A stretch of DNA of 34,714 bases from a virus: the IMG/VR virus record IMGVR_UViG_3300035670_006450, positions 1 through 34,714 of that record; one strand, given 5' to 3'. This document shows, one piece after another, positions 1-34,714 of this stretch (positions are counted from its first letter, which is position 1; each line of letters begins with the position of its first letter). A program made the translations under genes and the position numbers. The notes under the pieces were generated by a model that worked only from the letters and a program-made list of their open reading frames with translations, made no database searches and was not told the DNA's origin.

Positions 1-443
1 AGGATACTGAAGGCCGCTGCTTTGGATGTGAAATGGCTCGTAAGGAGACAATGGAAGATCGTAAGAGAGGTGGCTCATGGAGGCCACGACTACGCTTCTA
101 CACCAATCTTTTAGTTGATGACGGTCTAGAAGATCCATATGTGGCAGTTTGGTCGCAGGGTGTGGGCAAGCAGTCTGCATTTAACGCTATTCGTGAATAC
201 GCACTTGATACTGGAAGCATTAGTAATCTACAGTGGCGTATCAAGCGTCAGGGAAGTGGGACAGACACGACGTATGTTCTTCTTCCTACCGCACCAGACA
301 CGGAGCCTTTTGACTGGGCAGATTTTGAGCCTTTTAATCTTGAAAAGGTTGTTCGTGAAGTTCCATATGCGGAGCAAGAAAACTTTTATCTAGGTTTTGA
401 TTCTCCAGCATCATCAACAAGTTCTACCAATATTGATTGGTAA
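1..443 (+). CDS. Probable ssDNA-binding protein, 3' part (5' end outside window)
   Basis: The reading frame is open back to the window edge, so the first in-frame ATG at 33 is probably internal. Upstream codons read DTEGRCFGCE, giving a CxxC zinc-knuckle half just before it. The visible part has a compact beta-rich stretch (VAVWSQGVGKQSAFNAIREY, then WRIKRQGSGTDTTYVLLP) followed by an acidic, Ser/Thr-rich tail ending NIDW. This arrangement, a zinc knuckle, a KR-GSG-DT-Y core and an acidic C-terminus, resembles gp32-like ssDNA-binding proteins annotated in tailed phages, and it lies directly before the polymerase and RecA genes. The call is inference from pattern and context; another zinc-binding replication protein is possible. 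Confidence 0.45.
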   Translation, partial: DTEGRCFGCEMARKETMEDRKRGGSWRPRLRFYTNLLVDDGLEDPYVAVWSQGVGKQSAFNAIREYALDTGSISNLQWRIKRQGSGTDTTYVLLPTAPDTEPFDWADFEPFNLEKVVREVPYAEQENFYLGFDSPASSTSSTNIDW

Positions 444-450
444 TTAGGCT

Positions 451-484
451 GGTTGGGGGGGAAATCTCACGATCCTCCCCAACC
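451..484 (+). terminator. GC-rich hairpin after the ssDNA-binding-like gene
   Basis: GGTTGGGG (451-458) pairs with CCCCAACC (477-484), starting 7 bases after the stop codon, and is followed by TTTAAT. Position and stem suit an intrinsic terminator, although the U-tract is only three bases long. Confidence 0.6.
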
Positions 485-492
485 TTTAATAC

Positions 493-596
493 GGTGGGGG
501 AGAGTACGCAATTCGTGCTGGATTTCGCATAACTTAGGATGGTTGTAGTTAACGGCTGAGTTACGGTTGAGATTCCAGAGAAGTCTCTCCCCCACC
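493..596 (+). ncRNA. Candidate structured RNA closed by a 12-bp perfect stem
   Basis: GGTGGGGGAGAG (493-504) is perfectly complementary to CTCTCCCCCACC (585-596). Between them, TAACTTAG (530-537) pairs with CTGAGTTA (556-563) with one G-U, leaving an 18-nt loop, and AGAG/CTCT (577-580/585-588) could form a competing small hairpin. There is no tRNA fold and no ORF. It ends 25 nt before the polymerase start codon, so it may be a 5' leader element, a stable noncoding RNA, or a processing/termination structure. The strand is assumed from the neighbouring genes. Confidence 0.4.
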
Positions 597-621
597 CCTA
601 CATAAATTAGAAAGGATTATC

Positions 622-3600
622 TTGTACGTTCCACTTCATGTACATACGCATTATAGCCAAATGGATGGTGTCGCTACACCTGAAGAATATGTAGAGCGAG
701 CCACAAGCGTAGGTATGCCAGGAATTGCAATTACTGATCACGGAACGCTATCTGGTCATAGGCCAATGTATCGCGCAGCAAAGTCTGCTGGCATTAAGCC
801 AATTCTTGGAATTGAGGGGTATATCGCTCAAGATAGATTTGATAGAAGAGATAAGGCAGAACGTACTACACCACTTGATCTTGTTTATAATCATATAGTA
901 ATTCTTGCTAAGAATACCGAAGGTCTTGAAAATCTTGGAAAACTTAATGAACTTGCCTGGAATGAAGGTTTCTACAAGAAGCCCAGAATAGACTTTGAAA
1001 TCCTTGACAAGTATGGAGATGGGCTAATTGTTTCATCAGCATGTATGTCTGGACTTATCAATAAAGCCATTGAGGTAAATGATTATGCTGTTGCAAAGAA
1101 GCATCTTCAGTGGTTTGGTGACCGATTTGGCGATGACTTCTATGTTGAAGTAATGCCTCACAACCCACCAGAAATTAATCAGGCTCTTGTTGAGTTGGCA
1201 GATGCTGGTGGATATAAAATTATTGTTACCCCAGATTGTCATCATGCGACGGTAGACCAGAAGGTTATCCAAGAAATGATGCTTATCCTTAATACTCATG
1301 CGAAGTTAGAAAAAGAAGCATCATATGATAAGTCAAAGAAGTTTGACAGCATGATGGATAGACTTGATTATCTTTATGGCAAAGATAGGATGATGAGTTT
1401 TAATAAGTTTGATATTCATTTACTTTCTGCTGACGAGATGCAAGAATCTATGAATGCCAATGGCGGTTTCCGTCAGGATATGTTTGATAATACTATGGAA
1501 ATATTTGAAAAGGTTGAGGATTATGATATCAAGCGCAACCTTAATCTTTTGCCAGTAGAACATCGTGATCCAGATGAGCAAATTAGAAAGTATGCAATTG
1601 ATATGCTTACAGCCAACAATCTGCATACTAATCAAGAATATATGGATCGACTTGAAGAAGAACTATCAATTATTAAAGAAAAGAAGTTTGCATCATATTT
1701 TATTGTCGTTCGTAATATGTTGAACTGGGCTAAGAAGAATAATATTATGGTTGGCCCAGGAAGAGGATCAAGTGCTGGATCATTGGTTTGCTATGCTCTT
1801 GGAATTACAGACATTGATCCTATCAAGCACGGACTATTGTTCTTCCGATTTATCGACATTGACCGTGATGATTTTCCTGACGTAGATTCTGATATTCAGG
1901 ATAGTCGCCGTGAAGAGGTAAAGGATTATCTAGAAAGACAGTATAAGCATGTTGCTTCAATTGCAACATTCTTACAGTTTAAGGATAAGGGGGTCGTTAG
2001 GGATGTATCTCGTTGCCTAAACATACCCCTTTCTGATGTTAATCGTGCGCTCAAAACAGTAGACACTTGGGATGAATATGTGTTATCAAAAAACACTGCC
2101 TGGTTTAGAGAAAAGTATCCTGAGGTAGAAAAGTATGGCGATCAATTGCGCGGAAGAATTCGCGGCACTGGAATTCATGCTGCTGGAGTGGTGGCATCAA
2201 AGATTCCAATTTCTAAAGTGGCTCCAATGGAAACACGTTCTGCAACTGGATCAGACTCACGAATTCCAGTAGTTGCTGTGGACATGGATGAAGCGGCAGA
2301 TATTGGCCTTATTAAAATTGACGCACTTGGACTAAAGACTCTTACAGTTATTAATGACTGTCTATCTACAATTGAGGAAAGAACTGGTAAGCGTCCAGAT
2401 CTTCAAAAGATAGATATGGAAGATCCAAATATTTATAACATGCTTTCTGATGGATTTACAAAGGGAGTGTTTCAGTGTGAAGCGACTCCTTATACAAACC
2501 TTCTTGTCAAAATGGGAGTAAGAAAGTTTGATGAATTGGTTGCCTCAAATGCTTTGGTAAGGCCAGGAGCCATGAATACTATTGGTAAGGAATATATTGC
2601 TCGTAAACAGGGCAAGCAGGGAATTACCTATGCTTCACCAATTATGAAAGAATTTACTGAAGATACATACGGTACAATTCTATATCAGGAGCAGGTTATG
2701 CTTGCTTGTGTGAAACTTGGTGGCATGACCATGGGTGAAGCCAATAAGGTTCGCAAAATCATTGGCAAGAAAAAGGATGCGCGTGAATTTGACGAATTCA
2801 AGGAGTTATTTGTTAGGAATGCGAGTGGGCCACTTGGTGGGGCCGCTGCTGAGAAAATGTGGCATGACTTTGAGGCTCACGCAGGGTATTCGTTCAATAA
2901 ATCCCATGCTGTGGCTTACTCAACACTCTCGTACTGGACAGCGTGGCTCAAATACTACTATCCGCTAGAATTCATGTTTGCTTTGCTCAAGAACGAGAAA
3001 GATAAGGATGCTCGTACTGAATATATGATTGAAGCAAAGAGAATGGGAATTCCTATGAGACTTCCTCATATCAATGACTCAGATATAGATTTTAAGATTG
3101 AGGGCAAAGGAATTAGGTTTGGTCTAGCAGCAATTAAGTTTATCTCTGATAAGATTGCCTCAAGATATATTGAGGGGCGACCATTTAATTCCTATAAAGA
3201 TGTTGAAGAGTTTACCTTTACAAAAGGAAATGGTGTTAATAGTAGAGCACTGGCTGCACTCAACTCTGTTGGTGCATTAACATTTCCAGACAACCCACGG
3301 GATGATGAAAAGATTAGAGAAAACCTATATGAGTATCTTAATCTGCCAGAGTTTACAACATCTGTTCCACAACACTTCCATGCTTATTTAAATTCAGTAG
3401 ATGAATTTGATGAAAAGGGAGTGTTTATTTTAATGGGAGTTGTGCGTGGAATTAAGCGAGGCAAAGGTTGGTCAAGAGTAGAGGTTTTGGACAGAACAGG
3501 TTCGATTGGAATATTTGATGATGAAGAAACTAAGATTGAAGCAGGTAAAACTTATATTATTCTTGTTGGATCTAACAGAATTATGGAAGCAATTCCTGTG

Positions 3601-3894
3601 GAAGAGATACAGAGCAGCAAGTCACCGCTTATACGATTCTTAAATTATAAGCAATTGCCATATGGAGAAAATGAATATTATGTGCTATCCTTTAGACCAA
3701 GAGTAACCAAGACTGGTAAGAGAATGGCTACCCTAGTGGTTTCTGACTATGGCAGAGAACTTTACTCTGTTGTTGTTTTCCCAACTACTTTTGCTATGGC
3801 ATACACAAGAATAGAGGAAGGCAAGGCTTTCCCCATGGAATTTAGTAAAACAAAGGATGGAGATATAACATTGAAAGAGGTAATACAGGTATGA
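622..3894 (+). CDS. dnaE: DNA polymerase III alpha subunit (DnaE-type)
   Basis: Replicative C-family DNA polymerase of 1090 residues. The N-terminal PHP domain has HVHTHYSQMDG (about 6-16) and ITDHG (about 37-41). The polymerase core has GPGRGSSAGS (about 378-387) and the catalytic-Asp motif PDVDSD (about 419-424), then TGIHAAGVV and IDALGLKTL blocks. A C-terminal OB-like region lies near 950-1010. The start is TTG at 622, preceded by GAAAGGA; no in-frame ATG lies upstream of the PHP motif, so TTG is well supported. Length and motifs look complete. It leads an ATGA-coupled replication operon with MazG-like and RecA genes, implying that the phage brings its own replicase while probably borrowing the host clamp. 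DnaE-type polymerases are known in several actinophage groups. Confidence 0.96.
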   Translation: MYVPLHVHTHYSQMDGVATPEEYVERATSVGMPGIAITDHGTLSGHRPMYRAAKSAGIKPILGIEGYIAQDRFDRRDKAERTTPLDLVYNHIVILAKNTEGLENLGKLNELAWNEGFYKKPRIDFEILDKYGDGLIVSSACMSGLINKAIEVNDYAVAKKHLQWFGDRFGDDFYVEVMPHNPPEINQALVELADAGGYKIIVTPDCHHATVDQKVIQEMMLILNTHAKLEKEASYDKSKKFDSMMDRLDYLYGKDRMMSFNKFDIHLLSADEMQESMNANGGFRQDMFDNTMEIFEKVEDYDIKRNLNLLPVEHRDPDEQIRKYAIDMLTANNLHTNQEYMDRLEEELSIIKEKKFASYFIVVRNMLNWAKKNNIMVGPGRGSSAGSLVCYALGITDIDPIKHGLLFFRFIDIDRDDFPDVDSDIQDSRREEVKDYLERQYKHVASIATFLQFKDKGVVRDVSRCLNIPLSDVNRALKTVDTWDEYVLSKNTAWFREKYPEVEKYGDQLRGRIRGTGIHAAGVVASKIPISKVAPMETRSATGSDSRIPVVAVDMDEAADIGLIKIDALGLKTLTVINDCLSTIEERTGKRPDLQKIDMEDPNIYNMLSDGFTKGVFQCEATPYTNLLVKMGVRKFDELVASNALVRPGAMNTIGKEYIARKQGKQGITYASPIMKEFTEDTYGTILYQEQVMLACVKLGGMTMGEANKVRKIIGKKKDAREFDEFKELFVRNASGPLGGAAAEKMWHDFEAHAGYSFNKSHAVAYSTLSYWTAWLKYYYPLEFMFALLKNEKDKDARTEYMIEAKRMGIPMRLPHINDSDIDFKIEGKGIRFGLAAIKFISDKIASRYIEGRPFNSYKDVEEFTFTKGNGVNSRALAALNSVGALTFPDNPRDDEKIRENLYEYLNLPEFTTSVPQHFHAYLNSVDEFDEKGVFILMGVVRGIKRGKGWSRVEVLDRTGSIGIFDDEETKIEAGKTYIILVGSNRIMEAIPVEEIQSSKSPLIRFLNYKQLPYGENEYYVLSFRPRVTKTGKRMATLVVSDYGRELYSVVVFPTTFAMAYTRIEEGKAFPMEFSKTKDGDITLKEVIQV

Positions 3895-4241
3895 ATTATT
3901 TGAGAGATTTAGATGATTTCTCACACACCCTTCATGCTCAGGCATTGCAAAAGGGTTTCTACAAATCATATGACCGCATAAAAGATGATGACTCTATCAT
4001 CTTTCATCTTAAGCAATTGGCAATGATTCATAGCGAGGTTTCTGAAGTTCTAGAAGCCATGAGAAAAGAAAAGGGAGATGATGTTGTCGTAGAAGAGTTG
4101 GCTGACATTATTATCCGCGTATTAGATTTCTGGGCATTTCTTTGCCAAACTCAATACACAAATTTATCTCTCGCAGATGCGATAGTAAATAAAATGGAAA
4201 AAAATCTACAGCGTCCAAAGATGCATGGGGTTTTGGCATGA
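3891..4241 (+). CDS. MazG-like nucleotide pyrophosphohydrolase
   Basis: 116-residue all-alpha protein with a MazG/all-alpha NTP-PPase pattern. The acidic helix IHSEVSEVLEA (46-56) is followed by EELADIIIRVLD (68-79), supplying the Glu/Asp set that binds Mg2+ and nucleotide. The family hydrolyses (d)NTPs to monophosphates; phage members are thought to adjust nucleotide or alarmone pools, though the substrate here is unknown. The start overlaps the polymerase stop by four bases (ATGA), and its own stop overlaps recA in the same way, so translation of the three genes is probably coupled. Confidence 0.8.
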   Translation: MNYLRDLDDFSHTLHAQALQKGFYKSYDRIKDDDSIIFHLKQLAMIHSEVSEVLEAMRKEKGDDVVVEELADIIIRVLDFWAFLCQTQYTNLSLADAIVNKMEKNLQRPKMHGVLA

Positions 4242-5245
4242 GCGCAGAAGAAATTCTTGCCAACGTAAGCCCAAAATTAAGAAAGAAGTTGGCACTTGGC
4301 TCTGAAGTAGAGCAGGTTCAGTTTGCCAAAACTCCAAGTTTTGGATTGAACAGAGCCTTGAACGGAGGATTTCCATATGGTCGTCAAGTATTAATTTATG
4401 GAAATAAGTCAAGTGGCAAATCATCTTTTTGTTTGCAGATTATTGCTGATGCTCAACAGGAAGGAAAGGTATGTGCATGGATAGATGCAGAAATGACTTT
4501 CGATCAAAATTGGGCCAAAATCCTTGGGGTAGATGTAGACAATCTTATTGTTTCTACCGCTCGTACTATAAACGATATGGTAGATGTTGCAGTAGACCTG
4601 ATGAAGTCTGGCATTGATTTAATTGTTGTTGACTCTATCTCTGCACTTCTTCCTGCTGTATATTTTGAAAAGGATTCAGACGAATTAAAGCAGTTAGAAA
4701 ATACCAAACAAATTGGTGCAGAAGCCAGAGATATGACAAATGCCGTTAAGATGCTTAACTATGCAAACAATCAGGAAAAGCCAACGCTTCTAGTTTTAAT
4801 TTCACAAATTAGAAACAACCTTGGTGCAATGTATGTTAGTCAGATACCAACAGGTGGAAAGGCTGTTCAGTTTTATTCTTCAACAATTGTTAAATTGTTC
4901 TCATCTGAATCAGACAATCAAGCAATTAAGGGTAAAATACATGTAGGAGATAAGATCATAGAAGAAAAGATAGGAAGAAAGGTAAGGTGGGATGTTCAAT
5001 TCTCTAAAACCTCACCAGCCTTCCAGTCTGGAGAATATGATTTCTACTTCCGTGGACCTGACATTGGTGTAGACACTGTGGCAGATCTTGTAGACACAGC
5101 AGAAATGTTAGGTCTTGTAGAACGTGCTGGAGCCTGGTATACAGTCGAAGGAGAAAGATTCCAGGGCAGGGATAAGTTGGTTTTAGGAGTCAAGGAAAAT
5201 CTTGACATTCAAGAAACCTTGATTAACAAGGTATCTAATGCCTAA
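4238..5245 (+). CDS. recA: RecA-like recombinase
   Basis: 335-residue RecA/UvsX-type ATPase that would form filaments on ssDNA and catalyse strand exchange. Walker A is GNKSSGKS (55-62), Walker B is DLIVVDSISAL (127-137), and a conserved QIRNNLGAMYVS region follows (loop L1/L2 area, about 191-202), with PTGGKAVQFYSS after it. The length matches bacterial RecA without the long acidic C-terminus. It overlaps the MazG-like gene by four bases and is followed at once by small zinc and nuclease genes, which makes a recombination/repair cluster with the Cas4-like and RuvC-like genes. UvsX is the alternative name, but the motifs do not separate the two. Confidence 0.93.
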   Translation: MSAEEILANVSPKLRKKLALGSEVEQVQFAKTPSFGLNRALNGGFPYGRQVLIYGNKSSGKSSFCLQIIADAQQEGKVCAWIDAEMTFDQNWAKILGVDVDNLIVSTARTINDMVDVAVDLMKSGIDLIVVDSISALLPAVYFEKDSDELKQLENTKQIGAEARDMTNAVKMLNYANNQEKPTLLVLISQIRNNLGAMYVSQIPTGGKAVQFYSSTIVKLFSSESDNQAIKGKIHVGDKIIEEKIGRKVRWDVQFSKTSPAFQSGEYDFYFRGPDIGVDTVADLVDTAEMLGLVERAGAWYTVEGERFQGRDKLVLGVKENLDIQETLINKVSNA

Positions 5246-5393
5246 ATATTCTTTGTTTCCTGGAACATTCTTTTGTCATGAATGTAAGGGTGAAGTTAAT
5301 GAAGCAAGATTCTATTTTCAATCTTTTGATTTAACATGGATGTGTTCCGATAAACACCTTTCAAAGGTTAATCTTTATATAAGGGGATACTAA
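5238..5393 (+). CDS. Small zinc-binding hypothetical protein (51 aa)
   Basis: ATG at 5238 overlaps the end of recA by 8 bases, and its TAA overlaps the next ATG (TAATG). The peptide begins MPKYSLFPGTFFCHEC and later has MCSDKH, so CHEC plus Cys/His could bind one zinc ion. The overlaps on both sides support it as a real gene in the operon. Function is not recognised; it may be an accessory to the neighbouring recombination enzymes. Confidence 0.65.
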   Translation: MPKYSLFPGTFFCHECKGEVNEARFYFQSFDLTWMCSDKHLSKVNLYIRGY

Positions 5394-5692
5394 TGAGTGA
5401 ACGTGGAGAATCTAAAAGAATCGGTGCAAAGCAGCATAAGAATTCTGGGCGTGGCATGAAGAAGGGCGACGCTACCTGGAGAAACTATGTTGTAGACTTC
5501 AAAGAATACTCAAAAAGTTTTAGTATTACGCAAAATGTTTGGGCAAAAGTAGTGACCGATTGCATGAAAGTTGATAAGTCAAAATCTCCAGCAATCATTG
5601 TTGTTCTGGGCGAAGGAAATCGCAAAACTAGACTAGCCGTGATAGAATTAGACGAATTAGAAAGGCTAACAGATAATGACGACAACTCTTGA
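5393..5692 (+). CDS. Possible Hjc-like PD-(D/E)XK nuclease
   Basis: 99-residue protein with an N-terminal SGRGMKKGDATWRNYVVDFK (18-37). A basic Gly-rich start, a GD (25-26), then a beta strand ending D35-x-K37, with KSFSI (41-45) after it, follow the order seen in archaeal Hjc-type Holliday-junction resolvases and other small PD-(D/E)XK nucleases, where D, (D/E)xK and a polar helix form the active site. The rest (SPAIIVVLGEG, RLAVIELDELERL) would complete the beta sheet. The first position is D rather than E, and this rests on pattern only. It sits between recA and the Cas4-like gene; the start overlaps the previous stop (TAATG). Confidence 0.5.
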   Translation: MSERGESKRIGAKQHKNSGRGMKKGDATWRNYVVDFKEYSKSFSITQNVWAKVVTDCMKVDKSKSPAIIVVLGEGNRKTRLAVIELDELERLTDNDDNS

Positions 5693-5999
5693 GTTGGTAA
5701 ATGAGGTAGCAGAATTTTCTGATATCTCAGAAATAATGGACGATGATCAACTTACAGACGCTCTTGGTATAATTGTAAAACTTATGATGAACCCAGACGT
5801 TCCATCACAAAAGGCTGTAGGTCTTATCGTTCAACTAGAAGCATATGCGGCAAAGTTTAAGATGCTTGCCTCATACTATACTAATGTAAAGAAAGATGAC
5901 AGAGCAAAGAAGAATCTATACTACTCCGCTAATGAGGCGGTACAGAGGTTAGTAGATAGCCTGAAGTATAGTGCTAAATTAGGGAGTTATTATGGCTAA
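5676..5999 (+). CDS. Hypothetical helical phage protein
   Basis: 107 residues, predicted mostly helical, with an acidic N-terminus (about 1-30) and a Lys/Tyr-rich second half (ASYYTNVKKDDRAKKNLYYS). No catalytic motif is recognised. It overlaps the upstream nuclease candidate by 17 bases and the downstream Cas4-like gene by 8, so it belongs to the recombination operon and may be a partner of one of those enzymes. Confidence 0.75.
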   Translation: MTTTLELVNEVAEFSDISEIMDDDQLTDALGIIVKLMMNPDVPSQKAVGLIVQLEAYAAKFKMLASYYTNVKKDDRAKKNLYYSANEAVQRLVDSLKYSAKLGSYYG

Positions 6000-6756
6000 G
6001 AATTTTTTGAAACAAGTAATGAACAAACAACCTGAGGGTCCGATTGACACTAAGGCTTTTATAGCAAAGGTTGAAGAGGGATACACAATAAATAGAAAGA
6101 CTGAATTTATGACAAAGAAGTCTTTCAGTCCCTCAACATTGGTATATGGTAAGGGTGCTTGTCCACGATACTGGTATCTTGCATTCTCAGGGGCAGATTT
6201 TGAGGACAATACAGATGCATATTCATCAGCAAATATGGATAGTGGAACAGATGCTCATGCTAGAATCCAAAAGGCTATTGAGAATGCTGGAATAATGGTA
6301 GAAAAAGAAAAGAGAATTGTAACTCAAGACCCACCAATCTTTGGTTTTGCAGACGCAATTGTTCAGTGGGAAGAAGAACAGCCTGTAGTAGAAATTAAAA
6401 CCATGAGAGAAGAGTCCTTTTCTTATAGAAAGCATTCTAAGCCACCAAGTTACCATTTGATGCAGTTGATTATTTACATGAAGATACTTGGAAAAAAGTT
6501 GGGAATACTGCTATATGAAAATAAAAATTCTCATGAGTTACATGCAATACCAGTAGAGGTTCAGCCAGAATATATTGCTTGGGCAGAGTACGCCTTTGAC
6601 TGGATGAAGCAGGTTAGAAAGGCGTGGGAAGATAAAACAATTCCCAAGAAGCCATATAGATCTAATTCAAAGATCTGTAAAGAATGTCCATTGCAGAAGA
6701 CATGCTATGATTCTCCTGCTGGTAAAATAAAGATGGAGCCTTTGGAGTATCTGTGA
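5992..6756 (+). CDS. Cas4/RecB-like PD-(D/E)XK exonuclease with Fe-S cysteines
   Basis: 254-residue protein with the full Cas4-like signature: CPRYW (57-61), a conserved His (H89), D121 in FGFADAIV, VVEIKT (132-137, the E-x-K of the nuclease site), Q158 in the QxxxY region, and a C-terminal CKECPLQKTC cluster (229-238). With C57 this gives four cysteines for an iron-sulfur cluster. The family degrades DNA ends to make 3' overhangs; next to recA and a resolvase gene it most likely works in phage recombination or end processing. There is no CRISPR array or cas1/cas2 nearby, so a spacer-acquisition role is not suggested. It starts 8 bases inside the previous gene. Confidence 0.88.
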   Translation: MAKNFLKQVMNKQPEGPIDTKAFIAKVEEGYTINRKTEFMTKKSFSPSTLVYGKGACPRYWYLAFSGADFEDNTDAYSSANMDSGTDAHARIQKAIENAGIMVEKEKRIVTQDPPIFGFADAIVQWEEEQPVVEIKTMREESFSYRKHSKPPSYHLMQLIIYMKILGKKLGILLYENKNSHELHAIPVEVQPEYIAWAEYAFDWMKQVRKAWEDKTIPKKPYRSNSKICKECPLQKTCYDSPAGKIKMEPLEYL

Positions 6757-7043
6757 AAACCTGCTCCTGGTGCGCCAACGAATTTGATCCATCTGTTGTA
6801 TATCAAATTTATTGTTCTCCAGAATGTAGAGAGAATGCAACAAAAGAAAAAATTGCAGAACGCTATCAGATTAATAGAAGAAAGAATAGATCTAAAAAAG
6901 AAAGAAAGTGTAGCGGTGGATGTGGCACCATAATAAGTATTTATAACGAAAATGGATTTTGTCAATTTTGCATGGTAAATAAAAGAAAAGTTGATAGAAG
7001 TCTAAAAGAACTAAAAGGATTTTTTGATTATGAGCAAAAGTAA
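6753..7043 (+). CDS. Small double zinc-finger protein
   Basis: 96 residues starting at GTG, which forms a GTGA overlap with the Cas4-like stop. Two treble-clef-like half sites are visible: CSWC with CSPEC (about 4-26) and CSGGCG with CQFC (about 53-73), separated by a basic helix (RYQINRRKNRSKKERK). The basic linker suggests nucleic-acid binding. The coupling to a nuclease on one side and a RuvC-like resolvase on the other suggests a DNA-transaction accessory, but no specific function is recognised. Confidence 0.75.
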   Translation: MKTCSWCANEFDPSVVYQIYCSPECRENATKEKIAERYQINRRKNRSKKERKCSGGCGTIISIYNENGFCQFCMVNKRKVDRSLKELKGFFDYEQK

Positions 7044-7620
7044 AATAGTGTCTGCACTTATAGATTCGGCACCGAATAATTTTTGTACAATAGATGCAAG
7101 CACTCATAGTATGGCTTTTGCATATTTTGTTGATCAAAAATTATCTTCATATGGAAAGATTAGATTCTCTGGAGATAATATTTATGATAAATTAGGAGAC
7201 ATTGCACACAAGGTTAGTTCATTCTTTATTGAGTGTCCCTCAGAAAATTTAATTATTGAAAAAACAATTTTTGCAAATAGTCCACAGGTTGCAGCAAACT
7301 TAGCATTAAGTCAAGGTGCTTTGATTGGTGCTGCTAAATTAGGGGGAGTGTCAAAGGTATATGGTGTAACACCAATGGCTTGGCAATCCTTTATTGGAAC
7401 AAGGCTTTTAACTAAAGATGAAAAAGATGCAATAAGAAGAGCAAATCCAGGAAAATCAAATTCTTGGTATAAAAGCCAAGAAAGAGAAAAAAGAAAAAAT
7501 AAGACAATTTTTACAGTTAACAATGAATTTGATATTGATGTAGACGATAATGATATTTCAGATGCATGTGGAATTGGAATGTATTGTCTAAAAAATTGGA
7601 GTAAGGTTGTTAAAGATTAA
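7030..7620 (+). CDS. RuvC-like Holliday junction resolvase
   Basis: RNase H-fold nuclease that would resolve recombination junctions or branched replication DNA before packaging. The four acidic residues are in place: D22 in CTIDAS, E77 in LIIEKT, and D175/D178 in DNDISDACGIG. ATG at 7030 is preferred over the upstream in-frame TTG at 7024, because AAAGGA ends at 7019, leaving 10 bases to ATG but only 4 to TTG. The product is then 196 aa, slightly longer than E. coli RuvC, with a basic insertion (SQEREKRKNK) before the last acidic pair. It overlaps the zinc-finger gene by 14 bases. Confidence 0.85.
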   Translation: MSKSKIVSALIDSAPNNFCTIDASTHSMAFAYFVDQKLSSYGKIRFSGDNIYDKLGDIAHKVSSFFIECPSENLIIEKTIFANSPQVAANLALSQGALIGAAKLGGVSKVYGVTPMAWQSFIGTRLLTKDEKDAIRRANPGKSNSWYKSQEREKRKNKTIFTVNNEFDIDVDDNDISDACGIGMYCLKNWSKVVKD

Positions 7621-7636
7621 TATATACAGTAAACAT

Positions 7637-7915
7637 ATGCAGTGGCTTTATGCTTTAAAAACAATGGGGCATAAGGAATATTGGACTAAGGCAAACATAG
7701 TAGAGTTTTTTGCCTTTATCGTCAAGGCGTGCATAATTATTCCTGGATTATTGTTTGGCATATCTGTTTGGTGGTTTTATATTTTGGCATTACTATCAAG
7801 CATCGCACTAATATGGTCATCTACAATAAAAACAATACCAACACTTATATGGTTTAATATAATTTGGTCAATGTTGGCAATAACATATTTGGTAAGGTAC
7901 TGGTTTAATGGCTAA
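7637..7915 (+). CDS. Small membrane protein, about three TM segments
   Basis: 92 residues from ATG 7637 (an in-frame TTG at 7607 would add ten residues but overlaps the resolvase). Hydrophobic segments are near 24-41, 44-62 and 67-85, rich in Trp/Ile/Leu, and the short C-terminus is RYWFNG. No family is recognised. It overlaps the next HTH gene by 8 bases, which argues that it is translated. A holin role cannot be excluded, but it lies far from the endolysin. Confidence 0.65.
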   Translation: MQWLYALKTMGHKEYWTKANIVEFFAFIVKACIIIPGLLFGISVWWFYILALLSSIALIWSSTIKTIPTLIWFNIIWSMLAITYLVRYWFNG

Positions 7916-8060
7916 AAATTCTGGTCTTCATCTAAACGAATCATTTCTAAAAAAAAGATATGTCTTTGATAAAAAAACTCCAGAAGATATTGCCAAAGAA
8001 TGTGGTGTTAGCGTACAATTAATTTATCGGCAACTCAAAAAGTTTGGATTAAAAAAATGA
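7908..8060 (+). CDS. Small helix-turn-helix protein (50 aa)
   Basis: ATG at 7908 overlaps the membrane-protein stop, and TGA 8058-8060 overlaps the next ATG (ATGA). The second half (TPEDIAKECGVSVQLIYRQL) is a clear HTH: a helix with IAKECGVS, a turn, then a recognition helix. It is basic and probably binds DNA, as a miniature regulator or a resolvase/MerR-like fragment. Its target is unknown. Confidence 0.7.
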   Translation: MAKNSGLHLNESFLKKRYVFDKKTPEDIAKECGVSVQLIYRQLKKFGLKK

Positions 8061-8296
8061 CTAATGATATGGTAAATCATCCCAGGCACTATACAAGTGA
8101 TCCTAGTGGAGTTGAATGTATTGACATTGTTCGTCATAGGAACTATAATATAGGTAATGCAATTAAGTACCTCTGGCGTGCAGGACTCAAAAATGAGGAC
8201 AAGCACATTGAGGATCTTAAAAAGGCAATCTTTTACATTAGCGATGAAATCAAAAGATTGGAAGGTCATTATGCCAAGACGGAAAACGGTAGTTAG
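8057..8296 (+). CDS. DUF3310 family protein
   Basis: 79 residues matching the DUF3310 pattern (sometimes called SaV-like or nucleotide-kinase-like): VNHPRHYTSDPSGVECIDIV at 6-25, GNAIKYLWRAGLKN (about 33-46) and EDLKKAIFYISDEIKRL (about 52-68). The family is widespread in phages, often beside nucleotide-metabolism or replication genes; its biochemical activity is not settled. It has an ATGA overlap with the HTH gene, and its end overlaps the next gene. Confidence 0.88.
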   Translation: MTNDMVNHPRHYTSDPSGVECIDIVRHRNYNIGNAIKYLWRAGLKNEDKHIEDLKKAIFYISDEIKRLEGHYAKTENGS

Positions 8297-8561
8297 CCCA
8301 AACGCTCATCTATATTCTCGTACACCCTACTATGAAATGCCTGATGGTAGAGTTATTGAAAGCGGAGAAATAATTAAGATTAACGGCGAATGGGGAGGAA
8401 AGTTCAAGTTTATTGAGCATGTTGTCCGTACTGATAGCGGCATTGAGTGGATTGATTGCTTTGAAGTTGTTAAGGGGGTCTCCTCTGGTTGGAGATCGTT
8501 TCGTCCAGAACGAATAAAGCCTATGCCAAAGCGCAAAAAGAGGAAAAAGAAGACTGTATAA
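8271..8561 (+). CDS. Hypothetical basic-tailed protein
   Basis: 96 residues from ATG 8271, chosen because GGAAGG lies just upstream and the start overlaps DUF3310 in the usual way for this operon. The middle looks like a small beta fold (MPDGRVIESGEIIKINGEWG, then KFKFIEHVVRTDSGIEWIDC), possibly SH3-like, and the C-terminus is strongly basic (PMPKRKKRKKK), suggesting nucleic-acid contact. No function is recognised. Confidence 0.7.
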   Translation: MPRRKTVVSPNAHLYSRTPYYEMPDGRVIESGEIIKINGEWGGKFKFIEHVVRTDSGIEWIDCFEVVKGVSSGWRSFRPERIKPMPKRKKRKKKTV

Positions 8562-8562
8562 T
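8557..8562 (+). promoter_or_regulatory. -10 box (TATAAT), near-leaderless start
   Basis: TATAAT lies 9 bases before the ATG of the HNH-like gene, inside the 3' end of the previous gene, with TG immediately upstream. No Shine-Dalgarno sequence is seen before that ATG, so the transcript probably begins at or within 1-3 bases of the start codon. Confidence 0.5.
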
Positions 8563-8571
8563 AGTCTTGAT

Positions 8572-8916
8572 ATGAGGGATAAAAACCTTGCACAACAAAA
8601 TAAATGCTTTACTTTTGATGTAAACAGAAACAAAAAAGAAAAGCCAGAAAAAAGATCTGCAAAAAGAAAAAAAGAATTACAAAAAATAATTGCAGATATG
8701 AAAGAGCAGTCTGGCTGTGTTGACTGTGAATCAAAGTTTCCCTACTATGTTTTAGACTTCGACCATGTTTATGGAAAAAAGGTGGCAAACATTTCTTCCA
8801 TGCTTGACTACTATTCTTTAGAAGATATCTTTAAAGAAATAAGTAAATGTGACATTGTTTGTGCGAATTGTCACAGAGAAAGAACATTTCACAGGAAACA
8901 TAATAGATATTTTTAA
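8572..8916 (+). CDS. HNH-type nuclease-like protein
   Basis: 114 residues. The basic N-terminal half (about 1-45) is followed by a treble-clef HNH-like domain: CVDC (49-52), LDFDHVYGKK (about 60-69), and CDIVCANCHRERT (about 91-103). The DH and NCHR elements match the HNH metal-binding site pattern common in small phage proteins. Such proteins may be nicking endonucleases or packaging/recombination cofactors; it is not obviously a homing enzyme because it sits in a normal gene slot. A TATAAT box 9 bases upstream and the lack of an SD suggest near-leaderless expression. Confidence 0.78.
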   Translation: MRDKNLAQQNKCFTFDVNRNKKEKPEKRSAKRKKELQKIIADMKEQSGCVDCESKFPYYVLDFDHVYGKKVANISSMLDYYSLEDIFKEISKCDIVCANCHRERTFHRKHNRYF

Positions 8917-8926
8917 GCAATAAATA

Positions 8927-8955
8927 TTGTAAACCCTTTTAATTTATGATATTCT
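8927..8955 (+). promoter_or_regulatory. Promoter of the Rpf-like gene
   Basis: TTGTAA (8927-8932), a 17-bp spacer, then TATTCT (8950-8955) preceded by TGa (extended -10). A strong SD (AAGGAGG) follows before ATG 8988. Confidence 0.7.
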
Positions 8956-8987
8956 AGAACAATGTTGCCGCCGCAAGGAGGAAACAG

Positions 8988-9515
8988 ATGAAAACGAAAC
9001 TGATAGGAGGTGTTGTAGGAATGACAATGTTAATGACCATTGCCTCTCCTGCTATCGCCTCTGACGCGGTGTATGCTAAGTCTGCACCAATTGCGACGGG
9101 AAGCGTCGTGTATCTCAGTCATGAGCATCGGGCTGCAAGGTCTGGGATTGCTGACGATATGAAGGGCTATGAGCCATCTTTGTATCGCGGTAAATGGTAT
9201 GATTCTAAGTGGGAAAAATCTCGTAAGTGTATTATGCAACGAGAGTCACGCTTTAGTTATCGTGCTGCCAATAAATCATCCTCTGCAAGAGGAGCCTATC
9301 AATTTTTGGATTCAAGATGGAGAGATGGGCTTGTCTGGATGATGTTAAAGGAATCCAAGAAAACAAAAGATGGTTTATCAGCCGAAATCAACACACTATT
9401 TGATAAGCCAATTCATAAGTGGTCAAGATATTATCAAGATCGTGCATTCTTTACTGCATGGCAACATGGTAAGGGAAAGCATCATTGGTATTATCCAGGC
9501 CATAACTGTTATTAA
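8988..9515 (+). CDS. Secreted Rpf-like lytic transglycosylase
   Basis: 175 residues with a classic signal peptide: MKTK, a hydrophobic core (about 5-22), and a probable cut after PAIA (about residue 24). The mature part carries KCIMQRESRFSY (80-91, candidate catalytic E86), then SARGAYQFLDSRW, the layout of resuscitation-promoting-factor/lysozyme-like transglycosylase domains that cleave the glycan strand of actinobacterial peptidoglycan. The end (HGKGKHHWYYPGHNCY) is aromatic and His-rich. Export by host Sec makes it either a virion-independent wall remodeller or a second lysis enzyme alongside the M15-like endolysin; a tail-tip role is less likely with a signal peptide. It has its own promoter and a downstream hairpin, so it is a separate transcription unit. 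Confidence 0.78.
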   Translation: MKTKLIGGVVGMTMLMTIASPAIASDAVYAKSAPIATGSVVYLSHEHRAARSGIADDMKGYEPSLYRGKWYDSKWEKSRKCIMQRESRFSYRAANKSSSARGAYQFLDSRWRDGLVWMMLKESKKTKDGLSAEINTLFDKPIHKWSRYYQDRAFFTAWQHGKGKHHWYYPGHNCY

Positions 9516-9517
9516 AA

Positions 9518-9569
9518 AGTAGCGGGGTAGGAACCAATTCAAAAGGTGGCAACATTCTACCCCGCTACT
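9518..9569 (+). terminator. 13-bp perfect hairpin between Rpf-like and terminase genes
   Basis: AGTAGCGGGGTAG (9518-9530) pairs with CTACCCCGCTACT (9557-9569) around a 26-nt loop, just after the Rpf-like stop. No U-tract follows; instead a TGcTATAAT promoter element begins at its last base. It is likely an RNA 3'-end or stability structure, or a terminator without a U-tract. Confidence 0.6.
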
Positions 9570-9577
9570 GCTATAAT
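9569..9577 (+). promoter_or_regulatory. Extended -10 promoter of the terminase genes
   Basis: TGc followed by TATAAT (9572-9577) abuts the preceding hairpin. Transcription would begin near 9584, leaving a short leader containing AAGGAG before ATG 9597. No good -35 hexamer is seen. Confidence 0.6.
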
Positions 9578-9596
9578 TGGTGTCCAAGGAGAAGTT

Positions 9597-10112
9597 ATGG
9601 ACAAAGACATTGTACTACATTTAGAAGAAATAAATAAAGTCGCTGCTGAATATATCAAGGGCAACGATGAAACAACTATTTCTAAAGAATTAGATATTCC
9701 TCGTAATAGGGTAGTAAAACTTCTTAATGAGTGGCGTGGAATGATCGCCAACAATGAAGCGATTCGTGCTAGGGCAAAAGAAGCATTGGCTGGAGCAGAT
9801 CAGCATTATAATCATTTAATTAGAAAAGCATATGAGGTTATTGAAGATGCTGACACTGCTGGAAATCTTGGGGCTAAAACAAACGCACTAAAACTTATTC
9901 TTGATATAGAAAATAAAAGAATGGACATGTTGCAAAAGGCAGGTTTATTAGAGAATAAAGAACTTGCTGATCAACTTCTAGAACAGGAGAGAAAGCAAGA
10001 AATACTTGTTAACATTCTTAAAGATGTTGTTGGAAGTTGTAGCACTTGTAAATATGAAGTAGCAAAACGTCTTGCTGATTACGGAGGAGCAGGAGAGGCC
10101 GTAACGGTATGA
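9597..10112 (+). CDS. terS: Terminase small subunit-like protein
   Basis: 171 residues from ATG 9597, chosen over an in-frame GTG at 9546 because AAGGAGAA sits just upstream and the GTG lies inside the hairpin region. An N-terminal HTH-like segment (ISKELDIPRNRVVKLLNEW, about 29-47) is followed by long helices (about 50-130, ALKLILDIENKRMDMLQKAG), the domain order of DNA-recognising, oligomerising terminase small subunits. It overlaps the large-subunit gene by four bases (ATGA). The name is inferred from architecture and position; primary sequence in this family is poorly conserved. Confidence 0.72.
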   Translation: MDKDIVLHLEEINKVAAEYIKGNDETTISKELDIPRNRVVKLLNEWRGMIANNEAIRARAKEALAGADQHYNHLIRKAYEVIEDADTAGNLGAKTNALKLILDIENKRMDMLQKAGLLENKELADQLLEQERKQEILVNILKDVVGSCSTCKYEVAKRLADYGGAGEAVTV

Positions 10113-11896
10113 GTTTAGACTTTAATGATTTTCTTGGTGCTCTTGACGACGATCCATTTGAAGAAATTCCTGTAGATCTTGATACCTTTTTACATGATAA
10201 GTCTTATTTAGATCAACCAGAACTTTCTGATATACAAAGAGATTTAGTTGAAGCAATGAGTCAAATATATAGACAAGAAGATTTAGTTAGAATAATGGGG
10301 GAAGAAGGTGGAAGAAGGCATTATAAAAAATATACTAAAGCAGAAGTTATTATGCAGTTAGGTAAGGGAAGTGGAAAAGACCATACTTCCACTATAGGAT
10401 GTGCATATTTAGTTTACAAACTACTTTGTCTAAAAGATCCAGCCAGATATTTTGGAAAACCTCCAGGTGACTCCATAGATATTATTAATATTGCTATTAA
10501 CGCAGAGCAAGCAAGAAACGTGTTCTTTAAAAACTTTATCAATAAAATTAATAGATCCCCATGGTTTGCTGGAAAGTATAATGCAAAGGTAAATAGTGTT
10601 GAGTTTGATAAAGCAATAACTGTATACTCTGGTCACTCTGAAAGAGAAAGTCATGAAGGACTAAACCTTATTCTGGCAATACTTGACGAGATATCTGGCT
10701 TTGCTCAAGAATCCGCAAGCGGCAACGAAAATGCTAAAACTGGTGATGCAATTTATAAAGCATTCCGTGCTTCAGTAGATTCTCGTTTTCCCGACTATGG
10801 AAAGGTGGTCCTTCTTTCATTCCCAAGATATCCTGGGGATTTTATTTCCAAAAAATATGAAGATGCCATAGTAGAAAAAGATGTTGTAATAAGAAGGCAT
10901 ACATTTATTTTAAATCCAGATATTCCAGAAGATGCTGAAGGAAACTCTCTTGAGGTGGAATGGGAAGAGGATCATATTTTGGCATATAGATTTCCTGGAA
11001 TTTACGCTGTTAAAAGGCCAACATGGGAAGTAAATCCAACAAGAAATATTGATGATTTTAAAGTTGCATTTGCTACAGATTATGGAGATGCGATGATGAG
11101 ATTTGCTTGTAGACCATCATTTGCATCAGACGCATTCTTTAAACAAAGAGATAAGTTGGAAAGAGCAATGACAATGAGAAACCCTGTTGACAACTTTAAA
11201 CGCTTTGATCCATCATGGGAATATGATCCAGAAAAAACTTATTTTGTTCATGCTGACTTAGCGCAAAAGCATGACAAGTGTGCGGTTGCTATTAGCCATG
11301 TTGAAAAGTGGGTTGAGGTAAAATCTTTTAATGATTATCAGCAGATAGTTCCATTTGTAATTGTCGATGCAGTAGCGTGGTGGGAACCAAGAAAGGAGGG
11401 GCCAGTAGACTTATCTGAAGTAAAGAACTGGATTATTCATTTGAGAAGAATGGGATTAAATCTTGGCCTTGTAACTTTTGATCGTTGGCAATCTTTTGAC
11501 ATTCAACAAGAATTAAAGTCAGTAGGAATAAATACAGATACTTTATCTGTAGGGAAAAAGCATTACGAAGATCTTGCCATGTTGATTTATGAAGAAAGAG
11601 TCGCAATGCCACATATTGATCTTTTGCTAGAAGAGATGGGGGAACTTAAAATTGTTTCTGATAAAAAAGTAGACCACCCAAGAAAGAAGTCTAAGGACTT
11701 AGCAGATGCTGTTTGCGGATCAGTATATAATTCTATATCACACACTAAAAGAAATAAAAATCAAATGATAGAAATTCATACTTGGAAATCTGCAATGAGA
11801 GAAAGAGAAAAGCAAGAAGAAATAAAGAATCTTATTAAGGCTCCGCCTGCTCCGAAAGAAGTAGAAGATTACCTATCTAATTTAGGAATGATTTAA
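10109..11896 (+). CDS. terL: Terminase large subunit
   Basis: 595-residue packaging motor that pumps DNA into proheads and cuts it. Walker A is GKGSGKD (85-91), and Walker B LILAILDE ends at D193-E194. The C-terminal nuclease half has YFVHADLAQKHDKCAV, LVTFDRWQSFD and KSKDLADAVCGSVY, which supply acidic metal ligands in RNase H-fold order. The length is typical. It follows the TerS-like gene with an ATGA overlap. Unusually, no portal or capsid gene follows; the next genes are a membrane protein, a tRNA and an endolysin, so the structural module is placed elsewhere. Confidence 0.95.
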   Translation: MSLDFNDFLGALDDDPFEEIPVDLDTFLHDKSYLDQPELSDIQRDLVEAMSQIYRQEDLVRIMGEEGGRRHYKKYTKAEVIMQLGKGSGKDHTSTIGCAYLVYKLLCLKDPARYFGKPPGDSIDIINIAINAEQARNVFFKNFINKINRSPWFAGKYNAKVNSVEFDKAITVYSGHSERESHEGLNLILAILDEISGFAQESASGNENAKTGDAIYKAFRASVDSRFPDYGKVVLLSFPRYPGDFISKKYEDAIVEKDVVIRRHTFILNPDIPEDAEGNSLEVEWEEDHILAYRFPGIYAVKRPTWEVNPTRNIDDFKVAFATDYGDAMMRFACRPSFASDAFFKQRDKLERAMTMRNPVDNFKRFDPSWEYDPEKTYFVHADLAQKHDKCAVAISHVEKWVEVKSFNDYQQIVPFVIVDAVAWWEPRKEGPVDLSEVKNWIIHLRRMGLNLGLVTFDRWQSFDIQQELKSVGINTDTLSVGKKHYEDLAMLIYEERVAMPHIDLLLEEMGELKIVSDKKVDHPRKKSKDLADAVCGSVYNSISHTKRNKNQMIEIHTWKSAMREREKQEEIKNLIKAPPAPKEVEDYLSNLGMI

Positions 11897-11905
11897 AATT
11901 TTTTG

Positions 11906-11934
11906 TTGACAAACTATTAGTCGATTGATATAAT
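11906..11934 (+). promoter_or_regulatory. Consensus sigma-70 promoter
   Basis: TTGACA (11906-11911), a 17-bp spacer, TATAAT (11929-11934) with TGa in front: a perfect match in all three elements. It drives the small membrane protein and probably the tRNA-Ile. Confidence 0.88.
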
Positions 11935-11960
11935 TTTATCAACACAAAGAAAGGTTTAAA

Positions 11961-12137
11961 ATGGCTACAACTATTTACATTGTTACCACCATCGTAATAT
12001 TTGCATTAAACATGTTTGCCAACTTATCAATGATGGCATTTAACAGGTCCGAAAAATTTCCTGTATCTATGTTTATAGGAACAATGCTTGCCATAGTTTT
12101 AGTTATATGGGGAGTAACGCTGCTTGTGACTTCCTAA
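11961..12137 (+). CDS. Small two-TM membrane protein (possible holin)
   Basis: 58 residues, ATG 11961, with GAAAGG upstream (11948-11953). Hydrophobic helices at about 5-26 and 36-57 are joined by a short polar turn (NRSEKF). A perfect promoter precedes it. Size, two TM segments and position one short step upstream of the endolysin make a holin plausible, but no family motif proves it. Confidence 0.6.
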   Translation: MATTIYIVTTIVIFALNMFANLSMMAFNRSEKFPVSMFIGTMLAIVLVIWGVTLLVTS

Positions 12138-12143
12138 AGTCAT

Positions 12144-12218
12144 GCGGCGGTAGCCTAGCCTGGTTTTGGCACCAGTCTTATAAACTGGGAATCGTGGGTT
12201 CAAATCCCACCCGCCGTA
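12144..12218 (+). tRNA. tRNA-Ile (anticodon TAT)
   Basis: A full cloverleaf folds: acceptor GCGGCGG with CCGCCGT (first pair G-U), D-stem GCC/GGC, anticodon stem CCAGT/ACTGG, loop CTTATAA, T-stem GTGGG/CCCAC with loop TTCAAAT. The anticodon UAU (12179-12181) reads AUA directly, a codon that would be common in this AT-rich phage and that hosts usually read with a modified CAU tRNA. CCA is not encoded. Confidence 0.85.
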
Positions 12219-12226
12219 CTAAATAA

Positions 12227-12235
12227 TGATAAAAT
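12227..12235 (+). promoter_or_regulatory. Extended -10, leaderless start
   Basis: TGa plus TAAAAT (12230-12235) lies six bases before the GTG at 12242, with no SD between, so the mRNA should begin at the start codon. Confidence 0.55.
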
Positions 12236-12241
12236 ATAGTT

Positions 12242-12427
12242 GTGCAAATAAAAATAGAACCAGCCCCAGGACAAAGATATAAAGGTACTTTATTTATTGA
12301 TGGAACTTTAATTGAAACAGTTATTGACAAAAGACCAGGATGTTGTGCAAGAACATTAATGAATAAAATTATGTACTTGCATGGAAAACCAACAGAGGAA
12401 ATAACAATAGAAATTGAAAATTGGTAA
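12242..12427 (+). CDS. Hypothetical protein (61 aa, GTG start)
   Basis: 61 residues, with beta-like N-terminal half (IKIEPAPGQRYKGTLFIDGT) and a C-terminal beta strand (EEITIEIENW). A CC pair at about 34-35 is the only cysteine content. No function is recognised. The GTG sits six bases after an extended -10 box and has no SD, implying leaderless translation. Confidence 0.6.
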   Translation: MQIKIEPAPGQRYKGTLFIDGTLIETVIDKRPGCCARTLMNKIMYLHGKPTEEITIEIENW

Positions 12428-12428
12428 G

Positions 12429-12761
12429 ATGGAAGAAGAACTAATTCAGTATTTACTTAGCATAGGTGCTTTGCAATTTGCATTTGTTGATGATCATGGA
12501 GAAAAAGTTTATCGTCTAACCCCAGAGGCAAAAGAATTAGTTCCAACATTATATGAAGAACATATAAAAGACTTTAATTCTACTGTTTTTTCTTTGTGGA
12601 ACAAAGGAATAATTGATATAGTTTTTGATGAAAATGGGGAGCCACTTATTGGCCCAAATGAAAATAGCGAAAATAAAAAAAAGATAAAAAAACTAGACAA
12701 AAATGAAAAAGAGGTTTTATCAGAAATTTTATTTTTGTGGAACAAAAAGCAAGAAGAATGA
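12429..12761 (+). CDS. Hypothetical acidic/basic helical protein
   Basis: 110 residues from ATG 12429 (an in-frame TTG at 12414 would overlap the upstream gene). MEEELIQYLLSIGALQFAF and RLTPEAKELVPTLYEEH look like a small winged-helix-type start, while the C-terminal third is Lys/Glu-rich (about 78-105). Repeated LWNK near 57-60 and 103-106 hints at an internal repeat. Function is not recognised. Confidence 0.6.
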   Translation: MEEELIQYLLSIGALQFAFVDDHGEKVYRLTPEAKELVPTLYEEHIKDFNSTVFSLWNKGIIDIVFDENGEPLIGPNENSENKKKIKKLDKNEKEVLSEILFLWNKKQEE

Positions 12762-12767
12762 TATAAT
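12759..12767 (+). promoter_or_regulatory. Extended -10 promoter of the endolysin unit
   Basis: TGa plus TATAAT (12762-12767) lies seven bases before ATG 12775, with no SD between: a leaderless arrangement. Transcription continues into the endolysin gene. Confidence 0.65.
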
Positions 12768-12774
12768 ATCTGTT

Positions 12775-12867
12775 ATGAACAATAACTTTGATCCAGAAAA
12801 TGAAGAAGAAATCCTTGAAGAAGATTACACCAAAGTATACGAACCTGAATTTGGAGGGGAAGTATAA
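12775..12867 (+). CDS. 30-residue acidic leader peptide upstream of endolysin
   Basis: ATG 12775 opens a 30-codon frame, very rich in Glu (N-terminus MNNNFDPENEEEILEEDYTK), whose TAA overlaps the endolysin ATG (TAATG). Its last codons contain GGAGGGG, the SD for the endolysin. It may be a real micro-protein or a coupling device that makes endolysin translation depend on its own leaderless translation. Confidence 0.5.
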   Translation: MNNNFDPENEEEILEEDYTKVYEPEFGGEV

Positions 12868-13589
12868 TGGCAAAATTAGTTAAGGCTGGAGTTAAATTAA
12901 GAGATCAACTGAATCAAAGATTTCCAGGCAGAGATAAGTCGTCTGATGGTTGGGTTGGGGACAGTGCCCATCAAGCCAGGAAGAGCGACCATAATCCAGA
13001 TAAAAACGGTTGGGTACATGCCATTGATATTGATGAAAACATGGGCAAGGGGGCTGGACGCAGAGGAGCAACAGCAAGAGAATTTGCTGATCAACTTATC
13101 AAATTGGCAAGAGAAGGAAAAGATCGCGGAAGACTCAAGTATGTAGTATATGAAAACAGGATCGCATCTGGATCGTATAAGGATAAGTTTTGGGTATGGA
13201 GAGAAGGAAACTGGGGACACCAACACCATATCCACGTTTCATTTACTGAAAAAGCACAAAATGATAATGCAGAATTTGATCTTCCTATTTTTAGCACAGA
13301 AGATCCAGCACCAGTAGTTGTAAAGCCAAGTCCATCAACTACTCCACCGCCAGCAGCAAATAACAAGGTTCCAGTATTTCCTAATAATTTAGAGTTCGGC
13401 AATAAAAACGAAAGCATTCGCTTGTTACAAAAGCAGTTGATAGCAAAGGGATTTGATATTCCTGCTGGTGCAACATCATATTATGGTGATCAAACAAGGA
13501 AAGCAGCAAAAGAATTTTATCGTTCAATAGGATTAACAAGTAATGGAAGTAAATTTGGTGCTAAAGCATGGAAGAGATTGTTTGACTAA
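12867..13589 (+). CDS. Endolysin: M15-like peptidase with peptidoglycan-binding domain
   Basis: 240 residues. The N-terminal zinc peptidase has SDHNPD (40-45) and HAIDID (51-56), with H42 and D54 as likely zinc ligands, and GHQHHIHVSF (117-126) supplying the last His, as in L-Ala-D-Glu or D-Ala-D-Ala peptidases of the M15/VanY type. A Pro/Thr/Ala linker (about 145-165) leads to a C-terminal PG_binding_1-like repeat (about 173-240, EFGNKNESIRLLQKQLIAKG). It cuts peptidoglycan stem peptides at lysis. There is no signal peptide, so a holin should release it. The start is set by GGAGGGG and the TAATG overlap. Confidence 0.9.
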   Translation: MAKLVKAGVKLRDQLNQRFPGRDKSSDGWVGDSAHQARKSDHNPDKNGWVHAIDIDENMGKGAGRRGATAREFADQLIKLAREGKDRGRLKYVVYENRIASGSYKDKFWVWREGNWGHQHHIHVSFTEKAQNDNAEFDLPIFSTEDPAPVVVKPSPSTTPPPAANNKVPVFPNNLEFGNKNESIRLLQKQLIAKGFDIPAGATSYYGDQTRKAAKEFYRSIGLTSNGSKFGAKAWKRLFD

Positions 13590-14689
13590 TGCCCTGGGAT
13601 ATTAGAAGAAATTACGGAAGTTGCAGTGGATACGCTGTTGTAAAAGAATCTGATGGTTCCATTGCAGGATGCCACGAAACAAGAGAAAAGGCAGCAAGAC
13701 AGATTGCTGCACTTGAGGCTTCAGAAGCAGGCAAATCAGTCCAGCCAGAATTTGAAAAATATCGTGGAGAACTTTATGGACAACTTACAGAAGAAGAAAA
13801 AGCGTTTCATGACGCTCTTGTTGCAATCGCTAATCAGTATGGGCCATTCGACTTGGGCACTTCCAGCATATGGGTTGGATACGAATCAGGAGAAGATAAC
13901 GAAGACGCAGAAATCGGAGTAAAGTGCGCCAACTGCTCATTCTTTAATCCAGAAAATAATGGTTGTGCAATTCTTTCTTATCAGGTAGAGCCAATGGGTA
14001 AGTGTAGGCTTGCTGCAATTCCTGACGGCTTAGTAATGCCTGAAATGGAAGATGAAGAAGATGATGAAACGGATGATATGATAGAAGACATGAATAAGAG
14101 ATATACAGGATGCGGCTGTCCCACATGTAAGGAAATGGACGTTGCGTGCAAAGACTGTCCAGTTTGTAATCCAGGAATGAGTAAGGCTGGCAGCGTTCGT
14201 GTAGGACAAATGGTTTCTTGGGGATCAAGCGGTGGCACAGCAAGAGGAAAAGTTAAAAGAATTATTCGTGACGGATCATATAATGTTCCAGATTCTGATT
14301 TTACAATTACAGGAACACCTGATAATCCAGCGGTGGTTATTGAAGTATACCGTGATGATAAGCCAACAGGAAGGATGGTAGGACACAGAATGGATAGTTT
14401 AAGAGCATCAAAAAGCATATGGTCATCCTTTGATCCAAGACAGGCTGTTACTGCTAGACCATTAATAGACTTGTTTAAGAGAGACTACAATACAGAGTCT
14501 CGTCGTAGAATGGCTGCCAGCGGTCAGGCAATGCCAGATGGATCTTTTCCAATTGCCAACAGAGCAGATTTAAGAAACGCAATTCAATCTGTTGGTCGTG
14601 CTTCTAATTATGAAGCAGCAAAGCGTCATATAATGCGTCGTGCCCGTGCTTTGGGTGCCACAGATATGTTGCCAGACGACTGGAAATAA
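13589..14689 (+). CDS. Mosaic phage protein: Cys-cluster, Tudor-like and head-type C-terminal domain
   Basis: 366 residues built of recognisable blocks. The start (SGYAVVKESDGSIAGCHETR, about 13-32) and the end (DLRNAIQSVGRASNYEAAKR ... DMLPDDW, about 324-365) are short modules often found at the edges of phage prohead-protease or portal polyproteins. Two cysteine-rich parts, CANCSFF...C...C (about 113-139) and GCGCPTCKEMDVACKDCPVC (about 174-193), flank an acidic loop (EMEDEEDDETDD). Residues about 205-275 (VGQMVSWGSSGGTARGKVKR) resemble the DUF2945 Tudor-like domain. It is probably a head-associated or DNA-associated protein; no protease or portal core is visible. The ATG overlaps the endolysin stop (TAATG). 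Confidence 0.7.
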   Translation: MPWDIRRNYGSCSGYAVVKESDGSIAGCHETREKAARQIAALEASEAGKSVQPEFEKYRGELYGQLTEEEKAFHDALVAIANQYGPFDLGTSSIWVGYESGEDNEDAEIGVKCANCSFFNPENNGCAILSYQVEPMGKCRLAAIPDGLVMPEMEDEEDDETDDMIEDMNKRYTGCGCPTCKEMDVACKDCPVCNPGMSKAGSVRVGQMVSWGSSGGTARGKVKRIIRDGSYNVPDSDFTITGTPDNPAVVIEVYRDDKPTGRMVGHRMDSLRASKSIWSSFDPRQAVTARPLIDLFKRDYNTESRRRMAASGQAMPDGSFPIANRADLRNAIQSVGRASNYEAAKRHIMRRARALGATDMLPDDWK

Positions 14690-14691
14690 TC

Positions 14692-14720
14692 TTGACATTG
14701 CTAAAAAGCCCTGTTAGAAT
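14692..14720 (+). promoter_or_regulatory. Sigma-70 promoter
   Basis: TTGACA (14692-14697), 17-bp spacer, TAGAAT (14715-14720) preceded by TGt. It starts the small-gene unit at 14740. Confidence 0.82.
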
Positions 14721-14739
14721 ATAAATAGGGAGTGGTTAT

Positions 14740-15054
14740 ATGAAAATGTCGCACCTTTTTCCACTTTTACCCCTTTCATTTTTATTGCTTTTGCAGTATA
14801 CTTTTCAGGTAATAGAGGAAGAAGAAGATGACGATGAAGATTTTAACTATGAAGACGAAGAGGGATACTTGAAAGTAGCAATAGTAGAAGATAAGGCATA
14901 CTGGATATCAAATAACATTCTGTATGAAACAGAGGTTATAGACGAGGAAATTATAAAAGAAGATGCAAGACCAGTTGATGCTTTTCATATGGACTTTAAA
15001 GAAGTAAATAAAATGATGACAATATTGGACAGTATACAAGATTGGAAAAATTAA
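14740..15054 (+). CDS. Hypothetical membrane-anchored acidic protein
   Basis: 104 residues. AGGGAG is followed by ATG 14740. A hydrophobic N-terminal helix (about 6-24, PLLPLSFLLLLQY) is followed by a strongly acidic stretch (EEEEDDDEDFNYEDEEG) and a mixed alpha/beta tail. It may be a single-pass membrane protein with a cytosolic acidic domain. Function is not recognised. The stop overlaps the next ATG. Confidence 0.65.
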   Translation: MKMSHLFPLLPLSFLLLLQYTFQVIEEEEDDDEDFNYEDEEGYLKVAIVEDKAYWISNNILYETEVIDEEIIKEDARPVDAFHMDFKEVNKMMTILDSIQDWKN

Positions 15055-15398
15055 TGAATGTTGGTATTCAGGGAACTAAGGAGTTCTCAGACTATAACGT
15101 ATTTTTGCGTGCTATGGGAGTAGCACTATCTGACGTTGTTGATGGAGAGTTTAATGTGTATACCGCTGGACCATCACAAATTAATTCTTTTACTGCTGAG
15201 TTTTGTAATAGGTCAGAAAACAGTTTGAAGAATAGGGGAATTAGGGTAAGATATTATCGTGTTCCCCCTTCTTTTATTGAAGAAAATGCAGAGTCCTTTG
15301 ACTATTTTGCCTTTCTTTCTACTCCAAACCAGAAGCCATCTAAACTAACTGGCTTCATGGAACTAACTGGGGTAGAAACTGGCATATTTAGATACTAA
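15054..15398 (+). CDS. SLOG/DUF2493-like Rossmann protein
   Basis: 114 residues from ATG 15054, which overlaps the upstream stop (TAATG). VGIQGTKEFSDYNVFLRAMG (3-22) resembles the nucleotide-binding start of YspA/DUF2493-like SLOG proteins (I-x-GTR-x-F-x-DY), and VYTAGPSQINSFTAEFC follows where the family has its second Gly-containing loop. SLOG proteins bind nucleotides or nucleotide-derived ligands; the ligand here is unknown. The neighbouring deaminase would fit nucleotide metabolism. Confidence 0.5.
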   Translation: MNVGIQGTKEFSDYNVFLRAMGVALSDVVDGEFNVYTAGPSQINSFTAEFCNRSENSLKNRGIRVRYYRVPPSFIEENAESFDYFAFLSTPNQKPSKLTGFMELTGVETGIFRY

Positions 15399-15406
15399 GG
15401 AAAACA

Positions 15407-15775
15407 ATGCGTAGCAAGAAGGATGAGGCTTACCTTAGCGTAGCCAGATATTTTGCTGGAAAGTCAAGGGCTAGAAACACACATGGTGCAGTTATTGTAA
15501 AGGGTGGACGAGTGCTTGGCACTGGATGGAACAAGGACAGGAATCATCCTAAGATTGTTTCTCCAGAACATATCAAGACCGATTGCTCCTGGCACGCTGA
15601 AGAAGTTGCAATCAAGGATGCAGGAACAAATCTTAAGGGAGCAATTATTTATGTTGCAAGAGTAAATCGTCAGGGCAGGGACAGAGATTCTATGCCTTGT
15701 TCAAAGTGCATGTCTCTCATTGAAGAGGCTGGCATTAAAAGAATAGTATATACATCACAAAAGGAAAAGTCATGA
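15407..15775 (+). CDS. dCMP/cytidine deaminase-like zinc enzyme
   Basis: 122-residue deaminase with HAEE (63-66) and PCSKC (97-101): His and two Cys bind zinc, and Glu is the proton shuttle. The usual reaction is dCMP to dUMP, feeding thymidylate synthesis, but the dCMP-specific allosteric region is not visible, so a nucleoside or other base substrate is possible. RBS AAGGAAAAC precedes ATG 15407. It has an ATGA overlap with the next gene. Confidence 0.85.
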   Translation: MRSKKDEAYLSVARYFAGKSRARNTHGAVIVKGGRVLGTGWNKDRNHPKIVSPEHIKTDCSWHAEEVAIKDAGTNLKGAIIYVARVNRQGRDRDSMPCSKCMSLIEEAGIKRIVYTSQKEKS

Positions 15776-16002
15776 TTATTGATAATCTAGAAACAATGGA
15801 AAATATTGTTGAAAATAGCCCAGAACTTCATTGGGAAGGTTGGGATGTAGTTAAGTATACAGAAACATATAAAGGAATGTTTTCTGCAAACGGAGCATAC
15901 AAAGACGGTAAGTGGTACAAAAAGAGAGTGTTTCCAATCACAGAAAATGGTTGGGAAATACCAGGAAGTATTGGGCAGAAAAATGCAGTTATGGAAAGAT
16001 AA
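15772..16002 (+). CDS. Hypothetical protein (76 aa)
   Basis: 76 residues, Trp/Tyr-rich (HWEGWDVVKYTETYKGMFS, KDGKWYKKRVFPITENGWEI), likely a small beta-sheet domain. No motif is recognised. The ATGA overlap with the deaminase and the overlap with whiB support its reality. Confidence 0.7.
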   Translation: MIIDNLETMENIVENSPELHWEGWDVVKYTETYKGMFSANGAYKDGKWYKKRVFPITENGWEIPGSIGQKNAVMER

Positions 16003-16264
16003 TGCAAAATGTTTAGGAATGGATACAAATCTATTTTTTGACTCATATGAAGAAGATAAAACTTTAGCGTCAAGTATAGATAAACTTTGTCAATCATGCC
16101 CAGTAAATAGACAATGCTTTGCCGTAGGGGTATCAAATAAAGAGTGGGGAGTGCATGGTGGAGTCTATTTACGAGATGGTACAATAGACAAGGAATTTAA
16201 CTCTCATAAAAACAAAAAGGATTGGTTTGAAACTTGGCAAAGTTTAACTATGGAGAAGTCATGA
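15983..16264 (+). CDS. WhiB-like transcription factor
   Basis: Iron-sulfur regulator of a family confined to Actinobacteria and their phages. The four cysteines C10, C36, C39 and C45 have the C-x25-C-x2-C-x5-C spacing for a [4Fe-4S] cluster, with AKCLGMDTNLFF and LCQSCPVNRQC around them and GVHGG (56-60), a variant of the GVWGG turn that contacts sigma factor. The tail (KNKKDW) is only weakly basic. ATG 15983 gives 93 aa; ATG 15947 in the same frame would add 12 residues but overlaps the previous gene more deeply. WhiB proteins bind region 4 of the principal sigma factor, so it could redirect host transcription. It marks the host phylum. Confidence 0.92.
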   Translation: MQLWKDNAKCLGMDTNLFFDSYEEDKTLASSIDKLCQSCPVNRQCFAVGVSNKEWGVHGGVYLRDGTIDKEFNSHKNKKDWFETWQSLTMEKS

Positions 16265-16524
16265 TTTATACACAAAAGATAAAAGAAGAAGTCCACTCAA
16301 TACCAGTCCCTTCAGATTTTGTTATGGATATAGTTGAATATGATTTTACTCCACCATACATTGCTTTGAGATTTTATGAAAGCCATTGGCGACACATGAA
16401 TGATGGTGAAAGATTAAAGTGCATTGATTATATGTCTAGAGTAAAAAAGGTGATTCAGTCTCATGGAATTAATGTCACGCTAGATCCAGTCTATGATGTT
16501 CCAGGAGGACAGACACTGGCATGA
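16261..16524 (+). CDS. Hypothetical protein (87 aa)
   Basis: 87 residues from ATG 16261, overlapping the whiB stop (ATGA) with GGAGAAG upstream. The sequence has a two-strand start (MIYTQKIKEEVHSIPVPSDF), an aromatic middle (YIALRFYESHWRHMNDGERL) and a helix ending VIQSHGINVTL. No function is recognised. It precedes the first glycosyltransferase with a 4-base overlap. Confidence 0.7.
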   Translation: MIYTQKIKEEVHSIPVPSDFVMDIVEYDFTPPYIALRFYESHWRHMNDGERLKCIDYMSRVKKVIQSHGINVTLDPVYDVPGGQTLA

Positions 16525-17438
16525 GTATCTTTGTATCTATTGCATCATATAGAGATCCTGAAATAGTAAAGACGTTGCAAAGTGCGGTTGATAATGCAAG
16601 ATATCCAAATGATCTTCACTTTTCTGTTTTAACTCAGGAAGGGAAAAATGATCATCCAGATTTATACGGTTTTCCAAATATGAATCATCAAAAGATGCAC
16701 TTCAAAGATTCTATGGGTGCTGGATATGCAAGAAAAATTCTTATGGAAACCTATAATGATCAAGAATATTTTTTCCAAACTGATTCTCATATGAGATTTG
16801 CTCCAAACTGGGACGTTAGAATGATAACCATGCTAGAGCAATGTCAAGAAGAAAATAATGAAAAGGTTATCCTTAGTCAGTTTCCAGCACCGTATCAAGT
16901 CTTTACTGATGGAAGAGATTATTTTCCACAAGGAGATAAATCCTATTGGAGCGAACCCTCATGGACTAGTGTAGTAAGAACCTCTAGAGATGAATGGGCT
17001 GGCAATAGAGAAGAGATGAAAGATAAAAGCAAGCCTCATAAATCACATACAGTCCTTGCTGGATACATTTTTGCTTCTGGCAAACTTCCAGAGGAAGTTC
17101 CATATGATGAAAGAATTTCTTTTATGGGTGAAGAACTATGTTTTGCGGTTCGTGCCTATACAAGAGGTTGGGAAATATATGCTCCAAACGAGATGCTTTT
17201 GTGGCACTTTTATAGCAGAAGGGGATATTCAAAGGTTTGGAATCAGAGGGATGATGTTGCAAGAAAGATGAAGTGGAAAGAGATAGAAAGTAATTCAAGA
17301 GAAATTCAAAAAAATATTTTGACTGGAAAAGAAACTGGCATTTATGGAATCGGAGATAAAAGAAGATTCGCTGGTTATCAAAAAATGGTGGGAATTAATT
17401 TTGAAAAATTTTATGAGGATAGAGATGGACTTCCATAA
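16521..17438 (+). CDS. GlcNAc-type glycosyltransferase, paralogue 1
   Basis: 305-residue GT-A-type enzyme like the PF11397 Glycosyltransferase (GlcNAc) family. IFVSIASYRDPE (3-14) forms the first nucleotide-binding strand; QTDSHMRFAPNWD (about 90-102) holds the DxD-like DSH site for the metal and UDP-sugar; GEELCFAVRAYTRGW (about 212-226) and WHFYSRRG follow. The acceptor is unknown and could be a glycan, a virion protein or a modified base. It is the first of four homologues in the window. Its 3' end overlaps an APH-like kinase gene, which is TAATG-linked to a methyltransferase, suggesting one decoration pathway. Confidence 0.85.
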   Translation: MSIFVSIASYRDPEIVKTLQSAVDNARYPNDLHFSVLTQEGKNDHPDLYGFPNMNHQKMHFKDSMGAGYARKILMETYNDQEYFFQTDSHMRFAPNWDVRMITMLEQCQEENNEKVILSQFPAPYQVFTDGRDYFPQGDKSYWSEPSWTSVVRTSRDEWAGNREEMKDKSKPHKSHTVLAGYIFASGKLPEEVPYDERISFMGEELCFAVRAYTRGWEIYAPNEMLLWHFYSRRGYSKVWNQRDDVARKMKWKEIESNSREIQKNILTGKETGIYGIGDKRRFAGYQKMVGINFEKFYEDRDGLP

Positions 17439-18300
17439 TATAGTATCGTTGGTTCAAGAAAACTCTGACATTAGTTATATATATGATGTAAAGCCAATAA
17501 AAGAGGGGTTGTGCTTTAACACATACGAGATTGTTTTGCGAGATGGACAAACTTTAATACTAAGGCTGGTCAGAAATAAAAGAGAAGCACAAAACGTTAA
17601 AAAACTAAAGTGGGAATTTGAAATACAAAATCAGTTATATGGAAATTTCCCCGTACCAAAACAGGTTTTATTTTGTAATGATTATACAAAAGTAGATTCT
17701 CCATTTTATTTATATGAAAAGGTAGAAGGAATTGTTAAACGAGATATAAGATCAATTAAAAAATCATTTGAGTTATTGCTTCAGTTGCATACAATTCCTT
17801 TAGAAAACTTTTCTATGACAAACATGAGAGTAGAAAAAAATTTAAAAAATATTATTAATAAAAATTATGGCATATATATAAATTCTGTAGATCATGTAGA
17901 TATGAGACTACATAAAATTTATGAGTGGCTTATTGAAAATATACCTGATATGGACAACATATCTCTTATTCATAATGACTGGCGTTCAGACAATATGATA
18001 TTTTTAGGTGATGAAATAAGTGCAGTTCTTGATTGGGAACTTTCTTGTATAAGTTTTTCAGAACTTGATATTGGTGTTGCTATGGCCTATCTGAATGAAA
18101 TGGAAGAGGAAGAAGTTCTTAATAATTTTAATATAGATAATTCTTCTAATTATAAATTTTGTGAGATTTTTGGAATAATGAAAATGAACGCCATTATTAA
18201 TGCTGTCAAAAAAAATAAGGTTAGTGATATAATAAAAAATGAGAATGTTGACTGGATACTAGAATCAAAGATAGAAAAGGCATTAAGGAGAATTAGTTAA
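17425..18300 (+). CDS. APH/choline-kinase-like small-molecule kinase
   Basis: 291 residues from ATG 17425, chosen because GAGGATAGAG lies just upstream (in-frame ATG 17413 is an alternative). Kinase motifs: a Lys/Arg-rich beta region (ILRLVRNKRE, 45-54), the catalytic loop HNDWRSDN (183-190) with Asp185 and Asn190, and LDWEL (202-206), the metal-binding D-x-E of APH enzymes. Such kinases phosphorylate sugars, amino alcohols or antibiotics. Placed between a glycosyltransferase and a methyltransferase, it more likely phosphorylates a sugar or glycan constituent than an antibiotic. Strongly AT-rich codon use suggests recent acquisition. No transport or resistance gene is nearby. Confidence 0.82.
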   Translation: MDFHNIVSLVQENSDISYIYDVKPIKEGLCFNTYEIVLRDGQTLILRLVRNKREAQNVKKLKWEFEIQNQLYGNFPVPKQVLFCNDYTKVDSPFYLYEKVEGIVKRDIRSIKKSFELLLQLHTIPLENFSMTNMRVEKNLKNIINKNYGIYINSVDHVDMRLHKIYEWLIENIPDMDNISLIHNDWRSDNMIFLGDEISAVLDWELSCISFSELDIGVAMAYLNEMEEEEVLNNFNIDNSSNYKFCEIFGIMKMNAIINAVKKNKVSDIIKNENVDWILESKIEKALRRIS

Positions 18301-18944
18301 TGAATCTCAAAATTTTATATCAGCCCTTATCTTCACAAAGCATTAATGAAAGAAATGTTGTTGTCAGAAAGTGTGAAGATAGAGCACAGGCGATGCTTGA
18401 ATTTTGCCAGGAATATTTTGGAGATTCATTAAATCAAAAAACTTTTCTAGATATCGGATCTAACTATGGATACTTTTTAAATTATTTTAAAGATTATTGT
18501 TTGAGCGTTGCTGGCATAGAAAACGATAGTAAAAAAATACACATTAATAAAATATTCTATCCTGATGTTGTAGATGGAGTAAAAAATGTAGATCTAGCAA
18601 TGTTTTATGAAGATGTAAAATATAACATTGTTTCTTTTTTAAGTATATTGCATAACTGCATGATGAGTGACGAAGAGGTTTTGTCTCCAGAAGATTATAT
18701 TGAAATTGTTGATGAAATAACTGAAGATGTAATGTTTTTTGAAATGGGTCAAGAGCATGAAGAATTTTTCCAGGGAACATTGGATGGTTGGAATCCAGAA
18801 ACTATTCAGGAGTGGATTTTAAAAAATACTACATTTGATGTTTGCAAGCCACTCATGGTAGACAACGATAATGTTGGAAGATTTGAAAATATGTTTGGAA
18901 GAACTCTTTTTGCTTGCTATAGAAATGATAAAGATCACATCTAG
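18300..18944 (+). CDS. Class I SAM-dependent methyltransferase (glycan/small-molecule type)
   Basis: 214 residues; ATG 18300 overlaps the kinase stop (TAATG). Motif I is FLDIGSNYGYFLNYF (49-63), followed by an acidic end of beta-2 (IEND, 73-76). The later motif (NIVSFLSILHN) lacks the DPPY or NPPF of DNA/RNA base methylases, so O-methylation of a sugar or phosphate is more plausible than nucleic-acid methylation. Substrate is unknown. The tight coupling GT, kinase, methyltransferase is the strongest clue to a shared product. Confidence 0.82.
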   Translation: MNLKILYQPLSSQSINERNVVVRKCEDRAQAMLEFCQEYFGDSLNQKTFLDIGSNYGYFLNYFKDYCLSVAGIENDSKKIHINKIFYPDVVDGVKNVDLAMFYEDVKYNIVSFLSILHNCMMSDEEVLSPEDYIEIVDEITEDVMFFEMGQEHEEFFQGTLDGWNPETIQEWILKNTTFDVCKPLMVDNDNVGRFENMFGRTLFACYRNDKDHI

Positions 18945-18949
18945 TTTGT

Positions 18950-18978
18950 TTGACTCGAAAACAAATTGTTGATATAAT
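18950..18978 (+). promoter_or_regulatory. Sigma-70 promoter
   Basis: TTGACT (18950-18955), 17-bp spacer, TATAAT (18973-18978) with TGa in front. A leader with AAGGAGG precedes ATG 19008. Confidence 0.85.
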
Positions 18979-19007
18979 TATAATATCCCAACCCACAAGG
19001 AGGAATT

Positions 19008-19181
19008 ATGAAGACACTTATGCGTGCCTTTGAGAATCTTTTCACAAGCGTCACAAACGCGGAGGAAAGAGAACGTCGTGAAATGTATCGTGCCTGGACA
19101 GCAGAAAGAGAAAAGGCTGCTAGATACGGATCTCACCATGTTGCAGAGATTGATGCAATCTTCTCTCGCGCAGGTTTATAA
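19008..19181 (+). CDS. Small helical protein (57 aa)
   Basis: 57 residues: MKTLMRAFENLF then a charged helix (ERERREMYRAWTAEREKAAR) and a short end (AEIDAIFSRAGL). A strong promoter and a strong SD (AAGGAGG) mean high expression. It resembles small Arg/Glu-rich phage proteins of unknown role; perhaps a host-takeover peptide, but this is inference. Confidence 0.7.
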   Translation: MKTLMRAFENLFTSVTNAEERERREMYRAWTAEREKAARYGSHHVAEIDAIFSRAGL

Positions 19182-19183
19182 TA

Positions 19184-19212
19184 TTGACTTCATCCATGTC
19201 ATAGTGTAAAAT
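19184..19212 (+). promoter_or_regulatory. Sigma-70 promoter with start at the ATG
   Basis: TTGACT (19184-19189), 17-bp spacer, TAAAAT (19207-19212). An ATG lies six bases later at 19219, and a second, SD-preceded ATG lies at 19249. Confidence 0.75.
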
Positions 19213-19248
19213 TGTGGCATGGATGAGTTATTTTATAAGGAGCCTTTA

Positions 19249-19428
19249 ATGTTAGATGCTAGGGGTATTCCCACCAGAGAATGTCCATCTTGCGCTTCAA
19301 CACTGTTTACTATTCAGGCGGTGTTTGATGAAAACTACGAGATAGGTATGTATCTTCTTAATGCTGAATGTGCTATATGTCATACCAAAGTTACCGCACC
19401 AACACCATTGGATTTAGTATATGGATGA
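19249..19428 (+). CDS. Small zinc-ribbon protein
   Basis: 59 residues from ATG 19249, selected because AAGGAG (19237-19242) lies six bases upstream. The in-frame ATG 19219 would add MDELFYKEPL and would be leaderless from the promoter just upstream; both forms may exist. CPSC (about 12-15) and CAIC (about 40-43) make a four-Cys zinc ribbon around a beta hairpin. Function is not recognised. The stop overlaps the next gene. Confidence 0.65.
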   Translation: MLDARGIPTRECPSCASTLFTIQAVFDENYEIGMYLLNAECAICHTKVTAPTPLDLVYG

Positions 19429-19612
19429 AGATTTTTGGATAAACATAGTAAAAAATCGTCTATTTTATAAAGTTGAAAAATGGTCGGTGGGAGAAGATAG
19501 AATTCTTTTTGTAGAAAAGAAAAAATGCATAACATATTTTGGTGCCAAAAGATATGCCAGAAGGTGTATAATAAACCATATTTTAAGTCAATATATTAAG
19601 GAGAAAAAATGA
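19421..19612 (+). CDS. Hypothetical basic protein (63 aa)
   Basis: 63 residues, basic and aromatic (FYKVEKWSVGEDRILFVEKK, then RYARRCIINHILSQYIKE). It looks like a beta hairpin plus a helix. No motif is recognised. It overlaps the zinc-ribbon gene by 8 bases and the next gene by 4. Confidence 0.65.
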   Translation: MDEDFWINIVKNRLFYKVEKWSVGEDRILFVEKKKCITYFGAKRYARRCIINHILSQYIKEKK

Positions 19613-19815
19613 CTAATGAAGATATGCTACAAAATGTTATAACCAATCTTATTGAAAGAATGGGTAGACAAACTGTATCCTATGAAACAGAAATTGCTAA
19701 TCTTAATGCTCAGGTCGCTCTTCATCAAGCAAGAGTTGAGCAAGTAAATGTTGAACTACAGAAGATGGAAAAGAGAACGGCGAAGAAGGATCGGATAGAA
19801 GAAGACGACGAGTAA
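19609..19815 (+). CDS. Small coiled-coil protein
   Basis: 68 residues, ATGA-coupled to the previous gene, with AAGGAGAAAAA upstream. Residues 20-60 form a heptad-like amphipathic helix (ETEIANLNAQVALHQARVEQ), ending in a charged tail (KKDRIEEDDE). Likely a dimerising or oligomerising helper. Function is unknown. Confidence 0.7.
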   Translation: MTNEDMLQNVITNLIERMGRQTVSYETEIANLNAQVALHQARVEQVNVELQKMEKRTAKKDRIEEDDE

Positions 19816-19818
19816 AGG

Positions 19819-19827
19819 TGGTAGAAT
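19819..19827 (+). promoter_or_regulatory. Extended -10 before glycosyltransferase 2
   Basis: TGg plus TAGAAT (19822-19827), about 34 bases before the TTG start at 19862. No clear -35 hexamer is seen. Confidence 0.45.
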
Positions 19828-19861
19828 AGTATTGTATCTCAATTAAATTAGGTAGGAAAAA

Positions 19862-20788
19862 TTGTCAATATTTATATCTCTAGCCAGTTACAGAGAACCA
19901 GAACTGAGAGATACTATTCTTTCCGCTTTAGAAAATGCAAAGCATCCAGATTCTATTCATTTTGGAGTATATTCTCAGGTAGAATCTGGAGAGCATCCAA
20001 ATCTTTCTGATATTGCAAATGTCACAGAAGTTATAGTTCCATCTTCTCAGGCAAAAGGTGCTGGATATGCAAGATCTAAAGCAATGGAACTATTCAATAA
20101 TCAAGATTATTTTTTGCAAATCGACGCTCACAGCATTTTTGCAAAAAACTGGGATACAAATATCGTTGCTCTTTACAAAAAAATTCAGGAAGAAACCCAT
20201 AACGATAAAATAGTTATAAGTTTTTGGGGATTTCCATATATGCGAGATCAAAAAACAAACAAAGTAATATACCAATATGAATATGGTGATTGGCAGGTTA
20301 ACTGTCCTCACTATACAGAACTGGTGCGCTATGGTGATGCCTGGATTGGCGGCAGAGTAGAAATGCCTAAGGGATTGGACTATCATGAATCTGCTGTAGC
20401 CTTGGGTGGATTTATTTTTGCTAAAGGTGATATCGTTAGAGAGGTTCCATACGATCCAGACATTTCTTGGACTGGTGAAGAATTTATGTTTTCTATACGC
20501 GCATATACTAGAGGGTGGAGAATATACTCTCCATATGAAAAATTTCTTTTTCATAATTATGAAAGACATAACAACCCTAGAATATGGAATGACAATAGAA
20601 AGTGGAACTATCTTGAGTGGCTTGGTAAAAGAAAAATGTATAACGCCCTCACCCTGATTGATAAAAGTGTTTGGGGCATTGACGATAAGAAAATGTACAT
20701 GGAATATCAGGGAAAGCATGGAGTCAATTTAATTAAAGAAGCAAAAAGATTGACTAAAAAATATGCTAGACGACCAAGAGATGTTTAG
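19862..20788 (+). CDS. GlcNAc-type glycosyltransferase, paralogue 2
   Basis: 308 residues starting at TTG 19862 with AGGAAAAA upstream; the start is fixed by alignment with paralogue 1 (both begin MSIF-S-ASYR-PE). QIDAHSIFAKNWD (about 80-92) carries the metal/UDP-binding D-A-H, a D-x-H version of DxD. GEEFMFSIRAYTRGWRIYSP and LFHNYERHNNPRIWND follow the family layout. Closest in look to paralogue 1, it lies in a separate transcript, so it probably acts on a related but different linkage. A TTG start may keep expression low. Confidence 0.85.
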   Translation: MSIFISLASYREPELRDTILSALENAKHPDSIHFGVYSQVESGEHPNLSDIANVTEVIVPSSQAKGAGYARSKAMELFNNQDYFLQIDAHSIFAKNWDTNIVALYKKIQEETHNDKIVISFWGFPYMRDQKTNKVIYQYEYGDWQVNCPHYTELVRYGDAWIGGRVEMPKGLDYHESAVALGGFIFAKGDIVREVPYDPDISWTGEEFMFSIRAYTRGWRIYSPYEKFLFHNYERHNNPRIWNDNRKWNYLEWLGKRKMYNALTLIDKSVWGIDDKKMYMEYQGKHGVNLIKEAKRLTKKYARRPRDV

Positions 20789-20790
20789 TC

Positions 20791-20796
20791 TATAAT
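20791..20796 (+). promoter_or_regulatory. Possible -10 box (TATAAT)
   Basis: TATAAT just after the glycosyltransferase stop, about 27 bases before ATG 20823, which has AAAGGA as SD. No TGn and no obvious -35, so this is a weaker call. Confidence 0.4.
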
Positions 20797-20822
20797 GTAT
20801 TAACTCTAACAAAGGATTTTTT

Positions 20823-21299
20823 ATGCAAACATTTGTACCATATAAAAGTTTTATTAAGTCTGCCGTAGTTTTGGATAACAAAAGACTAAACAAGCAATTA
20901 CTTGAGGGTCGTCAAATATATAGTATTCTGGCAAATAATCGTACTAAAGGTGGATGGATTAACCATCCTGCTGTTAAGATGTGGCGCAACTATGACAACG
21001 CATTATTTGAATACCTTGTTGCTATTAAATATGAGTGCGATGATCGTGGCATTAGTACAGAAAAGAATTGGGAAGCAATTCAAGAGATGTATGACTGGAA
21101 TTGGGATCGTGGAGATAGTGTAGTTATGCCTCAATGGTGGGGGGATGAAAGAGTTCATCAATCTCATCGCAATAATCTTTATCGTAAAGATCCAGAATAT
21201 TATGTGGAGTTTATTAATGATAAACGTGTAACGTGTTGCGATAGATGCAATTATTTTTGGCCTACTCATACTCTTATGTATAACTTAGAATTGGTATAA
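20823..21299 (+). CDS. MSMEG_6728 / pyrimidine-dimer-glycosylase-like protein
   Basis: 158 residues matching the pattern of the actinobacterial MSMEG_6728 family, annotated as related to T4 endonuclease V-type pyrimidine-dimer DNA glycosylases. MQTFVPYKSFIKSAVVLDNK (1-20) and the following RLNKQLLEGRQI, NHPAVKMWRNYD, and VHQSHRNNLYRKDPEYY (about 112-128) are the conserved blocks. A short CCDRC end (about 139-143) is extra. T4 endonuclease V acts from its N-terminal amine, but whether this homologue does is uncertain. A UV-damage repair enzyme would suit a sunlit-water phage. Confidence 0.75.
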   Translation: MQTFVPYKSFIKSAVVLDNKRLNKQLLEGRQIYSILANNRTKGGWINHPAVKMWRNYDNALFEYLVAIKYECDDRGISTEKNWEAIQEMYDWNWDRGDSVVMPQWWGDERVHQSHRNNLYRKDPEYYVEFINDKRVTCCDRCNYFWPTHTLMYNLELV

Positions 21300-21300
21300 T
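21292..21300 (+). promoter_or_regulatory. Extended -10, leaderless start of heme oxygenase
   Basis: TGg plus TATAAT (21295-21300) overlaps the end of the upstream gene and lies six bases before ATG 21307. No SD intervenes. Confidence 0.65.
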
Positions 21301-21306
21301 TGCTTC

Positions 21307-21942
21307 ATGAAGAAATTTCCCTTTGTAGACAGGATGAAAGAAGAAACCTGGGAAGATCATGAGGCATCTAAGGATAGTCCCTTTGCCACCACAATAATGT
21401 CAGGAGAACTTGGCAAACAGGCTTTTATAGAATGGCAAAGAGCACTATATCCAGTATATGTTTTGCTTGAAGAAATTCTCAGAGCAAAAAGAAAAACAGA
21501 TGCAACAATTCACATTTTTGATCACAGGAAATTAGATAGAGCAGACAGAATTTATGATGATCTAATGCTTCTTGGTGTAGATCCAATAAAAGAACCAACA
21601 CAACTAAAAACAATCCCACCATACTTAGAAGCAATAAAAAAGGCTTCTGAAGAAGCACCACGACTTATGGCATATCACTACACAAGATACATGGGTGATA
21701 TGAATGGCGGTCAAGTTATTGCTATGAGAATGAGCAAGGTTTATGGTATTGACAATAGAGCACTTTCCTGCTATGATTTTAACCAGTTAGGAGATCTTTA
21801 TCATTATAGAAAACAATATAAGACTCTTCTTGAATTAGTCCCCTGGACTGAAGAAGAAAGAGAGTCTTTTATTGATGAAGCAAAGATAGCCTATAAAATA
21901 AATGAACAATTGTTTAATGAATTATACGAAACTAACAAATGA
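21307..21942 (+). CDS. Heme oxygenase
   Basis: 211-residue all-helical enzyme that opens heme to biliverdin, CO and Fe2+. The proximal-ligand region is WEDHEAS (15-21, H18), and the signature on the distal helix is YTRYMGDMNGGQ (125-136), matching the family's RYxGDxSGGQ with N for S. Full length for bacterial HO. Known phage heme oxygenases are from cyanophages, where they serve bilin synthesis; here no bilin reductase gene is adjacent, so iron release, heme detoxification or biliverdin for a host phytochrome are the options. It appears to be transcribed from an extended -10 box that makes it leaderless, and it is ATGA-coupled to a small gene. Confidence 0.92.
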   Translation: MKKFPFVDRMKEETWEDHEASKDSPFATTIMSGELGKQAFIEWQRALYPVYVLLEEILRAKRKTDATIHIFDHRKLDRADRIYDDLMLLGVDPIKEPTQLKTIPPYLEAIKKASEEAPRLMAYHYTRYMGDMNGGQVIAMRMSKVYGIDNRALSCYDFNQLGDLYHYRKQYKTLLELVPWTEEERESFIDEAKIAYKINEQLFNELYETNK

Positions 21943-22151
21943 TTGGACACAAGTTGAAGCGTAAGGAAAATTACACTGAAGAGGATGAACGCGCATTGCG
22001 TGATCTACAGGCTGCCGCAGAAGGTCTGCGAAAGGCAGGAGGAGGCAAGGCTGGAGAGTCTGCCGAAAAGAAGTTTGGTCAGGCATATACCAAGTGCTAT
22101 CGCTTGGGATTGAAGCAGTATCCTCCTATTGTTTGCAAGACAACGAGGTAG
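21939..22151 (+). CDS. Hypothetical small basic protein (70 aa)
   Basis: 70 residues, ATGA-coupled to heme oxygenase. Helical and charged: a Lys/Glu-rich start (KLKRKENYTEEDERALRDL), a Gly-rich turn (KAGGGKAGES) and a basic end (YRLGLKQYPPIVCKTTR). Two Cys (about 53, 66). No function is recognised; the coupling could mean joint action with heme oxygenase or only a shared transcript. Confidence 0.65.
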   Translation: MIGHKLKRKENYTEEDERALRDLQAAAEGLRKAGGGKAGESAEKKFGQAYTKCYRLGLKQYPPIVCKTTR

Positions 22152-22154
22152 AAA

Positions 22155-22541
22155 ATGCCACTATGGAAGACCTTCTCTGGAAAAGATAAACAAATTATTA
22201 AGCCAAAAACTTGGAACATTGTAACCTTTGATGGTAAAGGAGAATTGCCATTGCCTGCTCAAGGTTGGTCAATTATGGAATCAATGATTCGTGTATTTTA
22301 TCCAGTAGAGGGTTGTCCAACAACTGTCAAAATTCGCTTGGCACGATGGCCTGATACAAAGAAAGAAGATCTAACTGGTCATTCTGATTATGATCCACTG
22401 CCAGGTGATGAGCGGCATATTCATTGGCAGCATTTTTTATTTAATAGGCCAGACTTGACAGTAGCAATTAAGATATGGCATAATGGAACAAAGCCAATAA
22501 CTTTAGATGGTAGACAATTTAAAACAACTAGATTTAAATAA
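22155..22541 (+). CDS. Hypothetical beta-rich protein (128 aa)
   Basis: 128 residues, three bases after the previous stop. It is rich in Trp, Pro and beta strands (NIVTFDGKGELPLPAQGWSI, then IRLARWPDT and LTVAIKIWHNG), similar in feel to a beta-sandwich, perhaps a virion decoration or glycan-facing protein. No signal peptide. No family is recognised. Confidence 0.7.
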   Translation: MPLWKTFSGKDKQIIKPKTWNIVTFDGKGELPLPAQGWSIMESMIRVFYPVEGCPTTVKIRLARWPDTKKEDLTGHSDYDPLPGDERHIHWQHFLFNRPDLTVAIKIWHNGTKPITLDGRQFKTTRFK

Positions 22542-22546
22542 ACAAC

Positions 22547-22617
22547 GCGACCGTTGCATAATGGTAGTGCCTCTGCCTTCCAAGCAGATAGTGCCAGTTC
22601 GATTCTGGTCGGTCGCT
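22547..22617 (+). tRNA. tRNA-Gly (anticodon TCC)
   Basis: Acceptor GCGACCG/CGGTCGC, anticodon stem TCTGC/GCAGA with loop CTTCCAA (anticodon 22579-22581), T-arm GCCAG-TTCGATT-CTGGT. Reads GGA. First of three closely packed tRNAs. Confidence 0.92.
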
Positions 22618-22643
22618 CGCTTGGGAAGTTGATGTTTTGCAAA

Positions 22644-22716
22644 CTGCGTGTGGCGCAACGGATAGCGCAAATGGTTTCTACCCATTAGGTTGGGGGTTCG
22701 AATCCCTCCACGCAGG
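22644..22716 (+). tRNA. tRNA-Arg (anticodon TCT)
   Basis: Acceptor CTGCGTG/CACGCAG, D-stem GCGC/GCGC, anticodon stem AATGG/CCATT with loop TTTCTAC (anticodon 22677-22679), T-arm GGGGG-TTCGAAT-CCCTC. Reads AGA, the preferred Arg codon of this phage by eye. Confidence 0.92.
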
Positions 22717-22720
22717 CCAC

Positions 22721-22800
22721 GCTGGATATTCTCCAAGGTGGAGAAGCGGTCTGTAAAACCGTCGCCTCAGGCATGGTTGGTTCGATTCCAACATCCAGCA
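22721..22800 (+). tRNA. tRNA-Tyr (anticodon GTA)
   Basis: Acceptor GCTGGAT/ATCCAGC, anticodon loop CTGTAAA (GTA at 22753-22755), an extra variable-arm stem GCC-TCA-GGC as in bacterial class II tRNA-Tyr, and T-arm GTTGG-TTCGATT-CCAAC. Confidence 0.92.
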
Positions 22801-22813
22801 CGTTAATTAGTTA

Positions 22814-22819
22814 TATAAT
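22814..22819 (+). promoter_or_regulatory. Possible -10 box before the DUF7455-like gene
   Basis: TATAAT right after tRNA-Tyr, 15 bases before ATG 22835, whose SD is AAGGAG. No TGn motif; the -35 would lie inside the tRNA and does not match. Confidence 0.4.
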
Positions 22820-22834
22820 ATAAAAGGAGAGATA

Positions 22835-23053
22835 ATGGAAACAGCAGTAGAAGAAAAAACAGATTTACTTAAAATTAGTGACCGCTGTGACCGCTGCTCA
22901 AGTCAAGCATTTGTTTGGGTAAATGGTGTCAATGGAGATTTACAGTTTTGCCGTCATCACTTCCTTCAGTATGAAGATGCATTGCGTAACTACGCTTTTG
23001 AAATAGTTGATGAGACATACAAGATAAATGAAAGATCTTCTTCAAGTGTCTAA
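22835..23053 (+). CDS. DUF7455-like zinc protein
   Basis: 72 residues with DRCDRCSSQAFVWV (about 16-29), then FCRHHF (about 38-43): two Cys plus Cys/His for one zinc, the pattern of a small protein family common in Actinobacteria and actinophages. AAAAGGAG is a strong SD. Function is unknown. It sits between the tRNA trio and a glycosyltransferase, overlapping the latter by 26 bases. Confidence 0.8.
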   Translation: METAVEEKTDLLKISDRCDRCSSQAFVWVNGVNGDLQFCRHHFLQYEDALRNYAFEIVDETYKINERSSSSV

Positions 23054-23981
23054 TATTTTTATATCAATTGCAACTTTAGAAGATGAAGAACTTGTTGATA
23101 CTGTTTTTTCTGCTTTTAATAATACGATTGAAAAAGTAAGTTTTGGCATTGCTTTTACAACATCAAAAGATTTTTATGATGATAAGATTAGAAAACTTAG
23201 AAAGATACCAAATTTAAGACACATGCTTTTAGATTTAGAAAATAATTACGGAACAGGTAAAGGAAGAAACTCTGCTAGAAGCATGTATCAAAATGAGGAA
23301 TATTTTCTACAAATAGACTCTCACACTGAGTTTGAAAAAGGTTGGGATATTAAATTAATAAATCTTTATGATGATGTAAAAACAGAAACATCTTTAGATA
23401 AGTTTGTTATCACTGCTGCATTGGGAAGTTATGAAATAGTTGATGACAAAAGAGAAATTCTGGATAAAGAAACATCTTATATGATTACAAAATCTGGTAA
23501 GTTTTTTGAAGGAACAAAAAATGTTCCAGTATATACTGCGGCAAAAGTAAAAAATTTTCCAGATTTTTTTAAAACAAAAAGAAAATTCATTCCAGCGGTA
23601 AGTATATGTGGATGTTTTATTTTTGGAGATAAGAACTTTGCAGAAAATTATAGTTTACCAGAAGAATGTATTTTTAATGAAGAGCAAATATTACATTCAA
23701 TTAATCTGATTTCTAATGGCTTTGCTTTAGTTTTTGTTAATGGGGAGTTGCCATTAACACATTACTATCTTAATGATCTTGAAAAAAATATTAAATTTAG
23801 ACAAACATTAAAAGAGATAAGTATTCATGATTGGGCATCAATACAGTCAGAAAATGTAACAAATTTTGTAAACAACAATAAAGAAAAGTGCGAACACTAC
23901 AGAAAATATTCTATGTATGACTTGACACAGGGGCAGGGTATAGAGTATTATATTCCTAGAAAGTTTGTTCTGCCTCAATAA
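23028..23981 (+). CDS. GlcNAc-type glycosyltransferase, paralogue 3
   Basis: 317 residues, more divergent. IFISIATLEDEE (10-21) takes the place of IF-S-ASYR-PE; QIDSHTEFEKGWD (about 95-107) keeps D-S-H; SICGCFIFGDKNF and NEEQILHSINLISNG keep the later family blocks with Asn-Glu-Glu instead of Gly-Glu-Glu. The sugar and acceptor may therefore differ. It lacks a good SD and overlaps the zinc-protein gene. Its last codons and TAA lie within the acceptor stem of tRNA-Thr (10-base overlap), an arrangement that suggests it was inserted beside an existing tRNA. Confidence 0.78.
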   Translation: MKDLLQVSNIFISIATLEDEELVDTVFSAFNNTIEKVSFGIAFTTSKDFYDDKIRKLRKIPNLRHMLLDLENNYGTGKGRNSARSMYQNEEYFLQIDSHTEFEKGWDIKLINLYDDVKTETSLDKFVITAALGSYEIVDDKREILDKETSYMITKSGKFFEGTKNVPVYTAAKVKNFPDFFKTKRKFIPAVSICGCFIFGDKNFAENYSLPEECIFNEEQILHSINLISNGFALVFVNGELPLTHYYLNDLEKNIKFRQTLKEISIHDWASIQSENVTNFVNNNKEKCEHYRKYSMYDLTQGQGIEYYIPRKFVLPQ

Positions 23982-24044
23982 CTCAGTTGGTAGAGTATCG
24001 CACTTGTAATGCGAATGTCGGCGGTTCGATTCCGTCTTGAGGCT
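23972..24044 (+). tRNA. tRNA-Thr (anticodon TGT)
   Basis: Acceptor GCCTCAA/TTGAGGC, anticodon stem TCGCA/TGCGA with loop CTTGTAA (anticodon 24005-24007), T-arm GGCGG-TTCGATT-CCGTC. Its first 10 bases are also the end of a glycosyltransferase coding sequence. Confidence 0.92.
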
Positions 24045-24055
24045 CCGCCATAATA

Positions 24056-24101
24056 GATATGCAAGTGCCGCACGGCGAGGCTCTGATCAGGCTTGCATAT
24101 C
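24056..24101 (+). ncRNA. Hairpin element between two tRNAs
   Basis: GATATGCAAG (24056-24065) and CTTGCATATC (24092-24101) form a perfect 10-bp stem. The 26-nt interior holds a small GCC-GCAC-GGC hairpin and the palindrome CTGATCAG. It is not a tRNA and not an ORF. It might be a processing signal, a small stable RNA, or the relic of a mobile element. Confidence 0.4.
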
Positions 24102-24105
24102 GCTT

Positions 24106-24177
24106 GGCCCCATCGTCTATTGGTTAGGATACTAGGCTTTCATCCTGGTGAAGAGGGTTCAATTCCCTCTGGGGCTG
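24106..24177 (+). tRNA. tRNA-Glu (anticodon TTC)
   Basis: Acceptor GGCCCCA/TGGGGCT (first pair G-U), anticodon stem CTAGG/CCTGG with loop CTTTCAT (anticodon 24139-24141), T-arm GAGGG-TTCAATT-CCCTC. Reads GAA. Confidence 0.92.
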
Positions 24178-24199
24178 CTTCTACTAACAAAGGAATGAA

Positions 24200-24712
24200 A
24201 TGAACGTTATTGATGAATATAAGACTATGATGGTTGAAGAAATAAAGTTTGATTTATCTACAAAGAGAGCACCATTCACATCTGTATTTATTAATTTAAC
24301 TCATGATTTTAATAAGTCAGTAGGAGTAAGAAACCATAATGCTTTTGCTGGAGGTAATATTTGGTTTGTTGGCAAAAAGCAATGGGATAAGCGAGGAGCA
24401 GTAGGAACCTATCACTATGAGGACATACATTATGCCGATTCTTGGGACACTTTTGTTTTGCATAAGCCAGATGGACCTATCATCTGTGTGGAAAATGCGA
24501 CTAATGATTACAGACACAGACATTTAGGATCATTTAATCTTCCTGCTAATTCTATCTTTGTTTATGGAGAAGAAAAGGTAGGCATTCCAGATTATATTTT
24601 AAATTCAGCAGACTATATTCTGTCTATTCCAATGTTTGGTAGCGTTAGATCGTTGAACGTTAGCGTTTCAAGTGGTATTATTATGTATGAATATAGGAGA
24701 CAACATCAGTAG
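24200..24712 (+). CDS. SpoU/TrmH-type RNA 2'-O-methyltransferase
   Basis: 170-residue SPOUT-fold enzyme. Motif 1 region VGVRNHNAFAGG (41-52), motif 2 YGEEKVGIP (122-130) and motif 3 SIPMFGSVRSLNVSVSSG (142-159) build the trefoil knot and the SAM site. The family 2'-O-methylates ribose in tRNA or rRNA. Its place among seven tRNA genes, between tRNA-Glu and tRNA-Leu, points to phage or host tRNA as substrate, TrmH (G18) and TrmL (wobble 34 of Leu tRNA) being the obvious precedents. It lacks the N-terminal RNA-binding extension of rRNA enzymes, which fits. AAAGGA precedes ATG 24200. Confidence 0.88.
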   Translation: MNVIDEYKTMMVEEIKFDLSTKRAPFTSVFINLTHDFNKSVGVRNHNAFAGGNIWFVGKKQWDKRGAVGTYHYEDIHYADSWDTFVLHKPDGPIICVENATNDYRHRHLGSFNLPANSIFVYGEEKVGIPDYILNSADYILSIPMFGSVRSLNVSVSSGIIMYEYRRQHQ

Positions 24713-24719
24713 AATACAT

Positions 24720-24802
24720 GCCCAGGTGGTGGAACGGCAGACACGCTCGCCTCAAAAGCGAGTGCCCGAAAGGGCGTGAGGGTTCAAATCCCTCCTTGGG
24801 CA
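24720..24802 (+). tRNA. tRNA-Leu (anticodon CAA)
   Basis: Class II tRNA: acceptor GCCCAGG/CTTGGGC, anticodon stem CTCGC/GCGAG with loop CTCAAAA (anticodon 24753-24755), long variable arm GCCC-GAAA-GGGC, T-arm GAGGG-TTCAAAT-CCCTC. Reads TTG. It starts seven bases after the SpoU gene stop. Confidence 0.93.
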
Positions 24803-24814
24803 CAAACTATACGA

Positions 24815-24820
24815 TATAAT
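24815..24820 (+). promoter_or_regulatory. Possible -10 box before the methyltransferase
   Basis: TATAAT 12 bases after tRNA-Leu, followed by a 30-base leader with AGGGGC before ATG 24854. No -35 or TGn element. Confidence 0.4.
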
Positions 24821-24853
24821 ATCAGTAGCAAATTATTAAAGATAGGGGCAAAA

Positions 24854-25366
24854 ATGCCAACAGGAGTTTTGTTAGTAGCAGAAAGAGCAGTAACATTTGC
24901 AGGAACAGTAAATCCTCCACCAAGGAAAATCTTGGATGTTGGTTGCGGTTATGGCAAGTATGGAGTCTTATTAAGAGAATATGTTGAGGGTCATCCATCA
25001 GTTGATGGTGTAGAGGCATGGGAACCTTACGTTGAGCCACACAAATTAAGAGGCATATACGATAATCTATATGTTGAAGATGTATGTGGACTATCACAAG
25101 AAATATTAGATCAATATGACATGGTTGTAATGGGTGATGTTATTGAGCATATTGGAAAACATCAGGCATTAGAACTTTTATCCAGAATAAAGGGGTGGGT
25201 TGTAATAGCAACCCCGTTTGATCATTTTCATACTGACGAGGGTCTTCCACCAACAGAGGCACATATATCTCATTGGACAACGGAAGACTGGATAAATACT
25301 GGAAGATTAGATCTACATGAAGTTTTTCAGGGATCTCATGTAGTAAGACTTCTTCCACAACAATGA
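24854..25366 (+). CDS. Class I SAM methyltransferase (Methyltransf_23-like)
   Basis: 170 residues from ATG 24854 with AGGGG upstream; earlier in-frame codons would run into tRNA-Leu. Motif I is ILDVGCGYGKYGVLL (26-40), an acidic beta-2 end (GVEAWEP), and DMVVMGDVIEHIG (about 89-101) is the motif-IV-like block typical of small-molecule and sugar methylases. The C-terminal part (HISHWTTEDW) resembles O-methyltransferases acting on glycans or lipids. The stop codon TGA is also the first three bases of tRNA-Asn. It could serve the glycosyltransferases, or, given the tRNA context, an RNA target; the former fits the motifs better. Confidence 0.82.
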   Translation: MPTGVLLVAERAVTFAGTVNPPPRKILDVGCGYGKYGVLLREYVEGHPSVDGVEAWEPYVEPHKLRGIYDNLYVEDVCGLSQEILDQYDMVVMGDVIEHIGKHQALELLSRIKGWVVIATPFDHFHTDEGLPPTEAHISHWTTEDWINTGRLDLHEVFQGSHVVRLLPQQ

Positions 25367-25435
25367 CCTGTGGCGCAATGGCAGCGCAGTTGACTGTTAA
25401 TCAATTGGTTGGAGGTTCGAATCCTCCCAGGTCAG
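25364..25435 (+). tRNA. tRNA-Asn (anticodon GTT)
   Basis: Acceptor TGACCTG/CAGGTCA, D-stem GCGC/GCGC, anticodon stem GTTGA/TCAAT with loop CTGTTAA (anticodon 25396-25398), T-arm GGAGG-TTCGAAT-CCTCC. Its first three bases are the stop codon of the preceding gene. Confidence 0.92.
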
Positions 25436-25439
25436 CGAC

Positions 25440-25448
25440 TGATATAAT
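25440..25448 (+). promoter_or_regulatory. Extended -10, leaderless start of glycosyltransferase 4
   Basis: TGa plus TATAAT (25443-25448) begins five bases after tRNA-Asn and lies six bases before ATG 25455, without an SD. Confidence 0.65.
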
Positions 25449-25454
25449 TTGCTC

Positions 25455-26399
25455 ATGAGAGAAACCATCTTCATATCTATGCCAGCCTGCAATGAAGATT
25501 ATATACATCTGACAGTTGAGAGTGCTTTACGATCTGCAAAAAATCCAGAGAACATTTATTTTGGAATTTTTGAGCAAAGAACGGATGATAAACCATTTTA
25601 TAAAATTGATAACATCTATCAAAATAAAATAAAAAAAATATCTGTTAGGTCTGGTCAACCACTGGGTGTTGGAATTGCAAGATCAAACGCAATGTCTCTT
25701 TTAAGAAAACAGAAATATACTTTAGTTATAGACTCTCATACATTTTTCCCAGAAAATTGGGATGAAAAAATTATTCAAAAGTATAAAGAGGTAACTGAAA
25801 AAATAGGAGACAAGACTGTTTTTTCTCAACATCTATATTCTGCAAAAATAGAAAATAATGAAATAAAAATTTCTGATGAAACAATGCATCCTGCTCCTCC
25901 CATTATGAAGATAAAAGAAAATATTCCTTATGCAGATTCTCCATCAGAAGATGACTGGTCAGAGGGATTTTTAGAAAGCGGAATTTTAACATGTCACTTC
26001 ATCTTTGGTCACTCTTCCATATTTGAAGAACTTGCATTTGATAGTAGAATTTTTTATTACTTTGAAGAACCCTTATATTCTCTTAGATTGTGTACCAGGG
26101 GGTACAAAATAGTTTCTATTGACTACAATCCTTTATATCATCTTAATAAAGGTGGGTATGATGTAGAACTTTCCCCGAATTCTAAAGAGTGGAAAAGAGT
26201 TTTAAAATATAATTTTGATAGTGAAACATATAAAAAAAATTTTATTGCACAAAAAATAGCAATAGATGTATTTTTGGGTAGTTATTATGGATATTGGGGA
26301 GCACCTGATAGGCAATCATTAGATGATTATCTAAATAAATTTAATATATCTGTTCAAAATGATAAAAAAGAATTGTCTATTTCTAATGTATATGATTGA
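25455..26399 (+). CDS. GlcNAc-type glycosyltransferase, paralogue 4
   Basis: 314 residues from ATG 25455 (TTG 25449 is in frame but lies too close to the -10 box). IFISMPACNEDY (5-16) is the divergent first motif; VIDSHTFFPENWD (about 93-105) keeps D-S-H; FEEPLYSLRLCTRGYKI (about 203-219) matches the acidic and C-terminal blocks. With paralogues 1-3 it shows that the family has expanded and diverged in this phage. Its AT-rich coding and leaderless promoter directly behind a tRNA suggest a self-contained cassette. Confidence 0.78.
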   Translation: MRETIFISMPACNEDYIHLTVESALRSAKNPENIYFGIFEQRTDDKPFYKIDNIYQNKIKKISVRSGQPLGVGIARSNAMSLLRKQKYTLVIDSHTFFPENWDEKIIQKYKEVTEKIGDKTVFSQHLYSAKIENNEIKISDETMHPAPPIMKIKENIPYADSPSEDDWSEGFLESGILTCHFIFGHSSIFEELAFDSRIFYYFEEPLYSLRLCTRGYKIVSIDYNPLYHLNKGGYDVELSPNSKEWKRVLKYNFDSETYKKNFIAQKIAIDVFLGSYYGYWGAPDRQSLDDYLNKFNISVQNDKKELSISNVYD

Positions 26400-26424
26400 C
26401 ATTAAAAACTTTTAATAGTATAAT
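26396..26424 (+). promoter_or_regulatory. Consensus sigma-70 promoter
   Basis: TTGACA (26396-26401), 17-bp spacer, TATAAT (26419-26424). The -35 overlaps the stop of glycosyltransferase 4. Confidence 0.85.
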
Positions 26425-26461
26425 ACTTGTACGGAAACTGGCGCAAGAGTTACGGGAAAAA

Positions 26462-27133
26462 ATGATCATTGCAGCAATACCTGTTAAGAACCAAATACGA
26501 TGGACTGCACCACTCGTAGAAGGTTTACTTTGGGGTGACCAAATAGACGAATTATGGCTGTATGACAATGGATCAACCGATAAAACAAAAGAATGGATTA
26601 TAAATAGAGCAAGAATTGATTCAAGAATAAAATATTTTTATGTCCCACAAATGAGAATTTATGATATGTGGAATGACATGATTAAAAGGGCATCAACTAT
26701 AAATGAATCAAAACTTGCTATATTAAACAACGATATCAGACTTCCGTTCATGGCTTTAAAAAACATGTATGACGCTATGAATGATTACAAAGTTCTGATG
26801 ATTGATAAAACAATTAACTCTTTTTATCATATAAACAATGTTGTTGTAGAAGAGGCAAACTGGTGGGATAAAACTGGTTGGGCATTTATGATAGACCCAC
26901 ATTTCTGGATCAATCAGGAATGGGCTATCCACCCTGGACTTAAGTTTTGGTGGGGGGATGATGATCTATTCCGTCGCTGCCAAAATGGTGGAGGCAAGAT
27001 AGGAATTGCCAAAGGAATTGGCTGCGATCACCTTGAACATTCCAGTGATAGCGAGTATAATGGTGATCGTATTAAAGATATAGAAGAGGACAGAGAATTC
27101 TTCAAAAATCTTTGGGGTGATGAATATGCCTAG
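26462..27133 (+). CDS. Glycosyltransferase family 2-like
   Basis: 223 residues from ATG 26462 (weak SD, GGGAAAA). It starts MIIAAIPVKNQIRW and has LWLYDNGSTDKTKEWI (32-47), the classic GT2 nucleotide-binding block, then LAILNNDIRLPF (about 82-93) with NND as the DxD-like metal site and WWGDDDLFRRCQ (about 161-172) as the catalytic ED-like part. It is from a different lineage than the four GlcNAc-type paralogues. Expressed from a strong promoter. Donor and acceptor are unknown. Confidence 0.83.
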   Translation: MIIAAIPVKNQIRWTAPLVEGLLWGDQIDELWLYDNGSTDKTKEWIINRARIDSRIKYFYVPQMRIYDMWNDMIKRASTINESKLAILNNDIRLPFMALKNMYDAMNDYKVLMIDKTINSFYHINNVVVEEANWWDKTGWAFMIDPHFWINQEWAIHPGLKFWWGDDDLFRRCQNGGGKIGIAKGIGCDHLEHSSDSEYNGDRIKDIEEDREFFKNLWGDEYA

Positions 27134-27287
27134 AAAGAAGAAGGAAGAAAACTATTGGCCTGAACCAACACCTGATAGACAATTAGAAACAAGTTCTGGA
27201 TGGTGTATGACAAATTATCATAAAGATTGTAAATATCAATTCACATTTGGAAAATGTGGATGCGAATGTCATAAGGAGAAGAAATGA
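27126..27287 (+). CDS. Small Cys-rich protein (53 aa)
   Basis: ATG 27126 overlaps the glycosyltransferase end, and TGA 27285-27287 overlaps the next ATG (ATGA). MPRKKKEENYWPEP is followed by WCMTNYHKDCKYQF and KCGCECHK: five Cys and two His that could bind one zinc ion. Similar short proteins are common in actinophages; role is unknown. The overlaps on both sides support it. Confidence 0.7.
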   Translation: MPRKKKEENYWPEPTPDRQLETSSGWCMTNYHKDCKYQFTFGKCGCECHKEKK

Positions 27288-27616
27288 GTTGGAAAAAGCC
27301 AGATTGGTATATGACAACAGACGAGTTTGCTGAACTTGTTGTTAATGCACTAGAGGTGACAAACCACTTCAAGCGTGGTGAAAAAAATCATCCAGAGGAC
27401 ATTGTTGTTGCTTTTGTTACGGCGGCAGAGACTATTGCCATTGGTGCAGGAGCAGCAGGCAAGAAGGTTTGGGCAGCAGAAAAGAAGGCAGTGATGGAAA
27501 CTGGTAATCTTCGTAAGAATGCTTTGCCACAAGATGATGAGATTGCGCCACTCCCTGAAAGCCAAGATGATTTTCTTGGATATTCAGAGTGGAGAAATCA
27601 AAGGGGTTATTTGTAA
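27284..27616 (+). CDS. Hypothetical alpha-helical protein (110 aa)
   Basis: 110 residues, AAGGAGAAG SD and ATGA overlap. Helical Ala-rich middle (VVAFVTAAETIAIGAGAAGK, about 45-64) that is amphipathic rather than membrane-like, then a polar tail. No function is recognised. Confidence 0.7.
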   Translation: MSWKKPDWYMTTDEFAELVVNALEVTNHFKRGEKNHPEDIVVAFVTAAETIAIGAGAAGKKVWAAEKKAVMETGNLRKNALPQDDEIAPLPESQDDFLGYSEWRNQRGYL

Positions 27617-27795
27617 TGCCAACGTACACCTATAGATGTGATGCGTGCGGAGTCTTTGATTACCGACAATCCATGCGGGATGTTACGCTTGCCTATTGTC
27701 CTACTTGTCACGGCAAAGTAGAAAAATTGTTTATTGCATCTCCAGTAATCTTTAATGGTTCTGGATTTTATTCAACAGATAGTAGGCCAAAGTAA
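27616..27795 (+). CDS. FmdB-type zinc-ribbon protein
   Basis: 59 residues starting MPTYTYRCDACGVFDYRQSM; CPTCHGKVEKLF and FNGSGFYSTDSRP complete the FmdB pattern (two CxxC, then the GSGFYxTD end). FmdB-like proteins are annotated as putative regulators; the Cys pairs should bind zinc. TAATG overlaps at both ends. A small cousin of bacterial FmdB, full length for the phage type. Confidence 0.85.
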   Translation: MPTYTYRCDACGVFDYRQSMRDVTLAYCPTCHGKVEKLFIASPVIFNGSGFYSTDSRPK

Positions 27796-28073
27796 TGGAA
27801 TTAGTTACGTTAGAAAATTCTGATGATCAAATTTGGGTCCATCCCAATTTTGCTTGTAATAATCAAAATTGTACGGTTCATAATAGGAGCAATCATCCAA
27901 TGAGATCTTTTCCTCAGTATTGGAGAAGTGATCGTGGAATTATGGAAAGAACATGTCCTCATGGTGTCGGTCATCCCGATCCTGATGAGTATAAAATTAG
28001 AGGAGAGTCTGGTAAATGGGAACTAGTTCATGGATGCGATGGATGTTGCGAGGGATCGTATGATTCCCTATAA
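27795..28073 (+). CDS. Hypothetical Cys/His-rich protein (92 aa)
   Basis: 92 residues; TAATG start. FACNNQNCTVHNRSNHP (19-35), CPHGVGHPDPDEY (about 54-66) and HGCDGCCEGSY (about 79-89) suggest one or two zinc sites. Sequences of this type occur in actinophages without known function. Its end overlaps the guanine-nucleotide enzyme by 14 bases. Confidence 0.75.
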   Translation: MELVTLENSDDQIWVHPNFACNNQNCTVHNRSNHPMRSFPQYWRSDRGIMERTCPHGVGHPDPDEYKIRGESGKWELVHGCDGCCEGSYDSL

Positions 28074-29100
28074 CAAGACAGCACTGTGCTTTGACGATAT
28101 TCTTCTTGTACCTCAGGAAAGTGGTGTTGAATCTCGTCATTCAGTAGATCTTTCTATGACAATTGGTTTTAACAAAAGAGAGATTAGACTAGATCTTCCT
28201 ATTATTGCTGCTCCTATGGACACTGTTTGCGATGTTGATATGTGTATGGCTATTGCCAAGGCTGGTGGACTAGGAATTCTTCACAGGTACATGCCAGACA
28301 ATATTCTAATTAATAAAACAAAAGAATTATCAGATACTAGATACGGTTTTGGCGTTTCTGTTGCTGCAACAAATGGATATATGAATCTTTCTGAACAGTT
28401 ATATGATGCTGGTGCAAGATTATTCCTTGTTGATACTGCAAATGGACATAGTGAGTATGCAGTAAGAGCAGTAGAAAACCTAAGAGCAGCATTTGATGAC
28501 GATATTCATATCATGGCAGGAAATGTAGCAACAGCAGAAGGATTCATGCGTCTTGCAGAAGTTGGTGCGGATTCAATTCGTGTTGGCATTGGTGGAGGAA
28601 GTGCATGTACAACAAGGCTGGTTAGTGGTCATGGTGTACCTACACTTTCATCTATTATGGATGTTGAAGACTTGAGAGAAATTAATGGCGTAGAATGTTC
28701 TATCATTGCAGATGGAGGAATTCGTAATAGTGGAGATATGATTAAAGCATTTGCCGCAGGATCAGATGCGGTTATGGTTGGCTCAATGCTGGCTGGTACA
28801 GATGAGGCTCCAGGGGAGATTATTACAGATCATAACGGTAAAGAGGCTAAGGTATTCCGTGGAATGGCTTCAGCACAGGCTCAGAAAGATTCTAGAGGCT
28901 CAGTGTCAGTATCTGAGGGTGTTTCAACTACTGTTCCTTACAAGGGTTCAGTAGAACATATTTTGAAACAAATTAAGGGCGGTCTAGGAAGTGGTTGCTC
29001 TTATAGTGGAGTAAGTGAGTTAAGTCACCTATCTTCTATTGCAGAATATGTAGAGGTTACCACTGCCAGTCTAAATGAGTCTAAGCCACATGCTATTTAA
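28060..29100 (+). CDS. GMP reductase / IMP dehydrogenase family enzyme without CBS domains
   Basis: 346-residue TIM barrel. GIGGGSACTTR (176-186) holds the catalytic Cys183; VDTANGHS (124-131), AGNVATAEG (153-161), ADGGIRNSGD (217-226) and VGSMLAGTDEAPGE (240-253) are the family phosphate- and nucleotide-binding parts. There are no CBS domains, and the length equals that of E. coli GuaC (347). The flap lacks the Arg-Tyr dyad that IMP dehydrogenases need, and KGGLGSGCSYSG resembles GMP reductase more. So GMP to IMP reduction (salvage toward adenine nucleotides, useful for AT-rich DNA) is favoured, although AGTDEAPGE leans to IMPDH. ATG 28060, preceded by GAGGGA, was chosen. Confidence 0.85.
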   Translation: MIPYNKTALCFDDILLVPQESGVESRHSVDLSMTIGFNKREIRLDLPIIAAPMDTVCDVDMCMAIAKAGGLGILHRYMPDNILINKTKELSDTRYGFGVSVAATNGYMNLSEQLYDAGARLFLVDTANGHSEYAVRAVENLRAAFDDDIHIMAGNVATAEGFMRLAEVGADSIRVGIGGGSACTTRLVSGHGVPTLSSIMDVEDLREINGVECSIIADGGIRNSGDMIKAFAAGSDAVMVGSMLAGTDEAPGEIITDHNGKEAKVFRGMASAQAQKDSRGSVSVSEGVSTTVPYKGSVEHILKQIKGGLGSGCSYSGVSELSHLSSIAEYVEVTTASLNESKPHAI

Positions 29101-29102
29101 TA

Positions 29103-29111
29103 TGCTATAAT
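29103..29111 (+). promoter_or_regulatory. Extended -10 promoter of hsp20
   Basis: TGc plus TATAAT (29106-29111). Transcription should begin near 29118, inside the CIRCE operator that follows. Confidence 0.8.
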
Positions 29112-29114
29112 TAT

Positions 29115-29141
29115 TTAGCACTCGCCTAATGGGAGTGCTAA
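29115..29141 (+). promoter_or_regulatory. CIRCE operator (HrcA binding site)
   Basis: TTAGCACTC (29115-29123), nine bases, GAGTGCTAA (29133-29141): an exact match to the conserved CIRCE inverted repeat bound by the heat-shock repressor HrcA. It overlaps the predicted transcription start and lies in the leader of hsp20, the usual position in host groE/dnaK operons. Confidence 0.95.
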
Positions 29142-29165
29142 CTAACTCGCTATAAGGAGAATAAA

Positions 29166-29597
29166 ATGACAACTACAACAACACTGGCTGCAAAAAGTAG
29201 CCTAGACAAATTGTTCGATCCACTATTTATCGGATTCGATAAGTTTTTTGATAACTATTCATCAGTTACCACCAATTCATATCCGCCATATAATGTCATC
29301 AAGGTTGATGAGACAAATTATTTAATTGAGGTTGCTGTTGCAGGATTCAGCAAACACGATATTGAAATTACTGAGCAGGGCGGTGTTCTTAAGATTGAAG
29401 GATCTCATGTAGAAGATCATCCTGATGCCAAGTATCTGCATCGTGGTGTAGCCGCTCGTAAGTTTATGAGAATGTTTAATCTACATGACGACATAAAGGT
29501 AAAGGGTGCAGATATTCATAAGGGTCTGCTTCAAATTAAACTAGAAAAAATTGTTCCAGAAGAGAAGAAGCCAAAGCGTATTGCTATTGGGTCATAG
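29166..29597 (+). CDS. Small heat-shock protein Hsp20 (IbpA-like)
   Basis: 143 residues with an alpha-crystallin domain of the IbpA type: YPPYNVIKVDETNYLIEVAV (39-58), AGFSKHDIEI (59-68), YLHRGVAARKFMRMFNLHDD (about 89-108), KGADIHKGLLQIKLEK (about 113-128), and an I-A-I end motif (RIAIGS) that mediates oligomer contacts. It holds unfolding proteins in a refoldable state. Hsp20 genes are known in cyanophages and other phages. Here it has an SD (AAGGAG), its own promoter and a CIRCE operator, so expression should rise when host HrcA is inactivated by heat or chaperone titration. Confidence 0.95.
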   Translation: MTTTTTLAAKSSLDKLFDPLFIGFDKFFDNYSSVTTNSYPPYNVIKVDETNYLIEVAVAGFSKHDIEITEQGGVLKIEGSHVEDHPDAKYLHRGVAARKFMRMFNLHDDIKVKGADIHKGLLQIKLEKIVPEEKKPKRIAIGS

Positions 29598-29601
29598 TCC
29601 A

Positions 29602-29633
29602 GGTGGGGGTAGACAATCTGCTCTACCCCCGCC
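29602..29633 (+). terminator. Hairpin after hsp20
   Basis: GGTGGGGGTAGA (29602-29613) pairs with TCTACCCCCGCC (29622-29633), 12 bp with one G-U and an 8-nt loop, 5 bases after the hsp20 stop. No U-tract. Confidence 0.65.
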
Positions 29634-29651
29634 CCTATGATAGGAGACAAA

Positions 29652-29771
29652 ATGACTGATTGCTCAATATGTGGACAGAAAATACCATCTGATGATTTTG
29701 AAATTCAGCATCATTTAATTAATCATGAGTATGAGTGGATACAAACTTTGCGTGGAAAATACGAAGTATAA
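29652..29771 (+). CDS. C2H2-like zinc-finger micro-protein (39 aa)
   Basis: ATG 29652 with TAGGAG upstream. MTDCSICGQKIP, then FEIQHHLINHEYEW: C4, C7, H20/21 and H25 make a C2H2-type finger. It would be too small for a catalytic domain. DNA- or RNA-binding is possible; function is unknown. Confidence 0.6.
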   Translation: MTDCSICGQKIPSDDFEIQHHLINHEYEWIQTLRGKYEV

Positions 29772-29788
29772 TTTTATTGAGGAACAAA

Positions 29789-30076
29789 ATGATGTTTGAA
29801 GAATTAGAAATAGATGCACTAGAGATAAACAATGATTTGTATGTTAATGTAAAACAACTTTTTGATCATATAATAAAAGCAACAGACAGTTTTAAAAGTG
29901 AAACTGAAGCCATAGCAAAATTAGTTGGAACAACTCCACAGGAAAAATATTTTTGTATGGGAATTGTTCAGGGAATGTATAATATAGCGGTTATGCTAAA
30001 GCACGGTAGAGATGAATCTTCTTTTGAATCAGTAGAAACAGTTGAAGATATGGTTAAGAAGTTTTGGTCTGACTAA
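29789..30076 (+). CDS. Hypothetical helical protein (95 aa)
   Basis: 95 residues from ATG 29789, with GAGGAA upstream. Acidic, largely helical (VKQLFDHIIKATDSFKSETE, then IVQGMYNIAVMLKHG). No function is recognised. Its 3' end overlaps the convergent sulfotransferase gene by 23 bases. Confidence 0.65.
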   Translation: MMFEELEIDALEINNDLYVNVKQLFDHIIKATDSFKSETEAIAKLVGTTPQEKYFCMGIVQGMYNIAVMLKHGRDESSFESVETVEDMVKKFWSD

Positions 30077-30797
30077 GAATTTTATGGTACTTTTCTTTTC
30101 CTTCATAATATAGGTTATATTCAACATCATTATGTTTCTTAAATTTTCTTCTTGAATATTTAGTTTTGTATGGCTTATTAACCTTTTTCAAAGGATTATC
30201 GTTTGCATCTCCATAAGAAACATCTATATCGTAAATATTCTTCAGCAAACTTATTGTTCCAGGTATGTCTTCAGTAAGTCCAACAATATCAAAATCTTTA
30301 GGAGTTTTTATATCATAGTACCAAGGATAGGTTGGATCTTCATGATACCATTCTAAATATTCCTCAATATTTAAATTGTTTTTAAATATTTGATAAATTT
30401 TTTTAGAATATATGTCTGAACCCATTACTGATTCCACCCTATTGATAACAAAATTTAATTTCTTTTCATCAGAGAAGTCCCAATGCATAGAGTCAATTGA
30501 AGAAAGAATTCTTCTTTTTATAAAATAATATTCTGAGCAACTTCTGTCATATGGATCTCTAACCATGGTAAATAGAGGGGTTTCATTTCCAACTATATCT
30601 ACTACCCGTGATGCAGGCATATGAAAGGAAGATGCTAGTTTTGATAACTTATATTTAGGTCCATGATATTTTTGTGGTATAAAAGAAATTGATAAATAAG
30701 TTCCTCCAGTTTTGGGAACGTAGACAAACCCAACATGCTCGTTCTCATTTCTTTTATAAAAATTTTTTATTCTACCCTTGTATTCTTCTGTAAGCAT
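30054..30797 (-). CDS. Sulfotransferase, paralogue 1 (minus strand)
   Basis: 247 residues. VYVPKTGGTYLS (26-37) is the 5'-phosphosulfate-binding loop of PAPS-dependent sulfotransferases, and VRDPYDRSCSEYYF (78-91) is the 3'-phosphate-binding region. The rest (EEYLEWYHEDPTYPWYYDIK, LYYEGKEKYHKIL) is shared with a second minus-strand gene near the right edge, so the two are paralogues. The family (Sulfotransfer_2-like) moves sulfate from PAPS to sugar hydroxyls. The host must supply PAPS. Its ATG is seven bases after TATAAT on the minus strand, so it looks leaderless; it converges on a plus-strand gene with a 23-base 3' overlap. It is likely an inserted cargo gene. Confidence 0.85.
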   Translation of the reverse strand: MLTEEYKGRIKNFYKRNENEHVGFVYVPKTGGTYLSISFIPQKYHGPKYKLSKLASSFHMPASRVVDIVGNETPLFTMVRDPYDRSCSEYYFIKRRILSSIDSMHWDFSDEKKLNFVINRVESVMGSDIYSKKIYQIFKNNLNIEEYLEWYHEDPTYPWYYDIKTPKDFDIVGLTEDIPGTISLLKNIYDIDVSYGDANDNPLKKVNKPYKTKYSRRKFKKHNDVEYNLYYEGKEKYHKILSQTKTS

Positions 30798-30798
30798 A

Positions 30799-30807
30799 TG
30801 CTATATT
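30799..30807 (+). promoter_or_regulatory. Plus-strand -10 of a divergent promoter pair
   Basis: TGc plus TATATT (30802-30807) on the plus strand; transcription would begin near 30814 and the following leader has AAAGGAG before ATG 30827. Confidence 0.6.
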
Positions 30808-30810
30808 ATA
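30805..30810 (-). promoter_or_regulatory. Minus-strand -10 of the divergent pair
   Basis: Read on the minus strand this is TATAAT, seven bases before the sulfotransferase ATG (30797). It overlaps the plus-strand -10 by three bases; the TATATTATA core is nearly symmetrical. Confidence 0.6.
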
Positions 30811-30826
30811 TCCCAAAGGAGTAAAA

Positions 30827-31162
30827 ATGTCTTATTGCAGATTTATAGAAGCAGATGCGTATATATATGACGATGTTTATTATGGTCTTTATTGCTGCGC
30901 TTGCTCCTTGATGCCTTTAAGAAAAGCAGATATGTCTATTTTTGGTGATGATGGAGATTGGTTTATCAATGAAGGCTTTGCCGCAGGATATGATTACGAC
31001 AAAATGCTTGCTCACATAGCAGAACATCGTGCAGCAGGAGATTATATTCCAGAAGATGTAGATGAACGCCTTATTGAAGAACGTGACTGCGAACATATCT
31101 TTGTTGATATGAAATTTGGTATACGTTGTGAAAAATGTTGGAAGCCAGAGGATGATAAATAA
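30827..31162 (+). CDS. Conserved hypothetical actinophage protein (111 aa)
   Basis: 111 residues beginning MSYCRFIEADAYIYDDV, then LYCCAC and, near the end, a CEHIF...CEKC group (zinc site likely). The start resembles a family of phage proteins beginning MSYCRF-x-DVYMY. The central part is acidic. Function is unknown. AAAGGAG lies upstream. It overlaps the next gene by 11 bases. Confidence 0.72.
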   Translation: MSYCRFIEADAYIYDDVYYGLYCCACSLMPLRKADMSIFGDDGDWFINEGFAAGYDYDKMLAHIAEHRAAGDYIPEDVDERLIEERDCEHIFVDMKFGIRCEKCWKPEDDK

Positions 31163-32084
31163 TCACACAACATGGATAGTTGGTTCTGGTGGATTAATTG
31201 GATCATCTATGTCAAGAATATTTGACACACCATTTATTTCTCCTGGAATACCGTGGAACGATAAAGATAGGGCAGTTACTCATTTATTAAAATCATTTAA
31301 TAGTTTTTTAAAATATTCAGATGGTAGGCCATGGTCAATAATATGGTCTGCTGGCAATACAACAATGCTTTCTGATCAAAATAAAGTAGATGACGAGACT
31401 TGGATTTTTGAACAATTTTTAAATATTATCAAGAAAAATATTTTAGATGATAAAGGATCTTTTGCATTTATATCTTCCGCTGGAGGCTTGTATATGGGAT
31501 CACAAAACCCACCCTTTGGCATAGATTCTCCAGTGTCTCCTATTAATCCATACGGCTATGGAAAACTAAATCAGGAATTTTTAATTCATGAAGTCCTGTC
31601 TGACATAATGCCATCAATTATTTTTAGAGTAAGTAATGCTTATGGAATAGGGCAAAATGTTAATAAAAATCAGGGCATCATTTCAAAACTTATTTTTAGT
31701 GCATACAACAAAACACCAGTAAATATTTTTGCTCCACTTGAAACAGTAAGAGATTATATATTTACAGATGATATTGCAAAGATAATTAGTTGGTGGATTG
31801 ATGATATAAATATTAATAGGCTTTGCTTTCCTAAAAAAGTTTTAATTGCTTCTGGTCAATCAGCATCAATAACAGATTTAATAAATATAGTCTCTGAAAT
31901 TAGTGGAAAAACTATTTATTTAAATGATAATGTATTTTCCTTACTGAGAGATCAAGCAACTAATTTAATATTTGAACCAGTTACAATTCCTCAGGATATA
32001 TCTATTACTAATCTTTATGATGGTATACAATATATTTTAAATGACACTATGACTTCACAAAATTTTGAAAGGATAACATGTTGA
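31152..32084 (+). CDS. NAD-dependent sugar epimerase/dehydratase-like (extended SDR)
   Basis: 310 residues from ATG 31152. The Rossmann start TWIVGSGGLIGSSM (7-20) has GxxGxxG. ISSAGGLY (about 110-117) supplies the catalytic Ser, and PYGYGKLNQEF (about 134-144) the YxxxK pair. RVSNAYGIGQ and RDYIFTDDIA are also typical of nucleotide-sugar epimerases and reductases such as RfbD/GalE relatives. It would make or modify an activated sugar, probably for the glycosyltransferases upstream. Very AT-rich compared with flanking genes. Confidence 0.85.
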   Translation: MINNHTTWIVGSGGLIGSSMSRIFDTPFISPGIPWNDKDRAVTHLLKSFNSFLKYSDGRPWSIIWSAGNTTMLSDQNKVDDETWIFEQFLNIIKKNILDDKGSFAFISSAGGLYMGSQNPPFGIDSPVSPINPYGYGKLNQEFLIHEVLSDIMPSIIFRVSNAYGIGQNVNKNQGIISKLIFSAYNKTPVNIFAPLETVRDYIFTDDIAKIISWWIDDININRLCFPKKVLIASGQSASITDLINIVSEISGKTIYLNDNVFSLLRDQATNLIFEPVTIPQDISITNLYDGIQYILNDTMTSQNFERITC

Positions 32085-32509
32085 CCGATACTAAACTACG
32101 CATAATACGTTTATATTACCAGTTTAAGCGTAGTATTCGTACCACCATTCGTACCCCAAAATGGTGGGTACAAAGGGCAAGAAGGGGATATAGTGACAGA
32201 GACATGTGGAACGCAGACAACTATCTTGCAGGAGTATTTGCAGGAGTGCTGAAATGGCATGTTGACAAGGGTTTGGGTGTATCTATGGCCTATGCATCAG
32301 AAGATGATCCAAATGGGGAAAATTTAGATGCCATGGTTGCTCGCAGAGATGCAGATTATTTATTTTATGCTTCTATATTTGAAGAATATAAGAATAACGG
32401 TCCTGCTTACAATGAAGAATGGCAAAAATTATTTGGCGGTGTACTTGACGAAGATATCAAGTATGCGTTACAATGGTTCTCTGAACATTTTACAGAATTG
32501 TGGGACTAA
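32078..32509 (+). CDS. Conserved hypothetical protein (143 aa)
   Basis: 143 residues; AAAGGA precedes ATG 32078. RARRGYSDRDMWNADNYLAG (about 33-52) and VFAGVLKWHVDKG look like a conserved phage block (RG-SD-D-WN-D-YL) seen in several phage proteins of unknown function. The end (LQWFSEHFTELWD) is amphipathic. No catalytic motif. Confidence 0.75.
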   Translation: MLTDTKLRIIRLYYQFKRSIRTTIRTPKWWVQRARRGYSDRDMWNADNYLAGVFAGVLKWHVDKGLGVSMAYASEDDPNGENLDAMVARRDADYLFYASIFEEYKNNGPAYNEEWQKLFGGVLDEDIKYALQWFSEHFTELWD

Positions 32510-32658
32510 TGGACAAGTGTTATTTGGTTAGGCGTGGTTACATGTATGATGTATACTTATCTGGCAAAAAGGTAGGCTCTGGTCAATGGGGATATATTTC
32601 TACTGCTTACTATGCATATAAAGAAGAAGGTTATGATGTGGAAATCATTGATGAATAA
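32509..32658 (+). CDS. Hypothetical small protein (49 aa)
   Basis: ATG 32509 overlaps the previous stop (TAATG). 49 residues, Tyr-rich (GYMYDVYLSGKKVGSG, then YISTAYYAYKEEGYD), likely a small beta fold. It overlaps the next ATG by 8 bases. No function. Confidence 0.6.
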   Translation: MDKCYLVRRGYMYDVYLSGKKVGSGQWGYISTAYYAYKEEGYDVEIIDE

Positions 32659-32875
32659 GTTTCGTAATAGATTTGCAGATGTTCAGGTACAATACCTTAT
32701 GGACAATTTTGATAGTGCCGTTCGAAATCAAACAGAAGATTTCTGGCGCACCACAATTGCCAATGAAATATATCATTCATGCCCATCAACCAAACGTGGT
32801 GGGTATCCATGTGAGGAATGTTACGAACTATTTGAATTTATCTTGTATAAGAAAGAAACATCCCATGATCGTTAA
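32651..32875 (+). CDS. Hypothetical protein (74 aa)
   Basis: 74 residues from ATG 32651 inside the end of the previous gene. Helical start (MNKFRNRFADVQVQYLMDNF), then HSCPSTKRGGYPCEECYELF with three Cys and a His, a possible zinc site. No function recognised. Confidence 0.6.
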   Translation: MNKFRNRFADVQVQYLMDNFDSAVRNQTEDFWRTTIANEIYHSCPSTKRGGYPCEECYELFEFILYKKETSHDR

Positions 32876-33068
32876 ATGCTGGAATTGCCACACAGAGTTT
32901 GAGCATTTAAGTTCGGCGGAAAATAGTAACAAACTCACCGCACAAAACATCATTAAAGTGTTGCAAGACAACATGTTCGATGTACAGCGCGGTGGGGTAA
33001 TCGTTATTAACCCTAGAGACTTTATAGAAGAAGTGGCAGAGATATTAGAGGAAAATTTTAATGGGTGA
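32865..33068 (+). CDS. Hypothetical protein with an N-terminal zinc knuckle (67 aa)
   Basis: 67 residues from ATG 32865, overlapping the previous gene by 11 bases. KCWNCHTEFEH (4-14) is a half zinc site; the rest is helical with acidic ends (DFIEEVAEILEENFNG). No function. Confidence 0.6.
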   Translation: MIVKCWNCHTEFEHLSSAENSNKLTAQNIIKVLQDNMFDVQRGGVIVINPRDFIEEVAEILEENFNG

Positions 33069-33294
33069 TTTATGGTGGGCTAGTTGGGTATTGGCTGCCT
33101 TTGGCATTGCTACGATGTTTTTTGCAGGGCAAAGAAAGTGGTGGGCTTGGACTATAGGTATTATTACTGAAACTCTGTGGATAGGGTATTCTATTATTAC
33201 AGAGCAGTATGGATTCATTGTTGCTGCCCTGGCGTATATGGTTGTATACTTTAGAAATACTGTTAAATGGAGGACAGAGGAAAGTGGAACATGA
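33061..33294 (+). CDS. Small three-TM membrane protein (PnuC-like look)
   Basis: 77 residues; GAGGAAAA precedes ATG 33061. Three hydrophobic segments (about 5-21, 27-45, 49-65). QRKWWAWTIGIITETLWIGY (24-43) recalls the repeating W-rich helix pairs of PnuC nicotinamide-riboside transporters, but the protein has only about a third of their length. A mini-transporter or a holin-like protein is possible. Confidence 0.65.
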   Translation: MGDLWWASWVLAAFGIATMFFAGQRKWWAWTIGIITETLWIGYSIITEQYGFIVAALAYMVVYFRNTVKWRTEESGT

Positions 33295-33604
33295 CCTATT
33301 GTGTAGACAACGTTATCAGTCGTATGAGAATGACTCAAACTGCCCCGACTGTTTGCTGATTACAAAAATACGACAGGACGAAAAAGAAAAACTTGACGCG
33401 GAATATTGGATTGGGTATAATAAGGGGTATCTAGATGGATATAGTGATGCTGAAAAGGAATTCATGAATCCCTGCCTGATGTGTGGATATGATGAATTTA
33501 GCACCTATGTCTGTGATGAGTGTAAAGAATGGGAGTATCCGTCCATGAACGAAGACAATGGGCCAATGTCTACGAACGAAGACAAAATCGGAGGTATAGA
33601 ATGA
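33284..33604 (+). CDS. Hypothetical protein with several zinc knuckles (GTG start)
   Basis: 106 residues from GTG 33284, chosen because AGAGG lies just upstream and the frame has no nearby ATG. CPDC (20-23), CLMC (64-67) and CDEC (77-80) suggest two zinc sites, separated by a helix (KLDAEYWIGYNKGYLDGYSD). Function is not recognised. ATGA-coupled to the next gene. Confidence 0.6.
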   Translation: MEHDLLCRQRYQSYENDSNCPDCLLITKIRQDEKEKLDAEYWIGYNKGYLDGYSDAEKEFMNPCLMCGYDEFSTYVCDECKEWEYPSMNEDNGPMSTNEDKIGGIE

Positions 33605-33960
33605 GTTTTGTAGAAATACCCTTAGCAGAATATATTAATACAGAAGAAGAAATTCTTAGTCTTTATGTTCATACTGTAGACAAAAGAATTCTGGCATTTA
33701 AAGATGTAGTGTCAAACATGACATACTATCATGACCACCTTTCATTCTCTCATGTGCTATGGGATAAGGTATTTGATGTGGTAGTTCTTAAGGAAGACTT
33801 TTCTCATATTGAATATACAGTAGAGCGTCGTATGACTTCCCAGGAAGAGATAGATGAAATTAATTCTTTTCTAGATGAAGAGATTGAAAGATTCAAGCCT
33901 AAGCCATTTGTTGATACTATTATGGATGAGTACGAGAACTTGGTAGAAGATCTAATTTAA
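33601..33960 (+). CDS. Hypothetical acidic protein (119 aa)
   Basis: 119 residues from ATG 33601, with GGAGG upstream and an ATGA overlap. MSFVEIPLAEYINTEEE, beta-rich centre (DVVVLKEDFSHIEYTVERRM), acidic helical end (INSFLDEEIERFKPK). No function. Its stop overlaps the convergent sulfotransferase by 9 bases. Confidence 0.65.
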   Translation: MSFVEIPLAEYINTEEEILSLYVHTVDKRILAFKDVVSNMTYYHDHLSFSHVLWDKVFDVVVLKEDFSHIEYTVERRMTSQEEIDEINSFLDEEIERFKPKPFVDTIMDEYENLVEDLI

Positions 33961-34647
33961 ATATTTTGAACAAAGTTCGGCAAATTTTTCTTTGCCTTCG
34001 TAATACAATTCATATTCAATGGCGTTGGTCTTTTGGTATTCTCCTCGGGGGTATTTAGTGGAATAAGGCATACCTACAGGCTTAGTCTTATTGTCATTGT
34101 ATACGCCTTCTCCTGCTTCTTTGATACCATACATTATTCTTAACAAATCAACAGTCTGATCCATATGTTCTGTTATTCCTACAAGTTCAAGATCCTTAGG
34201 TTTCTTGGTGTCCAGGTAGACGGGGTAGGTAGGGTTATCTACACACCATTCTAAGTAATCTTCTACACTCATATCATTACTAAAGATAGCGTATACCTTA
34301 TCGAATATAGACCTGTGTGCTTTTATTCTGTTTGCCATAACTTTCAAAGCCTCTAACGTTTTCTTATTGGTAACGTCTTGATCATAAAATCCCTTGCCAT
34401 CACGTTTTATAAAATAATATTCAGAACAGTTACGGTCGTATGGATCTCTGAGAACAGTGAAGAAAGGAACGTCTGGCCCCACCATCTTTTCCAAAATAGA
34501 GGCGGGTATATGGTGTTTGTTCTCCCCCTCTAAAGTATAACCAATAGGAAACCTCCTCATTTGTAATCTCATAGTTCCTGTTTTAGCTATACATATCCAT
34601 GCTAAAGGACTATCTTCAAACTCATCAATTGTCAGTTTAGGAGGCAT
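33952..34647 (-). CDS. Sulfotransferase paralogue 2 (minus strand, altered P-loop)
   Basis: 231 residues from ATG 34647 (GTG 34653 in frame adds two). LRDPYDRNCSEYYF aligns with the first paralogue's 3'-phosphate region, and EEYL/EDYLEW, PTYP, KPKDLELVGITE and LYYEGKEKF are shared along the chain. The PAPS loop, however, is ICIAKTGTMRLQ rather than the canonical KTGGTYL: Lys remains but the second Gly is missing, so activity or donor may differ. ATG is seven bases after a minus-strand TGaTATACT, another leaderless layout. It is convergent with, and overlaps, the plus-strand gene before it. Confidence 0.78.
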   Translation of the reverse strand: MPPKLTIDEFEDSPLAWICIAKTGTMRLQMRRFPIGYTLEGENKHHIPASILEKMVGPDVPFFTVLRDPYDRNCSEYYFIKRDGKGFYDQDVTNKKTLEALKVMANRIKAHRSIFDKVYAIFSNDMSVEDYLEWCVDNPTYPVYLDTKKPKDLELVGITEHMDQTVDLLRIMYGIKEAGEGVYNDNKTKPVGMPYSTKYPRGEYQKTNAIEYELYYEGKEKFAELCSKYLN

Positions 34648-34654
34648 AAACACT

Positions 34655-34663
34655 AGTATATCA
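34655..34663 (-). promoter_or_regulatory. Minus-strand extended -10 of sulfotransferase 2
   Basis: On the minus strand: TGa then TATACT (34660 to 34655), seven bases before ATG 34647, no SD. The -35 at about 34678-34683 reads TTAAAC, a poor match. Confidence 0.55.
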
Positions 34664-34714
34664 GCACGATTTTTGATGTTTAATTGTTACTGTTATATGT
34701 ATAGTGGGACATAA
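34664..34714. other. Right-edge stretch, no gene seen
   Basis: AT-rich bases upstream of the minus-strand sulfotransferase, containing its possible -35. No ORF or repeat is visible, but the window ends here. Confidence 0.5.

Follow-up and report, generated by a model that had tools for sequence, protein, structure and literature searches.

We consider it fairly probable, on sequence evidence, that the hsp20 gene of the phage described here is under two controls, with the HrcA repressor of the host acting on transcription and a short ROSE-like hairpin acting on translation. The window, i.e., the whole stretch of DNA that was analyzed, is the entire IMG/VR virus record IMGVR_UViG_3300035670_006450 (34,714 bases, GC ~36%). 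It contains an exact CIRCE operator at the promoter of hsp20 as well as a WhiB gene; the operator recurs before other viral hsp20 genes, it is part of a covarying leader, and no hrcA was found in the records searched. In the proposed mechanism, two heat-linked controls would be written into one leader of ~50 bases. At the DNA level, HrcA, which we infer to be present in the actual host, would bind CIRCE over the predicted start site of a -10-driven promoter and keep the gene off. The derepression signal would be a loss of HrcA activity, classically through occupation of GroEL by unfolded protein or through heating, so that stress of the host, or a load of folding phage proteins on GroEL, would switch hsp20 on. 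At the RNA level, the same dyad, once transcribed, would fold as the stable 5' hairpin I of a putative thermometer of the short ROSE-like kind, in which CUCGCU would pair with AGGAG and damp translation until warming opens the pairing.

CIRCE operator and promoter of hsp20

The hsp20 gene (29166-29597, plus strand) encodes a small heat-shock protein (sHsp) of 143 aa (PF00011, 2e-18; phrog_432, 2e-41), with the alpha-crystallin domain of PF00011 at residues 45-141 and the C-terminal I-x-I present as IAI (residues 139-141). The nearest solved structures are sHsps (PDB match 7ck4, 3e-22). Transfer of gene and operator together from a bacterium found no support, as the nearest bacterial hsp20 genes, most of them alphaproteobacterial, lack a CIRCE in the ordinary position.

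The perfect CIRCE TTAGCACTC-GCCTAATGG-GAGTGCTAA occupies positions 29115-29141 (arms 29115-29123 and 29133-29141), 24 bp ahead of the hsp20 ATG. The dyad, TTAGCACTCGCCTAATGGGAGTGCTAA, has 0 mismatches to the consensus TTAGCACTC-N9-GAGTGCTAA and no second site turns up in the 34.7 kb even when 3 mismatches are allowed; the chance expectation is none (0/100 shuffles). An extended -10 promoter, TGCTATAAT (29103-29111, plus strand), lies directly behind the stop of the IMPDH/GMP-reductase-like gene (28030-29100, plus strand; PF00478, 2e-96) and 3 bp ahead of CIRCE, so that the start site is predicted at about 29117-29119, inside the dyad. A consensus scan found no -35 element to go with it. The original prediction had placed an exact CIRCE in this leader, overlapping the predicted start site of the extended -10, and both points agree with this layout. 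The IMPDH/GMP-reductase-like gene is itself borne by the phage and retained in some relatives.

Recurrence of CIRCE before viral hsp20 genes

Scanning viral contigs for exact CIRCE returned 103 stretches. The 114 CIRCE sites that were classified, the window's own included, lie before hsp20 (~20), groES (~13), htpG (2) or elsewhere. A scan of IMG/VR for TATAAT-N2-6-TTRGCACTY-N9-RAGTGCYAA returned 31 contigs, 30 of which lead straight into hsp20, so the arrangement is not peculiar to one contig. TATAAT lies 3-4 bp ahead of CIRCE in all 31 contigs checked, which had all been selected for a gap of 2-6 bp; the gap is 4 bp in the 30 hsp20 contigs and 3 bp in the window. The layout is common to five hsp20 groups, namely the window (group 1), L024/L090 (group 2), L002, L011, L023, L029, L032, L043, L051, L055, L066, L075, L077 and L093 with L432, L443 and L451 (group 3), L434/L448 (group 4) and L452-L462 (group 5). 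CIRCE-hsp20 arrangements in L028, L049, L074 and L084 were left out, their viral status being unsettled. Since the contigs were gathered by the CIRCE pattern, their mutual identity is partly circular, a circularity that only the rarity estimate and the spread on the tree given below escape. Among hsp20 loci gathered by Hsp20 protein similarity, CIRCE leaders were found in 2 of 77 and 0 of 80.

This distribution also bears on whether the phage CIRCE is mainly a decoy, replicated copies of which would titrate HrcA and derepress host groESL for virion folding, with control of hsp20 being secondary. The operator does multiply with phage DNA, and its perfect consensus would suggest strong binding. 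However, CIRCE is not free-standing but keeps a constant distance to the -10 and to the hsp20 start, the window holds a single copy, and there are relatives without CIRCE; we thus regard a decoy function as very unlikely.

Several other occurrences deserve mention. In L057 (5679-5705) and L061 (119-145) a perfect CIRCE lies ahead of a different hsp20, which in L057 stands directly behind the terminase large subunit gene and has no ROSE-like leader by the covariance model R1 (see below); this is apparently a second phage CIRCE-hsp20 case, independent of the five groups. Exact CIRCE was also seen ahead of htpG (Hsp90) genes in virus-labelled contigs (L019:1982, L033:709), and several other virus-labelled contigs carry it before groESL, possibly as host DNA at prophage edges. 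Some stretches of virus-labelled contigs contain two or three perfect dyads (L026:5424-5548, 49 bp apart; L036:7037-7100; L089:379-473; L054; L050; L071), with nearby genes lacking a match to the chaperone queries; these may be HrcA decoys, repeats or bacterial DNA.

A ROSE-like leader RNA shared by phage hsp20 genes

According to covariance-model searches, the CIRCE dyad of the window doubles as hairpin I in a ROSE-like hsp20 leader that is conserved. The leader RNA up to the AUG (29118-29168, plus strand) comprises hairpin I, which consists of the CIRCE arms plus CC/GG with the loop TAAT and a bulged G at 29124, and hairpin II, formed by an anti-Shine-Dalgarno and a Shine-Dalgarno (SD) sequence. 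The former is CTCGCT (29146-29151, plus strand), containing the ROSE motif UYGCU, and the latter AGGAG (29155-29159, plus strand), to which CTCGCT is complementary with one bulged G. ROSE RNA thermometers are recognized by just this arrangement, CUYGCU opposite AGGAG with a single bulged G. Most phage hsp20 leaders have the same layout, i.e., arm-G-CC-N4-GG-arm' at the presumed 5' end followed by a linker, CTYGCT, AGGAG and ATG, and the shared hairpin and CUYGCU are also present in the leaders of cultured cyanophages. CTYGCT was found in 75% of 259 viral hsp20 leaders as against 1.3% of shuffles.

Model R1 was based on alignment A4 of 27 hsp20 leaders, none with CIRCE. In this alignment, the rows of which are related by descent, 98.6% of the cells of hairpin I are paired; the hairpin has six covarying pairs with all four Watson-Crick pair types, suggesting that its letters are otherwise free. 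The whole-structure covariation score over both helices was 0.66, compared with 0.23 for shuffled and ≤0.21 for slid alignments. When R1 was run on the window, the leader was the single credible match in 34.7 kb (42.1 bits, E 8e-10; next best 10.6 bits). The model also recovered each of the five CIRCE-hsp20 groups and passed over the groES CIRCE loci examined. Six of the seven cultured phage genomes to which it was applied gave one match each, located at hsp20, and 10 of 80 proteobacterial-type hsp20 loci were matched. Since a model trained without CIRCE picks out the leader of the window along with the five groups, we equate the dyad with hairpin I. Phage hsp20 genes in general are preceded by this hairpin, so that the dyad as such is to be expected, and only its letters call for HrcA.

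The Rfam family ROSE_3 (RF02523) aligns end to end with the window leader, yet at 12.5 bits, below its gathering threshold of 43 bits, and we therefore call the element ROSE-like instead of filing it as a ROSE member. On other leaders ROSE_3 reached 19.5 bits (L266), 15.7 bits (L557) and, in a bacterial leader from Pelagibacteraceae (L299), 30.3 bits with E 6e-5; its alignments surface only when short stretches are searched. PhotoRC-II or any other Rfam family was rejected as an identity for the leader, a 51-kb search giving no Rfam match at E up to 1. Overall, the alignments and searches indicate that phage hsp20 genes have a common ROSE-like leader that Rfam misses at its thresholds.

Whether the RNA layer senses heat is a separate matter. 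In ViennaRNA folding the SD of the window is only partly paired and changes little from 5 to 45°C; ViennaRNA, however, takes no account of the non-canonical pairing known from ROSE. The weakness of hairpin II in this prediction fits a two-control leader without a thermosensing RNA, in which hairpin I would mainly protect the 5' end of the mRNA, CUYGCU would be a relic, and HrcA would be the sole real heat input, a reading that shares its first layer with our preferred explanation. Stabilization of transcripts by a 5' hairpin has been discussed before (PMC3669281). Nevertheless, CTYGCT and AGGAG persist across highly divergent leaders, the former at the frequency given above, and loss of thermosensing appears unlikely to us, if worth serious consideration.

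The arm letters of CIRCE

A further possibility is that the dyad serves the ROSE-like leader as hairpin I and nothing more, with the match to CIRCE due to chance or to inherited stem letters and with no binding of HrcA. Conservation of the hairpin before phage hsp20 genes does not depend on the sequence of its arms, and close relatives of L434 (L484) and of L452 (L514, L522) have other arms and keep the hairpin, from which we also conclude that CIRCE can be lost. The letters themselves, however, are hard to account for in this way. In leaders without CIRCE, the seven arm letters beside the bulge are shared at 2.3 of 7 positions at 40-50% protein identity and at 4.2 at 80-90%, and identical arms occurred in 0 of 2703 pairs. 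A position-frequency estimate, which for the two outer letters uses a roughly assumed factor, puts an exact CIRCE arm at ~2e-6 per leader, and yet this wording is shared, always beside a -10, by groups with Hsp20 identities of 35-50%. Eight changes of the CIRCE label are required on the hsp20 tree; counted by group, at least four are forced by starred branches.

Only positions 3 and 9 of an arm depart from CIRCE in the five groups. The L452 group retains the outer TT/AA even though RNA pairing is broken there by an A.C mismatch at position 3. Furthermore, the outer TTA/TAA of the CIRCE arms probably lie partly upstream of the predicted transcript start. The rarity of the arms, their spread over divergent groups, the restriction of departures to positions 3 and 9 and the pairing-breaking mismatch favour selection on the letters as DNA, that is, by HrcA. 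An RNA hairpin that resembles CIRCE by accident or descent thus seems to us an improbable explanation.

Within the L452 clade, CIRCE and non-CIRCE leaders have common clade-specific tails and loops, which argues for CIRCE having arisen there by substitution in place and not by cassette transfer. Under our preferred explanation of two controls, one palindrome would serve both as DNA operator for the host repressor and as structural hairpin of an RNA thermometer, and phage lineages would repeatedly have fixed or lost the host consensus in the free letters of the hairpin, thereby plugging an old thermometer-chaperone cassette into the actinobacterial HrcA circuit. We are evenly divided on this wider scenario.

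Relation to known systems

In bacteria, CIRCE/HrcA operators with the consensus given above are located at groESL, dnaK and some hsp genes (PMC9004370, PMC3842655), and hsp1 of L. plantarum offers a precedent for an sHsp gene with an HrcA site (PMC3842655). The window shares with them the identical 27-bp dyad, the 9-bp spacer and the overlap with the predicted start site. In contrast, its operator is carried by a phage, precedes hsp20 instead of groESL or dnaK, has no hrcA alongside and is built into a hairpin like that of an RNA thermometer. The closest parallel on the RNA side is Pseudomonas ibpA, where short two-hairpin ROSE-like thermometers have been described in a 5'UTR of 61-62 nt (PMC3669281), compared with about 50 nt in the window. 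In both, an IbpA-type gene is preceded by a stable hairpin I and then by U(U/C)GCU in imperfect pairing with the SD. However, ibpA has a sigma32 promoter where the window has an HrcA operator, and the thermometer role of the window leader is a predicted one.

The Hsp20 of the window belongs to the same protein family as those of cyanophages (PMC3827213, PMC5028025). None of the 12 hsp20 leaders of cultured phages that were read has CIRCE, and several have ATAAATA-like late promoter motifs. Titles and abstracts of the open-access literature, subscription journals being outside this scope, yielded no description of a phage CIRCE or of a phage ROSE-like hsp20 leader; the publication joining CIRCE, HrcA, phage and hsp20 was a review of probiotic stress responses. 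The window therefore seems to join an operator and a type of RNA leader that are each known, in a combination for which no description was found. If HrcA does act there, phages of Actinobacteria would sense the protein-folding state of the host through its own repressor, at a chaperone gene. The leader would also be a natural example of an operator in DNA superimposed on a conserved RNA element, in which the free letters of the stem show when selection by a protein ligand sets in.

HrcA, the host and the phage lineage

The record of the window encodes no HrcA, as the original prediction had noted, and none was found in 18 further records of relatives and similar phages, the largest 104 kb (0 of 19 in all); the same search was positive in C. 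glutamicum. An hrcA could sit in a part of the phage outside the 34,714-base contig, but it is also missing from the 18 other records. Given the exact operator over the predicted start site, its recurrence in WhiB-bearing phages and the lack of a phage hrcA, host HrcA would be the natural ligand of the phage CIRCE. The earlier view of a phage chaperone wired into the host HrcA heat circuit is partly supported by this same evidence, i.e., right at its core and in direction; it was incomplete in that it overlooked the RNA layer. Pontimonas salivibrio, an aquatic actinobacterium, has HrcA, GroES and GroEL but no sHsp of the hspX type (PMC6106888), so a CIRCE-hsp20 phage might supply a chaperone class that its host lacks.

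WhiB is encoded in at least one contig of each of the five CIRCE-hsp20 groups, the hosts of which are thus probably Actinobacteria. In the window, a WhiB-like gene (15947-16264, plus strand; PF02467 at 15992-16168) points to an actinobacterial host, and the closest named phages by DNA polymerase are Streptomyces phages (55% identity). On these two genes an actinobacterial host is likely for the window phage, which is of a freshwater type; Actinobacteria are major bacteria of freshwater.

Polymerases related to that of the window (67-89% identity) were found in 80 virus contigs. Of 50 such relatives searched whole, one has hsp20 (G020, Hsp20 35% identical to the window's), and its leader (L266, G020:3355-3410) is strongly ROSE-like without CIRCE, scoring 55 bits by R1, for which L266 was itself among the 27 training leaders. 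CIRCE within 3 mismatches is absent from these 50, except for a 3-mismatch site at 93 kb of G030, in which no hsp20 was detected. In the relative L463, a different small gene, and not hsp20, comes after an IMPDH-like gene 84% identical to that of the window. The CIRCE-hsp20 piece therefore appears to be accessory in the window lineage, and conservation of CIRCE within that lineage was rejected. The window also carries eight tRNA genes (12144-25436), two GlcNAc-type glycosyltransferases (23028-23981 and 25449-26399) and an APH-like phosphotransferase (17344-18300).
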